From positions 186,001 through 250,000 of the forward strand of contig NZ_JAUEQY010000010.1 of the NCBI RefSeq assembly GCF_030406325.1: 64,000 nt of DNA. The letters run 5' to 3'. Source of the DNA: Actinomadura sp. DC4 (GTDB lineage: Bacteria > Actinomycetota > Actinomycetes > Streptosporangiales > Streptosporangiaceae). The translations under genes were made by a program, and so were the position numbers. The notes beneath the pieces are model-generated. The model made no database searches. It was given only the letters and a program-made list of their open reading frames with translations, and was not told where the DNA came from. Positions 1-64,000 of this stretch are shown one piece after another. Numbering within the stretch: the first letter of the stretch is position 1; each line of letters starts with the position of its first letter.

Positions 1-2179
1 GGTCGCCCAGGGAGTGCGCGGTGCGTACGAGCCAGGCCGCCGCGGCCGGGTCGGCGATCAGTGTCCAGCGGTGCCGCAGCACCTGCGCGCACAGCGGGGG
101 GAAGAAGCCTTCCAGCGCCGCCGCCCCCTCGCGCGCCTCGGTGACCTGGGCGGTGACCAGCGCAAGGGAGACGCTCGGCCGGCGATCGGCGCCGTGTGCG
201 TACCGGTGCGCGGCGTTGACGTCCCCCGCCCGCAGCGTCGCGGCGGCGAGCGCCGCCAGCCCGGACGACATCAGCAGGTGCGGCCCCAGTCCGCCGGTGG
301 CAGCCAGGCCCTCCTCGGCCTCGGCGGCGGCGTCGTGGAACCGGCCCGCCGCCAGGTGCGCGCGGGCGCTCAGGATGGCGGGCGCCGCGGTCCACGCGAG
401 GTGATCGGGTGAGACGTCCCCCGCGCTCGCCAGCACCGTACGGGCGGCGGCGGGGCGTTGCACGTCCGTGAGCAGCATCGCGAGGACCAGCCGGGGATGA
501 GTGCCCCGCGCGTCGGCGGACCGCGCCCGGCGTACGGCCTCCTCCGCGAGCGCCAGGCCCGTCGTGAGGGCGCCCGCGTCCCACTCGGCCAGCGCGAGCG
601 TGAGGAAGGCGCCGGAGATCAGCGCGTCGCCGTGTTCGCCGGTGGAGCAGACGATCGCCGCCGCGCGCTCCAGCACCTCACCGCCCGCCCCGGCACGGGC
701 GTTGAGCAGGGCGAGCTCGGCGTCGTCGCGCAGCCCATCGGACAGGCACGGTTCGGCCAGCGCCGCCGACGCCTCTTCGGCCGCCTCGTCCGCCCGGCCC
801 CGCAGGTGCAGGATCTCCGACAGCAGGCAGTGCAGCCGCGCGCAGGGCAGGGCGGGCATCGGCCGGGCGAACGCGTCTCTCGCGAGCCGGGCGGCCTCGT
901 CCAGGCGGCCGGTCGCGATGAGGGTGCGGACCGCGGTGAGAGTACGGGGCGCCCGGTCGGGTTCGGCGAAGCCGGTGAGTTCGAGGGCGTGTACGGCCAG
1001 GTCGGCCGCGCTCTGCGGCGAGCGCGGCAGGACCGCCGCGACCACTTGGTCCAGCCGGGCCAGGGCACGGACATCGCCCGCCCGCACGCCCTGGACCAGG
1101 TGAGACGCCGCCGAGGCGGTCGCGCCCTCCCGGCCGATCAGCACCTCGCCGACCTGCCGGTGCAGAGCCTGCCGTACGGGCGCGGGCACCCCCTCGACGA
1201 TCACCCGCCGGACCAGGTCGTGCCGGAAACGCAGCGCGTCGGAGGCCGACTGGAGGATTCCGGACGCCAGCGCCTCGTCCAGGCCGGGCACGAGGGCGGC
1301 CGGAGTCGTACCCAGGATCTCGGCGACGTCCTCCGGTGAGAACGAACGCCCCAGGACGGCGCTCACTGTCAGCAGGTGGCGCGTCCTGGGGCTCAGCCCG
1401 TCAAGCCGGCGGCCGACGCCGGTACGGGCCCGTTCCGGCAGCCGCGCGGAGGAGAGGCGCGCGCGGCCGCCGGAGATCCTGACCGCACCCTCGTCGCGAA
1501 GGCCGGCCAGGAGTTCGGTCAGCAGAAAAGGGTTGCCGCCCGCGCCGGCCGCGAGCGCGACCAGACCGGGATCGGGCTTGGCCCCGAGGATGTCGATGGC
1601 GGTCTCGGCCAGCGCGTCGTCGCCGAGCGGCCCGAGCGGGCAGCGTTCGGCGCCGTCGCGTTCGAGCCCTTCGAACAGGCGGGCGGCCGTGTCACCGCGC
1701 TCCGTCGTGCGCCGGGAAAGCAGCCAGGCGACCGGATGGCAGTCGAGGTGGCCGCACAGCGCCTGCAGGGCCGCCAGCGTCGCCGGATCCGCGCAGTGAA
1801 GATCGTCCAGGCTCACGAGCACCGGGCCGGCCCCGGCGCGCTTCTCCAGGTTGGACCGCAGAGCGTCCATCAGCAGGGACTCGCGGACGGGTGACGGCTC
1901 GCCCAGGGCGGACAGGAGCGGTTCGGCGGGTGTCAGACCGCCGAGTTCGTGCGCCCGACTCGTCGCCGGGGTCAGGCCGTGCACGATCGCCGCGCGTACG
2001 GCCTCCTCGTGCAGCAGGCTCTTTCCCGTACCCGGCTCTCCTTCCACCAGCAGGACGCCCGGCCGTCCGGACTCGGCCGCCTTCAGCAGCCCGAGCACGA
2101 CGCCCCATTCGTGCTCACGGCCGCGCATCGTCCTCGCCGCCGGGCTCGGCCCACCCGACCGCGACGCGGTAGCGGTCAT
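1..2179 (-). CDS. LAL/MalT-like LuxR-family ATP-binding regulator (C-terminus cut off by window edge)
   Basis: The frame is open from ATG 2179 to base 1 with no stop, giving about 726 residues. Residues 47-54 read GEPGTGKS (Walker A) and residues 120-127 read VLVSLDDL followed by HCAD (Walker B), the P-loop signature of large LuxR (LAL/MalT-like) regulators. The rest is alanine/leucine-rich helical sequence, as in the TPR-like region of this family. The C-terminal HTH_LuxR domain would lie outside the window, so the class rests on the ATPase part and the size. An alternative start is Met18. It is divergent from the PucR gene at 2461 across about 280 bp. Its target is unknown. Confidence 0.82.
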   Translation of the reverse strand, partial: MTATASRSGGPSPAARTMRGREHEWGVVLGLLKAAESGRPGVLLVEGEPGTGKSLLHEEAVRAAIVHGLTPATSRAHELGGLTPAEPLLSALGEPSPVRESLLMDALRSNLEKRAGAGPVLVSLDDLHCADPATLAALQALCGHLDCHPVAWLLSRRTTERGDTAARLFEGLERDGAERCPLGPLGDDALAETAIDILGAKPDPGLVALAAGAGGNPFLLTELLAGLRDEGAVRISGGRARLSSARLPERARTGVGRRLDGLSPRTRHLLTVSAVLGRSFSPEDVAEILGTTPAALVPGLDEALASGILQSASDALRFRHDLVRRVIVEGVPAPVRQALHRQVGEVLIGREGATASAASHLVQGVRAGDVRALARLDQVVAAVLPRSPQSAADLAVHALELTGFAEPDRAPRTLTAVRTLIATGRLDEAARLARDAFARPMPALPCARLHCLLSEILHLRGRADEAAEEASAALAEPCLSDGLRDDAELALLNARAGAGGEVLERAAAIVCSTGEHGDALISGAFLTLALAEWDAGALTTGLALAEEAVRRARSADARGTHPRLVLAMLLTDVQRPAAARTVLASAGDVSPDHLAWTAAPAILSARAHLAAGRFHDAAAEAEEGLAATGGLGPHLLMSSGLAALAAATLRAGDVNAAHRYAHGADRRPSVSLALVTAQVTEAREGAAALEGFFPPLCAQVLRHRWTLIADPAAAAWLVRTAHSLGD

Positions 2180-2460
2180 GGCATCAGCGTCGGGCCCGCT
2201 CGCCCGCCGGAACAGGTCACCGCAGGGCCAAAAGCACGAGGCCGTACGGTCCGGGGCGCCTTGATCCGGCGGTCTTACTGGTCGGTAGGTGTCCTGCGGG
2301 GCGGTGTCGATCGCCCGGTCTGGTCCTGTGAGCCCGGGCGGCTGAATCTGGGTACGTATGCTGGTAAGAGGGGGGAAATGGCTGGTCATCGCGTTTTCTG
2401 GGGCCTGCGGCGGAGGGGCGGCGGCCGTCGGCGTACCGGCGGATCGTTGTCGGGGATCGC
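2180..2460. other. Divergent intergenic region between two regulators
   Basis: This 281-bp stretch separates the LAL and PucR regulator genes, which point away from each other, so promoters for both should lie here. I see no convincing operator, RNA gene or small ORF. Confidence 0.5.
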
Positions 2461-4143
2461 ATGATTCCCGCGTCGCCGCCCGACGCGGCTCTCAGGGATC
2501 AGGTGTCCGGTATGCGGTCGCTGCTCGCCCTGTCCATGGCCATGAGCGAGAGCGACGATCCGGCCCACATTCTCGGGCTGGCCGCCACCGCCGTGCCGAC
2601 GCTGGGGCGCTGCCGGCTAGAAGGCGTCCACCTGGGCGACGGCGGCTGGCAGGCCGTCCAAGGCGGCCACGCGGCCCCGGACGCCCGCGGAGACCTGGAG
2701 GCCCAGTTCGCGGTGCTGAGCGTCGCCGGCGGCCCGGTCGCGGTGCTCGGGAGGCCCTGGGCTTGGGCGTTCCCCCTGCGCAGCCTGAACGGGCACCTCG
2801 GCTACCTCGTGGTCAGCGCCGAGGGTGAGCCGCACTCCTCGGAGCAGTTCCTGTTGCGTGTGCTGGCACAGCAGGCCGGGATCGCGATCGCCGGTGCCCG
2901 TGAGCGCGGAGTTCAGAAGGCCGACGCCGAGCGGCTGAGGGACGCCAACGCCGCGCTCGCCGCGACCGTCGCCGGGCTGGAGTTCAGCGCCAAGGTGCAC
3001 GAGCGGCTGACGCGCGTCGCGGCGGCGGGGGCCGGGCCCGAGGGGATGGCGGACGCCCTGCACGAGCTCACCGGGTACCCCATCGCGATCGAGGACCGGC
3101 ACGGCAACCTCCGGGCGTGGGCCGGGCCCGGCCGCCCGCAGCCGTACCCCAAGGAGCCGCGGGACGCCCGCGAGGTGATGCTGAACGAGGCGGTGCGCGA
3201 GGCCCGGCCGATCCGGCGCAATGGACGGCTGATCGTGCCGGCCGGCCCGCGCGACGACGTTCTCGGTGTGCTGGCGCTCATCGACCCGGGCGAGTCGGCG
3301 GGCGGACCGGAACGCGTCGCGCTCGGGCACGCCGCCACCGTGCTCGCGCTCGAACTGGCCCACCTGCACAACCTCGCCGAGGCGGAGCTGCGGCTCGGCC
3401 GGGACCTGGTCGAGGAACTGCTCTCCGGCGCCGGAGAGGAGACCGTGCTGGCACGAGCCGAGGCGCTCGGGTACGACCTGCGGCGGCCGCATCGGATCGT
3501 CGTCGTGACCGGGCCCGGCGACGAGGGGTTCGGGCGTGCCGTCGCGGGCGCTATGCGCGAGACCGGCGCCGGCTCGCTGTTCGCCGCGCGCGGCCGGGAG
3601 GTGGTCGTGCTGTCCGACGCCGACCGGCCCTGGTCGGTCTTCCGCGCGGCGGTGCGGCGCGAACTCGGCGGCGCCCCCTGCCGGGTCGGCGTCGGCGGGG
3701 CGTACGAACGGCCGCTCGACCTGCCGCGCTCCTACCACGAGGCCCGGCTCGCGCTGCGGCTGCAGACCGCCGTCACCGGCGACCACCAGGCCACGGAGTT
3801 CGACCGGCTGGGCGTCTACCGGCTGCTCGCCGACGTGGGCGAGCCGGGGAGCGTCGAGCGGTTCGTCCGCGAGTGGCTCGGCGAACTCCTCGACTACGAC
3901 GCCGGCCGGGGTTCTGAGCTGGTCGAGACGCTGAGCCGCTACCTCGAGTGCGGCCGCGCGTACGAGGCGACCACCGCGGTGCTCGCGATCCACCGCAGCA
4001 CGCTGAAGTACCGGCTACGGCGGATCCGGGAGATCTCCGGTCACGACCTGGCCGACCCGGACACCTACTTCAACCTTCAGCTCGCCTCCCGCGCCTGGCA
4101 CACGCTTCTCGCCCTCCGCGCGGCGCGGCGGGGCCAGGATTGA
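2461..4143 (+). CDS. PucR/CdaR-family transcriptional regulator with GAF domain
   Basis: 560 aa. The N-terminal third (about residues 20-145) is GAF-like and is followed by an alanine-rich helical linker (about 147-180). The middle looks like the degenerate GGDEF-like region found in CdaR/PucR proteins. The C-terminal 55 residues (ETLSRYLECG to DTYFNLQLA, with HRSTLKYRLRRIREI) are a clear HTH_30 PucR DNA-binding domain. PucR-type proteins usually control catabolic or accessory operons in response to a metabolite bound by the GAF domain. The effector cannot be read from the sequence. The gene is followed after 3 bp by a second regulator, so the two may be co-transcribed. Confidence 0.85.
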   Translation: MIPASPPDAALRDQVSGMRSLLALSMAMSESDDPAHILGLAATAVPTLGRCRLEGVHLGDGGWQAVQGGHAAPDARGDLEAQFAVLSVAGGPVAVLGRPWAWAFPLRSLNGHLGYLVVSAEGEPHSSEQFLLRVLAQQAGIAIAGARERGVQKADAERLRDANAALAATVAGLEFSAKVHERLTRVAAAGAGPEGMADALHELTGYPIAIEDRHGNLRAWAGPGRPQPYPKEPRDAREVMLNEAVREARPIRRNGRLIVPAGPRDDVLGVLALIDPGESAGGPERVALGHAATVLALELAHLHNLAEAELRLGRDLVEELLSGAGEETVLARAEALGYDLRRPHRIVVVTGPGDEGFGRAVAGAMRETGAGSLFAARGREVVVLSDADRPWSVFRAAVRRELGGAPCRVGVGGAYERPLDLPRSYHEARLALRLQTAVTGDHQATEFDRLGVYRLLADVGEPGSVERFVREWLGELLDYDAGRGSELVETLSRYLECGRAYEATTAVLAIHRSTLKYRLRRIREISGHDLADPDTYFNLQLASRAWHTLLALRAARRGQD

Positions 4144-4146
4144 GGC

Positions 4147-5118
4147 GTGCGGGCCTCACGTCTGATCTCGTTGATCTTGTTGCTGCAGTCGCGCGGGACG
4201 ATGACCGCCGGAGAGCTGGCGCGTGAGCTGGAGGTCTCCGAGCGGACCGTCTACCGCGACGTCCTGGCGCTGTCGTCGGCCGGGATCCCGGTGTACGCGG
4301 AGCAGGGCCGCGGCGGCGGTTACCGCCTGGTCGGCGGCTACCGTACGGGACTGACCGGCCTCAGCCGTACGGAGGCGGAGGCGCTGTTCCTGTCCGGGCT
4401 GCCGGGGCCGGCCGGGCAGCTCGGCCTGGCCGACGAGGTGGCCGCCGTACGGCTGAAGATGCTGGCCGCGCTGCCACCCGCGCTGCGCGAGGCCTCCGAC
4501 CGTACGGGGCGGCGCTTCCACCTCGACGTCCCCGGCTGGTGGACGACGGCCGAGCCGCCGTCGCTGCTCACCGACCTTGCTCGGGCGAGCTGGGCGGATG
4601 AGGTGGTGACGCTGCGGTACCGCCGGGACCACGAGGTGACACGGACCGTGGAGCCGTACGGGCTCGTGCTCAAGGCGGGCATCTGGTACCTCGTGGCCCG
4701 GGTGGACGCAGGCCACCGGACCTACCGCGTGGACCGGGTCGTGGCCGTCGAGCCGACCGGTGCGACGTTCGAGCGGGACGAGGCGTTCGACCTGCCGGCG
4801 TTCTGGGCCGAACGGGCGGCGGACTTCGTCGCGTCGCTGCTGACCGTGGAGGTGACGGTACGGCTGAGCCCGGAGGGCCTGCGCGCGCTGGGGTACGCCG
4901 TCGAGGCGCCGGCCGCGCGGCGGGCCCGCGAGGCGGCCGGCGAGCCCGACGCCGAAGGCTGGGTGGTCACCCGGCTGCCCGTCGAGTCCCTCGTGGTCGG
5001 CTACAGCGCGCTGATGCGGCTGGGCCCGGAGGTGGAGGTCCTCGACCCGCCCGAGCTCCGCGAGCGGATGATCGAGACGGCGGCCCGCCTCGCGGAGCTG
5101 TACGGGCCTCAGCGGTAG
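4147..5118 (+). CDS. WYL-domain, HTH_11 (DeoR-like) transcriptional regulator
   Basis: 323 aa from GTG 4147. Residues 3-58 form a winged helix (MTAGELARELEVSERTVYRD, then a GRGGGYRL wing). The central to C-terminal part (about 140-320) is the WYL ligand-sensing region with its extension. This is the YafY/PafBC-like architecture, which represses or activates nearby genes or responds to DNA damage or small ligands. It starts 3 bp after the PucR gene. Its last 10 bp overlap the convergent SDR gene at 5109. Confidence 0.87.
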   Translation: MRASRLISLILLLQSRGTMTAGELARELEVSERTVYRDVLALSSAGIPVYAEQGRGGGYRLVGGYRTGLTGLSRTEAEALFLSGLPGPAGQLGLADEVAAVRLKMLAALPPALREASDRTGRRFHLDVPGWWTTAEPPSLLTDLARASWADEVVTLRYRRDHEVTRTVEPYGLVLKAGIWYLVARVDAGHRTYRVDRVVAVEPTGATFERDEAFDLPAFWAERAADFVASLLTVEVTVRLSPEGLRALGYAVEAPAARRAREAAGEPDAEGWVVTRLPVESLVVGYSALMRLGPEVEVLDPPELRERMIETAARLAELYGPQR

Positions 5119-6023
5119 CCGGTCACGTCGGCCGGGCGGCCGGCGTCCTGGACCTCGACCACGTACCGCCAGGCGTCCGGGCGGCTGCCGTCCACGTCCG
5201 TGAAGCCGTACTCCTTCGCGAGCCCCCCGCTCGACAGCGACCGCCCGTTCCAGCGGCCGACCCGAGGATCGCGCGCCAGGGCCGCGACCGCCCGGCCCAC
5301 GTACGCGGGCGTCTCGGAGATGGCGAAGTGCGGCTGCGCGGCCAGCGCGTCGCGCCAGTTCGCCTCGGTGACGCCGAAGTGCTCCAGCATGATCTCCGAG
5401 CGCAGCCAGCCCGGCGTCAGCGACACCGCGGTCCCGCCCACCGGCTCCAGCTCCTTGGCCTGCGCGAACGCCATGCGTGTCACCGACGTCTTGGCCAGGT
5501 CATAGAAGAACGAGACCCGGTAGTTGACCTCGTTGTAGTCCGTGGTGCCGTCGGTCACCTCCACCACCAGCCCGCCCGGCCGTCTGATCAGCAGCGGGAG
5601 CGCGTAGTGGCTGGTGACGATGTGGGTGTCGATCGCGAGCCGCAGGATGCGCAGGCCCTTGTCCAGCGAGTGCTCCCAGAGCCGGTCGGTCCAGCTGAAC
5701 AGCAGCTCACCGCCCCAGATGTCGTTGACGAGCACGTCGAGCCGCCCCTGCTCGCGGTCGATCCGCTCCACCAGTGCCGAGACCTGCGCGGCCTCCAGGT
5801 GGTCGACCGGCACCGCGATGCCCTCGCCGCCGGCCGCGGTGACCAGCTCCGCGGTCTCCTCGATCGTCTCCGGCCGGTCCATCTCCGAGCGCCGCTCCCG
5901 CGTGCTGCGCCCGGTGACGTAGACCGTGGCCCCGATGGCGCCGAGCTCGACGGCGATGCCGCGTCCCGCGCCGCGCGTGGCCTCCGCGACCAGCGCGACC
6001 TTCCGTTCCGATGTATCGCTCAT
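5109..6023 (-). CDS. Short-chain dehydrogenase/reductase, DHRS1-like
   Basis: 304 aa using ATG 6023. A TTG 45 bp upstream is in frame, but the SDR fold begins just after 6023. The cofactor loop reads ATRGAGRGIA, but the usual TG before it is AE (VAEATRG), an odd change in the TGxxxGxG motif. The catalytic motif is seen as FFYDLAKTS (YxxxK). The length suits the DHRS1-like group (about 270-310 aa). Cofactor specificity and substrate are unknown. It lies 37 bp downstream of the phosphatase gene on the same strand and overlaps the WYL gene tail to tail. Confidence 0.8.
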   Translation of the reverse strand: MSDTSERKVALVAEATRGAGRGIAVELGAIGATVYVTGRSTRERRSEMDRPETIEETAELVTAAGGEGIAVPVDHLEAAQVSALVERIDREQGRLDVLVNDIWGGELLFSWTDRLWEHSLDKGLRILRLAIDTHIVTSHYALPLLIRRPGGLVVEVTDGTTDYNEVNYRVSFFYDLAKTSVTRMAFAQAKELEPVGGTAVSLTPGWLRSEIMLEHFGVTEANWRDALAAQPHFAISETPAYVGRAVAALARDPRVGRWNGRSLSSGGLAKEYGFTDVDGSRPDAWRYVVEVQDAGRPADVTGYR

Positions 6024-6060
6024 GGAAAGAGATGTTCGCCGAAAAACCTGACATCTCATG

Positions 6061-7152
6061 TCAGACAAGGCGTTCGACCACGAGAACGGCGGCGTCGTCC
6101 TGCAGCCGGCCGCCGACGTGGGCGAGCAGATCCTCGTGGATGTAGCGCACGAGCGCCTCCGGGTCGCCGCCGGGCCAGGCCCTGAGCCGTTCGGCGAGCG
6201 GATAGAAGGCCCCCGACCGGTCGCGCGCCTCGACGACGCCGTCGGTGTAGAGCACGAGCAGGTCGCCCGTCTCGTACGGGAAGGTCTTCACGACCATGTC
6301 GTCCGGATCGCACTCGCCCATTCCCAGGGGCGGAGCGGGGTCCTCGACCTGCGGCATCAGTACCTGGCGGCCGTGCACCAGCAGCGGCGGCGGATGCCCG
6401 CAGGTGACGAGCCGGATGACCGGATCATCGTCGGGCACCTCGGTCAGCGCGGCGGTGATGAAGAACTCCATGGGGTCCGGCTCGGCGGCGTCGCGGGTCA
6501 GGCTGCTCTCCAGGTGGGCGATCAGGTCCCGCAGGGTCGCGTGCCGGTGCGCGGCCTCGCGGAAGGCGCACAGGAGAAGGGAGGCGTCGCTGATGGAGGC
6601 CAGCCCCTTCCCGCGCACGTCGCCGATCAGCAGCCGGGTGGCGCCCTCGGTGCGCGCCGCGGCGAACAGGTCACCGCCGATACGGGCCTCGGCCGCCGCC
6701 GCGAGGTAGACCGACGCCAGCCGCAGCGGGCCGACCCGGGGCGGGACCGGGCGGAGCACGACGCTCTGCGCGGCCTCCGACACCGAGCGGACCTGCGCGA
6801 GTTCGCGCTGGCGGCGTTCGCGCAGCACGCAGAAGACGACGATGACCCCGGTGACCGCCACGAGCGAGATGATCTGCACCTCGTGGTTGAGGGTGGACAG
6901 GCCGCCGCGCCTGCGGCCGGCGACGAGCAGGCCCAGCAGGGCCAGAACCCCGACGGCTCCGGTCGTACGGGGGCCGCCGGACAGGGCGGCGATCGCGGGC
7001 GCGGTGGCCAGGAGAGGGCCGAGGTGGACGCCGTACGGCAGTAGATCGTCGGCCACGACGATCACTACGATGAGGACGACCGGGATGAGCAGCAGCGTCT
7101 GGCCCGGTCGCCACGGTGGGCGCCAGAGCGCCCCCGGCTCCCGTCCTCGCAC
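6061..7152 (-). CDS. Membrane-anchored SpoIIE-type PP2C serine/threonine phosphatase
   Basis: 363 aa. The first ~110 residues hold three or four hydrophobic segments (LLLIPVVLIVVIVVADDLL, ALLGLLVAG and IISLVAVTGVIVVFCVLRE). The C-terminal ~230 residues are a SpoIIE/RsbU PP2C domain with AEARIGGDLF, IGDVRGKGL, CGHPPPLL, LLVLYTDGVVEAR and LQDDAAVLVV, so the metal-binding Asp residues look intact. Proteins of this class dephosphorylate anti-anti-sigma factors or regulate other signalling proteins. No anti-sigma partner gene is adjacent. It is divergent from the conservon at 7306. Confidence 0.9.
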   Translation of the reverse strand: MRGREPGALWRPPWRPGQTLLLIPVVLIVVIVVADDLLPYGVHLGPLLATAPAIAALSGGPRTTGAVGVLALLGLLVAGRRRGGLSTLNHEVQIISLVAVTGVIVVFCVLRERRQRELAQVRSVSEAAQSVVLRPVPPRVGPLRLASVYLAAAAEARIGGDLFAAARTEGATRLLIGDVRGKGLASISDASLLLCAFREAAHRHATLRDLIAHLESSLTRDAAEPDPMEFFITAALTEVPDDDPVIRLVTCGHPPPLLVHGRQVLMPQVEDPAPPLGMGECDPDDMVVKTFPYETGDLLVLYTDGVVEARDRSGAFYPLAERLRAWPGGDPEALVRYIHEDLLAHVGGRLQDDAAVLVVERLV

Positions 7153-7305
7153 ATCGTCTACCTACCCAGCGGTCATGACGTTTCCGCAGGCAGAAGTGTC
7201 GAACCCAGGCCATCTCTGACAGATGCCCCCACGGTCGCCGTGCGGCGTCGTAAGATCACGCGGATGTAGCCTTCGGCCCGACAGCCCCCTGCCCGCGAGG
7301 ATCTG

Positions 7306-8637
7306 ATGGAGCAACACATGTTGGTGGCGGCGGTCTGTTTCCTGGCCGCGGTCGCGTTCGTCATCGTGATCCTGCTGGTCCGCCAGCGCCGGGTCACGGC
7401 CCGCCTGCGCAGCCGGGTCTCCGTGCTCGAGAAGGGCGCGACCCTCCGCGACGACGAACTGTCCCACCTTGTGACGACCCGTCTGCCCGCCCTGATCCAG
7501 TCGCTGAACGGCCGTCAGGTCGACGTGCCCGGCCCGCGCCACCCGCGCCTGGCCGAGATCCCGTACGGGCGGAACCTGGACCAGGTCACGGAGATGTTCG
7601 CTGAGTCGGGCGGCCGGGCCAAGGCGCGCGCCGACGAGTCGGCCAAGGCCACGCTGAAGGCGATGATGCGCGGCGTGCAGAGCCTGGCCAACGAGCAGCA
7701 GCTCGCCATCTCCCGGATGCAGGCCCTGCACGACGACCCCGACGTCCTCGAGGGCCTGCTCAAGATCGACCACATGAACGCCCAGCTCGGCCGGCGGGCG
7801 CAGGCCAGCGCCGTCCTGTGCGGATCGTGGCCGGGCCTGCAGCGGTCCGCCTCCTCCCTCACCGACGTCGTACGCGGCGCGACGTCGCGGATCCGCGACT
7901 ACCTGCGGGTCACCGTGCACTCGCAGGTGAGCGACGCGGTGGTCAGCCGTGCGGTGGAGCCGGTGGTCCTCGCGGTCGCCGAACTCCTCGACAACGCGGC
8001 GCGGCACTCGCAGCCGAACACCCCGGTCGAGGTCAACTTCCAGCCGGCGCACAACGGGATGGCCATCGTCATCGATGACGCGGGCGTCGCGATGAACAGC
8101 GAGGAGCTGAAGCGGGCGAGCCGCCTCCTGTCCGGCCAGGACGCGGTCGACATCAACCGGCTCGGCGACCCGCCGCAGGTCGGGTTCGCGGTGATCGGCG
8201 TGCTCGCGGCCCGCTACAACTTCAGCGTGTCGGTGGACACGCGCTCGCCGTACGGCGGCGTGCGTGCCGTCCTCTTCCTGCCCACCGTGCTGCTGACCCG
8301 CCTGGACGACCGGCCCAAGGCCGGCCGCGCGACGCCGCAGGCCTCCGTCGCGGAGAAGATCGCCCCCGAGGCCGTGAGTGAGGCTCCCGCGAAGGCGCCG
8401 CCCTCGCTGACGGCGGGCGGCCTGCCGCGACGCCGGCGCGCGGCCGCCGGGCAGGCGGACCGGCCGCAGCCACAGACCGCCGGAGCGGAAGAGAGACCCG
8501 CGCCGGCGCCCACAGGGCTCGATGAGCCGGGCCGGCCGGCCCGGCAGACCGCCGCGGGCCTGGGTGCCTGGCAGCGCGGCACGCAGGCCGGCCGCGCCAC
8601 CGTCCCGCCCGACTCCGAAGGGAAATCGCAGGCATGA
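7306..8637 (+). CDS. cvnA: Conservon sensor-kinase-like protein CvnA
   Basis: 443 aa. One N-terminal transmembrane helix (residues 6-25) is followed by a helical region. A HATPase_c domain spans roughly 200-330, with N-box AVAELLDNAARHS and G1-like VIDDAGVAMN. The last ~100 residues are a Pro/Ala-rich low-complexity tail. It opens a gene string of CvnA (kinase-like), CvnB (roadblock), CvnC (DUF742), CvnD (GTPase) and a P450, which is the classical actinomycete conservon. Conservons are proposed to form membrane-associated, G-protein-like signalling complexes that affect development and secondary metabolism. It overlaps cvnB by 4 bp (ATGA). Confidence 0.93.
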   Translation: MEQHMLVAAVCFLAAVAFVIVILLVRQRRVTARLRSRVSVLEKGATLRDDELSHLVTTRLPALIQSLNGRQVDVPGPRHPRLAEIPYGRNLDQVTEMFAESGGRAKARADESAKATLKAMMRGVQSLANEQQLAISRMQALHDDPDVLEGLLKIDHMNAQLGRRAQASAVLCGSWPGLQRSASSLTDVVRGATSRIRDYLRVTVHSQVSDAVVSRAVEPVVLAVAELLDNAARHSQPNTPVEVNFQPAHNGMAIVIDDAGVAMNSEELKRASRLLSGQDAVDINRLGDPPQVGFAVIGVLAARYNFSVSVDTRSPYGGVRAVLFLPTVLLTRLDDRPKAGRATPQASVAEKIAPEAVSEAPAKAPPSLTAGGLPRRRRAAAGQADRPQPQTAGAEERPAPAPTGLDEPGRPARQTAAGLGAWQRGTQAGRATVPPDSEGKSQA

Positions 8638-9041
8638 ACGACGCCGTGACCAACAAGCTCGGCTGGATGCTCGACGATGCCCTGAAGATGCCTGAGACGC
8701 GGCACGCCATCCTTCTGTCGGCCGACGGGCTGCTGATGGCGCACTCCGAGCGGATCGGCATGGACGATGCCGAGCGGCACGCCGCCGGGATGTCGGGGCT
8801 GCAGTCGCTCGCGCGCAGCACGGCGGAGTTCTGCGGCGACGACGCGCAGACCACGTGGCGGCAGACCGTGACCGAGTTCGACGACGGCTACGTCTTCCTC
8901 GTCGCCGCCGGTCCGGGCGCGTACCTCGCGGTGTCCGCCACCGAGAACGTCGATATGGAGGCGGTCTCCTTCCGCCTCCAGGAACTCGTCCAGCGGCTGG
9001 GCAAGGAACTCACCATCCCGCCGCGTGGTGGCATGCGGTGA
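8634..9041 (+). CDS. cvnB: Roadblock/LC7-domain protein CvnB
   Basis: 135 aa, a single roadblock/LC7 domain (LGWMLDDALKMPETRHAILLSADGLLMAHS near the N-terminus). In conservons this small protein acts with the CvnD GTPase, probably as a GTPase-activating or modulatory partner. The start overlaps the cvnA stop (ATGA) and the stop overlaps the GTG of cvnC, so translation is probably coupled. Confidence 0.93.
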   Translation: MNDAVTNKLGWMLDDALKMPETRHAILLSADGLLMAHSERIGMDDAERHAAGMSGLQSLARSTAEFCGDDAQTTWRQTVTEFDDGYVFLVAAGPGAYLAVSATENVDMEAVSFRLQELVQRLGKELTIPPRGGMR

Positions 9042-9391
9042 GCCCGCCTCGGCCCGAGCGCGCGCTCGTACGGCCCCACGTCGTCACGGGCGGCCGCGCC
9101 CACCCGACGCGGAACATCTTCGACCTGGTCACCCTCGTCCTCGCCGGCCGTACGCAGCTGACCGGGCTGAGCCCGGAGAAGCGCCGGGTGATGGAGCTCT
9201 GCCAGGGCGGCGCCCTGTCGGTCGCCGAGGTCGCCGCCCACCTGGCGCTGCCCGTCAGCGTCACCAAGGTTCTGCTGTCCGACCTCGTCGACAGCGGCCA
9301 CGTCGTCACCCGGGCCTCCGCCGCCGAGGCCGATCTACCGGCGGACCACCTGCTGAGGGAGGTGCTGGATGGGCTCCGCGCTCGTCTCTGA
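9038..9391 (+). CDS. cvnC: DUF742 protein CvnC
   Basis: 117 aa from GTG 9038, chosen because it overlaps the cvnB stop by 4 bp (GTGA) and matches the family's N-terminus (RPHVVTGGRAHPTRN...DLVTLV). DUF742 contains a winged-helix-like segment (LSVAEVAAHLALPVSVTKVLLSDLVDSGHV). It is the third conserved component of conservons. Its last 23 bp overlap cvnD. Confidence 0.92.
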   Translation: MSPPRPERALVRPHVVTGGRAHPTRNIFDLVTLVLAGRTQLTGLSPEKRRVMELCQGGALSVAEVAAHLALPVSVTKVLLSDLVDSGHVVTRASAAEADLPADHLLREVLDGLRARL

Positions 9392-9968
9392 CCAGCTTTA
9401 CGTCCGTGAATCCGTACGCCACTCCGTCAAGATCCTCATCGTGGGCCACTTCGCGGTCGGCAAGACCACCATCGTCGGCGCCCTGTCCGAGATCCGGCCG
9501 CTGCGCACCGAAGAGCACATGACGCAGGCCGGGGAGTCCGTGGACGACCCCTCCGGCGCGCCGGGCAAGGTGACGACGACCGTCGCCATGGACTTCGGCC
9601 GCCTGACGCTGAGCGACGACCTGGTGCTGTACCTGTTCGGCGCGCCCGGCCAGGACCGGTTCAAGGCCATGTGGCACGACCTGGCGCGTGGCGCGCTCGG
9701 CGCGCTCGTGCTCGCCGACACCCGCCGCATCGAGGACTCCTTCGACGTCATGACGCTCCTGGAGGAGCGCGGCCTGCCGTACGCGGTGGCGATCAACCGG
9801 TTCGACGGCGCGCCGGTGTTCCCCGAGGAGGAGCTGCGCGAGGCCCTCGACCTGCTGCCGACGACTCCGCTCGTGAGCTGTGACGCCCGCGACCCGGTCT
9901 CCTCCACACGCGCGCTCATCGCCCTCGTCGAATACCTCGTCGAGACCAAGAAACGGGAGTCCGCGTGA
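9369..9968 (+). CDS. cvnD: Conservon small GTPase CvnD
   Basis: 199 aa, ATP/GTP-binding family. G1 is GHFAVGKT (about residues 25-32), G3 reads FGAPGQDRF and G4 is NRFD, as usual for CvnD/MglA-like GTPases. It is predicted to cycle between GTP and GDP under control of CvnB. A slightly later GTG (Val6) is an alternative start. The stop overlaps the GTG start of the following P450 by 4 bp. Confidence 0.93.
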   Translation: MGSALVSDQLYVRESVRHSVKILIVGHFAVGKTTIVGALSEIRPLRTEEHMTQAGESVDDPSGAPGKVTTTVAMDFGRLTLSDDLVLYLFGAPGQDRFKAMWHDLARGALGALVLADTRRIEDSFDVMTLLEERGLPYAVAINRFDGAPVFPEEELREALDLLPTTPLVSCDARDPVSSTRALIALVEYLVETKKRESA

Positions 9969-11380
9969 CCGCCGAGCAGTCCGAGACCGGTACGGAGCCG
10001 CCGCCCGGCTGTCCCGCCCACGAGGGCGGGTTCCCGCTGCACGGACCCGATCTCGCCGAGGACCCGCACGCGGTGTACGCGCGGCTGCGCGAGCAGGGCG
10101 TCGCCGTGCCGGTCGAGCTGTCCCCGGGCGTGCCCGCCACCCTCATCGTCGGCTACGACGCCGCGCTCGACGTGCTGCGCGACCCGACGACGTTCCGCAA
10201 GGACCCACGCGGCTGGCAGAAGACGATGCCGGACGACTGCCCGGTGCTGCCGATGATGATGTACCGGCCGAACTGCCGGCACGCCGACGGCTCCGCGCAC
10301 AGCCGGCTGCGGGCGGCGGTGACCGACAGCCTGGCGCGCGTGGACATGTTCGCGCTGCGCGGGTACGTCGAGCAGGCCGCCGGCACGCTCATCGCGCGGT
10401 TCGCGGCCAAGGGCGTGGGCGACCTGGTCGCCGACTACGCGCGGGCGCTGCCGCTGCTGGTCTCCAACGAGATGCTGGGCTGCCCGCCGGAGATCGGCGA
10501 CCGTCTCGTCGAGGGCATGAGCGGCATCTTCGACACCGTCGACGCCAGGCGCTCGAACGAGATCCTGCGCGACGCGGTGGTCGACCTCGTGCGCCTCAAG
10601 CGCGCCGAACCCGCGCAGGACATCACGTCCTGGCTCGCCGAGCACCCCGTACGGCTGAGCGACGAGGAGATGCTGCACCAGATCACCACGCTCCTCGGCG
10701 CGGGCACCGAGCCCACCCAGAACCTCATCGTGAACGGGCTGCGGCTGCTGCTGTCCGACGCGCGGTTCGCCGGCGACCTGTCGGGCGGCAACCTGCAGGT
10801 CGAGGACGCGATCGACGAGGTCCTGTGGACCGACCCGCCGATGGCCAACTTCGCGATGACCTATCCGGTGCAGGACGTGGACTTCGCCGGTGTACGGCTG
10901 CCGAAGGACCAGCCGGTGGTGATCAGCCTCGCCGCGGCCAACACCGACCCGGCGCTGGCCACCGACCACCGCGAGGGCAACCGCGCCCACCTCGCCTGGA
11001 GCGCGGGCCCGCACACCTGCCCCGCGCAGGCGCACGCGCGCCTCATCGCGTCCGCCGCCATCGAGGCGGTCCTCGACGCGTTGCCGGAGATGGAGCTCGC
11101 CGTACCCGCCGGCATGCTGAAGTGGCGTCCCGGGCCGTTCCACCGCGCGCTGACCGCGCTGCCGGTCAACTTCCCGCCGGTGGCCATGCCCGGCGGCGAG
11201 ATCCCGCCCGAGCTCCTCCGGCGCCAGTCCCCGACGCCCGTACGCGCGGCCGCCCCGCGAGAGCCCCGCCCGGCGACCGACTGGACGTCCCACGCGCCGG
11301 ACGGCCTGGCGGCCGTGCTCACCGCGCCGCGCCCGCCGGCGAGGAGGCGCGGGATCTCGCGGTTGTTCCACCGGCGCTGA
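9965..11380 (+). CDS. Conservon-associated cytochrome P450
   Basis: 471 aa from GTG 9965. The I-helix reads TLLGAGTEPTQN and the heme-ligand loop reads WSAGPHTCPA. The usual FG at the start of that loop is WS, as often seen in conservon P450s. A proline-rich extension of about 60 residues with a basic end (RRRGISRLFHRR) follows the P450 fold. P450s are common last genes of conservons (cvnE/cvnF type); their substrates are mostly unknown. It is translationally coupled to cvnD. Confidence 0.9.
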   Translation: MTAEQSETGTEPPPGCPAHEGGFPLHGPDLAEDPHAVYARLREQGVAVPVELSPGVPATLIVGYDAALDVLRDPTTFRKDPRGWQKTMPDDCPVLPMMMYRPNCRHADGSAHSRLRAAVTDSLARVDMFALRGYVEQAAGTLIARFAAKGVGDLVADYARALPLLVSNEMLGCPPEIGDRLVEGMSGIFDTVDARRSNEILRDAVVDLVRLKRAEPAQDITSWLAEHPVRLSDEEMLHQITTLLGAGTEPTQNLIVNGLRLLLSDARFAGDLSGGNLQVEDAIDEVLWTDPPMANFAMTYPVQDVDFAGVRLPKDQPVVISLAAANTDPALATDHREGNRAHLAWSAGPHTCPAQAHARLIASAAIEAVLDALPEMELAVPAGMLKWRPGPFHRALTALPVNFPPVAMPGGEIPPELLRRQSPTPVRAAAPREPRPATDWTSHAPDGLAAVLTAPRPPARRRGISRLFHRR

Positions 11381-11388
11381 CACACCGC

Positions 11389-12159
11389 TCAGATCGCGTC
11401 GAAGTCGCCGTGCCGCCCGCTGCCGGAGGCGAACCTCGTGGCCCCGCCGCGAGCCTCGGCCGCCAGCGCGACCTCGCCGTGCCGCCACTCGCCGGCCATC
11501 GCGTCCGGAAGCGAGCGGCCGTCCTGCTCGTACGCCGAAAGCCGGTCGTGCCGCATGCACAGCTGGGGGAAGCGCGCGATCTCGGCGGCCAGCTCCTCGG
11601 CGCGGAGACGCGCCTGACCGGCGGGGACGACGCGGTTGGCCAGCCCGAGCCGGGCCGCCTCCTCCGCGCCGACGGGCCGCCCGGTGAGGATCATGTCCAT
11701 CGCCGGGCTCAATCCGATCAGGCGCGGGAGCCGAACGGTGCCGCCATCGATCAGCGGCACGCCCCACCGGCGGCAGAACACGCCGAAGACCGCGTCCTCC
11801 TCGGCCACCCGCAGGTCGCACCAGAGCGCCAGCTCCAGGCCGCCCGCCACCGCGTGCCCGGCGACCGCGGCCACCACGGGCTTGGACAGCCGCAGCCGGG
11901 TCGGGCCCATCGGCCCGCGGTCGGACTCCTCCGGCGGCGCGACGTCGAACCGCCCGGCGGCCACCGCCTTCAGGTCCGCGCCCGCGCAGAACGTCCCGCC
12001 CTCCCCGTACAGGACCGCGACGTGGGCCTCCGGGTCGGCGTCGAAGGCGGTGAACGCCTCGTACAGCCCGGCGGCGTGCTCGGGGTCGACGGCGTTGCGC
12101 ACCGCGGGACGATCGATCACCACGGTCGTGACCGCGCCCGCGCGCTCGACGCGGATCAT
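11389..12159 (-). CDS. Enoyl-CoA hydratase/isomerase family protein
   Basis: 256 aa from ATG 12159, which overlaps the ligase stop by 4 bp. Crotonase-fold motifs are clear: FCAGADLKAV (oxyanion hole) and VAGHAVAGGLELALWCDLRVAEEDAVFG. It should act on an acyl-CoA supplied by the ligase encoded just upstream. The pair looks like a small acid-activation and degradation operon. The substrate is unknown. A longer in-frame start exists but runs into the ligase gene. Confidence 0.88.
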   Translation of the reverse strand: MIRVERAGAVTTVVIDRPAVRNAVDPEHAAGLYEAFTAFDADPEAHVAVLYGEGGTFCAGADLKAVAAGRFDVAPPEESDRGPMGPTRLRLSKPVVAAVAGHAVAGGLELALWCDLRVAEEDAVFGVFCRRWGVPLIDGGTVRLPRLIGLSPAMDMILTGRPVGAEEAARLGLANRVVPAGQARLRAEELAAEIARFPQLCMRHDRLSAYEQDGRSLPDAMAGEWRHGEVALAAEARGGATRFASGSGRHGDFDAI

Positions 12160-13703
12160 CGGGCCCGCTCCACGCCCGCCCAGAGTGGATCGCGCAGCTC
12201 CCGGCGCAAGATCTTGCCCACCCCGCTCTTGGGGATCGCCGGCACGAACTCCACCCGCTTGGGCACCTTGTAACCGGCGAGCCGGGCGCGTACGTGCTCG
12301 GTGAGCGCGGCCCCGGTCACCTCGGCGCCGGGCCGGCGGACCACGAACGCGACGACCGCCTCGACCCAGCGCTCGTCCGGCGCGCCGACGACCGCGCACT
12401 CGGCCACCGCCGGGTGGGTGTGCAGCGCGTCCTCGACCTCACGCGGATAGACGTTGTACGCGCCGCTGACGATCATGTCCGAGGTCCGGTCGACGAGGTG
12501 GAGGAAGCCGCGTTCGTCGAAGCGCGCGACGTCGCGGGTGCGGAGCCAGCCGTCGCCGAGGAACGTCGCGGCGTTCAGCTCGGGAGCGCCGAGGTAGCCG
12601 GCCATCGCGAACGGCGCGCGTACCGCCACCTCGCCCGGCTGCCCCGGCGCCACGTCGGCCCCGTCCTCGCCGACCAGCCTGATCTCGGCGTCGATCGCCG
12701 GCTGCCCGCAGGAGCCCAGCGGCGCGTCCGGCCCGACGTGGTCCTCGGCGGCCAGTACCGACAGGCACAGTGGCGCCTCGGTCTGGCCGTAGTACTGGGT
12801 GAAGATCGGCCCCCACGCCTCCAGCGCCTCCTCGATCACCGGGCGCGGCATCGGGGAGGCGCCGTAGATCACCGAGCGAAGGCGGCTCAGATCGGCGCCC
12901 GCCTCGCCGTTCGCGAGGAGCATCTGCAGCATGGTCGGCACGAGGTTCGCGTGCGTCACGCCGAACCGGGAGGCCGCCGGCAGGTAGCCCTGCGGGTCGA
13001 AGCCGTCGAGTACGGCCGCCTGTGCGCCGCGCAGCCAGAACGGCAGCACGAAGGTGCCGCTCGCGTGGATCAGCGGCGCGGCGTGCAGCATCACGTCGTC
13101 GCGGGCCGGGCTGAGGAGGTTGGCCAGGATGTTGGCCACGATCGCCGCGTAGCTCGCCTGCGTGTGCTGGGCCGCCTTGAGCGTGCCGGTCGTGCCGGAG
13201 GTGTAGAGGGCGAGGATCACGTCGTCGGGCCGCGCGGGCAGGCGCGGGTCGGTGGCCGACGCCGCGCCCATCTCCTCCAGCAGGTCCCGGTCACCGGTAC
13301 GGCCGGTGCCAAGGCCCGTACCGAGGCTGAGGGTCCGCAGCCCGTGCAGGCGCTCGCGGAGCTCGGCGGCCCGCCCGGCGAGCGCCGCCTCGTACACCAG
13401 CGTGCGCACTCCGGCGTCGATGAGCATCCGCGCGTGCTCCTCCGCCGACAGGCGGGCGTTCAGCGGCACCCGGCACACCCGCGCCTTGAGGCAGGCGAAG
13501 TCCAGCGGCACCGTCCAGAGCCCGTTCCCCAGTAGCAGGGCGACGCGCTCGCCCGGTTCGACCCCGACGCCGATGAGGGTGTTGGCCATCCGGCTGGCCG
13601 CCTCGTCCACCTGCTGGAACGTCAGCGCGTCGTCGCCGTACCGGATCGCGACGCGGTCCCGGTGGCGGCGCGCCCCGGCCCGCACCATGTCGACGGTCAG
13701 CAT
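12156..13703 (-). CDS. AMP-dependent acyl-CoA synthetase (FadD-like)
   Basis: 515 aa. ANL-superfamily motifs: LYTSGTTGTLKA (P-loop), YYGQTEAP (A5) and DGWLRTRDVARFDERGFLHLVDRTSDMIVSGAYNVYPREVE split over A7-A8, ending with PKSGVGKILRREL (catalytic Lys). It activates a carboxylic acid to the acyl-CoA through an acyl-adenylate. It forms a two-gene operon with the hydratase. It has no carrier-protein domain and lies 11 kb outside the biosynthetic cluster, so I do not link it to that cluster. Confidence 0.88.
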   Translation of the reverse strand: MLTVDMVRAGARRHRDRVAIRYGDDALTFQQVDEAASRMANTLIGVGVEPGERVALLLGNGLWTVPLDFACLKARVCRVPLNARLSAEEHARMLIDAGVRTLVYEAALAGRAAELRERLHGLRTLSLGTGLGTGRTGDRDLLEEMGAASATDPRLPARPDDVILALYTSGTTGTLKAAQHTQASYAAIVANILANLLSPARDDVMLHAAPLIHASGTFVLPFWLRGAQAAVLDGFDPQGYLPAASRFGVTHANLVPTMLQMLLANGEAGADLSRLRSVIYGASPMPRPVIEEALEAWGPIFTQYYGQTEAPLCLSVLAAEDHVGPDAPLGSCGQPAIDAEIRLVGEDGADVAPGQPGEVAVRAPFAMAGYLGAPELNAATFLGDGWLRTRDVARFDERGFLHLVDRTSDMIVSGAYNVYPREVEDALHTHPAVAECAVVGAPDERWVEAVVAFVVRRPGAEVTGAALTEHVRARLAGYKVPKRVEFVPAIPKSGVGKILRRELRDPLWAGVERAR

Positions 13704-13914
13704 CGGCTCTCCTCCAGCGTCGTCCGTGACCGGCTGGGACAGTCCGGCCTCGCCAAATCAGCCCGGTCCATCGGGCTCGGGCAGAGGGGGAGATCGTAAC
13801 CGGCGTGATCGTTGCCTGGGCATTGTGCTTCGGCCGCGGGCGGCTGCCGGTCTCGGGGTACGGATAACGGAGAAACCGCAGGCAGGAGCGTATGCGTCGT
13901 CCTGGGAGAGGCCG

Positions 13915-14985
13915 ATGGCGAAAGAGACGACGCTGCGCCCATCGCGGCCGGTCCGCAGGTTCGTCGGCGTCACGGCCCTGGCCGGGTCGCCGGTCAGCGT
14001 CCTGTACGCGGCGATGGGCCTGATGACGCACGGCACCAAGCTGCTCGTCCCCGTCCTCATCGTCGTGTCGACCCTCGTGATCCGGCCGATCGTCCTGCTT
14101 TTCAGCCGTACGCACGTCGCCCCGGACCGGATCGTCACGTGGCGCGTGCCGATCCGGCGGCGCGTCGTGCCGGTCTCCCAGGTCGGCCTGGTGGAGGTCC
14201 GCCGCGGCCTCCTCCTGGAGTGGCCGGTGCTGTATCTGCGGGACGGCAGCCTGACCGAGCTCGGCGCGCCGACGCGCCTCTGGTTCCGCGCCGACCCGGA
14301 CTTCGACCGCGCGCTGGGCGAGCTCCGCACCCGGGTCCGGCATCCGGGGACCTCGGGGCCGTACCACCAGTGGAGCCTGCCCCGGCTGGTCGGGGGCCCG
14401 CTGCTCGCGCTGACCGCAGTCGCCCTCGTGCTCATCGATCCGCCGTGGGCCAGCGACGCGTGGCCGCTGCGCGTGCACGCCAAGGCGCTGCCCGACGCGT
14501 GCCGGATGCTCGACGCCCGGGTGAAGCGGCTGCTGCCGGGCGCCCAGGTGGACCGGCTGCTCAGCCGCAACGACGACTCCGACCCGCACGTCAAGCGGCA
14601 CACCTGCCAGTGGAACGCCACGCACCGTACGCCCGGCGGGATGACGCTCCTTGACGTCGGGCGGCTGAGCATCCAGCTGGAGCTGGACCATGGGATCGGC
14701 CCGGTCAGCGACGCCGAGGAGGCCCACCGGACGTTCGCCCGCGTGACCCGCGTCGCGATCGGAGCCGGTGAACGCGTGAGGAGGATCCCGCGCATCGGTG
14801 ACGAGGCGGAGCTGATCGTCCAGCATCCCGGTACGGGCTTCGCCTGGGTCACCGTCGCCGCGCGCAAGGCCAACGTCGAGGAGAAGATCGACCTCGTCTA
14901 CAGGGAGCGGTCGCGCGAGCACGAGGCCGCCGAGACCGCGACCGGGCTCGCACGGCTGGGCCTCTCGGAGATCCGCTTCCGCTGA
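13915..14985 (+). CDS. Membrane protein of unknown function with PH-like N-half and DUF3558-like C-half
   Basis: 356 aa using ATG 13915, which has GGGAGAGG just upstream. Hydrophobic stretches lie at about residues 15-60 (two segments) and 157-177. The part between them (VTWRVPIRRRVVPVSQVGLVEVRRG...) looks like a small PH-like domain of bacterial membrane proteins. The C-terminal half is probably outside the membrane and has two cysteines (DACRML and HTCQWN) that could form a disulfide, reminiscent of DUF3558. I do not recognise a defined function. Confidence 0.7.
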   Translation: MAKETTLRPSRPVRRFVGVTALAGSPVSVLYAAMGLMTHGTKLLVPVLIVVSTLVIRPIVLLFSRTHVAPDRIVTWRVPIRRRVVPVSQVGLVEVRRGLLLEWPVLYLRDGSLTELGAPTRLWFRADPDFDRALGELRTRVRHPGTSGPYHQWSLPRLVGGPLLALTAVALVLIDPPWASDAWPLRVHAKALPDACRMLDARVKRLLPGAQVDRLLSRNDDSDPHVKRHTCQWNATHRTPGGMTLLDVGRLSIQLELDHGIGPVSDAEEAHRTFARVTRVAIGAGERVRRIPRIGDEAELIVQHPGTGFAWVTVAARKANVEEKIDLVYRERSREHEAAETATGLARLGLSEIRFR

Positions 14986-15197
14986 CCCGCGCATTTCACG
15001 TGCGGAAACGTGGCTCACGGGACAGGGGGATGCGGCCGGTCCGCCACTCTCGCGCAAAATCGGCCACCGAACGTCATCTTTTCGGCTACCCATAGTGATG
15101 ACGTGACGTCTACCGGGATCGCGTGCCTCCCTCGGCTGCGGGTCCGCCGGAAAGGGGCGGGAGATGCCGGGTACGCAGCCTGCCGGGCCGCACTGAC

Positions 15198-15659
15198 ATG
15201 GGCCGCTTCGGGGTGGTGCTGGCCGGGGTGGATGGCACCGACTCTGGGCGTGCGGCCCTGGAGACCGCCGCCGGCGAGGCGGTGTCGAGCGGCCTGCCGC
15301 TGGTCGCGCTGCACGTACGACGGTCGCCGCGGCCGCTGGAGCTCATGGCCTGGGAGACCTATCCGCTGGCCGAGCAGTGGCGCGACGAACTCGAACTCGA
15401 GGCGTGGCTGCAGTGCACGGTCCTGCTCACCGAGATGTCGCTGGAGTGGCGGTTCGACGTCGTGGACGGCGACCCGGCCCACGTGCTGCGCTCGTACGCG
15501 GCCGACCGCCTGGCGCGCGCGGTGTACGTGGGCTCGCGCATCCGCACCCGCTGGGCGGCGCGCCTGCACCGCTGCCCGGCGCTGGACCTGCAGCGCCGCT
15601 CGCCGTGCGCGGTACGGGTGGTCCGCTTCTTCGCCCGTGACGAGCGGGAGCACGCATGA
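15198..15659 (+). CDS. Universal stress protein-like protein
   Basis: 153 aa from ATG 15198 (MGRFGVVLAGVDGTDSGRAALE). The first strand with its VDGT motif and the overall layout match UspA. The C-terminal nucleotide-binding pattern G-2x-G-9x-G(S/T) is not well preserved (VGSRIRTRWAARLHRC), so ATP binding is doubtful. A perfect hairpin follows the stop at once. Confidence 0.7.
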   Translation: MGRFGVVLAGVDGTDSGRAALETAAGEAVSSGLPLVALHVRRSPRPLELMAWETYPLAEQWRDELELEAWLQCTVLLTEMSLEWRFDVVDGDPAHVLRSYAADRLARAVYVGSRIRTRWAARLHRCPALDLQRRSPCAVRVVRFFARDEREHA

Positions 15660-15687
15660 GAACGGCCCCGCCGGAGCGGGGCCGTTC
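15660..15687. terminator. Perfect 11-bp hairpin between convergent genes
   Basis: The arms GAACGGCCCCG and CGGGGCCGTTC flank a 6-nt loop. It lies between the stress-protein stop and the convergent aldo/keto reductase stop at 15698, so it probably ends transcripts from both sides. Confidence 0.8.
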
Positions 15688-15697
15688 GCGCGTGTCT

Positions 15698-16690
15698 CTA
15701 CGGCCGGACGGGGCCCTCGCCGACGCCGGTGTGCTCGATCGCGGCGGCGATCTCGCTCAGATCGGCCTCGGTCAGCTCCAGATCGGCGGCCGCGAGCCAG
15801 CCGTCGATCTGGTCCGGGCGGCGGGCGCCGACGATTGCGCCGGTCACGCCGTTCCAGGCCAGGGTCCAGGCCACGGCGACCGCCGCGGGCTGCACGCCGT
15901 GCCGCTTCGCGACGGGCACGAGCGCGTCCGCGAACGCGAGATTGGCGTCGAGATTCGTGGTGAAGTCCGGGCTCCGCTTACGCCAGTCGTCCTCGGGCAG
16001 GTTGTCGACCCGCTCCTTGGAGAAGGCGCCGGTCAGCAGGCCCGCCTGCATCGGCGAGTAGACGATGACGCCGGTGTCGTGCGCGGCGCACCAGCCGATC
16101 TCGGCGGCGGCCGCACGGTGGATCGCCGAGAACGGCGGCTGCAGCGAGTCGACGTGGCCGAGCTTCTCGGCGACATCGAGCTGGCCGACGTCGTGGTTGG
16201 ACAGCCCGGCCGCGCGGACCTTGCCCTCGGCCTTGAGGTCCAGCAGCGTCTGCCAGTACTCCTCCAGCGACGTGCCGTCCTCGGCCGGCCGGTGCATCTG
16301 GTAGAGATCGATGCGCTCGACGCCGAGGCGGCGCAGGGAGTCCTCCACCTCGTGGCGGATCTCCTTGCCCGTACGGGTCGCCGGCTTCGTACGCTCGTCC
16401 AGGTCCCAGACCAGGCCGCACTTGGTGAAGATGTACGGCCGGTCGTTCTCGGGGATGTCCTTGATCGCCTGGCCGACGATCTCCTCGGAGTGCCCGAGGC
16501 CGTAGACGGCGGCCGTGTCGATCCAGTTGACGCCCTGGTCGACGGCGTACCGGATGGCCGCGACGGACTGCGCGTCCTCCTGAGGTCCCCAGGAGTACGC
16601 CCAGTCGCCGCCGCCGATCGCCCAGGCGCCGAAGCCGACCCGGGTGATCTCCATTCCGGTCGTGCCGTACGGCCGTGTCGGAAGTGCCAT
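15698..16690 (-). CDS. Aldo/keto reductase
   Basis: 330 aa from ATG 16690. The AKR catalytic tetrad can be seen: Asp and Tyr in NWIDTAAVYG, Lys in IFTKCG and His in YQMHRP. It is an NADPH-dependent reductase of aldehydes or ketones, resembling the YajO/general stress 69 type. It lies 23 bp downstream of a second AKR gene on the same strand. The two proteins are related but clearly diverged. The substrate is unknown. Confidence 0.87.
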   Translation of the reverse strand: MALPTRPYGTTGMEITRVGFGAWAIGGGDWAYSWGPQEDAQSVAAIRYAVDQGVNWIDTAAVYGLGHSEEIVGQAIKDIPENDRPYIFTKCGLVWDLDERTKPATRTGKEIRHEVEDSLRRLGVERIDLYQMHRPAEDGTSLEEYWQTLLDLKAEGKVRAAGLSNHDVGQLDVAEKLGHVDSLQPPFSAIHRAAAAEIGWCAAHDTGVIVYSPMQAGLLTGAFSKERVDNLPEDDWRKRSPDFTTNLDANLAFADALVPVAKRHGVQPAAVAVAWTLAWNGVTGAIVGARRPDQIDGWLAAADLELTEADLSEIAAAIEHTGVGEGPVRP

Positions 16691-16713
16691 CGTTTTTCCT
16701 CTCGTATGCGTCC

Positions 16714-17574
16714 TCAGGCGACGTCGAGCCGGGCGAACTCCTCCGGGCTCAGCTCCAGCTCGGCGGCCTGGGCCGAGTCGCGGATCGTCTCCGGCCGGCT
16801 CGATCCGGGGATCGGGACGACGACCGGGGACTTGGCGAGCATCCAGGCGAGCGCGACCTGCTGCGGGCTCACGTCGTGCGCCTTGGCGACCTGCGAGAAC
16901 GCGGAGTGCTCCGCGCCGAGGTCGCCGGCGCTCGTGATGCCGCCCAGCGGGCTCCACGGCAGGAAGGCGATGCCGAGGACGTCGCACAGGCGAAGCTCGG
17001 CCTCGCTGTCACGGTAGGCGGGGGAGAACTGGTTCTGCACCGAGACCAGGCGCCCGCCGAGGATCTCGTTGGCCTCGCGGATCTGGTCCGGGCTGGCGTT
17101 GGAGACGCCGGCCATCCGGATCTTGCCCTCGTCGAGCAGGCCGCGGAGCGCCCCGATCGAGTCGGCGTACGGGACGGCCGGGTCCGGCCGGTGGTACTGG
17201 TAGAGCCCGATCGCCTCGACGCCGAGCCGCTTGAGCGAGGCCTCGCAGGCGTGCTTGAGGTGTGCGGGGGAGCCGTCGAGCTGCCACGACCCGTCGCCGG
17301 GACGTACGTGGCCGCCCTTGGTCGCCACGAGCACGCCGGAGGTGTCTCCGCCGTACGTGGCCAGGGCGCGGGCGATGAGCGACTCGTTGTGGCCCACTTC
17401 GTCGGCGCCCACGTGGTAGGCGTCCGCGGTGTCGATCAGGGTGACACCCGCGTCGAGCGCCGCGTGGACCGCGGAGATCGAGCGGCTTTCGTCGGGGCGG
17501 CCCTCGATCGACATGGGCATGCCCCCCAGCCCGATCGCGCTGACCTGAACGTCACCGATCCGGCGTGTACGCAT
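16714..17574 (-). CDS. Aldo/keto reductase
   Basis: 286 aa from ATG 17574, with a GGAGG about 9 bp upstream. Tetrad motifs: TLIDTADAYH, VATKGG and YQYHRP. The C-terminus carries the usual cofactor loop (VVVPIPGSSRPETIRDS). It is the upstream member of a two-gene AKR operon. An in-frame extension upstream is unlikely given the ribosome-binding site. Confidence 0.88.
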   Translation of the reverse strand: MRTRRIGDVQVSAIGLGGMPMSIEGRPDESRSISAVHAALDAGVTLIDTADAYHVGADEVGHNESLIARALATYGGDTSGVLVATKGGHVRPGDGSWQLDGSPAHLKHACEASLKRLGVEAIGLYQYHRPDPAVPYADSIGALRGLLDEGKIRMAGVSNASPDQIREANEILGGRLVSVQNQFSPAYRDSEAELRLCDVLGIAFLPWSPLGGITSAGDLGAEHSAFSQVAKAHDVSPQQVALAWMLAKSPVVVPIPGSSRPETIRDSAQAAELELSPEEFARLDVA

Positions 17575-17818
17575 GTGACAAGACCTCCGAAAGATGTTTC
17601 GCGTGGGGACGGCGAACCGCCCGTGAGGCGGGCCGCCGGCGGGGTGCAGAAAGAGGCTCTCCCCGGCGAACGGGCCTCGAAACTTTGCCACGGGCCATGG
17701 ATGGTCCCGCGCGTCCGGCGGCCCGTGTTCGGCGGCCTGGTCTCCAGCCTGTACGCGGGGACCGGTGATGTCCAAGAGCAAAAACCGATGGCATCCAGAA
17801 GCAGGGGTGATGAATGCC

Positions 17819-18310
17819 TCAGCGCGGGTCGACGCGTACGCCCTTGGCCAGCAGGGCCTCGCGCAGCGCGGCGATGATGGGCACCTGGCCCTTCACGAGG
17901 AGCTCGCCGGCGCGCTCGAAGGGCACCCAGTCCGCGCGGTCGATCTCGGGGAACTCCTGGATCCTCCCCGATCCCTTCGGCCACTCCATCGCGAAGGTGT
18001 CGCTGTGGAATCCGCCGAGGTCGAAGCCGCCCTCGACGGCGTAGGTCGTGATGACCTTTCCGCTGGACTGGCGGCAGTCGCCGAGCTCGATCAGGTCGCC
18101 GTCCGGGGGCGGCGACCCCATCTCCTCGCCGAACTCACGCCGGGCGGCGGAGAGCGGCTCCTCCCCGTCCTCGTACTCGCCCTTCGGGATCGACCAGCCG
18201 CGAGCGTCCTTCTTCGCCCAGAAGGGCCCGCCCATGTGGCCGATCAGGACTTCGAGGCCGAGCTCGTCTCCCAGCCGGTACACCAGCAGAGCGGCACTGC
18301 GCTTGGGCAT
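17819..18310 (-). CDS. Nudix hydrolase
   Basis: 163 aa. A complete Nudix box GX5EX7REUXEEXGU is present, running from GEYEDGEE to REFGEEMG (about residues 44-65). It is preceded by FWAKKDARGWSIPKGE, as in the MutT/diadenosine-polyphosphate hydrolase-like group. It probably hydrolyses a nucleoside diphosphate derivative. It is divergent from the LysR gene, with 38 bp between the starts. Confidence 0.88.
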   Translation of the reverse strand: MPKRSAALLVYRLGDELGLEVLIGHMGGPFWAKKDARGWSIPKGEYEDGEEPLSAARREFGEEMGSPPPDGDLIELGDCRQSSGKVITTYAVEGGFDLGGFHSDTFAMEWPKGSGRIQEFPEIDRADWVPFERAGELLVKGQVPIIAALREALLAKGVRVDPR

Positions 18311-18348
18311 CGTCCGTCCTTCCGTAGCCGAGGTTAGGGTGATGAATC

Positions 18349-19275
18349 GTGGAGCTGCGCCATCTTGAATACTTCATCGCGGTCGCCGAGGAAGAGCATT
18401 TCACTCGCGCCGCCGAGCGTCTGCACGTCGCCCAGTCGGGCCTGTCCGCGTCGATCCGCTCCCTGGAGCGCGAACTCGGCGCACCGCTGTTCGTCCGCAG
18501 CACGCGCCGGGTCGGGCTGACGGAGGCCGGCCGCGCCCTGCTGGCCGAGGCGCGCCGCACCGTCGCCAGCGCGGCCGCCGCCCGCAACGCCGTCGCCGCC
18601 GTCCAGGGACTGCTGCGCGGCACCGTCTCGATCGGCACCGAACAGTGCCTGGCCGTGATCGACCTGCCCATGGTCCTGGCCCGGTTCCGCACCGTCCACC
18701 CGGGCGTGGAGATCCGGCTCCGGCAGGCCGGCACGACCGGCCTGCTGGAAGAGGTCCGTACGGGCGGCCTGGACCTGGCGTTCGTGGCCCTGTCCGGCGC
18801 CCGCGCCCCGGCGGGGGTGAGCCTGACACCGCTGACGAGCGAGCCGATGATGCTCGTCTGCCATCCGGGCCACCCGCTCGCCGCGTGCGAGACCGTCGAC
18901 TGGAGCCGGCTGCAGGACGAGACGTTCGTGGACTTCCACGGCGACTGGGGCGCCCGCCAGGTGACGGACCGCGCGTTCGGCGCGGCCGGGCTGGAGCGGC
19001 AGGTGGCGCTGGAGGTCAACGACGTCCACAGCCTGCTCGACTTCGTGGCCGAGGACCTGGGCGTGGCGCTGGTGCCCCGGCCGTTCGCGTACAAGAAGAA
19101 CAAGAAGGTGCACGCCGTGCCCCTGCGCCCGACGGCCCCGTCGTGGGTGGTCTCGGTCGCGGTCCCGGCGAACGGCCCGGCCAACCCGGCCACCGACGCC
19201 CTGCTGAGCATCGTCGAGGAGTCCACCTCCGCCCCCGCCGCCCCATCCCCGAACGGCGCCGCAGCCGTCGGCTGA
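18349..19275 (+). CDS. LysR-family transcriptional regulator
   Basis: 308 aa from GTG 18349. The N-terminal HTH is classical (MELRHLEYFIAVAEEEHFT, then AAERLHVAQSGLSASIRSLE). The C-terminal 200 residues form the periplasmic-binding-like effector domain (STRRVGLTEAGRALL to ALVPRPFAYKK). Being divergent from the Nudix gene, that gene is a plausible but unproven target. Confidence 0.92.
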   Translation: MELRHLEYFIAVAEEEHFTRAAERLHVAQSGLSASIRSLERELGAPLFVRSTRRVGLTEAGRALLAEARRTVASAAAARNAVAAVQGLLRGTVSIGTEQCLAVIDLPMVLARFRTVHPGVEIRLRQAGTTGLLEEVRTGGLDLAFVALSGARAPAGVSLTPLTSEPMMLVCHPGHPLAACETVDWSRLQDETFVDFHGDWGARQVTDRAFGAAGLERQVALEVNDVHSLLDFVAEDLGVALVPRPFAYKKNKKVHAVPLRPTAPSWVVSVAVPANGPANPATDALLSIVEESTSAPAAPSPNGAAAVG

Positions 19276-19629
19276 CCCCCGCTCGGGTTTGCGGCAGTGG
19301 CCGGGCGGGGGCGTGATCGTGGCGGCGTGGGCGGTTGCCAGATTCGGGCTTCTGTCATTCTGTCGTCGTTTTTAATTTGATCTTGTTAGCCAATGAATAC
19401 GCTGGACTGACCATTTCGGTCAACGTGGTCCGACCGTAAGATGACAAGCGATGTCGGGCAAATCCTGCGCCTTGTCGCATCTCAGCGGCTCGCCGATGAT
19501 TCATTTGGCCGGGTACGGCGCCCGATTCATCGGATGGAAGGCCCCCGCGGTGGTCGAGTGGCCGGAACTCCCAGGCCATTCCCGGATTCGCCATAAGGGC
19601 GTGTCCGGAATCCCCCGCAGGAGGCTCGC
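19276..19629. other. Intergenic stretch with a low-GC pocket
   Basis: 354 bp between the LysR stop and the protease pseudogene. Around 19360-19400 it is markedly A/T-rich (TTTTTAATTTGATC and so on) and may hold a promoter for the relic gene. I see no gene, RNA or repeat here. The short minus-strand ORF that crosses it has no recognisable features. Confidence 0.5.
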
Positions 19630-20124
19630 ATGAGGATCTCAGGATCCGCAAAACCGGCGGAAAGGGGCTGCTCGTCTCCGCCGCCGGACTCGCCGTCGCC
19701 GCTTTCCTCGTCGCGCCCGCGGCGCAGGCGCAACCCTCTCCCAAACCCCCTCAGAGGGCCGCTGCCGCCAAGTCCGCGGCGGCCCTGGCGAAGAAGCTCG
19801 GCGGAAAGGTGAGCGCCGGCGCGGAAAGGTCGCCGACGCGATGAAGGCCGCCGGTGTCGCGGGCACGTCATGGGGCGTGGACCCGGTCGCCGACCGGCTC
19901 CTGATCTCGGCCGACAGCACGGTCACCGGGGTGAAGCTGGCCAAGGTGCGGGCCGTCGCCGAGCGCTTCGGCGCCGCGGCCAGACGAACGTCTGCGCCGA
20001 GCCCGGCGACAGCGGCGGCTCCCTGTTCGACGGGGGTACGGCGATCGGCCTGACCTCCGGCGGCCGGACGTTCTTCCAGCCGGTGACCGAACCGCTGGCC
20101 GCCTACGGCGTCAGCGTCTTCTGA
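19630..20124 (+). pseudogene. Decayed secreted S1-family (streptogrisin/alpha-lytic-like) serine protease
   Basis: Three frames each carry pieces of one secreted protease. First is a signal peptide (RKTGGKGLLVSAAGLAVAAF, ending PAAQA). Next are pro-domain remnants ([19 protein letters not shown] and [13 protein letters not shown], from about 19841). Last is the active-site serine block and C-terminus ([12 protein letters not shown], then [14 protein letters not shown]...YGVSVF, ending 20124). The sequence after ATG has AGGATC twice, 8 bp apart (AGGATCTC AGGATCCG), so an 8-bp duplication probably caused the first frameshift. Most of the mature domain, including the catalytic His and Asp, is missing between pro-domain and GDSGGS. 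It cannot make an active enzyme. Confidence 0.85.
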
Positions 20125-20133
20125 GAGAAGCGG

Positions 20134-20166
20134 CGGGTCCCCGCACGCCCGGCGTACGGGGACCCG
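20134..20166. terminator. 10-bp hairpin between convergent genes
   Basis: The perfect arms CGGGTCCCCG and CGGGGACCCG surround a 13-nt loop. It lies between the protease relic and the convergent gene ending at 20173. Confidence 0.7.
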
Positions 20167-20172
20167 GTCGTC

Positions 20173-22263
20173 TTACGCCCATGCCCGGCTCACCTCCACG
20201 CACCGTCGCAGGCCGTCGGGGGCTGCGGAACTGTGGGTGCTCGAACGCCAGGTGAAGCCGTGGGCATCGGTCTCGAGGTGCTGACCGTCGGCCTCCTTAC
20301 CGGCGGCGGTCCGGGCAGGAGCGTCGTGTGCCGGAGGGCTTTCCCGCAGGGGGCGTGAGGCCAGATAGTGCCCGGTGCCGGTCGTAGCGATGATCACCCG
20401 TCGCCGGCCGTCGCCGTACGTCTGGGTGGTGCTGCCGGCCCGGCCGATGACCACGATCTCCAGGTCGAGGTCGCCCGCGACGGCCCTGAGGTCGGTGGGG
20501 GAATGACGGTTCTCCCGCACGATCTCTTCCGCGTCCTCGCGGGTCAGCCCCAGACCGGTCGCGGTGGCCACGACGGCCCCCAGCAGGCGGTACGGCTGCT
20601 CGGTCAGCTCGACGCCGCGCCGGCGGGCGGCGGCCTGCTGCACCTGCGGCACGGCGGACGGCCGCGATGGTGGGGCCGCCCAGCGGGCGCCGTCGCGGTG
20701 CAGGGTGACGGGGAAGCCGCCGGGGTTTCCGGCCACGTACGAGGGGGCGCCGTCCTGCTGGACGGTGATGCGCAGGTCGAAGACCCAGCCGGCCAGGGCG
20801 GGGGCGATGGTCCCGGCCGCGTCGTCCGACGAGCCGGGGGTCCGCAGGTCGGTGATGATCCTGCCCCAGGGCACCTGGTTGGCTCCCACGTACTGCGAGA
20901 TCGCGCGGTTCCGGGCGGGACCGTCCAGACCGGGGTTCTCCCTGTCGACGTGGTCCTCGGCGATGGACCGCAGGGCCTGGTGCCACAGACGATTGCGGAC
21001 GGGAGCGTCGTCGCGCAACGTGTCGGCGAGCCGGTCACGGATCCCCTGAACGCTCAGCGCTTCGGCGGGCAGACGATCCCCGGCCGCTTCGAGCAGGGCG
21101 TACATGAGGCTGTCACCAGGACGACGGTGGTACGGCTCCTCCATGATCAAGGCTGGGCGGGCCGGCGGTGGCCCGTACCGGGGACTCGCCGGCGGCCGGC
21201 CCGTTGGGGTGACGGGTATCGCCCGGTACGACCGGGGTCTGCTCGCCGGCCGGCGAACCCCGAAGGCACCGAGCAGGCGGCCGACGATCGCCGGCGAAGA
21301 AGGGCCTGTCCCCTCGTAGCCGGGACCGAGGTCGGCGAGGAGCGCGTCGATCCGGCGTTCGTCCAGGTGGGGGAAGTGGCGGGTCATCGCGGCTCGGGAG
21401 AGTCCTCTTGGCCCGGCCCGGCCGATGTGCCCCCGTAGCGCGTTCAGGTCCCGGTCGCCTTCCGGGACCTCGCCGTCCGGTCGCTCGTCGTCCGGGGCAT
21501 CGAGGGCCCGCCAGCGGGCGCCGTTCCTCGTGAGGACGATGGGGTAGCCGTCCGGTGCACCGACCGGGGCCAGGAGAGTGTCCCCCTGCTGAATGTGGAT
21601 GCGCAGGTCGAAGACCCGGCCGGCCAGAGCGGGGCCGATGTTCCCGGCCGCGTCGTCCCACGCGCCGGGGGTCCGCAGGTCGGCGCTGATCCGGTGCCAG
21701 TCCACCTCCGTGCGGGTGCCGGAGTACCGGCTGACCGCTTGCCTCCATGCCGGGGAGCCAGGGGCGTGGAGTCGCCCGGCGAGGCGTTCGGCGAGGAACC
21801 GGAGGCCCTCGGTGTGCAGGTTCCGCTGATGTTCGGCGGAGTCCCGCAGGGCGTCGGCGAGCCGGGTGCGGATTCCCTGAACCGATCGCGCGTCCTCGGG
21901 CAACCGGTGGGCCGCCGACTCGAGCAGGGCGTCCAACAGGCTGTCACCGGGACCGCGATCGGGCCGGTCCCCGCGGGTGTAGCCGGGCACGTCGCTGGGG
22001 GCGTAGCCGGGCGGATCCATGGGCGTGTAGCCAGGGGGAGCGGTGCTGACAGCCCTGGTTTCGGTGGGCGGGGCGAGGCGTTCGGTCGATGCGCCGGCGA
22101 CGCTCCCGTGCGGAGGGGAGACCAGCGTGTAGCCGGTGACCCGCCCGCCGGAGATCGTGGCGCTGGCGCCGGCGGCCTCGACGCATGCCCCGGCGCTGCG
22201 GATGGGCCTACGCCATGCGCCGGTGCCGGCGGTGCCGTGCCGGAGTGGGAAAGGCGAGTTCAT
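20173..22263 (-). CDS. Large two-repeat protein with DUF397 ends (possibly degenerate OTU-like)
   Basis: 696 aa from ATG 22263, which has GAGGAGGGA 5 bp upstream. The C-terminus (FTWRSSTHSSAAPDGLRRCVEVS) is a DUF397 domain. The N-terminus (AWRRPIRSAGACVEAAG) looks like a second, worn copy. Between them are two homologous repeats of about 140 aa. They begin GDSLLDALLESAAHRLPEDA and GDSLMYALLEAAGDRLPAEA, and each ends with a strand pair, PIVLTRNGARWRAL and PVTLHRDGARWAAP. The layout recalls OTU cysteine proteases, but Ser stands where the catalytic Cys would be and Arg-Trp replaces His-Tyr, so these would be inactive. That assignment is my inference. A Pro/Tyr/Gly-rich repeat (PGYTPMDPPGYAPSDVPGYT) precedes the first copy. 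Confidence 0.65.
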   Translation of the reverse strand: MNSPFPLRHGTAGTGAWRRPIRSAGACVEAAGASATISGGRVTGYTLVSPPHGSVAGASTERLAPPTETRAVSTAPPGYTPMDPPGYAPSDVPGYTRGDRPDRGPGDSLLDALLESAAHRLPEDARSVQGIRTRLADALRDSAEHQRNLHTEGLRFLAERLAGRLHAPGSPAWRQAVSRYSGTRTEVDWHRISADLRTPGAWDDAAGNIGPALAGRVFDLRIHIQQGDTLLAPVGAPDGYPIVLTRNGARWRALDAPDDERPDGEVPEGDRDLNALRGHIGRAGPRGLSRAAMTRHFPHLDERRIDALLADLGPGYEGTGPSSPAIVGRLLGAFGVRRPASRPRSYRAIPVTPTGRPPASPRYGPPPARPALIMEEPYHRRPGDSLMYALLEAAGDRLPAEALSVQGIRDRLADTLRDDAPVRNRLWHQALRSIAEDHVDRENPGLDGPARNRAISQYVGANQVPWGRIITDLRTPGSSDDAAGTIAPALAGWVFDLRITVQQDGAPSYVAGNPGGFPVTLHRDGARWAAPPSRPSAVPQVQQAAARRRGVELTEQPYRLLGAVVATATGLGLTREDAEEIVRENRHSPTDLRAVAGDLDLEIVVIGRAGSTTQTYGDGRRRVIIATTGTGHYLASRPLRESPPAHDAPARTAAGKEADGQHLETDAHGFTWRSSTHSSAAPDGLRRCVEVSRAWA

Positions 22264-22299
22264 GAGGTCCCTCCTCACGCCCGGCGTACGGGGGCGTGG

Positions 22300-23805
22300 T
22301 CAGTAATAGTGCCGCAGGTCCGGCCACAGCGCCGACCAGGGCTTCGCCGTACCGGCGCAGAGCGTGATGCGGGCGCCCTGCTCCTGGTTGTCGACGTCAC
22401 GGCCGGTGTTCACGCGGCCGACCTCGCGGCAGCCGGTGAAGTGGCGCCCGATCTCCCGATCGCCGTCTTGGTAGACCAGGAGCACCGGACCGTTCGCGGA
22501 GTCGGGCGGCGGGCCCCAGCCGGCGTTGCTCATGTGTCCCGAGTACGGCGCCGGCAGGCCGTACGCCGGTCCGTACCGAGCGAGTGCGCCGTCCTCGCCG
22601 TAGTTCTCCGTGAAGATCACGGCGTGTGGACGCGAGGCGGCCGGGATCGCCGACCACCGGGCCGCCACGGCGGAGGTGAACGCCGGCCAGCCGACCTGTT
22701 CGCCCTGCTCGGCGTTGATCCCGTTCACCACCGACAGGGAGTCCGCAGGCAGCACGGGCAGGGTGATCAGTACCGACATGGCCGCGGCCACGACACCGGC
22801 GACGGCCACGACCGTCGTACGCCATCGGCCGCGGGTCCACCGTGCGAGCGGCTCGCAGCCCGCGGCGGTGAGGACGAGGAGCAACGGAAGCGCGTAGTAG
22901 GACTTGCCGCCGGCGGCCAGGACCAGCACGCACAGCACCGGGTACGCGAGCGCCGGCGACCGTGCCCACGGAAGGTCGCGCCACAGGTGCCGGATCCCGG
23001 CGATCCAGACCGGAACGAACAGCGGCGAGAGGTAGGCGATCTGCATGGGGACGAACAGCACCCGGTTCTCCGCGCCGTCGTCGGAGCTGATCCCGCCCGC
23101 GACGGTCAGCTGCGGCCAGCCGTGCGTGGCCTGCCACCACAGGTCGGGTCCGGCGACGAGCAGCGCGACGGCCACCCCCGCCACCGGCCACAGGCCGCGC
23201 AGCACGCCGCGCGGCCCGGCGACGAGGACGGCCACGACCAGGGCGACGGCCAGCAGCCCGACGAGGTACTTGTTGAGCGTGGCGAGGCCGACCGCGGCGC
23301 CCAGCGCGAGCCACCAGCGGCCGTCGCCCGTACGCAGCAGCCGGAGCGCCAGCCACGCGACGACCACCCAGGCGAGCAGGTCGAACGTTGCCGTGGAGAC
23401 CATGTGGCCGACCGCGAGGACGAAGCCCGAGGCCGCGGTGGCGAGCGCGGCGAGCACCTGGGCGCGCCGTCCGCCGCCCAGCTCCCGCGCCACCAGGGCC
23501 ACGACGTACACGGTCGCCGCGCAGGCCAGCGTCGAGACGACCCGCAGCCCGGCCGGGGTGTGACCGAAGACGGCGGTGGCGGCCCGCGCGACCAGCGGGG
23601 TCAGCGGCGGCTGGTCGACGTACCCCCACGCGGGGTGCGCGCCCGCGACGAGGAAGTACAGCTCGTCGCGGTGGAAGCCATAGCGGGAGGAGAGCGCGGT
23701 CAGGACGGCGGCGACCACGGCGACCACGATCGTCACCGGGACGGCCGCGAAGCCGGCCAGGCCCGATGCGGCCTGCTGTCGCGCGGTTCGCTCGACGGCC
23801 CTCAT
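22300..23805 (-). CDS. ArnT/PMT-like (GT39/83) polytopic glycosyltransferase
   Basis: 501 aa with about ten hydrophobic segments. The first loop holds YGFHRDELYFLVAGAHPAWG and VDQPPLTPL, the Asp/Glu-bearing loop of the dolichyl-phosphate-mannose-dependent transferase superfamily (PMT_2). The ~120-residue C-terminal part is soluble and probably extracytoplasmic. It would transfer a sugar from a polyprenyl-phosphate donor to a lipid or protein outside the membrane. Donor and acceptor are unknown. It lies 36 bp downstream of the start of the DUF397 gene and on the same strand, but there is no functional link. Confidence 0.85.
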   Translation of the reverse strand: MRAVERTARQQAASGLAGFAAVPVTIVVAVVAAVLTALSSRYGFHRDELYFLVAGAHPAWGYVDQPPLTPLVARAATAVFGHTPAGLRVVSTLACAATVYVVALVARELGGGRRAQVLAALATAASGFVLAVGHMVSTATFDLLAWVVVAWLALRLLRTGDGRWWLALGAAVGLATLNKYLVGLLAVALVVAVLVAGPRGVLRGLWPVAGVAVALLVAGPDLWWQATHGWPQLTVAGGISSDDGAENRVLFVPMQIAYLSPLFVPVWIAGIRHLWRDLPWARSPALAYPVLCVLVLAAGGKSYYALPLLLVLTAAGCEPLARWTRGRWRTTVVAVAGVVAAAMSVLITLPVLPADSLSVVNGINAEQGEQVGWPAFTSAVAARWSAIPAASRPHAVIFTENYGEDGALARYGPAYGLPAPYSGHMSNAGWGPPPDSANGPVLLVYQDGDREIGRHFTGCREVGRVNTGRDVDNQEQGARITLCAGTAKPWSALWPDLRHYY

Positions 23806-23971
23806 GGCGCGATCTTCCCAATGTCCCCCGTACGGCGCCAGACCCGGAGTACGTAGGGCGACGCTCGCGTGAGCACCGGGGAATCAGGGTTTACCCGGAT
23901 TGTCGGTCCGTTCGCGAAATGTTGTTGTAGATGGAAGCGAGCGGCAGTGCCGCCGACTGCAAGGAACGGCC

Positions 23972-24235
23972 ATGAGGAACATGAACATCGTCACGCGTCT
24001 CATCCGACGCGAGCCCGTCGCCTTCCAGGGGTGCGTTCAGGCGACGCTGGCAGCACTCGTGGGGTTCGGCGTGATCACCTGGAGCAGCGAGCAGGTCGGG
24101 CTCATGCTGGCAGTGATCGCGGCCTTCCTCGCACTGTTCACCCGGGCCGCCGTGACACCCACGGCCGGGACCGCGTCCGCCACCGGGGGCGAGGACGCGG
24201 TCAAGGCCGACGCGGAGGTCCATACCACCAGGTGA
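23972..24235 (+). CDS. Small two-helix membrane protein (hypothetical)
   Basis: 87 aa from ATG 23972, which follows AAGGAAC. Two hydrophobic segments (about residues 21-38 and 42-58; ATLAALVGFGVITW and VGLMLAVIAAFLALF) are joined by a short polar turn. The tail is Ala/Thr-rich and hydrophilic. The size and topology resemble holin-like or phage-tail-neighbour proteins, but nothing around it supports a phage origin. Function unknown. Confidence 0.65.
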   Translation: MRNMNIVTRLIRREPVAFQGCVQATLAALVGFGVITWSSEQVGLMLAVIAAFLALFTRAAVTPTAGTASATGGEDAVKADAEVHTTR

Positions 24236-24239
24236 GGGC

Positions 24240-24295
24240 CCACACCCCACCACGCGCGCCCCGGCGCATGACCGGCCGGGGCGCGGCGGGTGTGG
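24240..24295. terminator. Long hairpin marking the left edge of the biosynthetic cluster
   Basis: The inner arms CGCGCCCCGG (24255-24264) and CCGGGGCGCG (24276-24285) are perfectly complementary. An outer pair CACACCC/GGGTGTG extends the stem. It lies between the small membrane protein and the convergent ferredoxin stop at 24296. Confidence 0.75.
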
Positions 24296-24490
24296 TCACT
24301 CCTCCACGGTGATGGCGAGACTGGGGCAGACCTGCGCCGCCTCGAGTACGGCGTCGTGCAGCTCGGCCGGCGGATCGGCGTTCAGCAGCACGACGATGCC
24401 GTCCTCGTCACGCTGGTCGAACACCTCCGGGGACAGCAGCACGCACTGTCCCGAGCCGATGCACTTGTCCTGGTCGACGATGACCTTCAT
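24296..24490 (-). CDS. [3Fe-4S]-type ferredoxin
   Basis: 64 aa. Cysteines are arranged CIGSGQC...VCPS (C-x5-C ... C-P), the pattern of the single-cluster [3Fe-4S] ferredoxins that feed actinomycete P450s (SuaB/FdxB type). It starts 12 bp after the upstream P450 stop. The P450-ferredoxin order is typical for CYP105 systems. It could also serve the other P450s of the cluster, since no other ferredoxin lies in the window. Confidence 0.93.
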   Translation of the reverse strand: MKVIVDQDKCIGSGQCVLLSPEVFDQRDEDGIVVLLNADPPAELHDAVLEAAQVCPSLAITVEE

Positions 24491-24502
24491 CGTGAGTCCT
24501 CC

Positions 24503-25711
24503 TCACCACGACACGGGCAGTCCGTGCACCCCGTACACGAGCATGTCGTGCTTGAACCTGATCTCTTCGAGCGGAACGGCGAGCCGCAGCGTCGGGACGC
24601 GCCGGTAGAGCGTGCCGTAGACGACCTGCAGCTCGACCCGGGCCAGTGGCTGTCCGAGGCACTGGTGCACTCCGTACCCGAACGCGACGTGGTGGCGCGC
24701 CTGCCGATGGATGTCGAGGACGTCCGGGTCGGTGAACGCGCTCGCGTCCCGGTTGCCGGCGTCGGTCGCCACGATGACGCCCTCGCCGGCTCTGATCAGC
24801 CGGCCGCCGACCTCGACGTCCTCCGTCGCCACGCGACGCCGGCCGCTGTGCACGATGGTGAGGTAGCGCAGCAGCTCCTCGACCGCGCTCGCGACGAGCT
24901 TCGGGTCCGGCTCCCCGCGCAGCTCGGCCAGCTGGTCCGGGTGTCGCAGCAGCGTGAGAGTGCCGAGCGCGATCATGTTCGCCGTCGTCTCGTGCCCGGC
25001 GACCAGCAGGAGCATCGCCATGTCGGCGAGCTGTTCGCGCGTCATCGCCTCCGCCTGTTCGACGACCAGCCTGCTGAGGAGGTCGCCTGCGGGCTCGGCG
25101 GCCTTGTGCCCGAGCAGGTCGACGAGGTACGCGTTCAGGTCGTCGGCCGCGGCGATCGCCTCGTCGGGCGTCGACCGGCTGGAGACGAGGGTCCTGCTGC
25201 ACTTGTGGAAGAAGCCGTGGTCCGCGTACGGGACGCCGAGGAGTTCGCAGATCACGAGGGAGGGCACCGGCAGCGCGAAGTCCGCCACCAGGTCGGCGGG
25301 CGGCGTGCCGTCGAGCAGCGTGTCGATGAGCCCGTCCACGATGCCCTGGATCCGGGGCCGCAGGCTCTCCACCTTTTTGATCATGAAGGTGGAGGTCAGC
25401 ATCTTCCGGTAGGTGCCGTGCTCCGGCTCGTCCATCGAGATGAACGCGCGCGAGCGCTTGCGCCGGGCCTCCGAGGCGGCGGTGACGTGCGGATAGCCGG
25501 GTCTGGTCACGTCCGCGCTGAACCGCCGGTCCGCCAGCACGCCGCGAACGTCGTCGTATCCGGTGATCAGCCACGGGTGGCTGCCGTCCCAGAGCCGCAC
25601 TTTGGAGACTGGACTCTCGGCCTGGATCCGGCTGAGCTCGGGAGGTGGGTCGAACGGGCACTCGCCGCGCTTCATGGGGAAGGCGGGCACGTCCGACAAG
25701 GTGTCCGGCAT
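24503..25711 (-). CDS. Cytochrome P450 (CYP105-like)
   Basis: 402 aa from ATG 25711, which has GGAGG in front. I-helix LLLVAGHETTANMI; ExxR as EELLR; heme loop FGYGVHQCLGQP with Cys351. The N-terminal GECPFDPPPE and the C-terminal LPVSW are CYP105-like. It is a class I P450, probably reduced by the ferredoxin encoded 12 bp downstream. It is related to the P450 at 28878 along its length. It probably hydroxylates or oxidises an intermediate of this cluster. A perfect 18-bp palindrome lies 28 bp upstream of its start codon. Confidence 0.92.
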   Translation of the reverse strand: MPDTLSDVPAFPMKRGECPFDPPPELSRIQAESPVSKVRLWDGSHPWLITGYDDVRGVLADRRFSADVTRPGYPHVTAASEARRKRSRAFISMDEPEHGTYRKMLTSTFMIKKVESLRPRIQGIVDGLIDTLLDGTPPADLVADFALPVPSLVICELLGVPYADHGFFHKCSRTLVSSRSTPDEAIAAADDLNAYLVDLLGHKAAEPAGDLLSRLVVEQAEAMTREQLADMAMLLLVAGHETTANMIALGTLTLLRHPDQLAELRGEPDPKLVASAVEELLRYLTIVHSGRRRVATEDVEVGGRLIRAGEGVIVATDAGNRDASAFTDPDVLDIHRQARHHVAFGYGVHQCLGQPLARVELQVVYGTLYRRVPTLRLAVPLEEIRFKHDMLVYGVHGLPVSW

Positions 25712-25738
25712 CTTCGGAGCCTCCTACCACGAACCGTT

Positions 25739-25756
25739 GCCGAACGATCGTTCGGC
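25739..25756. promoter_or_regulatory. Perfect 18-bp palindrome, candidate TetR operator
   Basis: GCCGAACGATCGTTCGGC is its own reverse complement. It lies 28 bp upstream of the P450 start codon and 82 bp beyond the TetR stop. Inverted repeats of this kind (AACGATCGTT core) are typical TetR-family operators. Binding by the neighbouring regulator is inferred. Confidence 0.65.
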
Positions 25757-25837
25757 GACTTTACCAGCATATGTCAGATGACTTTGCTCGTGGAGAATGC
25801 AGAGATGAGGCGCACGTCACGTTTCGTGCTGTTTGTC

Positions 25838-26458
25838 CTAGTCAAGGACTAGAGAGATCAGCTCGTCGACGAACGGGAGAATGCGGTCCGCACTGTCATC
25901 CTGCGGATTCGAGTGATAGAGCGCGACGCGGCCGTGCGTACCGACGAAGACCATGACGGCGGCCCGGTCGGCGGGCAGCCGCAACCTCTGGCCGGCCCGC
26001 TCGCAGCGCTCGAACGCGGCGACGACGGAGTCGACGATCGAGCGGAGGGGGCCTTGGGGCCGCCCGCCGCCGGGCCCGGCGATGCGGCGGTTGCCGAGCA
26101 TCAGGCGGTAGTGCCCGGGGTTGGCGATCGCGAACCGGCAGTAGGCGTGCATCTGGGCCCGTACGCGGCCGACCGGGTCGGTGACGCTCTCGTCCGCCTC
26201 GCGCATGACGGCCGACAGCCGCGCGTAGTCGTACTCCACGACTCCGCGTACGAGCGCGGCCTTGTCGGCGAAGTGCTGGTAAATGCTGGCGGGCGCGATG
26301 CCGACGGCGCGGGCGAGGCCGCGGATGGTCAGCGCCTCCTCGCCGTCCAGCTTGGAGAGCAGCCGGACGGCCGCGTCCAGGATCTCGGTTCGCAGTCGGT
26401 CGCCCTGTCCCCAGGGGTTTCGGACACGCTGCGCTGTGAGACCTGTCTCGTCCGTCAC
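25838..26458 (-). CDS. TetR-family transcriptional regulator (TetR_C_33/WHG-like)
   Basis: 206 aa if started at GTG 26458. A longer frame exists, but its N-terminus has no family match. HTH at about residues 21-66 (RTEILDAAVRLL, then LTIRGLARAVGIAPASIYQHFADKAALV). The C-terminal part (YCRFAIANPGHYRLMLG ... VGTHGRVALY) fits the WHG/TetR_C_33 ligand domain. It is the only conventional one-component regulator inside the cluster. It is likely to control the downstream P450-ferredoxin pair through the palindrome at 25739, and perhaps the divergent genes from 26640. Confidence 0.85.
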   Translation of the reverse strand: MTDETGLTAQRVRNPWGQGDRLRTEILDAAVRLLSKLDGEEALTIRGLARAVGIAPASIYQHFADKAALVRGVVEYDYARLSAVMREADESVTDPVGRVRAQMHAYCRFAIANPGHYRLMLGNRRIAGPGGGRPQGPLRSIVDSVVAAFERCERAGQRLRLPADRAAVMVFVGTHGRVALYHSNPQDDSADRILPFVDELISLVLD

Positions 26459-26639
26459 ACCCCCATCATCGCGTGTTCGACGCGATCGGCCCAAGTGGTT
26501 CCGAACGGCGATCGGGGTCCGATGAGGACGCGCCGCGGGGCGCGCAATCTCGGAGATGCGTCCCCAGAATGGCGGATCGACCATAGGTATCCGCATATTG
26601 AATGCGCCGAGGTATGTCGGTCGAAAGGGCGGGATACAG

Positions 26640-27122
26640 ATGGTGACGGTGAACAGCGACGACGGGCTGGCCGTGGAGATGCCGTCGGACACACAGGTCC
26701 TGATCCGGATCGAACTCGCGATGGCACCGGAACGGGCCTACAAGGTGTGGACCACACCCGAGCTCATCAAGAAGTGGTGGGGCGCGGGCCTGGGCGAGGT
26801 CCGGAGCATCGAGGCCGACCTCCGGGTCGGCGGCGCGTGGCGTTACGTGATCTTCGCGAACGACAGCCTCTGGGGCTTCCACGGAGAGTTTCTCGAGGTC
26901 GTCCCGAACGAGCGCCTCCTGACGACCGAGATCTTCGAGAACCAGCCGGAGGCGGCGATCATCAAGAAGGTCACCTTCGAGGAGAAGGGCGACCGTACGG
27001 TCCTGACGACGCTCGTTCAGTACACCACGAAGGAATTCCGCGACGCCCAGATCGACCCCCACTGGCAGCAGGGCCTGAAGGACCTGCGGCACCACCTCGA
27101 GCAGGCCGCCTCAGTCGCCTGA
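26640..27122 (+). CDS. SRPBCC (AHSA1-like) protein
   Basis: 160 aa from ATG 26640, preceded by AAGGGCGGG. Family signature: ELAMAPERAYKVWTTPELIKKWWG, then DLRVGGAWRYVI and GEFLEVVPNERLLTTE. The SRPBCC fold binds hydrophobic ligands. In clusters such proteins act as cyclases, aromatases or binding proteins, and elsewhere as stress proteins. It is divergent from the TetR gene and 102 bp ahead of the methyltransferase fusion. Role unknown. Confidence 0.85.
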   Translation: MVTVNSDDGLAVEMPSDTQVLIRIELAMAPERAYKVWTTPELIKKWWGAGLGEVRSIEADLRVGGAWRYVIFANDSLWGFHGEFLEVVPNERLLTTEIFENQPEAAIIKKVTFEEKGDRTVLTTLVQYTTKEFRDAQIDPHWQQGLKDLRHHLEQAASVA

Positions 27123-27224
27123 CCGAAAAGCACGGACAAGGATGCCGCGTTATCGGCGGCGTGACCACGATGGTGAGGACGGTTCAAAAATGGACTGAAA
27201 GCATCTCCGTAAAGGGGAAGTAAA

Positions 27225-28757
27225 ATGACCCAATGGACCACCGAACTCCTTGACACCTTCGCTGCGGCAGAGGCGGACGGTGTCGAGGACGAATACCTCC
27301 GGCTGGTCGGCGCGTTGTGGAAGGACGGCGCGCTGACCGAGTCCGCGCCGGCGGCGGTGCCTTCGGTGGTGACCAAGCTCGGTGAGGTCGGCGAGGACCG
27401 GGTCGGCCGCCTGCTCATCCTGCTCGGTCTGCTGATCGAGGCCGAGGCGCCGGTCGAGGGCGCCGTCTACACCGCCGCGCGGGCCGGGCTCGACCGTTAC
27501 CTCGCACTTCTCGACGGCCGCGCGGACGGCGAGCCGCTCACACTCGCGCTGGTCTACCTGCTCTCGCACTTCCCCGACGACCGGAGCCGGATCCTCGCCG
27601 CGGTGGCAGGGCTCGACCTCGGCCCGGACGACCGGTCGCGGCTCGACCGCGGTCTCCAGCGGCTGAACCCCGCCGACCCGGCCGGGGTCTCGCTCGGCCG
27701 TACGTGGCCCTCGCCGGCCGAGTGGACGACGATGACCGAGGCGGACCACGCCTTCGACCAGAGCTGGATCTCCAAACTCACGCCCGAGCAGCTCGCCAAG
27801 CGGTGGTACGACGACACGGTCATGGTGCTGACCTACAGCGGCGGCAAGGCGCACTGGGCCCTGCGCCACGGACGCCCGACCGTCGTCGGCGACACCAGCG
27901 TGCACCGCGACGCCCGCGAGCGGCCGGACGCCGGGGACATCGACGCCGAGGCGTTCGCCCGGCACGCAGGCATCCTCCGCTGCCCGGACTGCGGCGGCGG
28001 CCTGACCTTCGGCGGCACCGAGATCCACTGCGCCCGCTGCGGCACCGAGCATCCCGTACGGCTCGGAGTGCTCGACCTCCTGCCGGACGGCGAGTCGATG
28101 TTCGGCGGCGCCGACGACGCGATGGCCAAGGCCGCCTCGATGAAGACCGTGGGCCACTTCTACGAGACCGTCGCCCGCCCCGGGTTCCTGCGTCTCGTCG
28201 GCTCGAACTGGGGCGGCGAGGTGACGCCGGCCGATGAGGACCGCTATCTCACCGAGCGGCTGGGCAGGGTGGACGGGACCGTGCTCGACCTCGGCGCGGG
28301 CGCCGGGCGGTGGACCGCCGTCATCGCGGACGCGGTCGGCCCCGAGCGGGTGATCGCGCTCGACCCGAACCTCGCCATGCTCTCGTGGCTGCGCCGCCGC
28401 TCGCCCGAAGTCGCCTGCGTCCAGGCCAGCGCGCTCGCGCTGCCGTTCGCCGACGACAGCCTCGCGGCGGTGAACTGCTGGAACGCGCTGCAGGCCATGC
28501 CCGACGCCCGCGCGGCGATCGGCGAGGTGGCCCGCTGCCTGCGGCCGGGCGGGATCATGACGGTGATGACCTACCGGCTGTCGCCCGACCCGGTCTACCG
28601 CTACTTCCAGACGACGAGCTCCTGGCCGGGCCACCCCGACGGGCTGGACCTGTACACCGAGGAGCAGATCCGCTCCTGGCTCGCCGAGGCCGGTCTGACC
28701 GTACGCGAGGCCGCCACTCCGGGAGCCATGCTGATGCTCACCGCGGAGCGCCCGTAA
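27225..28757 (+). CDS. Three-part methyltransferase: helical N-domain, zinc ribbon, class I SAM methyltransferase
   Basis: 510 aa from ATG 27225, with AAGGGGAA in front. Residues 1 to about 240 are all-helical (LGEVGEDRVGRLLILLGLL, YLLSHFPDDRSRILAAVAGL), reminiscent of HEAT/ARM folds, and I do not recognise them. Residues ~250-285 form a Trm112-like zinc ribbon (LRCPDCGGG...IHCARCGTEHPV). Residues ~325-500 are a Methyltransf_11 domain (VLDLGAGAGRWTAVIA, D in ALDP, RCLRPGGIM). Zinc-ribbon methyltransferases of the RlmA/Trm112 type are common, but the large helical front end is unusual. The substrate could be a cluster intermediate or an RNA or protein. Confidence 0.8.
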   Translation: MTQWTTELLDTFAAAEADGVEDEYLRLVGALWKDGALTESAPAAVPSVVTKLGEVGEDRVGRLLILLGLLIEAEAPVEGAVYTAARAGLDRYLALLDGRADGEPLTLALVYLLSHFPDDRSRILAAVAGLDLGPDDRSRLDRGLQRLNPADPAGVSLGRTWPSPAEWTTMTEADHAFDQSWISKLTPEQLAKRWYDDTVMVLTYSGGKAHWALRHGRPTVVGDTSVHRDARERPDAGDIDAEAFARHAGILRCPDCGGGLTFGGTEIHCARCGTEHPVRLGVLDLLPDGESMFGGADDAMAKAASMKTVGHFYETVARPGFLRLVGSNWGGEVTPADEDRYLTERLGRVDGTVLDLGAGAGRWTAVIADAVGPERVIALDPNLAMLSWLRRRSPEVACVQASALALPFADDSLAAVNCWNALQAMPDARAAIGEVARCLRPGGIMTVMTYRLSPDPVYRYFQTTSSWPGHPDGLDLYTEEQIRSWLAEAGLTVREAATPGAMLMLTAERP

Positions 28758-28877
28758 ATGGCCACTCCTATCTTAATTTATCCATTATTGCGATGTAATG
28801 GGCAAAGGCCTCTCGGCCACTTGATGTCGCTAATCGGGTGGCTATTGTGGCGGTAACCGAGGCCGAAGGAGGTTGCC
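28758..28877 (+). promoter_or_regulatory. A/T-rich leader before the P450/lyase operon
   Basis: These 120 bp include an A/T-rich patch (CTATCTTAATTTATCCATTATT near 28767-28788), striking in a genome of this GC content. It is a likely promoter region for the P450 at 28878, which has its own GGAGG ribosome-binding site. I cannot assign exact -10/-35 boxes. Confidence 0.4.
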
Positions 28878-30074
28878 GTGACGGACGTCTTCAATTTCGC
28901 GGCGGAGCGTGGCGCGTGTCCATTCGATCCGCCACCCGTTTATGAGAGACTCCGTGAGGAGGACCCGGTCAGCCGGATCGACCTGTGGGACGGGAGTTCC
29001 ATGTGGATGGTCACGCGGCACGCGGACGTACGCGCCGTGCTGGCCGACAATTCGTTCAGCGCGGACAACTCCAAGGCCGGCTTTCCGCTGCTGACCCCCT
29101 CCTCGGAGGCCCTCACCGAGGACAATCCGACGTTCGTACGGGTGGATCCGCCCGAGCACGGCCGGCTGCGCGGCATGGTCAACGCCGACTTCACGATGAA
29201 GGCGGCCATCGCGTTACGCCCACGGATCCAGGAGATCGTGGACGGCCTCATCGACGCGATCGAGGCGCACGGGCCATCCGTCGACCTCGTCGCGGAGTTC
29301 GCCGTGCCGATCCCGAGCGAGGTGATCTGCATCATCCTCGGCGTGCCGTACGAGGACCACGACTACTTCCAGAAGTGCACCGCCACGATGACGAGCGTGG
29401 CCGCCAGCGAGGAGGAGGTCAACGAGGCGAGCGAGGCGCTGACGCGCTTCCTCACCGAGTTGATCGAGGCCAAGGCCGTCCTGCCGACGGGCGACCTGCT
29501 GAGCCGGCTCGTCGTCGAACGGGAGCGGGCCGGCGAGCTGACCCGCACGGACGTCGTCTCGATGGCCCGGCTGCTGCTCGACGCCGGGCACGACACCACC
29601 GCGATGATGATCTCCTACGGCATGCTCACGCTGCTGCGCCACCCGGGCCAGCTCCAGGCGCTGCGCGAGGACCCCTCACTCCTGTCCGGCGCGGTCGAGG
29701 AGCTCCTGCGGTACACGACGGTCATCCACACCGGCGTGCCGCGCGTCGCCACGAAGGACGTGGAGGTCGGCGGGAATTTGATCCGGGCCGGCGAGGGCGT
29801 CCTGTGCTACCTGCCGACGGCAAACCGGGACGGCGACCGGTTCGACGAACCGGACGCGCTCGACATCCGCCGCAAGGACCGGGGCCACATGGCCTTCGGG
29901 TTCGGCATCCATCAGTGCATCGGGCAGCCGCTGGCCCGGGTGGAGCTCCAGGTGGCGCTCGGCACCCTGATCCGGCGCCTTCCCGGCCTGCGCCTGGCCG
30001 TTCCGTTCGAAGACCTCCGTTTCCGGCACGAGATGTTCGTCGAAGGGGTTTACGAACTGCCGGTCACCTGGTGA
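28878..30074 (+). CDS. Cytochrome P450 (CYP105-like)
   Basis: 398 aa from GTG 28878, following AAGGAGGTTGCC. I-helix LLLDAGHDTTAMMI; ExxR EELLR; heme loop FGFGIHQCIGQP with Cys347; C-terminus LPVTW. It is a paralogue of the P450 at 24503, sharing the ACPFDPPP N-terminus and the WDGS segment. It carries one TTA codon (codon 113, at 29214). It is followed after 11 bp by the isocitrate-lyase-like gene, so the two probably act in one branch of the pathway. Confidence 0.92.
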   Translation: MTDVFNFAAERGACPFDPPPVYERLREEDPVSRIDLWDGSSMWMVTRHADVRAVLADNSFSADNSKAGFPLLTPSSEALTEDNPTFVRVDPPEHGRLRGMVNADFTMKAAIALRPRIQEIVDGLIDAIEAHGPSVDLVAEFAVPIPSEVICIILGVPYEDHDYFQKCTATMTSVAASEEEVNEASEALTRFLTELIEAKAVLPTGDLLSRLVVERERAGELTRTDVVSMARLLLDAGHDTTAMMISYGMLTLLRHPGQLQALREDPSLLSGAVEELLRYTTVIHTGVPRVATKDVEVGGNLIRAGEGVLCYLPTANRDGDRFDEPDALDIRRKDRGHMAFGFGIHQCIGQPLARVELQVALGTLIRRLPGLRLAVPFEDLRFRHEMFVEGVYELPVTW

Positions 30075-30085
30075 GAGGCGACACA

Positions 30086-30979
30086 ATGCACGACCTGACA
30101 ATTCTCGGGGGAGAAGTGAATACCAGTTCCAGCCCCATACCGTACGGTCCGCGGCTGAGGGAGGCCATTCAGGCCGATTCGGTCACGCCGTTGATCGGTG
30201 TGTTCGACATGTTCTCGGCGTCGGTGGCGGCCCAGCACTATGACGGGCTCTTCGTGTCGGGGTTCGGGTTCGCCGCCTCCTATTACGGGCTGCCCGACAT
30301 CGGGTTCATCGCGTGGCCCGACATGGTGGGCTTCGTCCAGCGCCTGCGCCTGGCCTTTCCCCGCCACCACCTGCTCGTGGACATCGACGACGGTTACGTC
30401 GACCCCGAGACCGCCTGCCACGTCGTCCAGCACCTGGACGCCATCGGCGCCTCCGGCGTCATCATCGAGGACCAGAAACGCCCGCGCCGCTGCGGCCACG
30501 TCGACGGCAAGCAGATCCTCCCGCTCGAGGAGTACCTGGAAAAGCTGGAACTCGTTCTGGAGAGCCGCGGTGACCTGGTCGTCGTCGCCCGTACGGACGC
30601 GACCGACGAGGAGGAGATCGTACGGCGGGCGGAGGCCTTCGCCGCCACGGACGCGGACGTGATCCTGGTCGACGGCCTGCGCAGCGCCGAGTGGATCCGC
30701 AAGATCCAGTCGGCGGCGGGCGGCAAGCCTCTGCTGTTCAACCAGATCGCCGGCGGCAAGTCACCGCGCTTCTCGCTCAGCGAGCTGGACGACCTGAACG
30801 TCAGCGCCACGATCTACAGCACCCCGTGCCTGTTCGCCGCGCAGACCGCGATGGACCAGGCCCTGTCCCAGCTGAAGGTCGACGACGGCCGGCTGCCGGC
30901 GGTCACGGACGGGGCGGTCGGTGTCGCCGAGTGCCTCGACCTGCTCGAACGCAACATCAGCCGGAACCACGCCAAGTAG
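30086..30979 (+). CDS. Isocitrate lyase/PEP mutase superfamily enzyme
   Basis: 297 aa from ATG 30086. Superfamily motifs: GVFDMFSASVA, LLVDIDDGYVD (metal-binding Asp residues near 99-102), VIIEDQKRP (Glu128/Asp129) and RRCGH (residues 134-138), with catalytic-type Cys136. The RCGH motif is the lyase version (KKCGH in isocitrate lyase, KRCGH in methylisocitrate lyase), so C-C bond cleavage or formation on a 2-oxo or 2-hydroxy diacid is more likely than P-C bond formation. The small size fits the PrpB/oxaloacetase-like subgroup. Its place in an Hpg cluster is unexplained. Confidence 0.85.
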   Translation: MHDLTILGGEVNTSSSPIPYGPRLREAIQADSVTPLIGVFDMFSASVAAQHYDGLFVSGFGFAASYYGLPDIGFIAWPDMVGFVQRLRLAFPRHHLLVDIDDGYVDPETACHVVQHLDAIGASGVIIEDQKRPRRCGHVDGKQILPLEEYLEKLELVLESRGDLVVVARTDATDEEEIVRRAEAFAATDADVILVDGLRSAEWIRKIQSAAGGKPLLFNQIAGGKSPRFSLSELDDLNVSATIYSTPCLFAAQTAMDQALSQLKVDDGRLPAVTDGAVGVAECLDLLERNISRNHAK

Positions 30980-31023
30980 CCCGCCCGGCGCCACCTTCCG
31001 CCGATCCGGCCCCGGGCACGAAA

Positions 31024-31059
31024 CCGGCCGGCGATCGCGACGAGGCGATCGCCGGCCGG
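31024..31059. terminator. 15-bp perfect hairpin
   Basis: The arms 31024-31038 and 31045-31059 (CCGGCCGGCGATCGC and complement) flank a 6-nt loop. It lies after the lyase gene and before the convergent P450. Confidence 0.85.
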
Positions 31060-31085
31060 ATTCTTTCCGCCCCCGGCGAAAGAGC

Positions 31086-31116
31086 GCCCCCTGGCCGCCG
31101 GAGTCGGCCAGGGGGC
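31086..31116. terminator. 12-bp perfect hairpin
   Basis: The arms GCCCCCTGGCCG and CGGCCAGGGGGC flank a 7-nt loop. It is the second of two hairpins between the convergent lyase and P450 operons, probably serving the P450 side. Confidence 0.8.
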
Positions 31117-31130
31117 ACGTCGGTGCCGTC

Positions 31131-32354
31131 TCAGCGGGCGCCGGGCGAGAGGTGGACGGGGGCGCTGCTGTACCCGCGCAGGAACGTGGAGTACAGCGGC
31201 TTCGGCTCGCCGGTCAGCTCGATCGTCTCCACGTTGCGCCGCAGGGAGTCGACCATCGCGGCGACCTCCGCGCGGCCGAGGTACGCGCCGAGGCAGAAGT
31301 GCGGGCCGTAGCCGAAGGTCAGGTGCTTGTTGGGGCTGCGGGAGAGGTCGAAGACCTCGGGGTCGGCGAAGACCTCCTCGTCCCGGTTGGCCGAGACGTT
31401 CCAGGCGGTGACGACGTCGCCCGCGCGGATCGTGCGCCCGCCGACGGTCACGTCGGCCCGTGCCGTACGGCCGAGGTGCATCGCCGGTGTGGTCCACCGG
31501 AGGATCTCCTCGACCGCGCCCCCCAGCGGGACGGCCTCCTCCCTGAGCGCCTCCCACTGGCCGGGGTGACGGGTGAAGTTCACCACCGCGCCGATCATCG
31601 CGAGCCGGCTGGTCTCGTCCCCGGCCAGGACGAGCCCGTAACAGTTGAGGACCACCTCCTCCTCGGTGAGCGGCTCGCCCTCGATGCGGCACGTCGCCAG
31701 GGCACTGACCACGTCGTCCCGTGGCTCGGACCTGCGGTACTGCGCCAGGTCGGCGAAGTAGAGCAGGATCTCGTTGCGGGCCAGACGCGTGGCCTCATCC
31801 GACTGGTCCGGCTCGTCCGAGCTGAGCGAACTCTTGCTCAGCCGGAGCAGCTCCGCCTGGTCGGACTCGGGCACGCCGAGCAGGTCGCAGATCGTGCCCA
31901 TGGGAACCTGCTCGGCGACGTCCCGGGCGAAGTCGCAGGAGCCGGCGGCGACCGCCGCGGTGACCAGCCTCTCCGCCCTCGCCCGTACGCCGTCCGCGAC
32001 GAGCCGGAGCACGCGCGGGGAGAAGGACTTCAGCAGCATCATGCGCACCGCGGTGTGGCGCGGTGGATCGGTCACCGCGAGCAGCTTCCCGCCCGCCGCG
32101 TCACCGCCGGCCAGCAGCGAGGTGAGCATGTTGCCCTGCCCGGAGCCGAACCGCTCGGGGTCCTTGTAGACCGTCAGGACGTCGGCGTACCGGGTCAGCA
32201 CCCAGAACGCCGGCCCCCGCTCGGTCGCCGGATGCAGGTGCACCGGCCGGTCCCGGCGCAGCCGCCGCCAGAGGTCCGCGATGTCCGGGGCGACGAACGT
32301 CGCGGGATCGGTGAGGTTCACGTGGTCGAGGCCGTCGGCCACAGCGGTCGGCAT
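31131..32354 (-). CDS. Cytochrome P450, candidate Hpg-S-PCP hydroxylase
   Basis: 407 aa. I-helix LVLAGDETSRLAM; ExxR as EEILR; heme loop FGYGPHFCLG with Cys354. It differs from the other two cluster P450s. The GDETSR I-helix resembles P450s that work on carrier-bound amino acids (NovI/NikQ/OxyD-like), but I cannot confirm the subfamily. It is the last gene of the operon methyltransferase-HpgT-MbtH-HmaS-P450, 33 bp after hmaS. The context suggests beta- or ring-hydroxylation of Hpg while it is bound to the A-PCP protein. Confidence 0.88.
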   Translation of the reverse strand: MPTAVADGLDHVNLTDPATFVAPDIADLWRRLRRDRPVHLHPATERGPAFWVLTRYADVLTVYKDPERFGSGQGNMLTSLLAGGDAAGGKLLAVTDPPRHTAVRMMLLKSFSPRVLRLVADGVRARAERLVTAAVAAGSCDFARDVAEQVPMGTICDLLGVPESDQAELLRLSKSSLSSDEPDQSDEATRLARNEILLYFADLAQYRRSEPRDDVVSALATCRIEGEPLTEEEVVLNCYGLVLAGDETSRLAMIGAVVNFTRHPGQWEALREEAVPLGGAVEEILRWTTPAMHLGRTARADVTVGGRTIRAGDVVTAWNVSANRDEEVFADPEVFDLSRSPNKHLTFGYGPHFCLGAYLGRAEVAAMVDSLRRNVETIELTGEPKPLYSTFLRGYSSAPVHLSPGAR

Positions 32355-32387
32355 TGTTCCCTCCTCAGAGCGCGGGACCGAAGCGGC

Positions 32388-33476
32388 TCAGGCCCGCGCC
32401 TCCTCCTTGTGCCGCTGCAGCTCCACGGCCTCGTACAGGGCCTTGATGTTGCCGCTGCCGAACGTGCGTGCCCCCACCCGCTCGATGATCTCCAGGAAGA
32501 AGGTGTTCCGCGGGTGGACGGACTTGGCGAAGATCTGGAAGAGCTGCCCGTCCTGGTCCTCGTCGGCCAGCAGGCCCAGCCGACGCAGGTCCGCGATGGA
32601 GTGCCGGGCGAGCTCCAGCCGCTCGGTGAGCATCGTGTAGTAGGTGTCCGGGGTGGCCAGGAACTCCACGCCGTTGCCGGTCATCGCGCCGACCGCCTGG
32701 ACGATGTCGTTCGTGGCGAAGGCGATGTGCTGGATCCCGGCGCCGTTGTGGTTCCGCAGGAACTCATCGATCTGACCCGGGCTCTGGGAGGTGTCGGGCT
32801 CCAGGATCGTCAGCGTCACCGAGCCGGAGGCGTTCTGCACCACCTTGGAGTCCATCGCCTGGGCCCCGACGATGATGCGCTCGGTGAAGATCATGTCGAA
32901 GTCGAGGACCTGCTCGTAGAACGCGATCGTCGGGTCCAGCTGCCCGGCCTCGACGCAGACCGCGAAGTGGTCCATCTCGTACAGGCCGATCTCCGGGTCG
33001 GCGCCCGCCCCCGCGACCGGGCGCAGCCCGGGGAGCGCCTGCTCGGAGGCGCCGTCGGGGCGCTGCACGAACGAGTGCGCCACGTCGCCGAAGCCCGCGA
33101 TCGTCGCGATCACGACGCCATCGTGGCCGGCGGGCTCGGACAGCGGGCGGGCGCCGCGCCGTACGGCCTCCTCGAAGGCCGCGGCGGCGTCGGGGACCCG
33201 CAGCGCGATGTCGGCGACGCCGTCACCGTGCTTCTCGACGTACCGCGCGCCGGGGTGCTCGCCCCGAAGCGGCTCGGTGAGCACGAGCCGGATGTTGTTG
33301 CCGCCGACCCCCGCCGAGCGGGCCGTCGCGGTGTCGTCGTCCGGCGCGGCGGTGGCGTAGACCGCCATCCCGTAGCCGCTGACGAGCCATTCGGTGCTCG
33401 CCGCGATGTCGTTGACGTAGATGGCCACATGGTCGACGGACAGGTCTGCGAAAGGCTGCGTACGTAATCTGCTCAT
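32388..33476 (-). CDS. hmaS: 4-hydroxymandelate synthase
   Basis: 362 aa. It closely resembles glycopeptide-cluster HmaS as I remember it, for example GDGVADIA, GFGDVVH-like GFGDVAH, IVVGAQAM, HNGAGIQHIAF and GSGNIKALYEAVE. The Fe(II) ligands of the 2-His-1-Glu triad are His170, His250 and Glu329. It converts 4-hydroxyphenylpyruvate plus O2 to L-4-hydroxymandelate, the first committed step to Hpg. HPPD catalyses a related reaction, but the context (HpgT, MbtH, Hpg-type A domain) favours HmaS. Codon 4 is TTA. It lies 21 bp after mbtH. Confidence 0.93.
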   Translation of the reverse strand: MSRLRTQPFADLSVDHVAIYVNDIAASTEWLVSGYGMAVYATAAPDDDTATARSAGVGGNNIRLVLTEPLRGEHPGARYVEKHGDGVADIALRVPDAAAAFEEAVRRGARPLSEPAGHDGVVIATIAGFGDVAHSFVQRPDGASEQALPGLRPVAGAGADPEIGLYEMDHFAVCVEAGQLDPTIAFYEQVLDFDMIFTERIIVGAQAMDSKVVQNASGSVTLTILEPDTSQSPGQIDEFLRNHNGAGIQHIAFATNDIVQAVGAMTGNGVEFLATPDTYYTMLTERLELARHSIADLRRLGLLADEDQDGQLFQIFAKSVHPRNTFFLEIIERVGARTFGSGNIKALYEAVELQRHKEEARA

Positions 33477-33497
33477 GGTGATTTCTCGATCGGTCGT

Positions 33498-33713
33498 TCA
33501 GGGCTGAGCGTCCATGTGGGCGGCGAGACCGCGCGGCCGCATGTCGGTCCAGTTGGCGTTGACGTACTCAAGGCATTCCGTACGCCCGGCCGGGCCATGG
33601 GCGACGGTCCATCCGGCCGGGACGTCGGCGAAGGCCGGCCACAGCGAATGCTGGCCCTCGCCATTGATCAGCACCGAATAGGGGTCGTCCTGGCCGTCAA
33701 AGGGATTGGTCAT
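33498..33713 (-). CDS. MbtH-like protein
   Basis: 71 aa from ATG 33713, with AGGAAGG upstream; a longer in-frame start is unlikely. The MbtH signature is complete: NGEGQHSLWP, PAGW and NWTDMRP. MbtH-like proteins bind adenylation domains and raise their solubility or activity. The only NRPS-type A domain in the window is the A-PCP protein at 37451, its likely partner. Confidence 0.96.
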   Translation of the reverse strand: MTNPFDGQDDPYSVLINGEGQHSLWPAFADVPAGWTVAHGPAGRTECLEYVNANWTDMRPRGLAAHMDAQP

Positions 33714-33758
33714 GGTGCCTTCCTGGCGCCGGTGTCGGTGCGGTTTCACCTTCGATCG

Positions 33759-35060
33759 TCAGGCCCGCGACTCGGCCCGCGCATCTTCGGAAATGCGTGT
33801 CCCCACGAAGGCGGCCAGGCGGTCCAGCCCGGTGGTGATCTGCTCGGGGGTCGGCGAGCTGAAGGAGAGCCGGATCTGCCGGCGCGGCCGGCCGTCGTTG
33901 TAGAAGTGGTGCATCGGCGTCCACAGCACGCCGTGCTCCCGCGCGCACTGCCGGAGTTCGGCGTCGCCCGCGACGAACGGCACGTCCACGACGACGAAGA
34001 AGCCGCCTTTCGGCGCGTTCCAGGTGACCCCGCCGCCCGGCGGGAACCTCCGCGCGAGCCCGTCGAGGACCAGCCGGCGGTTCCGCTGGTAGACGCGGTT
34101 CTCACGGGCGTTCGCCCGGCGCAGGCTGAAGTCGTTGGCCAGCAGCTTGCCGCCGACGACCGCCTGCGCGATCGGGGAGGTGTTGACGGTCAGCATGCTC
34201 TTGAGCTTGGCGAGCTGGTCGGCGAGCAGTTCCCCGCCGGCGACCCGCTGGTCGGCGACGACGTAGCCGACGCGCGCGCCGGCGACCCCGGTCTTGGCGA
34301 AAGAGCCGAGGTAGACGACCCGGCGATGCCGGTCGAGCGCCTTGAGCGTCGGCGGCGGGGTGGTCTCGTCGTGGAAGATCCCGTACGGGTTGTCCTCCAG
34401 GATGAGGAAGTCGTGCTCCTCGGCCAGCCGCAGCAGCCGCTCCCGCGTGGCGAGGTCGAGGCTGGCCCCCGAGGGGTTGGCGAAGTCGGCGACGACGTAG
34501 CACGCGCGGGGTCGCAGCCCGTCCGCGCGCGCCCGCCGCACGACCCGGACCAGGTCGTCCAGGTCGATCCCGCCGGGAGCGTCCGTGACCGGCAGCAGCG
34601 GCAGGTCCGCGAGCCGCGCCGCGCCGGCCATCCCGACGTAGCACGGGTCCACCGCGAGGAGCGCGTCCTCCGGCGTACGGCGCAGCGCGCGCGCGATGAG
34701 GTACATCGCCTCCTGGCAGCCGACCGTCACGACGATCGACTCGGGGTCGGCCACGATGTCCTCGTCCACCCGGAGGTGTTCGGCGACGAGGTCGTGGATG
34801 ATCCCCTTGGTCCGGCCGTACTGCAGCAGCAGACGCCGAACCGGCACCTCGTCGCCGCCGAACCTCGCCATCAGGTGGTCGCGGAAGATCCGCAGGTAGC
34901 GGTGCACGTCCTCGGTGTCGAAGAAGCCCTCGTACGGTCGGCCGGCCGCGAGTGAGATCGCGTCGGGAAAGCGGTGCGAGACCTCGTTGAGGAAGTTCAT
35001 CGACTCGAAGGTCGGCGAGCTCAGCGAGTCGTGCAGCCCGAGCAGTTCCAGGTCGGCCAT
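33759..35060 (-). CDS. hpgT: 4-hydroxyphenylglycine aminotransferase (HpgT-like), fold type I PLP
   Basis: 433 aa from ATG 35060, 8 bp after the preceding stop; longer frames only add shadow sequence. PLP motifs: ADFANPSG (Asn195), LEDNPYG (Asp223, Tyr226), GSFAKT (Schiff-base Lys256) and a C-terminal RLSFSSP Arg. It belongs to the MocR/Aro8-like group that includes HpgT. It would aminate 4-hydroxybenzoylformate to L-Hpg using tyrosine as donor, which regenerates 4-hydroxyphenylpyruvate for HmaS. Substrate assignment rests on family plus adjacency to hmaS and mbtH. Confidence 0.88.
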   Translation of the reverse strand: MADLELLGLHDSLSSPTFESMNFLNEVSHRFPDAISLAAGRPYEGFFDTEDVHRYLRIFRDHLMARFGGDEVPVRRLLLQYGRTKGIIHDLVAEHLRVDEDIVADPESIVVTVGCQEAMYLIARALRRTPEDALLAVDPCYVGMAGAARLADLPLLPVTDAPGGIDLDDLVRVVRRARADGLRPRACYVVADFANPSGASLDLATRERLLRLAEEHDFLILEDNPYGIFHDETTPPPTLKALDRHRRVVYLGSFAKTGVAGARVGYVVADQRVAGGELLADQLAKLKSMLTVNTSPIAQAVVGGKLLANDFSLRRANARENRVYQRNRRLVLDGLARRFPPGGGVTWNAPKGGFFVVVDVPFVAGDAELRQCAREHGVLWTPMHHFYNDGRPRRQIRLSFSSPTPEQITTGLDRLAAFVGTRISEDARAESRA

Positions 35061-35068
35061 CGCGACCG

Positions 35069-35899
35069 TCAGGCGGCGGGCTTGCGGCCGGCCACGATCG
35101 CGTACCCGACGAGCTCGGGCCCCGGGTCGAAGAACCCCCGCATGCCCTGTTTGATGCCCGCGATGGTCTGCGCGCCGACCTTGGCCACCAGCTCGTCGTG
35201 GTGGTCGTCGACCGCGGCGAAGTAGCGGGCGCTCTGGCCGAAGACCCGGTGGCCGAACTGGGAGTACTCCTCCACGACGAAGCCGGCGCGGCGCAGCGCC
35301 TCGATCCACTCGGGCAGCGTCGGGAGCTGGTTGGCCATGTTGCTGGCCTTGAACTGCTCCATCAGCTCCTCGCTCATCTCCGCCTCCTTCGTGCAGTGGC
35401 AGAGCGCGACCGCGCCGCCGGGGCGAAGCAGCCGGAAGAACTCGCCCAGCACGTGGTCCAGGTCGGGTGCCGACAGCAGCGACTCGATGGCCATGACGGC
35501 GTCGAACGAGGCGTCCGGGAACGTGAGCGCCATGTAGTCGCCGTGGTGGAACTCCAGCCGGTCGCCCAGCCCGCTCTCCTCGGCGCGCCGCGTCGCGGCG
35601 GAGACGTCGTAGCTGCTGATCGACACCCCGGTGACCCGTGCCCCGGTCAGCTCGGCGGCCAGTACCGCCGGCCCGCCCGGCCCGCACCCGACGTCGAGCA
35701 GGTGGTCGCCGCTCCGCAGGCCGAGCGAGTCCACCACCCGGCGCGTGATCCGCTGACCGGCCTCCGTGATCGGAGTGTCGTCTTTCTCGTCGTACCAGTA
35801 CGACAGGTGGAAATGGCCACCGTTGATCAGATCCATGATGGGAATGATCGAATCGAGCGTCTTTCCCAGATCAGCTGAATGCGTTGCCGTTTCGCTCAT
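35069..35899 (-). CDS. SAM-dependent methyltransferase (RebM/UbiE-like)
   Basis: 276 aa from ATG 35899, with GAGGAGCTC directly upstream. Motif I DHLLDVGCGPGGPAVLAAE; post-I VTGVSIS; motif with FDAVMAIESLL; motif III LLRPGGAVALCH. It is the head of a five-gene minus-strand operon with hpgT, mbtH, hmaS and a P450, and divergent from the FAD-oxidase/A-PCP operon. The family methylates O, N or C of small molecules such as sugars and quinones. The acceptor may be the Hpg ring oxygen or a sugar. Confidence 0.88.
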   Translation of the reverse strand: MSETATHSADLGKTLDSIIPIMDLINGGHFHLSYWYDEKDDTPITEAGQRITRRVVDSLGLRSGDHLLDVGCGPGGPAVLAAELTGARVTGVSISSYDVSAATRRAEESGLGDRLEFHHGDYMALTFPDASFDAVMAIESLLSAPDLDHVLGEFFRLLRPGGAVALCHCTKEAEMSEELMEQFKASNMANQLPTLPEWIEALRRAGFVVEEYSQFGHRVFGQSARYFAAVDDHHDELVAKVGAQTIAGIKQGMRGFFDPGPELVGYAIVAGRKPAA

Positions 35900-36052
35900 G
35901 AGCTCCTCATTTCGCTGCTCCCCGATCGTGGCATTCGCCGTCTCCGCGTCGCGTCTTCCTGCGTGCGCTGAAGATGATCGCGGCAATTCCGGAGATGTTC
36001 CGTTCTGTGAATGGTGTGACGCTCGCTGCATGGAAATGGAGGCGAGTCACTC

Positions 36053-37447
36053 ATGACGCTGACGGGTGCGCCGGACATCGCGATCCCCGGAGACCAGGAG
36101 TACGAGACCGCGACCCAGGTCTTCAACCTGGCCGCGCCCGCCCAGCCGGTCGCGGCGATCACCGCGCGCACGATCGACCAGGTCCGGGCCGCCATCCGGT
36201 ACGCCCGGGCCGAGCGGATGCCGGTGCGGGTGCACACGACCGGGCACGCGGCGGCGGCCGCGCGGCCCATGCACGGCGCCCTGCTGATCCGGACCGCGCT
36301 GGAGGGCGGCGCCGACATCGACGCGGTCCGCCGTACGGCGCGGGTGACGGCCGGCACGCGCTGGGCCGAGGTGATCGACGCCGCGGCCCCGTACGGGCTG
36401 GCCGCGCCGCACGGCTCGTCGCCGCTCGTCGGCGTCGTCGGCTACCTGCTCCGCGGCGGCGTGAGCTTCTATGGCCGGCGTACGGGCCTGGCGGTCAACG
36501 GCGTCACCGCGTTCGAGCTGGTCACCGCCGACGGTGAGCTGCGGCGGGTGGACGCCTCGTCCGACCCGGAGCTGTTCTGGGCGCTGCGCGGGGGAGGCGG
36601 CGGCTTCGGGGTCGTCACCGCCGCCGAGTTCGCCCTGTTCCCGGCCGCGCGGGTCATCACCGGTGCCGCGTACTGGTCCGCGGCCGACGCCGACCGGCTG
36701 CTGCCGCTGTGGCTGCGGTGGTCGCGCGACGCGCCGCGCGAGGTCACGACGACGCTGCGGCTGATGAACCTGCCCGAGCACCCCGACGTCCCGCCGGAGC
36801 TCAACGTCGGGACGGTGCTCTGCGTGGACGGTGCGGTGCTCAGCCCGACCGATGACGTGACGGCGGCGCGGGCGTACGCCGAGGACCTGCTCGGCCCGCT
36901 GCGGTCGGTGGCCGCGCCGCTCATGGACACCTGGGAGCTCGCCGGGCCGCCCGCCGTGGCCCAGACGCACATGGACCCGGCCGAGCCCTTCCCGGTCTAC
37001 GGCGACCACATGCTGCTCGGCGACCTGGGCGAGGACGGCGGCACGGACGCCCTCCTGCGGGTGGCCGGGCACGGATCCGGCTCGCCGCTGACCAACGTCG
37101 AGATCCGGCAGCTCGGCGGGGCACTGGCCGTACCGGATCCGTCGGGCGGAGTGCTCGACCACCTCGACGCCCGCTACGCCTACATGGGAGGGGGCGTGCC
37201 GTTCGCCCCCGTCACCCCGGAGGCGATCACCACGCACTGCGCGGCCGTACGCGCCGCGCTCACTCCGTGGGACACCGGCCGTACGACCCCGACCTTCGTG
37301 GAGCACTTCGAGCAGCCGCAGGGACACCTGACACCGGACCAGGTGCGGGCCCTCGACCGGATCCGCGCGCGGGTCGACCCCGCCGGCCTCTTCGGCGGCG
37401 ACATCGCCCCGGGCGCGTCCGCCCGTCAAACGAACGGAATGGAGTAG
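36053..37447 (+). CDS. FAD-linked oxidase (BBE/6-hydroxynicotine oxidase family)
   Basis: 464 aa. FAD_binding_4 domain at about residues 20-200, with VHTTGHAAAA supplying the usual flavin-linked His, and GGGGGFGVVTAAEFALFP. No Cys is visible in the second attachment loop (GVVGYLLRGGVSFYG), so a single covalent bond is expected. The family oxidises alcohols, amines or C-C bonds, often with ring closure. It starts an operon: 3 bp on begins the A-PCP gene, then the Hmo-like oxidase. It may oxidise the carrier-bound or released Hpg unit. Confidence 0.87.
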   Translation: MTLTGAPDIAIPGDQEYETATQVFNLAAPAQPVAAITARTIDQVRAAIRYARAERMPVRVHTTGHAAAAARPMHGALLIRTALEGGADIDAVRRTARVTAGTRWAEVIDAAAPYGLAAPHGSSPLVGVVGYLLRGGVSFYGRRTGLAVNGVTAFELVTADGELRRVDASSDPELFWALRGGGGGFGVVTAAEFALFPAARVITGAAYWSAADADRLLPLWLRWSRDAPREVTTTLRLMNLPEHPDVPPELNVGTVLCVDGAVLSPTDDVTAARAYAEDLLGPLRSVAAPLMDTWELAGPPAVAQTHMDPAEPFPVYGDHMLLGDLGEDGGTDALLRVAGHGSGSPLTNVEIRQLGGALAVPDPSGGVLDHLDARYAYMGGGVPFAPVTPEAITTHCAAVRAALTPWDTGRTTPTFVEHFEQPQGHLTPDQVRALDRIRARVDPAGLFGGDIAPGASARQTNGME

Positions 37448-37450
37448 GCG

Positions 37451-39199
37451 ATGGAGTACCCGTCCATTCAGGCGTCTTTCGCCGCGCAGGTGGAGCGGAC
37501 GCCGGACGCGGTGGCCGTGATCTCGGGCGACGTCCGGTTGACCTACCGGGAGCTGGACGAGCGGGCCAACCGGCTCGCGCACCGGCTGCTCGGCCTGGGG
37601 ATCGAGCCGGAGGCGCCGATCGCGATCCTCATGGAGCGGTCGGTCAACGTGGTCGTCGCGATCCTGGCCTCGGTCAAGGCCGGCGGCTGCTACCTGCCGC
37701 TGCACAGTGCTTACCCGGTCGAACGCATGCAGTGGATCATGGACCAGGCCAAGGCGCCCGTGCTGCTCGCCGACGACGCCGAGCGCGACCTGCCCAAGAG
37801 CGATCAGCTCGTCAACGTCGACACCGAACCGGCCGGCGCCCCGGCGCACGACCCCGGGGTCATCGTCCACCCGGACCACCTCGCGTACGTGATGTACACC
37901 TCGGGCTCGACGGGCCACCCGAAGGGCGTGGCGATCACCCATCGCGGCGTGCTGTCCCTCGCGCTGGACCGGTGCTGGGGCACCCGCCGCCACGAGAGGG
38001 TGCCGATGGTCGCCCCGCACGCCTTCGACGTCTCGACGTACGAGCTGTGGGTGCCGCTGCTGCACGGCGGACGCGTCGTCCTGGCGCCGCCCGGCGACCT
38101 GGAGATCGACACCCTGCACCGCCTCATCGTGGAGGAGGAGATCACCGGCCTGCACCTGACCGCCGGGCTCTTCCGCGTCGTGACCGAGGAGGCACCGGAG
38201 TTTCTGGCCGGGGTGCGCGAGGTGATGACCGGCGGGGACGTCGTCTCACCGGCCGCCGTACGCCGGGTGCTGGAGGCGTGCCCGGACCTCGTCGTGCGGG
38301 CCCTGTACGGGCCGACCGAGTCGACGCTGTTCACCACGCAGTCGGCCATCACGGCGCCGTACGAGGCGCGCCCGACCGTGCCGATCGGCCGCGCGATGGA
38401 CGACGTCCGCACGCACGTCCTGGATGAGGAGCTCCGGCCGGTTCCCGACGGCGAGACCGGCGAGCTGTACATCGCCGGCGACCGCCTGGCGCGCGGCTAC
38501 GTCGGCCGCGCCGACCTGACCGCCGAGCGCTTCGTCGCCGACCCGTTCGGCGAGCCCGGAGCGCGGATGTACCGCACCGGCGACCTCGTCCGCCAGACCT
38601 CCGACGGGCTGCTGGACTTCGCCGGCCGTACGGACGACCAGGTGAAGATCCGCGGATTCCGGGTGGAGCTGGCCGAGGTCGAGTCGGTGCTCATGGAACA
38701 TCCGGGCCTGGCCGACATCGCCGTGCTGCCCCAGGACCTGGACTCGGGGGAGAAGGTGCTCACCGCGTACGTGGTGGCCGCCTCGGACGACCTGGACGTC
38801 GCGTCCCTGCGCGGCCACGCGTCGGCGGCGCTGCCGGACTACATGGTGCCGGCGGCGTTCGTCGTGCTGGACACCCTGCCGCTGACCCCCAACGGGAAGC
38901 TCGACCGCAAGGCGCTGCCCCGGCCCGACCTGCGGGCCCTGTCCTCGCACCGGCCGCCGCGCGACGCCACGGAGGAGAGGCTGTGCGGCCTCTTCGCGGA
39001 GGTGCTCGGCGTCGGCGAGGTGGGGATCGAGGACGACTTCTTCGAGCTGGGCGGCCAGTCGCTGCTGGCGATGCGGCTGATCCGGCGCATCCGCGCGACG
39101 TTCGGCGTCGCGCTGGCGGTCGAGACGCTGTTCGACAGCCCAACGGTGGCGGGCCTGGCCGGGCGGTTCGACGCCCCGGCCGCCGACCTGGGGGCCTGA
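37451..39199 (+). CDS. Stand-alone NRPS A-PCP didomain, predicted specificity Hpg
   Basis: 582 aa. Adenylation core motifs: YTSGSTGHPKG (149-159), AFDVSTYELW, ALYGPTES, MYRTGDLV and NGKLDRK (Lys483). Carrier domain with phosphopantetheine site ELGGQSLL (Ser537). Aligned by hand to PheA numbering, the pocket residues are D193, V194, Y197, H235, M259, G261, L285, L293, F294 and K483 (DVYHMGLLFK). This shares the D..H.GLL.K frame of Hpg codes such as DIFHLGLLCK. With hmaS, hpgT, mbtH and an Hmo-like gene beside it, loading of Hpg is the best reading. There is no C or TE domain. The free condensation enzyme at 44070 may unload it. Confidence 0.92.
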   Translation: MEYPSIQASFAAQVERTPDAVAVISGDVRLTYRELDERANRLAHRLLGLGIEPEAPIAILMERSVNVVVAILASVKAGGCYLPLHSAYPVERMQWIMDQAKAPVLLADDAERDLPKSDQLVNVDTEPAGAPAHDPGVIVHPDHLAYVMYTSGSTGHPKGVAITHRGVLSLALDRCWGTRRHERVPMVAPHAFDVSTYELWVPLLHGGRVVLAPPGDLEIDTLHRLIVEEEITGLHLTAGLFRVVTEEAPEFLAGVREVMTGGDVVSPAAVRRVLEACPDLVVRALYGPTESTLFTTQSAITAPYEARPTVPIGRAMDDVRTHVLDEELRPVPDGETGELYIAGDRLARGYVGRADLTAERFVADPFGEPGARMYRTGDLVRQTSDGLLDFAGRTDDQVKIRGFRVELAEVESVLMEHPGLADIAVLPQDLDSGEKVLTAYVVAASDDLDVASLRGHASAALPDYMVPAAFVVLDTLPLTPNGKLDRKALPRPDLRALSSHRPPRDATEERLCGLFAEVLGVGEVGIEDDFFELGGQSLLAMRLIRRIRATFGVALAVETLFDSPTVAGLAGRFDAPAADLGA

Positions 39200-39202
39200 C
39201 GC

Positions 39203-40414
39203 GTGACCCAGCGCCGCCTGCCCCGCGCCGGCGAGCTCGCGCGGATCCTGCGCCCGCGCCCGCCGACGCTCGACGCCACCCGGCGCCGGCTCGCCCGCGC
39301 GCACACGATCGCCGACCTGCGCGCCGTCGCGCGGCGGCGGGTGCCGCGCGCGGTGTTCGACTACACCGACGGCGCGGCCGAGATGGAGGAGAGCCTGCGC
39401 CGGGCGCGGCAGGCGTACCGGAGGGTGGAGTTCCACCCCAACGTGCTGCGCGGGGTGTCCGGCGCCGACCCGGGGACCGACATCCTCGGGCGGCGCTCGG
39501 AACTCCCGTTCGCCCTGGCCCCCACCGGTCTGACCCGGATGATGCACCACGAGGGGGAGCGCGCCGTCGTACGGGTGGCGCAGCGGGCCGGCGTCCCGTA
39601 CGCGCTGTCCACGATGGGCACCACCTCCATCGAGGACGTCGCGGCGGCCGGGCCGGAGGCGCGCAGGTGGTTCCAGCTCTACGTCTGGCGGGACCGTGCC
39701 GCGGGGCGCGACCTGATGGACCGGGCCCGCCGCGCCGGCTACGACACCCTCATCCTCACCGTGGACACGCCGGTCGCGGGCGCGCGGCTGCGCGACGCGC
39801 GCAACGGCCTGACCATCCCGCCGGCGCTCACGCTCCGGACGTTCCTCGACGGGGCGGCGCACCCGGCCTGGTGGTTCGACCTGTTCACCACCGAGCCGCT
39901 GAGGTACGCCTCGCTGAGTGCCGGGGGCGGCTCCGTGGCCGACCTCATCGACCACGTCTTCGACCCCGACCTCGGCCTCGCGGACCTGGCCTGGATACGG
40001 GAGTCGTGGCCCGGGCGGCTCGTCGTGAAGGGCGTCCAGAACGTCGGCGACGCGCGTGACGTGGTCAAGCACGGCGCCGACGCCCTGGTCCTTTCCAGCC
40101 ATGGCGGCCGTCAGCTCGACCGGGCGCCGGTCCCGCTCGAACTCCTGCCCGCGGTGGCGGAGGCGGTACGCGGCGAGGCCGAGGTCTGGGTGGACACCGG
40201 GATCATGTCCGGCGCGGACATCGTGGCCGCGCTGGCGCGGGGCGCCGACGCCTGCCTGGTCGGCCGGGCCTACCTGTACGGGCTGATGGCCGGCGGGGAG
40301 CGCGGCGTCGCGCGGGCCGTCGACATCCTGCGGGCCGAGATCGTCCGGACCATGCAACTGCTCGGCGTACGGACGGTCGCGGAACTCACCCCGGAGCACG
40401 CGACGCTCCGGTGA
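39203..40414 (+). CDS. hmo: FMN-dependent alpha-hydroxy acid oxidase, probable hydroxymandelate oxidase
   Basis: 403 aa from GTG 39203, 3 bp after the A-PCP stop. Family motifs: YTDGAAEMEESL, LAPTGLTRMMHHEGE, LTVDTPVAGAR, VVKGVQNVGDA and LSSHGGRQLDRAP (catalytic His; the family usually has SNHGGRQLD). The length is nearer to LldD2-type lactate dehydrogenases than to short glycopeptide Hmo, but the position in the operon supports oxidation of 4-hydroxymandelate to 4-hydroxybenzoylformate, the missing step between HmaS and HpgT. Confidence 0.83.
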   Translation: MTQRRLPRAGELARILRPRPPTLDATRRRLARAHTIADLRAVARRRVPRAVFDYTDGAAEMEESLRRARQAYRRVEFHPNVLRGVSGADPGTDILGRRSELPFALAPTGLTRMMHHEGERAVVRVAQRAGVPYALSTMGTTSIEDVAAAGPEARRWFQLYVWRDRAAGRDLMDRARRAGYDTLILTVDTPVAGARLRDARNGLTIPPALTLRTFLDGAAHPAWWFDLFTTEPLRYASLSAGGGSVADLIDHVFDPDLGLADLAWIRESWPGRLVVKGVQNVGDARDVVKHGADALVLSSHGGRQLDRAPVPLELLPAVAEAVRGEAEVWVDTGIMSGADIVAALARGADACLVGRAYLYGLMAGGERGVARAVDILRAEIVRTMQLLGVRTVAELTPEHATLR

Positions 40415-40490
40415 CGCCTTTTTTGCGCATCGTCGGAGAAGTACGCCGTTGTTCGCCGGGTTACCGTCGAATTCACATTGGAGGATCGTC

Positions 40491-41774
40491 GTGCGAGTCC
40501 TGTTCATTCCGTGTGCCCATAGATCGCATCTCTATCTGTCGGTTCCCATGGCCTGGGCGTTACGTGGCGCGGGCCACCAGGTGTTCGTCGCCAGCGTGCC
40601 CGATCCCGGCCTGACCACGGAGGATGTCACGAGCACCGGCCTGACCTCGGTGTCGGTCGGCGAGCCGGTGAACATCGGAGAAATGGCGCAGGAAGAGGCG
40701 TCGAAAATAGCGCCGGTCGTACCGCCCGCGACGGAACCCGGCCGCAAGACGGTGCAGGCGGATTACTCGAACTGCGATGTCCGGGTCGAGCTGGAGCAGA
40801 TGGCGCGGATCTATCCGGTCGTGTTCAGCTCCAAGTCGATGGTGGACGAGCTCATCGCCTTCGCCGCCGAATGGCGGCCGGATCTCGTGGTCTGGGACCA
40901 CCTGATGATGTTCGCCGGCCCGGCGGTCGCCAAGGCCTGCGGCGCGGCCAACGCGCGCCTCGTCTACTGCCCGGACTCGGTGGCGCAGCTGCGCATCGCG
41001 TACCGGGAGCGGTACGGGAGCCCGGACCCCATCGAGAAGGGGGTCCGCGACCGGTTCGCCGACTTCGGCCTTGACTTCGACCCCTCGATGACCGACGGCG
41101 ACTTCACCATCAACACCATGCCGCCCTGGACGTGGCGGCCGGCCGGGCAGCACTACCTGAACGTACGGCCGATGTCGTTCAACGGCCCGTCCGCGGTGCC
41201 GAAGTGGCTGCACGAGCAGCCGGCGCGCCGCCGGATCTGCATCACGCTCGGGCTGACCTCGCGGGGCGTGCACTCCAACATCCCCTCGGTCGAGAACCTC
41301 TTCGCCGCGGTGGCCGGCCTCGACGTCGAGGTGATCGCCACGCTCGCGCCGGAGAGCGTCGCGGACCTGCCGGGCATCCCGGACAACGTGCGGGTGGTGG
41401 AGTTCGTCCCGATGAACACGCTGCTGGCGACCTGCTCGGCGATCCTGCACCACGGCGGCGCCGGCACGGTGTTCTCGGCGCTGGAGCACGGGATCCCGCA
41501 GATCATCCTGCCGAGCACGTTCGCGAACGAGAAGTTCTGGGGTCAGGTCGGCCATGCCGAGGGCCTGGAGAACCAGGGTGCCGGGATCTACGTGGACACC
41601 TCGCGTCCCGTGACCGCCGGGGAGCTGCGCGACCACCTGGTTCGGGCGCTGGACGACCCGTCGTACGCGCGGAACGCGGCCCGGCTCCGCACGGAGCTGC
41701 TGGAGATGCCCGCGCCGAACGACGTCATCCCCGCCCTGACCAGGCTGACCGCCGAACACCGCGCCGCCGCGTGA
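40491..41774 (+). CDS. GT1-family glycosyltransferase (macrolide/DesVII-like)
   Basis: 427 aa from GTG 40491, chosen for TTGGAGG eight bases upstream; the N-terminus VRVLFIPCAHRSHLY then matches the family. The donor-site motif HHGGAGTVFSALEHGIPQIILP lies at about residues 323-344. Such enzymes transfer deoxy- or aminosugars from dTDP donors to secondary metabolites. It is the only cytosolic glycosyltransferase in the window and is likely to use a sugar from the 51-62 kb genes. It carries a TTA codon at codon 24. Its stop lies in the first unit of the 9-bp repeat array. Confidence 0.9.
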   Translation: MRVLFIPCAHRSHLYLSVPMAWALRGAGHQVFVASVPDPGLTTEDVTSTGLTSVSVGEPVNIGEMAQEEASKIAPVVPPATEPGRKTVQADYSNCDVRVELEQMARIYPVVFSSKSMVDELIAFAAEWRPDLVVWDHLMMFAGPAVAKACGAANARLVYCPDSVAQLRIAYRERYGSPDPIEKGVRDRFADFGLDFDPSMTDGDFTINTMPPWTWRPAGQHYLNVRPMSFNGPSAVPKWLHEQPARRRICITLGLTSRGVHSNIPSVENLFAAVAGLDVEVIATLAPESVADLPGIPDNVRVVEFVPMNTLLATCSAILHHGGAGTVFSALEHGIPQIILPSTFANEKFWGQVGHAEGLENQGAGIYVDTSRPVTAGELRDHLVRALDDPSYARNAARLRTELLEMPAPNDVIPALTRLTAEHRAAA

Positions 41775-41871
41775 GACCAGGGAGATCAGGGAGATCAGGG
41801 AGATCAGGGAGATCAGGGAGATCAGGGAGATCAGGGAGATCAGGGAGATCAGGGAGATCAGGGAGATCAGC
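41773..41871 (+). repeat. 9-bp tandem repeat array (11 units) ending at a start codon
   Basis: Eleven contiguous 9-bp units fill the whole gap between two genes. Nine are exactly GAGATCAGG (41782-41862), the first is GAGACCAGG, and the last is GAGATCAGC. The array overlaps the glycosyltransferase stop and ends exactly at the ATG of the next gene. Each junction creates AGGGAG, a Shine-Dalgarno-like core. The last such core lies about 6 bp from the ATG. Confidence 0.95.
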
Positions 41872-43206
41872 ATGCCCGCAGACAAGATCGCCATCAACGT
41901 CTGGCTGAACGAGTATCCGTTCCCCGGCTTCCTCGACCCGCTGAAGGAGGCCGCCGCGACGTTCGGCGCCGCCCATCCCGAGTACGAGGTCAACATCCAG
42001 GGCCGCGACTTCCGTACGATGCCGACGCACGTCGCCCGGGGGATCGCCAAGGGCGAGACCCCGGATCTGGTCGAGTTCTTCTACACGAGCACCCAGCTCG
42101 CCCTGGACACGCTCGGGCGGGACGGCGAGCCGCTGTTCACCCCGATCGGGCCGGCCATCGGCGGCCGTACCGAGATCCTCGGCGAGCCCGTCCTGGTCGA
42201 TGACGTGATCCCGGCCGCCCGCGACTTCTTCACCGGCGAGTCCGGGAGGATCGCCATGCCGCCGACCGCCTCGACGGTCCTGCTGTACGCCAACACCACG
42301 CTGCTCGCGTCGGCCGGCGTCACGTCGGTGCCGCGGACGTGGGCCGAGGTCGAGGCCGCCTGCCGCGCGGTGGCCCGGCTGGCCGGCGGCCCCGCGCACC
42401 GGATCGCCTGGCCGAACCACATGTGGATGTTCCTGCAGGCGATGGCCCAGCAGGGCGGCCGGCTCGTGGACCACGACAACGGCCGGTCCGGCCGCGCCGA
42501 GAAGATCTCGCTCGTGTCGGACGAGATGACCGCCTTCTTCACCTGGTGGCAGCGGCTCCACCGCGACGGCCACTTCTTCTACTCCGGGGAGCAGTCGGAC
42601 TGGATGAGCTGCTTCAAGGCGTTCGGCGAACAGGGCCTGGCGTTCATCCTCAGCTCGTCGGTGGACGCCTCCCGGCTGATCCGCCAGGGCCGGGAGGCCG
42701 GCTTCACCGTCGAGGCGGCGCCGATGCCGTACAACGACGAGGTCCCGTACGCGGGCAACCTGATGGGCGGGGACGGCATGTGGCTGGCCGCCGGCCTCGA
42801 CCCAGCCAGGCGTGATGGGGCGCTGGCCTTCATGCAGCACGTCATCAAGCCGGAGCACGCGGTGGAGTGGCACAAGTTCCAGGGCCGCCTGCCGATCACG
42901 CGGACGGCGGTGCGGCTGCTGGAGGAGGAGGGCTGGTTCACCGAACACCCGGAACGCCGCGTCGCGAGCGACCAGCTCGAGGCGAGCGCCGGCCTGCCGG
43001 GGACCCTCGGCCCGATCTTCGGGGAGTTCGCGGGCATCCAGAAGGAGATCACGTCGGCCATGCACGATGTCCTGACCGGCGACGCGGAGCCGGTGGCCCG
43101 GTTCACGCAGGCGAACACGGAAGCACAACAGCTCCTGGACGCCTACAACGCCCACTGTGCCGGGCCACCCCGCCGTTCCCCCGACAGCATGAAAGTCGCG
43201 TGGTGA
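41872..43206 (+). CDS. Solute-binding-protein homologue lacking a signal peptide
   Basis: 444 aa. Family 1 sugar ABC-transporter binding-protein fold, recognised from the N-terminal INVWLNEYPFPGFLDPLKEAAATF, then TPDLVEFF, VPRTWAEVEAAC, YAGNLMGGDGMWLAAGLDPARRDGA and the C-terminal helices. It begins MPADKIAINVW, with neither a hydrophobic leader nor a lipobox Cys, and the ATG follows a good ribosome-binding site, so it should stay in the cytoplasm. No permease or ATPase gene is near. It may have become a cytosolic sugar or intermediate-binding protein, possibly a partner of the glycosyltransferase encoded upstream. Confidence 0.8.
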   Translation: MPADKIAINVWLNEYPFPGFLDPLKEAAATFGAAHPEYEVNIQGRDFRTMPTHVARGIAKGETPDLVEFFYTSTQLALDTLGRDGEPLFTPIGPAIGGRTEILGEPVLVDDVIPAARDFFTGESGRIAMPPTASTVLLYANTTLLASAGVTSVPRTWAEVEAACRAVARLAGGPAHRIAWPNHMWMFLQAMAQQGGRLVDHDNGRSGRAEKISLVSDEMTAFFTWWQRLHRDGHFFYSGEQSDWMSCFKAFGEQGLAFILSSSVDASRLIRQGREAGFTVEAAPMPYNDEVPYAGNLMGGDGMWLAAGLDPARRDGALAFMQHVIKPEHAVEWHKFQGRLPITRTAVRLLEEEGWFTEHPERRVASDQLEASAGLPGTLGPIFGEFAGIQKEITSAMHDVLTGDAEPVARFTQANTEAQQLLDAYNAHCAGPPRRSPDSMKVAW

Positions 43207-43286
43207 GCCGCCGTGGAACCGGTTCTCCGACCCCGGGCCCTGGGCGGAGTGGGCGGAGTGGGTGCGCTGCCGGTGTAGGCTCAGAC

Positions 43287-43360
43287 CGCGCGGTGGAGCA
43301 GTTCGGTAGCTCGTAGGGCTCATAACCCTGAGGTCGCCGGTTCAAATCCGGCTCGCGCCA
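43287..43360 (+). tRNA. Initiator tRNA-fMet(CAU)
   Basis: A 74-nt cloverleaf with anticodon CAT at 43321-43323. Initiator marks can be read: the first acceptor pair is a C1xC72 mismatch, the anticodon stem has three G:C pairs (GGG/CCC), and the D stem is GAGC/GCTC with A11:T24. T arm GCCGG-TTCAAAT-CCGGC. The discriminator is A, and no CCA is encoded. It lies inside the biosynthetic cluster, followed by a hairpin. Confidence 0.93.
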
Positions 43361-43372
43361 CTGGTTCGCGTG

Positions 43373-43420
43373 ACGAGGCCCCTGCTCTCTCCGGTTCGCC
43401 GGGAGGGCGGGGGCCTTCGT
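43373..43420 (+). terminator. UUCG-capped hairpin after tRNA-fMet
   Basis: A long imperfect stem (from ACGAGGCCCC to GGGGGCCTTCGT) closes on CCGG-TTCG-CCGG, a stable cUUCGg tetraloop. It lies 12 bp after the tRNA and before the convergent gene stop at 43429. Confidence 0.65.
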
Positions 43421-43428
43421 CGTGCTGG

Positions 43429-43938
43429 TCAGAGCATGCCTTCGCCCGGACGGAGCGTCCCCGAACCGTCGTCGACCATCCGGAAGGTCACCTCCCGGCC
43501 GCGCTCGCGCGGGACCCAGCCGTGCTCCAGCGCTTCACGGATGATCTGTTCGACCAGCGCGGGCCCGATCACCGTGTCGTGGCCCACCTGCGCGACGATC
43601 CGCCGGCCACGCCCGGCGGCCCGTTCGACGGCGATCGCCGCCAACTCTTCGCCGCGGACCGCGGCCCAGCGAAAGCGCGTCCCGTCCACGACGAGGATCC
43701 CCGCCCATCTGATCCGGGCCCTCTTCGTGAAGGGCGTTCTTCCCCGGTCACGTCGGTAGATCCACTCGTTGAGAAACGCGAGCGCGATCCAGGGGAGGAT
43801 GCCTTGGCGCATCGCCGAGAGCCACCCGACGCCCGTGGTCAGGGATGTGCCCAGCATGACCACCAGGCCCGCGAGAACGTACAGGCAAAGGCGCGCGGCG
43901 AAGAAGCGCATGACCCGGTCGAACGGCATGCGTGACAT
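43429..43938 (-). CDS. Small membrane protein of unknown function
   Basis: 169 aa from ATG 43938, which has AGAGGGG upstream. Two hydrophobic segments (about residues 15-33, LCLYVLAGLVVMLG, and 40-55, ILPWIALAFLNEW) are followed by a basic linker and a soluble beta-rich C-terminal half. No family is recognised. It lies between the initiator tRNA and the condensation-enzyme operon and may not belong to the pathway. Confidence 0.6.
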   Translation of the reverse strand: MSRMPFDRVMRFFAARLCLYVLAGLVVMLGTSLTTGVGWLSAMRQGILPWIALAFLNEWIYRRDRGRTPFTKRARIRWAGILVVDGTRFRWAAVRGEELAAIAVERAAGRGRRIVAQVGHDTVIGPALVEQIIREALEHGWVPRERGREVTFRMVDDGSGTLRPGEGML

Positions 43939-44069
43939 GACGAACCCCTCTTCCCCGGCGGCCCCGAACCAGAATGCCACCGGGGGAAGGGCGTGCGTGG
44001 TCGCGTGCCAGATCTCCCCATTCGCCCGAAGGTCCGGGGCCGTGCCCGGGCCTTCGGCGTAGGAGACCG

Positions 44070-45443
44070 TCAGGCGAGTTTCAGCGGGGACTCCGGGGCG
44101 GCCACCGCAGTGCGCAGCAGGCGGCTGAAGTGGCCTTCCATCGCGCTCATCGAGCTCTGGTCGAAGCGGTTCCGGCGGAACTGCAGGTGCCCGATCAGGT
44201 CGCCGTCCGGGTGCAGGTTCAGCGTCCAGAGCACGCCGTCCGGGACGTCGCAGCCGACCGGCTGGGAGATCAGGCGGCGGCGCAGCTCGTCGTAGCGCAG
44301 GTCGCCGACCAGCTCCCCGCCGAGCGCGAACGGGAACGGGAAGATCTGGAACACGCAGGGGGCGAGGTTCTCGTCCTCCGCGGGGTTCATCAGCTCCGGG
44401 GCCTCTTCGAGGATCTGCACGAACGGGATGTCGTGCGTGTAGCTCTCGACGCAGGTACGGCGCGTGCGCTCCAGCACGTCGAGGAAGGTCCGGCAGCCTC
44501 CGATGTCCGTACGGAGCGGCAGGAAGTTGAACATCGGGCCGACCGTGTCCTCGAACCGGTCGGCGTCGCGGCCGGGCGTGAACGTCGGCACGACGATGTC
44601 GGTGGCCCCGGTCATCTGGTTGATCATGAGTTCGAGGGCGCCGAGCACGACCATGAACGGGGTGCTGCGCGTCGCCTTGGCCAGGCGCCGGGCGGACGTG
44701 ATGACGTCGGTGGTGACCAGGTGCCGGTGCACCGACGTGTACTTCGGCGCGCCGGTCGTCACCGGCCGGTCCGTGGGCAGGGCCCAGATCTGGGCGTCCC
44801 GCAGCTTCTCCCGCCAGTACTTGCGCGAGGCGCCGACCGCCGGCGTGTCCAGGTTCGCCCGCTGCCAGGTGGTGTACTCCCGGTACTGCCGCGGCTCCTC
44901 CAGCGGCTCGCCGAGCCCCTTGCGCCGGGCGTACAGGGCGGTGAGGTCGCGCATGATGACCCGCATCGACCAGCCGTCGGTGACGGTGTGGTGCGCCTGG
45001 AGGATGAGGAACGAGTCGTTCTCGTCGAACCGCGTGAGGACGGCCCGTACGTGCGGCTGCCGGTGGATGGCGAACGTCGTGGACTCGATCTCGATGGTGA
45101 GCTCTTCGGCCCGGCGGTCGCGGTCCTCCGGCGCGACGGGCAGGTCGCGGACGGTCAGCTCCGGCGGGCTCGGTGGCAGCACCTCCTGGTACTGCTCCTC
45201 GCCGTCGAGGACGATCTCGGTGCGCAGCATCTCGTGCCGCACGACCAGGTCGTCCAGCGCCGCGCGCAGCGTGTCGACGTCCACCGCCCCGGTGACGCGC
45301 CAGCCGTGGACCAGGTGGTTCCGGGGGCCGAACTGGCCGTCGGCGTCCCCCTCCTCGAACATGTAGGTGAAGTCCTGGTTGCAGGAGAACGGAATCCGGC
45401 TCACCAGTGCGTCCGGCGAATGCGTGGGCTGATGAACGACCAT
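44070..45443 (-). CDS. Free-standing NRPS condensation enzyme (SgcC5-like)
   Basis: 457 aa, a single condensation domain. The active-site motif HHTVTDG is intact (His151, His152, Asp156), with FTPGRDADRFEDTVGPMFNFLPLR and the later HDIPFVQILE region also typical. Stand-alone C enzymes such as SgcC5 of C-1027 join a carrier-bound aminoacyl group to an alcohol or amine of a separately made core. Here the donor is probably the Hpg-type group on the A-PCP protein. It is the last gene of the minus-strand block, 34 bp after the preceding gene. Confidence 0.88.
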   Translation of the reverse strand: MVVHQPTHSPDALVSRIPFSCNQDFTYMFEEGDADGQFGPRNHLVHGWRVTGAVDVDTLRAALDDLVVRHEMLRTEIVLDGEEQYQEVLPPSPPELTVRDLPVAPEDRDRRAEELTIEIESTTFAIHRQPHVRAVLTRFDENDSFLILQAHHTVTDGWSMRVIMRDLTALYARRKGLGEPLEEPRQYREYTTWQRANLDTPAVGASRKYWREKLRDAQIWALPTDRPVTTGAPKYTSVHRHLVTTDVITSARRLAKATRSTPFMVVLGALELMINQMTGATDIVVPTFTPGRDADRFEDTVGPMFNFLPLRTDIGGCRTFLDVLERTRRTCVESYTHDIPFVQILEEAPELMNPAEDENLAPCVFQIFPFPFALGGELVGDLRYDELRRRLISQPVGCDVPDGVLWTLNLHPDGDLIGHLQFRRNRFDQSSMSAMEGHFSRLLRTAVAAPESPLKLA

Positions 45444-45477
45444 TGACTACAGACCTCCTTCGGGTACGAGACGTGCG

Positions 45478-46713
45478 TCAGCCACCCGTGCCGAACCGCA
45501 GCTGGGCGAGTTCGCGGAGCGCCATGGTGGGCAGCAGGACCGAGATTCCGGAATGGGTGTGGAACGTCGACATGTCGCGCCACACCCGCTCGATCCGCTG
45601 GCCGTGGCGGACCGAGCTCGAGCCGGCGGTGGGGAAGACGAACTCCTCGACCGCGCGCCAGCAGAGCTTGATCACGTGCCGGGCGACGCCGCTCAGCCGC
45701 AGGTCGTGCTCCCGCGTGAACGGGCCCCGCGCGCACAGCCCGGTCCACTGTTCCACGGCGCCGAACACCGCGGCCTCGGCGGTGGCGATCAGCGCGGTGG
45801 CCTCGCCGTACCAGTACTGGTAGTCGGGGTTCGAGGCCCGGCCGACGATCGGCGGCACCACGGTCGTACGGGTGCGCATCAGCTCCTCGTACGCGTCGAG
45901 CGCGCCCTTGGCCATGCCGACGGAGAGGGCGGCGACCTCGAGGTTCATGAAGCTGAGCGGGCCGCCGGCGTACTCCGGGTTGCCGTGCAGGCGCAGGCCC
46001 GGCGTGCCCCCGTCGACGGCGGCCCGGCTGGCGTGCGTCCGCTCGATCGTGAAGTGCGCGGGGATACGGCCGTTCTCCATGACGATGCTGTGCGAGCCGC
46101 TGCCGTTCAGGCCGAGCTGGCCGCCCCAGTCGTCCAGCCGCCGCCACTCGCTGCGCGGCGCGATGAACAGCATCGGCTCGGGCTCCCCGTTCCCGTCGGA
46201 GTCGACCATCGTGTGGCCCATGAAGTGTGTGGCGTACGGCGCGCCGGAGCCGTACTTCCACGTGCCGTTGAGCACCCAGTCCCCGTCGCCCGTACGCTCC
46301 GCGGTGCCGCTCGGCACGATCATCAGGGGGCAGAGGAACTCCCCGGAGCCAAAGATCTCGTCCTGGGTCCTCTCCTCGAAGAACGTCGCTGCGGCTTGCG
46401 CGTGCGCGGCGCCCAGGCAGTACATCCACCCGGTCGACGGGCAGCCCCGCGCGAGCGCCATCGAGACGCGCAGGAAGGTGCCGATCCCGTACTCGTAACC
46501 CCCGTACCGCCGGGGCACCAGGATCCGGTAGAGGCCGGCCGCGGCGAACTCCTCGTGGGTGTCCTGGGCGTAGAAGGTGCGTTCCTCCGTTTCGGCCTGG
46601 CGGTCGGTCAGCGTGGGCGCGATGGCCTCGGCCAGCGCGACGAGCTCCTCCGGGCTGCGATCGGGCGCGGCCGGGGACGGCCGGTGTTCCGCGGTGTTCG
46701 GTTCGGCTGCCAT
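45478..46713 (-). CDS. Acyl-CoA dehydrogenase-fold flavin monooxygenase (HsaA/HpaC2-like)
   Basis: 411 aa from ATG 46713, with GAGGAGCT upstream. N-terminal helical domain, then GLYRILVPRRYGGYE and RGCPSTGWMYCLGAAH, beta-domain VLNGTWKYGSGAPYATHFMGH and LNGSGSHSIV, and a C-terminal helical bundle. These features fit group D two-component flavin monooxygenases more than true acyl-CoA dehydrogenases. It likely hydroxylates an aromatic or amino-sugar substrate using reduced FAD/FMN. No flavin reductase gene is visible in the window. It is paralogous to the protein at 49417. Confidence 0.82.
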   Translation of the reverse strand: MAAEPNTAEHRPSPAAPDRSPEELVALAEAIAPTLTDRQAETEERTFYAQDTHEEFAAAGLYRILVPRRYGGYEYGIGTFLRVSMALARGCPSTGWMYCLGAAHAQAAATFFEERTQDEIFGSGEFLCPLMIVPSGTAERTGDGDWVLNGTWKYGSGAPYATHFMGHTMVDSDGNGEPEPMLFIAPRSEWRRLDDWGGQLGLNGSGSHSIVMENGRIPAHFTIERTHASRAAVDGGTPGLRLHGNPEYAGGPLSFMNLEVAALSVGMAKGALDAYEELMRTRTTVVPPIVGRASNPDYQYWYGEATALIATAEAAVFGAVEQWTGLCARGPFTREHDLRLSGVARHVIKLCWRAVEEFVFPTAGSSSVRHGQRIERVWRDMSTFHTHSGISVLLPTMALRELAQLRFGTGG

Positions 46714-46754
46714 GCGCAGCTCCTCAGGGTCTCGGCTGGTCGGCGAACCGCGAA

Positions 46755-46797
46755 CCCGTTCATCCCGGCTCGTGCCCCCCGAGCCGGGATGAACGGG
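46755..46797. terminator. 18-bp perfect hairpin inside the minus-strand block
   Basis: The arms 46755-46772 and 46780-46797 are perfectly complementary with a 7-nt loop. It follows the epoxide hydrolase stop, so the condensation/monooxygenase pair downstream may have its own promoter or be expressed at a lower level. Confidence 0.85.
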
Positions 46798-46804
46798 GCG
46801 GGTG

Positions 46805-47962
46805 TCAGCGCAGCGTACGGACGAACGTCCGTACGTCGCCGACGAACAGCTCGGGCTGTTCCATCGCGGCGAAGTGGCCGCCGCGCTCGAACTCGCTCCA
46901 GTGCGTGAGCGTCGGCAGGAGCGGCTCGGCGAACGAGCGGACCGGCCGCACCGCGTCCTGCGGGAAGTTCGCCACGCCGACCGGCATGGCGAGCGGCCAC
47001 GGACCGGCCCACGTACGGATGAACTCGGCGTCGAGGTGGCTGGACTCGTAGTAGAGCTGGGCGCTCGACCCGGCGCTGGCGTTGAGCCAGTAGATCGTGA
47101 CGATGGTCAGCAGCTGGTCGCGGTCGACCGCGTCCTCGGGGGCCTTGTCCGAGTCGGTCCACTCCTTGTACTTCTCGGCGATCCAGGCGAGCTGCCCGAC
47201 GGGTGAGTCGGTCAGCGCGTAGGACAGCGTCTGCGGGCGGGTCGACTGGAGCTTGCGCCAGCCGGAGCCGTCCTGCTCGAACCACATGGTGAACTGCAGC
47301 CGGCCCTGGTCGGCCTCGCTGAGGTCGGCGAAGGCCGCGGGGTCCTCCGGGGGGAAGGCCGCGAACATGTTGAGGTGCACGCCGATGACGTGCTCGGGGT
47401 CGGCCAGGGCGAGCTTCAGCGTGATCGGCATACCCCAGTCGCCGCCCTGCGCGACGTACCGGACGTAACCGAGCCGCTCCATGAGCTCCGCCCAGGCGCT
47501 CGCGACCCGGTCGGTGTTCCAGCCGGCCTCGGCCGGGGCACCGGAGTACCCGTAGCCGGGAATGGAGGGCACGACCACGTGGAAGGCATCGCGCGCCTCG
47601 CCGCCGTGCGCCGTGGGGTTGGTCAACGGCTCGATCACGTCGACGAACTCGGCGAACGAACCCGGCCAGCCGTGGGTCAGGATCAGCGGCGTGGCGTTCG
47701 GCTCCGGGGAGCGTACGTGCATGAAGTGCACGTCGACCCCGTCGATCTCGGTGAGGAACTGCGGGTAGCGGTTCAGCCGGTCCTCGGCCGCACGCCAGTC
47801 GAAGCCGTTCCGCCAGTAGTCGGCCAGCTCCCTGACATACCCCAGCGGGATGCCACGGTCCCAGCCGACGTCCGGAAGCTCGCCCGGCCAGCGGGTCGCG
47901 GCGATCCTCCGGTGCAGTTCGTCGATCTCAGCCTGCGGAGTCTCGATTCGGAAGGGACGCAT
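46805..47962 (-). CDS. EHN-type epoxide hydrolase (SgcF-like)
   Basis: 385 aa alpha/beta hydrolase. N-terminal EHN region (MRPFRIETPQAEIDELHRRI, then TRWPGELPDVGW). Oxyanion motif HGWPGS (97-102), nucleophile Asp175 in GGDWG, catalytic His363 in GGHFAAMEQP. It opens epoxides to vicinal diols. The family includes SgcF/NcsF2 of nine-membered enediyne clusters, but also many general actinomycete enzymes. It overlaps the upstream flavin enzyme gene by 35 bp, which suggests epoxidation followed by hydrolysis of the same substrate. Confidence 0.9.
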   Translation of the reverse strand: MRPFRIETPQAEIDELHRRIAATRWPGELPDVGWDRGIPLGYVRELADYWRNGFDWRAAEDRLNRYPQFLTEIDGVDVHFMHVRSPEPNATPLILTHGWPGSFAEFVDVIEPLTNPTAHGGEARDAFHVVVPSIPGYGYSGAPAEAGWNTDRVASAWAELMERLGYVRYVAQGGDWGMPITLKLALADPEHVIGVHLNMFAAFPPEDPAAFADLSEADQGRLQFTMWFEQDGSGWRKLQSTRPQTLSYALTDSPVGQLAWIAEKYKEWTDSDKAPEDAVDRDQLLTIVTIYWLNASAGSSAQLYYESSHLDAEFIRTWAGPWPLAMPVGVANFPQDAVRPVRSFAEPLLPTLTHWSEFERGGHFAAMEQPELFVGDVRTFVRTLR

Positions 47963-49343
47963 GGGGCTGCCTTTCGGTCTCGGTCACCGGCGAGCCGTTC
48001 GGCTCCGGGGTGCTGGGGAACAGGGAGCGGCGCAGGACGCGGAGCGCCGTGCGGGGCTTCATCAGGGCCATCGGCCGGTCCACGAGGCCGGCCACCCGGA
48101 TGAAGGCGTTGGTGAGCTCGGAGTCGTGGACGGCGGCCTTCTGGAGCTTTCCGACGTACGCGTTGGCGATACGGAGCTTCGGCGTCCGGTTCCCCTCGAC
48201 GCCCGGGTAGGCGAGGTCCGCGCCGGCCGAGACGTCCCAGGGGTCGGCGATGTCGCGGGCGACGTCGGCGAAGTAGCGGCGTGCGTCGGGCCGTGGCCCG
48301 TTCGCCAGGTGCTTGCGCAGGGTGAGCGACTCCAGCGAGGCGACGGTCATCCCCTGGCCGTACACCGGGTTGAAGCTGCACACGGCGTCGCCCATCACGA
48401 GCAGCCCGCCGGGGAAGCGGGTCAGCCGCTCGTAGTGCCGCCACACGCTCGCGGGGAACTGGAAGGTCACCGCGTCGTCGAGCGGCTCGGCGTCGCGTAC
48501 GGCGTTGTAGAGATCCGGGATCGGCAGCGACCGGGCGAACGCGTGGAAGCCGTCCGGGTCGGTCGGCGCGTGGTCGCCGCGGATGCCGATGAGCGAGAGC
48601 TCGACGCGGCTGCGGGAGGCCGGCAGCCGGTAGAGGATCCCGCCCCGCGGGTGTTCCGGCGTCGCCACCGGGATGATCGCCAGCTCGTCGCCGAAGGGGT
48701 CGGCCGGCAGGTCGTAGTGGCGGGTCGTGTAGGCCAGCCCGATCTTGATGCGTTCCTCTTCGGGGCGGTCGTACCCCATCTCCTCCAGCCAGGCCGGCGT
48801 GCGCGAACCGCGGCCGGTCGTGTCGATGACCAGGTCGGCGGAGACGACCTCCTCCGAGCCGTCCTCACGCCGGATCCGCGCGCCGGTGACCCGGCCGGCG
48901 TCCGGCGTGGTCTCCAGGCCGAGGATGTCGCACCGCTCCAGGAAGCTCACGTTGGCGATGGCCCGTGCCCGCTCCCGTACGTGGAACTCCAGGACCGGGC
49001 GGGTGGCGGGCACGCACATCAGCCCGGAGCGCGCCGACCGCAGCCGCTGTCCGTTGAAGTACCAGCGGATGTCGCCGTTGGCGTCTCCCGGGACCGTCCC
49101 GGCGGCGGTCAGGTCGTCGGTGAGCCCGGGGAACTGGGCCTCCATGATCTGGTGGCCCCGCGCCAGCAGGGCGTGGGCGTGGCGCCCGTGCGGGACGCCG
49201 CGCCGGTACCCCGTGACCCCGGTCAGCTCCTCACGGTCGATCAGCAGCACTTCCCGGAACACCTCCGACAGCACCCGGGCCGCGAGCATGCCGCCCATGC
49301 TCCCGCCGAGTACCACCGCGCGGTCTCCAACGAGGTCGCCCAT
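47928..49343 (-). CDS. FAD-dependent monooxygenase, epoxidase-like
   Basis: 471 aa from ATG 49343, which has GGAGGAGG upstream. Rossmann GxGxxG-type start RAVVLGGSMGGMLAARVLSE (10-18), ARGHQIMEAQFPGL, DLVIDTTGRGSRTPAWLEEMG and a late GDAVCSFNPVYGQGM. These resemble the flavin epoxidases/hydroxylases around Lsd18/MonCI. It is encoded directly before, and overlaps, an epoxide hydrolase gene. I predict epoxidation of an alkene in the core. Aromatic hydroxylation is the main alternative. Confidence 0.83.
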   Translation of the reverse strand: MGDLVGDRAVVLGGSMGGMLAARVLSEVFREVLLIDREELTGVTGYRRGVPHGRHAHALLARGHQIMEAQFPGLTDDLTAAGTVPGDANGDIRWYFNGQRLRSARSGLMCVPATRPVLEFHVRERARAIANVSFLERCDILGLETTPDAGRVTGARIRREDGSEEVVSADLVIDTTGRGSRTPAWLEEMGYDRPEEERIKIGLAYTTRHYDLPADPFGDELAIIPVATPEHPRGGILYRLPASRSRVELSLIGIRGDHAPTDPDGFHAFARSLPIPDLYNAVRDAEPLDDAVTFQFPASVWRHYERLTRFPGGLLVMGDAVCSFNPVYGQGMTVASLESLTLRKHLANGPRPDARRYFADVARDIADPWDVSAGADLAYPGVEGNRTPKLRIANAYVGKLQKAAVHDSELTNAFIRVAGLVDRPMALMKPRTALRVLRRSLFPSTPEPNGSPVTETERQPHASLPNRDSAG

Positions 49344-49416
49344 CGCGGACACCTCCTCCAATCGTGAATGTCGGTCACGTCGCAGCGCGAGGTGGCCGCG
49401 ACGGGCGGACCCTCGC

Positions 49417-50601
49417 CTACATGTAGAGGGTGTTGGGCTCCAGGCCGCACAGGATCCGGCCGTACAGCTCCAGGTTCGTGGCCGGGTGCAGGATCGCGTG
49501 CTGGTTGAGCGTCTGGACGTCGCGCTCGATGCGCTGCATCGGCACGGACTCATAGATCGAGGACGCTCCGCTGGCGTTGTTCAGGATGTCCACGGACTCC
49601 TTCGCCCGCTGGATCGTGTAGGACGCGTCGAGACGGATGCGGGCGCGGTCGCGCAGGGACCACGAGTCCCCGTTGGTGTTCCGGTAGTCCAGCTCGCCGG
49701 CGGCCCGGTGCGCGTGGAAGCGCGCCTCGTCCGCCTTCACCTCGGCCTCGGCGACCTCCAGGTGGGTGATGGGCGCCTCGCTCTGCTTCTCGTACGAGGT
49801 GTAGGTGATCTTCCGGTCGGGCAGCCGCTCGAAGAAGACGTCACGCGCCGCCTCGGCCAGGCCGAGCGCCGTGCCGATGGTCGACGTGCAGGCGGTCAGC
49901 AGCAGCGGCCCGCGGTAGACCGGGTTGTCGCGGTTGCGCTCGGAGGCGTACTGCTCGTGCAGCATGCCGCCCATGGGCTGGACGCGGTGGGCCGGGATGA
50001 ACAGGTCCTGCGCGACGGTGGACACGCTGCCGCTGCCCCGGAGGCCGGCGGTGTGCCAGTCGTCGATGATCTGCAGGTCCGACATCGGCACCAGCGCCAT
50101 GATCGGCGCCATCTGGCCGTCGGGCATGGGCGCGATCGCGACGAGCTCGTTCCACTGGCTGTGCAGGGAGCCGGTGTTGAAGGCCCACTTGCCGTTGACG
50201 ACGTAGCCGCCGTCCGTGGGGGTGGCCATGCCGGTCGGGCTCAGCAGGCCGCAGACCCGGACGTCCGGCGTGGAGAACACCTCGTCCTGGACCTCGTCCG
50301 GGAAGAGGCCGACCAGCCAGTTGCAGATCGACCAGACCGCGGCGGTCCAGGCGGCCGAGGCGTCGCCGCGGCCGACCTGGGTGAGCACGTCGACGAGCGT
50401 GCGCATGTCGGCCTCGTAGCCGCCGTAGCGCGCGGGCACCCGAAGCTTGAAGATGCCGGCGTCGGCCATCGCCTCGATCGACTCTTCGTGCAGGCGCCGG
50501 TTCTCCTCGGCCCAGGGCGCCTTCTCCTGGAGATGCGGGACCAGGTCCGCCGCGCGGCGGACGAGTTCCGGCTTGGACGGGGCATCAATGATTTCGGTCA
50601 T
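49417..50601 (-). CDS. Acyl-CoA dehydrogenase-fold flavin monooxygenase
   Basis: 394 aa. VPARYGGYEADMRTLVDVLTQVGRGDASAAWTA, VVNGKWAFNTGSLHSQWNELVA, DDWHTAGLRGSGS and a C-terminal bundle with LNNASGASSIYES match the HsaA/HpaC2-like oxygenase group. It is related to the protein at 45478, and the two could form sequential or alternative oxygenation steps. It lies between the SgcJ-like gene and the flavin epoxidase gene, all on the minus strand. The substrate is unknown. Confidence 0.82.
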   Translation of the reverse strand: MTEIIDAPSKPELVRRAADLVPHLQEKAPWAEENRRLHEESIEAMADAGIFKLRVPARYGGYEADMRTLVDVLTQVGRGDASAAWTAAVWSICNWLVGLFPDEVQDEVFSTPDVRVCGLLSPTGMATPTDGGYVVNGKWAFNTGSLHSQWNELVAIAPMPDGQMAPIMALVPMSDLQIIDDWHTAGLRGSGSVSTVAQDLFIPAHRVQPMGGMLHEQYASERNRDNPVYRGPLLLTACTSTIGTALGLAEAARDVFFERLPDRKITYTSYEKQSEAPITHLEVAEAEVKADEARFHAHRAAGELDYRNTNGDSWSLRDRARIRLDASYTIQRAKESVDILNNASGASSIYESVPMQRIERDVQTLNQHAILHPATNLELYGRILCGLEPNTLYM

Positions 50602-50626
50602 GGCTTCCCTCGAGAGATGAACGCGG

Positions 50627-51034
50627 TCACTTGGGGCTGTTCTGGTACGTGGCCAGGCTCCACTCGCCGTCGCGCTTGACGACCACCCAGGAGGCGCGGA
50701 TGGTGTCCTCGGGCGCGAGCTCCGTGGCGCCGGCCGCGATCACGCCGCCCTCGGTGACCATGACCGCGGACTCGTCGCTCAGGAACTGCAGCTCCAGCGG
50801 AGAGCCGGTGACCGAGGTGTCCTTGTACGGCCCGGCGAACGCCTGGCTCATGAAGGCGCGGATGTCCTTCCGGCCCTTCTGGTAGACACCCGGAAGGATC
50901 ATGGTTCCGTCCTCGACGAAGAGCCGGGAGAAAGCGTCGGCGTCGTGCTCGGCCCACGCCGCGACGAGGCGTCCGGGGAGGGCCGCTATGGCGGCCATCT
51001 CCGCGTCGGCGGGGGCTTTTGCCTTGGTGGCCAT
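50627..51034 (-). CDS. SnoaL/NTF2-fold protein, SgcJ/EcaC-like
   Basis: 135 aa from ATG 51034. It contains RLVAAWAEHDADAFSRLFVEDGTMILPG, KGRKDIRAFMSQAF and SWVVVKRDGEWSLATYQNSP, the SgcJ/EcaC variant of the NTF2-like fold. Members occur as small enzymes or binding proteins in enediyne and other clusters, but are also widespread. It is the first gene of the minus-strand block and lies 119 bp downstream of the tRNA-Leu-like gene on the same strand. Confidence 0.82.
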   Translation of the reverse strand: MATKAKAPADAEMAAIAALPGRLVAAWAEHDADAFSRLFVEDGTMILPGVYQKGRKDIRAFMSQAFAGPYKDTSVTGSPLELQFLSDESAVMVTEGGVIAAGATELAPEDTIRASWVVVKRDGEWSLATYQNSPK

Positions 51035-51153
51035 GCGCGTTTCCTCACTGTAGGGAATGACAATTCGGTGACGCTCCGGACGAGGGTCGCATCCGGCTTC
51101 GCCGGGTCGCATCTCCCAAACTGCGACCACGGTGCGCGGGCGCCCTCACCGAG

Positions 51154-51226
51154 TGCCCCCGGTTGGACTCGAACCAACACCTGAACCCTTTTAAGGGGCT
51201 TGCCTCTGCCACTGGGCCACGGGGGC
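51154..51226 (-). tRNA. tRNA-Leu(UAA)-like gene without the long variable arm
   Basis: A 73-nt cloverleaf. Acceptor GCCCCCG/CGGGGGC (7 perfect pairs), discriminator A73, no CCA encoded. D stem GCC/GGC with a C13:A22 mismatch. Anticodon stem AGCCC/GGGTT around loop CTTAAAA, giving anticodon TAA (51193-51191), which reads UUA. T arm GTTGG-TTCGAGT-CCAAC. The variable region is only CAGGT. Bacterial tRNA-Leu is class II with a long variable arm, so identity is uncertain. The acceptor, the TGGC after it, A73 and the loop all look leucine-like. No other in-register fold of the anticodon arm works. Confidence 0.75.
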
Positions 51227-51382
51227 ACGATAAGGATTTACTCGAATTCACTTACGGCAGCGTGACATCGGCATCGCCGACGATGCATCTCCGAGATTGT
51301 GCGGCCGATCGGCGCGGCTCTCAGCACGGCAGGAGAAGTATTCACCGCGCGCGCGAGGGAGTATTCATGACCGAGGTGATTC

Positions 51383-52114
51383 ATGTACATCATTGGGAAC
51401 GGCCTCATCGCCCGAGCCCTGCGGCCGTTACGCGACCGGCACTCCGGCGTGACCGTGCTCGCGGCGGGCCTGCCGGGCCACCATCTGCCCGAGTCCGAGA
51501 ACGCCCGCGAGGCGGCGCTGGTCCGGGAGACGATCGCGCGCTGCCGCGCGGGCGGGCATCAGCTGGTGTTCTTCTCCACGACCAGCATGTACGGCGGTCC
51601 GGGTAACAACGGCCGTGAGGACGAACCGGTCATTCCCTCCACCGCGTACGGGCGGCACAAGTTCGACCTGGAGACGCTGATCCGCGACGAGGGAGTCGAC
51701 CACCTGATCCTGCGGCTGACCCAGGTGGTCGGCCCGGAAGAGCCCGACTTCCGGCTGTTACCGACGTTGATGAAACAGCTCGCGACGGGCGGCATCCAGG
51801 TTCATCGCCACGCGCGCCGCGACCTGCTCTACATCGACGATTTCGTCACGGTCGTCGACGGGCTTCTCAGCACCCGGCCGATGAATGAGGTGGTGAACGT
51901 CGCCTCGGGCGAATGCGTGCCGGTCGGGCAGATCATCGACCATCTGGCGGAACGCCTCGGCATCACCGCCGAACGGCAGGTTGTCGACGACGGAATCGCC
52001 TACTGTTCATCGATCGCGAAACTACGGGCGACCGTTCCCGAGGTCGCCGGAATCGATTTCTCGCCGGGTTACTACAAACGCGTCATCGACCGCTATCTGA
52101 AGGACGGCCGATAA
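51383..52114 (+). CDS. NAD(P)-dependent sugar 4-ketoreductase/epimerase (EvaE-like)
   Basis: 243 aa, short for the epimerase/dehydratase family. N-terminal nucleotide-binding motif MYIIGNGLIARAL, catalytic YGRHK (YxxxK) and FSTTSMYGG. It fits the dTDP-4-keto-6-deoxyhexose 4-reductases of aminodeoxysugar pathways. It is followed by a candidate nitrososynthase (stop and start overlap in TAATG) and a sugar-type O-methyltransferase. It has two TTA codons (codons 16 and 126) and starts 157 bp from the UUA-reading tRNA-like gene, on the opposite strand. Confidence 0.8.
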   Translation: MYIIGNGLIARALRPLRDRHSGVTVLAAGLPGHHLPESENAREAALVRETIARCRAGGHQLVFFSTTSMYGGPGNNGREDEPVIPSTAYGRHKFDLETLIRDEGVDHLILRLTQVVGPEEPDFRLLPTLMKQLATGGIQVHRHARRDLLYIDDFVTVVDGLLSTRPMNEVVNVASGECVPVGQIIDHLAERLGITAERQVVDDGIAYCSSIAKLRATVPEVAGIDFSPGYYKRVIDRYLKDGR

Positions 52115-53376
52115 TGTCCACTTATCTCGCCGGCAACACGCCCTGGCCGCTGAGCGTCCCGGTCACCCCGGAGGGCCGCCGGCTGCTCGATCTGGTCGCC
52201 GGGCAGCTGCCGGAGATCGCGGCCTCCGCCGCCGACAACGACCGCGACGGGACCTTTCCCTACGCCACGTTCGAGCGCTTCCGTGACAGCGGAGTGATGG
52301 GCGCGACGGTCCCCGCCGAGCTCGGGGGCCTCGGCGTCAGCCGCCTCTACGACGTCGCCGCCGCGCTGCTCGCCGTCTCGACCGCCGACGCCTCCACGGC
52401 ACTGGCGCTCCACATGCAGTTCAGCCGCGGCCTGACCCTCACTTACGAATGGCGGCACGCCGAACCCGGCGCCCAGGTCCTCGCCGAGGGGCTCATGCGG
52501 GAGATGGGCGCGGGCAAGGCCGCGGTCTGCGGGGCGGCCAAGGACCACCCGTCCTCCACGACCACGCTCGTCCCCGACGGCACCGGCGACTGGATCCTGT
52601 CGGGCCGCAAGACGCTCGTCAGTATGGCCCCGATCGGGACGCACTTCGTCGCGCACGCCTCCGCGCTCACCGGGGCGCGGACACCGCGGCTCGCGGCCCC
52701 GATCGTGCCGCGCGACACCCCCGGCGTCACCGTGCTGGACAACTGGCAGGGGCTCGGCATGCGCGCCTCGGGCACCGTCGACGTCATCTTCGACGAGTGT
52801 CACGTGCCCGACCGCAACGTCTTCGTCCGCGATCCCGTCGGCGCGCGCAACGACGCCGTCCTCGCCGGTCAGACCGTGAGCTCCATCACCATGCTCGGCA
52901 TCTACCTGGGCATCGCCCAGGCCGCGCGTGACTCCACCGTCGAGACGCTCAGGGGAAAGTCCGGCGAGCCGCCGGCCGGCGCCCGAACGCTCATCTCCCA
53001 CATCGACGCCAACCTCTACACGCTGCACGCCACCGTCGCCGCCGCGCTCACCAACGCCGACACCTACTCGGCCGACCTGTCCGGCGACATGGACGAGCGC
53101 GGCCGGCGGATGATGCTGCCCTACCAGTACGCCAAGCTCACGATCAACGAGCTGGCGCCGGCCATCGTCAACGACTGCCTCGCCGTCACCGGCAGCCGGG
53201 CGTACGCCACCACCCACGACCTGTCCCGCCTCTACCGCGACGTACGGGCCGGGACCTTCATGCAGCCCTACACCTACAGCGACGCCGTCAACTTCCTCAG
53301 CGCGCAGACGCTCGGCCTCGACCAGGACAACAACTACATGAGCGTCCGAGCCGCGAAGTCCGCCCCGACGACCTGA
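52114..53376 (+). CDS. Acyl-CoA dehydrogenase-fold flavin enzyme, candidate amino-sugar nitrososynthase
   Basis: 420 aa from ATG 52114, overlapping the ketoreductase stop. Motifs: VPAELGGLGVSRLYDVAAALLAVSTADASTALALHMQFS, WILSGRKTLVSMAPIGTHFVAHA, LDNWQGLGMRASGT and a C-terminal helical bundle (MQPYTYSDAVNFLSAQTLGLD). It differs from the two paralogues at 45478 and 49417. Its setting between a 4-ketoreductase and a MycE-like methyltransferase matches the KijD3/RubN8/DnmZ/ORF36 group, which oxidise the 3-amino group of dTDP-3-amino-3-C-methyl sugars to nitroso or nitro. Function is inferred from fold and context. Confidence 0.75.
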   Translation: MSTYLAGNTPWPLSVPVTPEGRRLLDLVAGQLPEIAASAADNDRDGTFPYATFERFRDSGVMGATVPAELGGLGVSRLYDVAAALLAVSTADASTALALHMQFSRGLTLTYEWRHAEPGAQVLAEGLMREMGAGKAAVCGAAKDHPSSTTTLVPDGTGDWILSGRKTLVSMAPIGTHFVAHASALTGARTPRLAAPIVPRDTPGVTVLDNWQGLGMRASGTVDVIFDECHVPDRNVFVRDPVGARNDAVLAGQTVSSITMLGIYLGIAQAARDSTVETLRGKSGEPPAGARTLISHIDANLYTLHATVAAALTNADTYSADLSGDMDERGRRMMLPYQYAKLTINELAPAIVNDCLAVTGSRAYATTHDLSRLYRDVRAGTFMQPYTYSDAVNFLSAQTLGLDQDNNYMSVRAAKSAPTT

Positions 53377-53395
53377 CCTCAAGGAGGGCACATTC

Positions 53396-54568
53396 GTGAG
53401 TGCCGGCATCGACACGACGAGCATTCTCGAGGCACTGATCCCCGCCGTGCCGGGCGCGCTTCCGGACAGGGTGCGCGAGATCGGCCTCCCTCTGACCGCG
53501 GCGGCGCTCGTCGACGAGCTCGTCCACCGCTGTGACCCGCCCGCGCGGAGCGGCGGCGTCGACATCCACCTGCGGGTCACCTCCGGCCCGGAGTCCGCCG
53601 ACTACGTCGTGGCGTTCGGCGATGAGACGGTCGCGGCCGAGCCCGGCGTCCCCGAGGAGCCGTGGGCGCGGGTGGAGTTCACCGCGGAGAACCTCGCCAA
53701 GGCGCTGTTCGGCCGTCCCGGTCCGATCAACACCGGCGCCTGGCGGCACGAGGCGCTGCAGCTCATCGGCCCGGACACCCCGCCCGGGGAGATCCCGGAG
53801 CTGCTGAAGGTGCAGGAGGGCGCGATGCGCGCGAACGACGCGCTGCTCGCCGCCTGCAGCCCGCACCGGCCGAGCCTGAACGAGCTCGCGAGCCGCTTCG
53901 GGACCGACAAGTGGGGCTCGGTGCACTGGTACACCCCGTACTACGAGCGCCACTTCTCCGCGTTCGCGGACGAGGAGGTACGGGTGCTGGAGATCGGCAT
54001 CGGCGGCTACCACGACCTGGAGTCGGGCGGCTCCTCGCTGCGGATGTGGCAGCGGTTCTTCCGCCGCGGGATCGTCCACGGCCTGGACGTGTACGAGAAG
54101 CGCCTCGACACCCCGCGGGTCCGTACGATCCAGGGCGACCAGTCGGACCGGGACTTCCTGCGGAGGATGAGCGAGGAGCACGGGCCGTTCGACATCGTCG
54201 TGGACGACGGCAGCCACTTCAACCGGGACGTGCTCGCGTCCTTCGACGCGCTGTTCCCGCTGCTGAAGGAGGGCGGTATCTACGCGATCGAGGACCTGCA
54301 GACCGCGTACTGGCCGAGCTGGGGCGGGGACGATCGGGACACGGCCGCGCCCACGACCTCGATCGGGTTCTTGAAGAAGCTCATCGACGGGCTGTACCAC
54401 CGGGAGTACGAGGCCGGAAAGCCGTCCTACCTGGACGAGAACGTCATGGGGCTGTACTTCTACCACAACCTCGCGTTCGTGCTGAAGGGCGCGAACAACG
54501 AGTGCGGCGCGCCGGCCGTGGTGCGCGAGACGCCTCCGGACTACATCCCCGGCGGCGAGGAGGAATAG
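53396..54568 (+). CDS. MycE/TylE-like sugar O-methyltransferase
   Basis: 390 aa from GTG 53396, preceded by AAGGAGGG. The N-terminal ~150 residues form the auxiliary domain of the MycE group. The C-terminal SAM domain has LNELASRFGTDKWGS, VRVLEIGIGGYHD and IVVDDGSHFN (metal-binding acidic pair). MycE-type enzymes methylate hydroxyls of glycosyl groups in a metal-dependent way. It probably methylates the nitro or amino sugar (4-O-methyl as in evernitrose or rubranitrose) or another attached sugar. Confidence 0.87.
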   Translation: MSAGIDTTSILEALIPAVPGALPDRVREIGLPLTAAALVDELVHRCDPPARSGGVDIHLRVTSGPESADYVVAFGDETVAAEPGVPEEPWARVEFTAENLAKALFGRPGPINTGAWRHEALQLIGPDTPPGEIPELLKVQEGAMRANDALLAACSPHRPSLNELASRFGTDKWGSVHWYTPYYERHFSAFADEEVRVLEIGIGGYHDLESGGSSLRMWQRFFRRGIVHGLDVYEKRLDTPRVRTIQGDQSDRDFLRRMSEEHGPFDIVVDDGSHFNRDVLASFDALFPLLKEGGIYAIEDLQTAYWPSWGGDDRDTAAPTTSIGFLKKLIDGLYHREYEAGKPSYLDENVMGLYFYHNLAFVLKGANNECGAPAVVRETPPDYIPGGEEE

Positions 54569-54570
54569 CG

Positions 54571-54603
54571 CGAGGCCCTGGGGCGCGCCGCCCCAGGGCC
54601 TCG
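54571..54603. terminator. 14-bp perfect hairpin between convergent genes
   Basis: The arms CGAGGCCCTGGGGC and GCCCCAGGGCCTCG flank a 5-nt loop directly after the methyltransferase stop and before the convergent RibD-like gene stop at 54641. Confidence 0.88.
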
Positions 54604-54640
54604 AATCCTCATGCCCCCGTGTCCGAGGCCCACGAAGGGC

Positions 54641-55183
54641 TCATCGCACGACGCGGAGCTGGATGTTCGTCGCGCTGGGCACCTCGGCGACCCGCATCGT
54701 CTCCAATCGCACGTTGCGGCCGCCCGGGTGGTCGAACAGCCGGATGCCGTCGCCGAGCAGAACCGGCGCGACGGACACGAAGATCTCGTCGAGCTCGCCC
54801 GCCTCGAGGCACTGCCGCGCGATGGACGCGCCGAGGACGCCGACGTACTTGTCGCCCACGGCGGCCTTGGCCGCGCTGATCGCCGCGCCGAGGTCGTCGA
54901 GGAACGTGACGCCCGGCCCCTGGTCGGCCGGGACGTGGTGGGTCACCACGAACTGCGGGCCGTCCCAGCCACCGCCGTACGGCTCACCCTGGTGCTCGGT
55001 GCCCTTGTACGGGTCGTCACCACCGAAGGTGTTGTTGCCGACGAGCAGCGCGCCGGTCTGCTCCATGATCTCGTCCACCGTCGGGTTGGGGCCCAGGTGG
55101 TCCGCCAGCCAGGACATATCTCCGTCTGGGCCGGCGATGAAGCCGTCCAGCGACATGGTGCACTGATATTGCAGCTTGGCCAT
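54641..55183 (-). CDS. Dihydrofolate reductase-family (RibD C-terminal-like) protein
   Basis: 180 aa. Family marks: QCTMSLDGFIAGPDGDMSWL, LLVGNNTFGGDDPY, FVVTHHVP, VGVLGASIARQCLEAGELDEI and LLGDGIRLF. It is an NADPH-type reductase fold of unknown substrate. It follows the ECF sigma gene by 62 bp, an arrangement often seen in actinomycetes. It looks like an unrelated pair that sits between the two parts of the sugar genes. Confidence 0.87.
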   Translation of the reverse strand: MAKLQYQCTMSLDGFIAGPDGDMSWLADHLGPNPTVDEIMEQTGALLVGNNTFGGDDPYKGTEHQGEPYGGGWDGPQFVVTHHVPADQGPGVTFLDDLGAAISAAKAAVGDKYVGVLGASIARQCLEAGELDEIFVSVAPVLLGDGIRLFDHPGGRNVRLETMRVAEVPSATNIQLRVVR

Positions 55184-55245
55184 GGCCTACCTCCGTTGCG
55201 AGTCGTTCGGCTGCCTCCTGTTGAGACGGCGAGCCGCGGCAAAAC

Positions 55246-56313
55246 TCATCGGTGGGCGGATGGCAACGTCAGGGGCAGGTCGAACGCGGGGAACAGCTCC
55301 GGCTCGTGGAAGGCGGTGGCGTCCACGATGTGCTCGCCCTCGATGCGCATCACCGAGATCGCGAAGGCGCGGTAGGCGGACTCGCCGGGACGGCGTACGT
55401 AGGTCGCCACCGAGGGCTGCCGGTTGGCGCCGGTCTCCACCATGCGGAACTCGCCGACGTAGTCCGGCGAGCGGGGGTTCCAGCTCTCGGCGAGCGCCGC
55501 GACGACCGCGTCGCGGCCCTGGAACCACACCGGGAAGGGCGGCATCATCGAGCGGACCTCCTCGGCCAGGAGGCCGGCCACGGCGGTGAGGTCGGCGCGC
55601 TCGACCGCGGCCATGTAGCGCCGCAGCACCGCGCGCTCCTGCTCGGTCGGCTCCTCCGCCGGCGCCCACTCCATGCGGCGTTCGGGCAGGTGCTCGCGCA
55701 GCGTCGCCCGTGCCCGCTGCGACGCGCTGTTCACCGAGGCGACGCTGCCCTCCAGCAGCTCGGCGGTCTGCTTCGCCGGCCAGCCGAGCACGTCGCGCAG
55801 GATCAGCACGGCCCGCTGGCGCGGCGGCAGGTGCTGGATCGCGGCCAGGAACGCCAGCTCGATCGTCTCCCGTGCCACCACCACGGCGTCCGGCTCGGCC
55901 TCGGCCGACTCGGCCGGCTCCCAGAGGCGGTCGGGGAACGGCTGCAGCCATGCGACGTCTCCGCGGGGCGGCCGCGCGGTGGTCGAGTCGGCCGGTGGCG
56001 CGACGCTGTGCGGGAGGACGCGGTGCGCCCGGCCGTCGAGGGCGTCGAGGCAGGCGTTGGTCGCGATGCGGTAGAGCCAGGCGCGCAGCGTGGAGCGGCC
56101 CTCGAAGCCCGCGATGTTCTTCCAGGCGCGCAGGAACGTCTCCTGCACCAGGTCCTCCGACTCGTCGAACGAGCCGAGCATCCGGTAGCAGTGCACCCGC
56201 AACTCTGCGCGGTGATGCTCGACGAGCTCCGCGAACGCGGACTCGTCGCCCGCTCGGGCCGCGGCTACGAGGACATCATCAACCGCGCTCAAGAGCCGCC
56301 TCCGCTTGCGCAT
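55246..56313 (-). CDS. ECF sigma factor with C-terminal SnoaL domain (SigG/SigJ-like)
   Basis: 355 aa. Sigma2 region at about residues 15-80 (ARAGDESAFAELVEHHRAELRVHCYRMLG, then DLVQETFLRAWKN), sigma4 at about 160-215 (AAIQHLPPRQRAVLILRDVLG, then AELLEGSVASVNSASQRAR), and a SnoaL_2-like C-terminal domain from about 225. In this group the C-terminal extension modulates sigma activity and no separate anti-sigma factor is needed. Whether it controls the cluster or only the RibD-like gene is open. Confidence 0.9.
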   Translation of the reverse strand: MRKRRRLLSAVDDVLVAAARAGDESAFAELVEHHRAELRVHCYRMLGSFDESEDLVQETFLRAWKNIAGFEGRSTLRAWLYRIATNACLDALDGRAHRVLPHSVAPPADSTTARPPRGDVAWLQPFPDRLWEPAESAEAEPDAVVVARETIELAFLAAIQHLPPRQRAVLILRDVLGWPAKQTAELLEGSVASVNSASQRARATLREHLPERRMEWAPAEEPTEQERAVLRRYMAAVERADLTAVAGLLAEEVRSMMPPFPVWFQGRDAVVAALAESWNPRSPDYVGEFRMVETGANRQPSVATYVRRPGESAYRAFAISVMRIEGEHIVDATAFHEPELFPAFDLPLTLPSAHR

Positions 56314-56511
56314 CGACCATCAGGTCCTGCCAGGAATGCTACGACAGACCGGGTCGCCTGGGCAGCGCCGTGACCGCCCCGGTCCGGTAACGCATTTCAG
56401 CGGATGCCTCGTACGGCGGCGGATGTGACGATCTGCTCGTGGGATATGTCCGAATCCCCATGACATTCCCCCCACGCCGTACTGCTGCGGCCGAGAAGGA
56501 AAGGCGGTCCG

Positions 56512-57897
56512 ATGACGGTCCACACGCTGCTGAAGCCCCGCCACGACGGCGCGTTACCCGGGCGGGTCTCCGCCTCGGCCGCCGCGGTCGACGAGGGCGC
56601 CGGCACGCTCACCGAGGACTTCGCCGGCTGGCTCGCCGAGCAGGGCCGCGCGGCGCGGTTCCGGGTGGACCGCATCCCGTTCGCCGAGCTCGACGGCTGG
56701 TCGTTCGACTCCGAGACGGGCAACCTCGCCCACCGCAGCGGCCGGTTCTTCACCGTCGAGGGCCTGGACGTCGTCGCCGACGGGCCGCGGCCGCGCGCCT
56801 GGCAGCAGCCGATCATGGTGCAGCCGGAGGTCGCCATCCTCGGCGTCGTGGCCAAGGAGTTCGACGGCGTGCTGCATTTCCTCATGCAGGCGAAAATGGA
56901 GCCCGGAAATCCGGGTCTGATCCAGATATCGCCGACCGTACAGGCCACGCCCAGCAATTACACCCGGGTGCACAAAGGCGCCGACGTCAACTACATCGAC
57001 TATTTCATCGAGCCCGGCCGCGGCCGGATCCTCGTCGACGTGCTGCAGTCCGAGGTGGGTTCCCGGTTCCACCACAAGGCCAACCGCAACATGATCGTCG
57101 AGGTCACCGGGGACGTGCCGCTGCGGGACCAGTTCTGCTGGCTCACGGCCGGCCAGATCGGCGCGTTCCTGCGGCGCGACAACGTCATGAACATGGACAG
57201 CCGGTCCATCTTCTCCTGCGTCCCGATGGCGAGCCCGTGGGCGCACGCGCTCCACTCGGACACGGACCTGCTGTCCTGGTTCACCGGCGTACGGTCCCGG
57301 CGGCACGTCCGCGCCACCCGCATCCCGCTGGCCAAGGTCTCGGACTGGGCGCGCGGCGAATGGTCGATCGAGCACGCCGACGAGCGCTACTTCCGCATCG
57401 CTGCGGTGGAGGTGGAGGCCGGAAACCGCGAGGTCACCCACTGGTCGCAGCCGCTCTGCGAGCCGATCGGGCTCGGCGTCAGCGCGTTCGTCGCGTGCCG
57501 GTTCGAGGGGGTCCCGCACCTGCTGGCGCACGCCCGCCCGGAGGCGGGCTTCCTGGACACCGTGGAGTTCGGGCCGACCGTGCAGTACACGCCGGAGGAG
57601 TACGCCGGCCTGCCCGACACCTCCCGCCCGCTCTTCGCCGACCTGGTGCGCGACGCGCCGCCGTCGCGTATCCGCTACGACGCGGTGCTCGCGGAGGAGG
57701 GCGGGCGGCTCCTCAACGCGGAGAGCCGCTACCGGATCGTCGAGATCGACGAGACCGAGGTGCCCTCGCCGCCGCCCCCGGACTACCAGTGGGTCACGCC
57801 CGGCCAGCTGTCCTCGCTCGTCCGGCACGGCCACTACGTCAACGTCCAGGCCCGCAGCCTGCTCGCGGCCTTCACCACCGGGGCCGTGGACTTCTGA
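56512..57897 (+). CDS. NDP-hexose 2,3-dehydratase (EvaA/TylCVI-like)
   Basis: 461 aa. Internal duplication typical of the family: two halves each have a WS/DS...R...G.F..V.G block ([21 protein letters not shown] and [19 protein letters not shown]) and a WxQP block ([16 protein letters not shown] and [18 protein letters not shown]). It removes the 2-hydroxyl of dTDP-4-keto-6-deoxyglucose to give the 3,4-diketo intermediate of 2,3,6-trideoxy sugars. It heads a plus-strand operon running to 62693. It carries a TTA codon at codon 15. Confidence 0.93.
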
Positions 57898-57940
57898 CCT
57901 GAAACGCCACATTCACTTGGTGCCGCATTGGAGGTCGTAC

Positions 57941-59062
57941 GTGCCTACTCGCGTATGGGACTATCTGCCAGAGTACGAAAAGGAACGCGCCGACATCCTC
58001 GACGCGGTCGAGACGGTCATGGAGTCCGGGCAGCTCATTCTCGGCAAGAGCGTGCGCGGTTTCGAGGAGGAGTTCGCGGCCTATCACGGGCTGCCCCACT
58101 GCACCGGCGTCGACAACGGCACCAACGCGGTGAAGCTCGCCCTCCAGGCCCTCGGGGTCGGCCCCGGCGACGAAGTGATCACCGTCTCGAACACCGCGGC
58201 GCCGACCGTGCTCGCCATCGACGGCTGCGGCGCGACGCCGGTGTTCGTGGACGTCCGCGAGGAAGACTTCCTGATGGACACCGGCCAGGTGGCGGCCGCG
58301 ATCACCGGGCGCACCAAGGCCATCGTCCCGGTGCACCTGTTCGGCCAGTGCGTCGACATGGCGCCGATCAAGCGCCTCGCCGCCGAGCACGGCCTGGTCG
58401 TCATGGAGGACTGCGCCCAGGCGCACGGCGCGCGCCACCACGGCGAACTGGCCGGGACCATGGCCGACGCGGGCGCCTTCTCCTTCTATCCCACGAAGGT
58501 GCTCGGAGCGTACGGCGACGCCGGCGCGGTCATCACCCGCGACGAGACGACGCAGGAGAACCTCCAGCGGCTGCACTACTACGGCATGGAGAAGGTCTAC
58601 TACGTCGTGCGGACCCCCGGGCACAACGCCCGGCTCGACGAGTTACACGCCGAGATCCTGCGCCGTAAGCTGGGCCGGCTCGACGAGTACATCGCCGGCC
58701 GCCGCGCGGTGGCCGAGCACTACGTGGACGGCCTCGGCGACCTGGCCGGCTCCCACGGCCTCCTCCTGCCGCGCACCGCCCCGGGCAACGAGCACGTGTA
58801 CTACATCTACGTCGTCCGCCACCCGCAGCGGGACGCGATCCTCGAGCGGCTCAAGGACTTCGACATCCACCTGAACATCAGCTACCCGTGGCCGGTGCAC
58901 ACGATGACCGGCTTCCAGCACCTGGGGCTCGGGAAGGGCACGCTGCCCGTCACCGAGCGGCTCGCCGACGAGATCTTCTCGCTGCCGATGTACCCCTCGC
59001 TGCCGCGGGAGCTGCAGGACCACGTCATCAGCTCCGTACGCAAGGTAGTGACGTCCCTCTGA
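57941..59062 (+). CDS. DegT/DnrJ/EryC1 sugar aminotransferase
   Basis: 373 aa from GTG 57941, chosen for CATTGGAGG 8 bp upstream. PLP motifs: [35 protein letters not shown] (Schiff-base Lys186) and [11 protein letters not shown]. It transfers an amino group to a keto-sugar nucleotide: C-3 in an EvaB-like role, or C-4 of a pentose in a madurosamine-like role. Both pathways are plausible given the neighbouring genes. It has a TTA codon at codon 235. Confidence 0.92.
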
Positions 59063-59089
59063 CCGGCCGTCCCGACTAGGAGAATCGCT

Positions 59090-60340
59090 GTGACTGATCG
59101 AGTTGGCCCCGCGCAGGAGGAAAAGGGCCGGTGCCGGGTGTGCGGCGGCGCCGTACACGAGTTCCTGGACCTCGGCCGGAACCCGCTGTCCGACAACTTC
59201 CTGACCGCCGAGAACCTCGGTGATGAGTTCTTCTTCCGGCTCTCCGTCGGATTCTGTGAGTCGTGCACGATGGTGCAGCTCGGCGAGGTGCCGCCGAGGG
59301 AGCGGATGTTCCACGACGACTACCCGTACTACTCCTCCGGCTCCTCGGTGATGCGCAAGCACTTCGAGCAGACCGCACGGGAGTTCCTGGAGACCGAGGC
59401 CACCGGGGACGACCCCTTCATCGTCGAGATCGGCTGCAACGACGGGGTCCTGCTCAAGACCGTCCACGACGCGGGCGTACGGCACCTCGGCTTCGAGCCC
59501 TCCGGCAAGGTCGCCGAGGTGGCGCGGGGCAAGGGCGTACGGGTGACGGGGGACTTCTTCGAGGAGGCCACCGCCGTGGCCGTCCGCGCGGCCGACGGCC
59601 CGGCCGACGTCATCTTCGCGGCCAACACGATCTGCCACATCCCGTACATGGGCTCCATCCTCAAGGGGGTGGACGCGCTGCTCGGGCCCGGTGGCGTCTT
59701 CGTGTTCGAGGACCCGTACCTCGGTGAGATCGTCTCCAAGACCTCCTTCGACCAGATCTACGACGAGCACTGCTTCCTGTTCTCCGCACACTCGGTGGCG
59801 GAGATGGCGCGGCGGCACGGGTTCGCGCTGGTCGACGTCAGGCGGCTGGAGGTGCACGGGGGCGAGATCCGGTACACGCTCGCGCGGGCCGGCGAACGCG
59901 AGCCCACCGCGGACGTGGCGGCGCTGCTCGCCGAGGAGGACGAGCGCGGTCTCACCGACCCGGCGACGCTGAAGGGCTTCGCCGCGAAGGTCGTCGAGAT
60001 CAAGGACACCCTGGTCACGCTGCTGCGCCGGCTGAAGGACGAGGGCCGTACGGTCGTCGCCTACGGCGCGACGGCCAAGAGCGCCACCGTGACGAACTTC
60101 TGCGGCATCGGCCCCGACCTGGTCTCCTTCGTCTGCGACACGACGCCGGCCAAACAGGACCGGCTCTCGCCGGGCGCGCACATCCCCGTACGTCCCGCCT
60201 CGGCGTTCTCCGACCCGTACCCGGATTACGCGCTGCTGTTCGCCTGGAACCACGCCGAGGAGATCATGGCGAAGGAGCAGGACTTCCGCCGGTCCGGCGG
60301 GCGCTGGATCCTCTACGTGCCGAAAGTCCGCGTGGTCTGA
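59090..60340 (+). CDS. NDP-sugar C-methyltransferase (EvaC/TylCIII-like)
   Basis: 416 aa from GTG 59090, following TAGGAGAA. N-terminal zinc site CRVCGG and FCESC, then the SAM domain FIVEIGCNDGVLL with FAANTICHIPYM, and the C-terminal Methyltransf_14 domain with VVAYGATAKSATVTNFCGI. This three-domain layout is diagnostic of C-3 methyltransferases that make vancosamine-, mycarose- or kijanose-type branched sugars from the 4-keto intermediate. It implies a branched sugar in the product. Confidence 0.94.
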   Translation: MTDRVGPAQEEKGRCRVCGGAVHEFLDLGRNPLSDNFLTAENLGDEFFFRLSVGFCESCTMVQLGEVPPRERMFHDDYPYYSSGSSVMRKHFEQTAREFLETEATGDDPFIVEIGCNDGVLLKTVHDAGVRHLGFEPSGKVAEVARGKGVRVTGDFFEEATAVAVRAADGPADVIFAANTICHIPYMGSILKGVDALLGPGGVFVFEDPYLGEIVSKTSFDQIYDEHCFLFSAHSVAEMARRHGFALVDVRRLEVHGGEIRYTLARAGEREPTADVAALLAEEDERGLTDPATLKGFAAKVVEIKDTLVTLLRRLKDEGRTVVAYGATAKSATVTNFCGIGPDLVSFVCDTTPAKQDRLSPGAHIPVRPASAFSDPYPDYALLFAWNHAEEIMAKEQDFRRSGGRWILYVPKVRVV

Positions 60341-60369
60341 GTCAGAAAACCACCACAGAGGGAACCTGC

Positions 60370-61722
60370 ATGAAATTCTTATTGGACGGCGGAAAACCGA
60401 GCGTTGCCGTCGTGGGCTTCGGCTACGTGGGATCGACGGTGGCCGCGGTGCTGACCGACTGCGGGCTGAGCGTGACCGGAATCGACACCGACGAGCGCCT
60501 GATCCAGGAGATGCAGACCGACTACTGCCGGTTCAACGAGCCGGGGCTCGCGGAGATGCTGCGCGACGCGCGCCGGGACGGGCGACTCGAGCTCACCACC
60601 CGGTACGAGGCGACGCGGCAGGCCGACGTCATCATCATCACGGTCGGCACGCCCGTGGACGCGAACCGGTCGCTCGTGACGCGCTACCTGGAGTCGGTCT
60701 GCGACTCGCTGGCCCCGCTGCTCCGGCAGGGTCAGCTGATCATCCTCAAGAGCACGGTCGCGCCGGGGGCCACGAACGGACTCGTCCGGGAGCTCCTGGA
60801 GAGGGGCGGACTCCGGCAGGGCCGCGACTTCGGGCTGGCCTTCTGCCCCGAGCGTCTCGCCGAGGGTGCGGCGATCAGCCAGTTCCGCGCCCTGCCGATC
60901 GTGGTCGGCGGCTGTGACGACGAGAGCGCCGACGCGGCCCGCAGGTTCTGGACCGGCGCGCTGGGCGTCGACGTGGACGTCTTCGCGCGGCCCGAGGTCG
61001 CCGAGCTGATCAAGCTCGCCGACAACTCCTGGATCGACGCCAACATCGCGCTGGGCAACGAGCTCGCCGCGCTGTGCGGGGCGCTCGGCGTGGACGTGCT
61101 CGACGTGATCTCCGGCGCGAACTCGCTGCCGAAGGGCGACAGCCACGTCAACATCCTGCTGCCCAGCGTCGGGGTCGGCGGCTCCTGCCTGACGAAGGAT
61201 CCGTGGATCCTGTGGAACCTCGCCCAGGAGCACGGCGTGCGCATGCGTCTCGTGGAGACCGCGCGCCAGGTGAACGACACGATGCCCGCCTACACCCACG
61301 GCCTGATCCGCGCCGGCCTGGCCGACCTGGGAAAGGACCCGGCGACGGCGAAGGTGGCCGTGCTCGGGCTCGCGTACAAGAACAACACCAACGACCTGCG
61401 CCACACGCCCGTACGGCCGGTGGTCGAGGCGCTGCGGGCCGACGGTGCCCAGATCTCGATCTACGACCCGCTGATCGCGGCGAACGAGGCGGAGGCGGAG
61501 TTCGGGGTGAAGCCGTCGCCGAGCCTGGAGGACGCGGTCCGCGACTGTGACTGCGTCGCGGTCCTGGCCGGCCACGAGGCCTTCGAGGGGCTCGACTTCA
61601 CCGACCTCGCGCGGCGGGTGTCGATGCCGTGCCTGATCGTCGACGGCCGCGCCTACTACTCCAAGGAGACGATCAGGTCGCTCCAGGAGACCGGCTTCAC
61701 CTACCGAGGCATTGGACGCTGA
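60370..61722 (+). CDS. UDP-glucose/GDP-mannose dehydrogenase family enzyme (CalS8/MdpA1-like role)
   Basis: 450 aa. Rossmann start VAVVGFGYVGSTVAAVLTDCG, TVGTPVD, STVAPGATN, central LIKLADNSW (Lys215) and the catalytic thiol loop GVGGSCLTKD (Cys273). It oxidises a sugar nucleotide C-6 alcohol to the acid in two NAD+-dependent steps, giving for example UDP-glucuronate. With the next gene it could lead to UDP-pentose, as for the calicheamicin aminopentose or madurosamine. Codon 4 is TTA. Confidence 0.92.
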   Translation: MKFLLDGGKPSVAVVGFGYVGSTVAAVLTDCGLSVTGIDTDERLIQEMQTDYCRFNEPGLAEMLRDARRDGRLELTTRYEATRQADVIIITVGTPVDANRSLVTRYLESVCDSLAPLLRQGQLIILKSTVAPGATNGLVRELLERGGLRQGRDFGLAFCPERLAEGAAISQFRALPIVVGGCDDESADAARRFWTGALGVDVDVFARPEVAELIKLADNSWIDANIALGNELAALCGALGVDVLDVISGANSLPKGDSHVNILLPSVGVGGSCLTKDPWILWNLAQEHGVRMRLVETARQVNDTMPAYTHGLIRAGLADLGKDPATAKVAVLGLAYKNNTNDLRHTPVRPVVEALRADGAQISIYDPLIAANEAEAEFGVKPSPSLEDAVRDCDCVAVLAGHEAFEGLDFTDLARRVSMPCLIVDGRAYYSKETIRSLQETGFTYRGIGR

Positions 61723-61724
61723 CG

Positions 61725-62693
61725 ATGACACGCGTACTCGTGACCGGCGGCTGCGGCTTTCTCGGCGGACATCTCGTCGAACACCTGGCGAGCACAGGGC
61801 AGGAGGTGACGGTCTTCGACGCGGCGCCGCCGCCCCCGGGCGCGCCGGGCTCGGTCCGCTACGTCCAGGGCGACATCAGAGACGAGAACGCCCTGGCCAG
61901 GGCGGTGGACGGGCGCGACGACGTCATCTACCACCTGTCCGCGGTCGTCGGCGTGGACCAGTACCTCAGCCGGCCCGCCGATGTCGTGGAGATCAACCTG
62001 CTCGGCACGCTCAACGTGCTCCGCCAGGCGCGGGAGAACGGCAACCGGGTGATCGTCGCCAGCACCAGCGAGGTGTACGGCAAGAACCCCGACCCGCCCT
62101 GGCACGAGGACGCCGACCGTGTCCTCGGCAGCACCTCGGTGGACCGCTGGTCCTACTCCACGAGCAAGGCGCTGGCCGACCATCTCACCTTCGGCTACAT
62201 CCGGCAGTACGGGGTGAACGCCACGATCCTGCGTTACTTCAACGTCTACGGCCCTCGTCAGCGCGCCGCGTACGTCGTGAGCCGGAGCGTGCACCGGGCG
62301 CTGCGCGGCATCTCGCCCGAGCTGTACGACGGCGGGAGCCAGACGCGGTGCTTCACCTACGTCGACGACGCGATCCGCGGCACGGTCACGGCCGCGAACT
62401 CCCCGAAGGCCGAGGGCGAGTGCTTCAACATCGGCAGTGACCGGGAGACCACGGTCGCCGAGGTGATCCAGACCATCTGCGAGCTCACGGGCGTCTCCGT
62501 GCCGGACGCGCCGTTCGACACGGCCAGCCGGCTCGGCAGCCGCTACCAGGACATCGGGCGGCGCGTGCCGGACGTGCGCAAGGCCCGCGACGTGCTCGGC
62601 GTGACCTGCGGCACGTCGCTGCGCGAGGGCCTGCGGCGGACCATCGAGTGGGCGCGGCAGGACCCGGCGTGGCTGGCGGCCACCGCCGGGTGA
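61725..62693 (+). CDS. NDP-sugar decarboxylase/epimerase (UDP-glucuronate decarboxylase-like)
   Basis: 322 aa from ATG 61725, 2 bp after the dehydrogenase stop. GxxGxxG as TGGCGFLGGHL, STSEVYG, catalytic YSTSK and RYFNVYGPRQ. The segment HLSAVVGVDQYLSRP resembles the ArnA/CalS9-type decarboxylases, while RYFNVYGPRQ is also common in 4-epimerases of uronic acids. Being next to the dehydrogenase, decarboxylation of UDP-glucuronate to a UDP-4-ketopentose or UDP-xylose is preferred. 4-epimerisation is the alternative. Confidence 0.85.
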   Translation: MTRVLVTGGCGFLGGHLVEHLASTGQEVTVFDAAPPPPGAPGSVRYVQGDIRDENALARAVDGRDDVIYHLSAVVGVDQYLSRPADVVEINLLGTLNVLRQARENGNRVIVASTSEVYGKNPDPPWHEDADRVLGSTSVDRWSYSTSKALADHLTFGYIRQYGVNATILRYFNVYGPRQRAAYVVSRSVHRALRGISPELYDGGSQTRCFTYVDDAIRGTVTAANSPKAEGECFNIGSDRETTVAEVIQTICELTGVSVPDAPFDTASRLGSRYQDIGRRVPDVRKARDVLGVTCGTSLREGLRRTIEWARQDPAWLAATAG

Positions 62694-62701
62694 CGCCGCA
62701 C

Positions 62702-62743
62702 GAGACCGGCCGCCGCGGTGCGTACCCCGCGGCGGCCGGTCTC
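62702..62743. terminator. 17-bp perfect hairpin between convergent genes
   Basis: The arms GAGACCGGCCGCCGCGG and complement flank an 8-nt loop. It separates the sugar operon from the convergent KAS III-like gene ending at 62754. Confidence 0.88.
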
Positions 62744-62753
62744 CGTCGTGGGC

Positions 62754-63794
62754 TCAGGCGGCCTGCCACTGCGGCACGTCGGTGCACTCGACGATCGCGC
62801 ACGACCAGAAGAAGCCGTAGCCGATGCCCAGCAGCATCACGCGGTCGCCCGGCGCGACCTTGCCGTGCTCGATCAGGAAGTTCAGCCCGGTGAGCTGGTC
62901 CGCCGTGCCGACGTGGCCGGTCGTACGGCCCAGCTCCCACGCGGTCGCGTCCACGTCGAGCCCCAGCGGCTTGAGGTACGCCGCCTGCAGCAGGCCGCGG
63001 CCGACGTTGGGGAAGATGAACTTGCTGACCTCGTCCTTGTCCAGCCCGGCCTCCTCCAGCACGCCGTTGACCGCGTCGGCCAGGCCGATGCTGGTGCGCT
63101 CGATCACGTAGTCGTTGCCGACGTCGCCGAGGTAGGCCATGCGCCGCGCCTGGTTGTCGACGGCCGTGCCGCCGGTGGGGCTGACCAGGTTGAACGGGTC
63201 CTCTCCCCGGTTCATCGGCTCCAGGGAGGTGTCCACGACGGTGCGGACGGCGAGCAGCCGGCCGAAGCCCTGGTCCTTCGACAGCACGATCGCGCCGGCG
63301 CCGTCGCCGTACACGATCGAGGCGCCCTCGCTGTGCCAGCGGTCGAAGCCCGGCGGGTGGAAGCGGTCCGCGACCGTCATCAGCGCGGCGCGGCGCGCGG
63401 GGTCGGCGGCGAGGTAGCTCGCCGCGACCTCCAGGCCGCCGACCGATCCGGAGCACATCTGGCTGACGTCGATCGCCAGGGCGTGGTGGTTGTCGCCGCC
63501 GAGCAGCGCGCGGTGGATGTACGGCGCCGAGGACCAGAAGTCCAGGCCCTGGAACCACATCGAGGCGTGGAGCAGCAGCGCCACGTCATTCGGGGCCACG
63601 CCCGAACGCGCCATCGCGAGGCTCCCGGCGCGCGTCGCCATCAGCGGCGGCGCGTCCTCCTCGCCCGCCACCGCGGCCGACTCGTAGGCGCTGGCGGCCT
63701 GCTCCTCCGGGTCATACCCCCGGCTCTCGCCGATCGGCTCCCGTGGCGGCAGCCAACTGGCCACGCCCGCGACATACATGTCGCTGAACCGCAT
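62754..63794 (-). CDS. KAS III-like acyltransferase (CerJ/DpsC-like)
   Basis: 346 aa thiolase-fold protein. Nucleophile Cys114 in IDVSQMCSGSVGGL. The usual Pro-His of the KAS III His site reads FPNVGR (Asn263), and a GHVGTADQ segment (His294, Asp299) replaces the normal GNTS/Asn site. The Asp variant is that of the CerJ/DpsC offshoot, which move acyl groups to sugars or act as acyl starters. The lost His is odd and may change catalysis. It could acylate a sugar of the product. Confidence 0.82.
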   Translation of the reverse strand: MRFSDMYVAGVASWLPPREPIGESRGYDPEEQAASAYESAAVAGEEDAPPLMATRAGSLAMARSGVAPNDVALLLHASMWFQGLDFWSSAPYIHRALLGGDNHHALAIDVSQMCSGSVGGLEVAASYLAADPARRAALMTVADRFHPPGFDRWHSEGASIVYGDGAGAIVLSKDQGFGRLLAVRTVVDTSLEPMNRGEDPFNLVSPTGGTAVDNQARRMAYLGDVGNDYVIERTSIGLADAVNGVLEEAGLDKDEVSKFIFPNVGRGLLQAAYLKPLGLDVDATAWELGRTTGHVGTADQLTGLNFLIEHGKVAPGDRVMLLGIGYGFFWSCAIVECTDVPQWQAA

Positions 63795-63958
63795 TCTGGA
63801 CCTCCCACAGGCAGAACGGCTTGACGGTGAACATATCCATGATGGGGAGGCCCGCCAATTACCGCATCTCTTATATTGCGCGTTCCATTCTGTGTCGCGA
63901 AGCTATTATGAGAGCGTTCACGACCAATTTGTTCGCGCCATTCAATTGGGGTTGTCAT
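63795..63958. promoter_or_regulatory. A/T-rich divergent promoter region
   Basis: 164 bp between the KAS III-like gene and the next plus-strand gene. It contains A/T-rich patches (CTTATATTGCG near 63871, CTATTATGAG near 63903) unlike the surrounding sequence. Promoters for both genes are expected here. Exact boxes cannot be assigned. Confidence 0.45.
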
Positions 63959-64000
63959 ATGGAGACCGGCCCGCAGGGCGAACTCATCTCCGGCGGTCAC
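63959..64000 (+). CDS. Start of a gene running off the window (possibly TPP-dependent enzyme)
   Basis: ATG 63959 opens METGPQGELISGGH and continues past the edge. A GGGG stretch lies about 9 bp upstream. The string GELISGGH resembles the N-terminus of acetolactate-synthase-like thiamine-diphosphate enzymes (GG.L..AL). Fourteen residues are too few for more than a hint. Confidence 0.4.
   Translation, partial: METGPQGELISGGH

Follow-up and report, generated by a model that had tools for sequence, protein, structure and literature searches.

Extra and UUA-reading tRNA genes in actinomycetes

The bldA-dependent control of UUA codons is the classic gate on Streptomyces antibiotic genes. bldA is the single housekeeping class II gene of streptomycetes and acts on many genes. 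The switch is described as a tRNA-Leu(UAA) that is tied to TTA-bearing antibiotic genes (PMC6662830). The tRNA gene analysed in this work lies in a 64,000-nucleotide stretch of DNA from Actinomadura sp. DC4, the whole of which is referred to as the window. Like bldA, it reads UUA, the rarest of the leucine codons, and is accompanied by TTA-bearing genes of antibiotic type in a G+C-rich actinomycete. Unlike bldA, however, it belongs to class I, is an extra gene and is located inside the very cluster that it may serve.

A second precedent is the tRNA-Asp-AUC gene of a desert Streptomyces, an extra tRNA gene for which a stimulation of antibiotic production has been shown by experiment. It reads the common GAU codon. 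Both this gene and the window tRNA are extra genes, but the flanks of tRNA-Asp-AUC are traced by its authors to an integrative element of old age and not to a biosynthetic cluster (PMC9262613).

With respect to structure, the housekeeping class I tRNA-Leu(UAA) of Nonomuraea gerenzanensis has the same fold and is 86 % identical to the window tRNA. In the Streptosporangiaceae this housekeeping gene occupies a locus that is conserved across genera, whereas the window copy is found elsewhere. The tRNA-Leu(UAA) of Karimac-type Streptomyces phages is also of class I with a UAA anticodon (77–78 % identity), but it sits among phage tRNA genes while the window copy resides in a biosynthetic cluster. 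A search of titles and abstract beginnings in the open PMC literature, which leaves subscription papers mostly outside, revealed neither a cluster-borne UUA tRNA nor a class I bacterial tRNA-Leu.

Identity and structure of the tRNA gene

On the minus strand, ARAGORN calls a tRNA-Leu(taa) at 51153-51226, and the Rfam model RF00005 matches 51226-51154 over all 71 model positions with 57.1 bits, compared to a gathering score of 29; the covariance-model check for a pseudo-tRNA thus favours a genuine gene. Direct reading gives the acceptor GCCCCCG/CGGGGGC, A73, the anticodon loop CTTAAAA (i.e., U33), a variable loop of five bases and no encoded CCA. The cloverleaf, TAA anticodon, acceptor, A73, anticodon loop and 5-nt variable loop reported by an earlier, sequence-only reading are all confirmed. 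When 33 selected UUA tRNAs of class I (32 of them distinct) are aligned, 99.4 % of the cells in the 20 cloverleaf pairs are paired. Changes on both sides are seen in 15 of these pairs, a level that none of 500 shuffles equalled, and this covariation makes a pseudogene unlikely. The window tRNA keeps the positions that are invariant across the 33 aligned relatives (among them T8, G10-A14, A22-C25, T34-A37 and A73), which includes retention of A14 as well as A73. Folded by energy as a lone strand, it has no cloverleaf minimum (z -0.88), and no sigma-70-type promoter was found around it in 50950-51450. The window gene is a real accessory tRNA whose shape is ordinary for its clade and whose place and company are unusual.

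The short variable loop had initially been considered odd for a UUA tRNA. This does not hold: class I is the usual state in the order and is common in phage contigs, and the loop as such is therefore rejected as a novelty. The genome yields 67 Rfam tRNA matches, at which ARAGORN identifies four tRNA-Leu(TAA) genes, all of class I and 74–77 bases long (Table 1), so that the window tRNA is not the only UUA decoder. The TAG and CAA leucine tRNAs are likewise short, and for CAG and GAG there is one long gene each plus shorter copies in an array on contig C34.

A class II UUA tRNA was sought and not found in this genome, which is 98 % complete. Among 60 relatives a class II TAA pattern has matches in 14 genomes, of which nine look real by eye, all outside the order; one match (G057) is of the bldA kind. 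An order-wide pattern search produced no real class II UUA tRNA by eye among the matches listed. The UUA patterns do miss some genes, since in four (G009, G021, G023 and G036) of the 37 genomes that represent the family in the 60-genome set none of the three gave a real-looking tRNA by eye. The contrast with class II bldA drawn at the outset does not apply to the order of this organism: where a normal bldA tRNA was expected, the class II form is not found and a class I UUA tRNA with C33 is present.

The array on C34 (G000:C34:94641-95810) comprises 13 tRNAs and looks like an accessory set. By eye, the D-arms of several of them are odd, and short-variable-loop Leu(CAG) and Leu(GAG) are included as well as one Cys call with the anticodon ACA. 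Unusual D-arms were also noted by eye in a three-tRNA array (G000:C48:6574-6878), and a lone tRNA-like gene (G000:C98:283968-284039) is called Cys(ACA).

Two forms of the UUA tRNA

Class I UUA tRNAs of the order come with one of two anticodon loops, CTTAAAA (U33) or CCTAAAA (C33). The C33 form is present in all eight genomes of the genus. In the genome studied here it corresponds to the C56 copy, and shared genes place this copy with the housekeeping loci of relatives. In other genera, U33 and C33 genes have common flanks and hence represent one locus in two states. The window copy, on the other hand, is away from the conserved housekeeping locus and stands alone in the shared-gene grouping. 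It is an extra U33 gene of a kind found in one of the eight genomes of the genus and in none of the seven others, and its nearest relatives, 90 % identical at best, are U33 genes of other genera.

In a group of 40 genomes (g71), inspection by eye of the matches listed shows a C33 gene in each genome and no real-looking U33 gene, the two pattern hits in G144 not being tRNA-like; C33 alone is therefore viable. In a second group (g81), the source of most loci described below, a U33 class I UUA gene is seen by eye in 40 of 65 genomes among the matches listed, at least two of them at the housekeeping locus. For the C33 gene of this group only pattern counts are available, with a match in 63 of the 65 genomes among the matches listed and noise present. 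Two kinds of UUA tRNA, with GCCCCCG and GCCCCGG acceptors, both occur in clusters; the latter falls near CAA tRNAs in a tree that is poorly resolved.

U33 is near-universal in tRNAs. In many genomes of the order (e.g., at G000:C56:158044-158118, L049/L170), the standard UUA tRNA carries C33 instead. For an entire bacterial group, this would be an uncommon natural exception to the rule.

The biosynthetic cluster around the tRNA

The placement of the tRNA within a biosynthetic cluster is correct: it lies between a SnoaL-like and an epimerase-like gene, and nitrososynthase, deoxysugar and NRPS genes are found beyond these (Table 1). Members of the SnoaL-like family also occur in another tRNA-bearing locus (L436).

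Table 1. Features of the window and tRNA-Leu(TAA) copies elsewhere in the genome (contig:positions).
Feature	Position	Strand	Remarks
Class I tRNA-Leu(UAA), candidate accessory UUA decoder	51154..51226	-	ARAGORN, Rfam, direct read, alignment
Second U33 tRNA-Leu(TAA) copy	C39:9766-9838		ARAGORN
Third U33 tRNA-Leu(TAA) copy	C31:129883-129958		ARAGORN
C33 tRNA-Leu(TAA) copy	C56:158044-158118		ARAGORN
Cytochrome P450	29001..30074	+	TTA codon 72 (29214)
Hydroxymandelate synthase / hydroxyphenylpyruvate dioxygenase family (HmaS or HPPD)	32388..33476	-	TTA codon 4 (33467)
HpgT-like aminotransferase	33759..35060	-	49 % identity with aminotransferase half of L431 fusion
NRPS A-PCP protein	37451..39199	+	
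FMN-dependent hydroxyacid dehydrogenase, HmO-like	39203..40414	+	40 % to C39 copy; role inferred from company
EryCIII-like glycosyltransferase	40596..41774	+	
Stand-alone condensation domain	44070..45443	-	
Flavin hydroxylase like XiaF and 3-HSA hydroxylase (acyl-CoA dehydrogenase fold)	49417..50601	-	
SnoaL-like gene	50627..51034	-	119 bases 3' of tRNA, same strand
Epimerase-like gene	51383..52114	+	157 bases 5' of tRNA, divergent; TTA codons 16, 126 (51428, 51758)
Nitrososynthase-like	52114..53376	+	Best PDB chains 3m9v, 4kcf ~5e-166; 3mxl 'Nitrososynthase' 9.5e-160
MycE-like O-methyltransferase	53396..54568	+	
NDP-hexose 2,3-dehydratase	56512..57897	+	TTA codon 15 (56554)
DegT/DnrJ/EryC1 aminotransferase	57941..59062	+	TTA codon 235 (58643)
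Sugar C-methyltransferase-like	59090..60340	+	
UDP-glucose dehydrogenase-like	60370..61722	+	TTA codon 4 (60379) if first start used

The HmaS/HPPD-family protein of the window is 51 % identical to its counterpart in the second tRNA-bearing cluster, on C39. The NCBIfam cut-off for 4-hydroxyphenylpyruvate dioxygenase is passed by both 'HmaS-like' proteins. The top PDB chain carries the same name and is followed by PCZA361.1, a hydroxymandelate synthase. Their assignment as HmaS thus relies on their company with HpgT- and HmO-like genes. By sequence, the window HmaS/HPPD-family, HpgT-like and HmO-like genes would fit a supply of hydroxyphenylglycine. The window contains a second tRNA gene, called by ARAGORN as tRNA-Met(CAT) at 43287-43360 (+), with initiator features by eye (C1 facing C72, A11-T24 and a GGG/CCC anticodon stem); it is alike at 63 of 74 positions to the genome's other initiator-like gene.

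The C39 copy belongs to a glycopeptide-like cluster, where it is flanked by a Na/H exchanger gene and an HmO-like gene. The same stretch encodes chorismate mutase, DAHP synthase, an HmaS/HPPD-family protein and a FAD halogenase, and it includes a very long NRPS gene. SARP and LAL regulator genes are found near the third U33 copy, on C31.

Extra U33 genes in relatives

A U33 class I pattern is present in 53 of 58 chosen genomes searched. Forty extra-gene loci were studied, 39 from this search and one from the 60-genome set; genomes with a usual-looking U33 gene (G123, G124, G218, G225, G234, G235, G239, G319-G321 and G343) were left out, as were chance-looking patterns, the G263, G276, G291 and G302 rows and the second G296 row. 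ARAGORN confirms 39 of the 40 and does not call L462. Loci that are related to each other are not independent.

Eighteen of the 40 loci could be placed in biosynthetic clusters, so that the search for homologues in related clusters, proposed with the earlier reading, does reveal similar genes in other clusters. Hydroxyphenylglycine/dihydroxyphenylglycine (Hpg/Dpg)-type genes are found in 12 of the 18 (DpgA in L445 and DpgC in L431 pass NCBIfam cut-offs). Iterative PKS genes occur in L436 and L463 (the latter placed by Pfam), modular PKS genes in L442 and L454, and a 2,3-dehydratase in L435, while L425 was counted as a cluster owing to genes in common with L463. In many of the Hpg/Dpg-type loci the tRNA adjoins HmaS-, HmO- or HpgT-like genes or LAL regulators. 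The remaining 22 were not placed in clusters (L428 and L430, with weak marker matches, are counted here). Families that were typed in L440 as aromatic amino-acid lyase and FBP_C recur in five of these loci, and L433 and L452 fall into one group with the housekeeping locus. Residence in a cluster is consequently not required. The figure of 18 of 40 is a description and not an enrichment test, because the marker queries were partly taken from the loci tested; in 26 control segments of the own genome, marker matches were limited to one weak NRPS and one SARP.

The tRNA as a conserved part of nitrososynthase clusters was also considered. A search of genome contigs with the nitrososynthase gave four loci, with one close relative, in Micromonospora rubida (61 %). 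Of the 26 non-own matches in 345 genomes, 20 neighbourhoods of 8.5 to 20 kb were examined; none contains the tRNA, and the idea is rejected.

TTA codons in tRNA-bearing clusters

The window cluster has seven TTA codons in six of 29 genes, all between 29 and 61 kb, and the genes in the left 28.8 kb of the window have none. In the first 34.8 kb of C39, 11 of 20 genes contain exactly one TTA, as against four of 60 genes in the remaining 78 kb. The controls are 26 of 40 own-genome segments, from which C39, C31, the C56-tRNA segment, three segments right of the window and C6:146001-166000 (L382) were excluded; here TTA is found in 11 of 439 genes (Fisher 2.6e-4 for the window, 2.3e-11 for C39). When all fetched segments except C39 are taken in (34 segments, 27 of 551 genes by hand summation), the difference persists (p 0.004 for the window, 3e-9 for C39). 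Per 10,000 codons, TTA occurs 6.5 times in the window and 10.5 times in C39 versus 0.8 times in the controls. Import of low-G+C DNA is not supported as the cause, since codons ending in A or T are rarer in both clusters (5.1 % in the window, 5.8 % in C39) than in the controls (6.7 %). The frequency of CTA, compared in the same way, is not raised in either cluster. TTA enrichment in the two own clusters goes beyond base composition.

A comparable picture emerges from the relatives, where the 18 cluster loci have 48 TTA in 98,580 codons and the 22 remaining loci have 11 in 109,904 (Mann-Whitney 2e-4). Many of these codons are early, although this excess depends on predicted gene starts: the first 30 codons harbour 22 of 48 TTA in the cluster loci (3.9 expected), 5 of 11 in C39 (1.2 expected) and 4 of 7 in the window (0.6 expected), of which one may fall outside its gene, as a TTG start at codon 5 of 60370..61722 would drop the TTA. 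The corresponding values are 3 of 11 (2.0 expected) in the 22 other loci and 1 of 11 (1.1 expected) in the own-genome controls.

The 20 tRNA-less nitrososynthase neighbourhoods, with two TTA in 30,626 codons in g81 and 19 in 78,682 in the others, are poorer in TTA than the tRNA-bearing clusters. Six Dpg neighbourhoods from Streptomyces, Embleya and Nonomuraea (of 14 records), near which no Leu tRNA was found, speak against a simple rule: they have 20 TTA in 62,889 codons (3.2 per 10,000). This would fit hosts that have a good UUA gene elsewhere, the housekeeping gene of Nonomuraea being a case in point. TTA can also accumulate in the own genome in stretches that lack the tRNA: C31:100000-119999 contains five at 10 kb from a UUA tRNA, and C6:146001-166000, C34:400000-419999 and C67:100000-119999 have three each and no UUA tRNA. 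Outside both clusters and C39, 33 of the 34 own-genome 20-kb segments have 0–3 TTA and one has five.

A probable cluster-resident UUA decoder and its alternatives

The sequence-only reading had offered three interpretations, and the one that the evidence favours is that of a cluster-borne extra UUA decoder. The window gene probably acts as an accessory decoder resident in the cluster, where it would enhance the translation of genes with TTA codons. LeuRS would charge it, and the C33 tRNA would read UUA poorly or be scarce. Once the cluster is switched on, the extra tRNA would lift the block at its TTA codons, and the cluster would thus carry its own bldA-like translational licence and not depend on that of the host. 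The tRNA might be cut from the transcript of the leftward SnoaL-like and hydroxylase genes, given that it is positioned just ahead of them on the same strand and that no sigma-70-type promoter was found; at other loci the tRNA is oriented differently. More generally, clusters in a clade whose standard UUA tRNA lacks U33 would carry their own U33 UUA tRNA together with early TTA codons, as a translational switch that is autonomous to the cluster and moves with it. We advance this extension tentatively, as a possibility somewhat short of probable, the more so as the C33 gene of g81 is known from pattern counts.

The most serious alternative, although an unlikely one, is that UUA tRNA genes, which often duplicate and are moved by phages and integrative elements, in some cases land in clusters, which are themselves mobile, and have no cluster-specific role there. 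Such genes do abound in phages: at least 81 tRNA-Leu(TAA) genes of 73–78 bases are found among 80 viral-contig loci listed (L235-L314), and class I tRNA-Leu(UAA) occurs in 24 phage records. Of these, 23 belong to Streptomyces phages, and the 19 listed show the identity to the window tRNA given above for the Karimac type. The 22 loci not placed in clusters and the patchy presence in the genus point in the same direction. Against a passive passenger stand the TTA enrichment of clusters with the tRNA, which is weaker in comparable clusters without it, and the proximity to HmaS-, HmO-, HpgT-like or LAL genes in many Hpg/Dpg-type clusters. In addition, the 40 of 55 predicted window ORFs that were scanned gave no match to a phage or integrase family.

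It is less probable still that the extra U33 tRNA offsets a weak C33 UUA tRNA genome-wide, its cluster location simply reflecting where acquired DNA sits. The frequency of U33 genes in g81, some at the housekeeping locus, agrees with such a supplement, as does g71, where C33 occurs alone and is viable. However, with so few TTA codons in nearly all other own-genome segments, the two clusters (7 and 11 TTA) would be the main beneficiaries.

The use of the tRNA as an aminoacyl donor for a tRNA-dependent ligase of the pathway, another of the original interpretations, is very improbable: the cluster does have stand-alone NRPS parts, but aminoacyl-tRNA-using families (cyclodipeptide synthase, Fem ligase, lantibiotic dehydratase) are without match in the 40 of 55 window ORFs scanned, and the anticodon loop retains the form found in tRNAs that decode. 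Resistance to anticodon nucleases has been proposed for phage tRNAs, and the phage relatives and a loop unlike the C33 loop of the genus would suit a decoy or nuclease-resistant spare, but this too is highly implausible, as nuclease families have no match among the scanned neighbours (the same 40 of 55 ORFs) and the association with TTA-rich clusters is not predicted.

Returning to the preferred reading of an accessory decoder, clusters of this type may bring their own translation switch. If this is true, the decoder would be one of the cluster's own genes. Some failed transfers of clusters between hosts could then be explained, and the addition or removal of one tRNA gene would be a simple lever for silent clusters.
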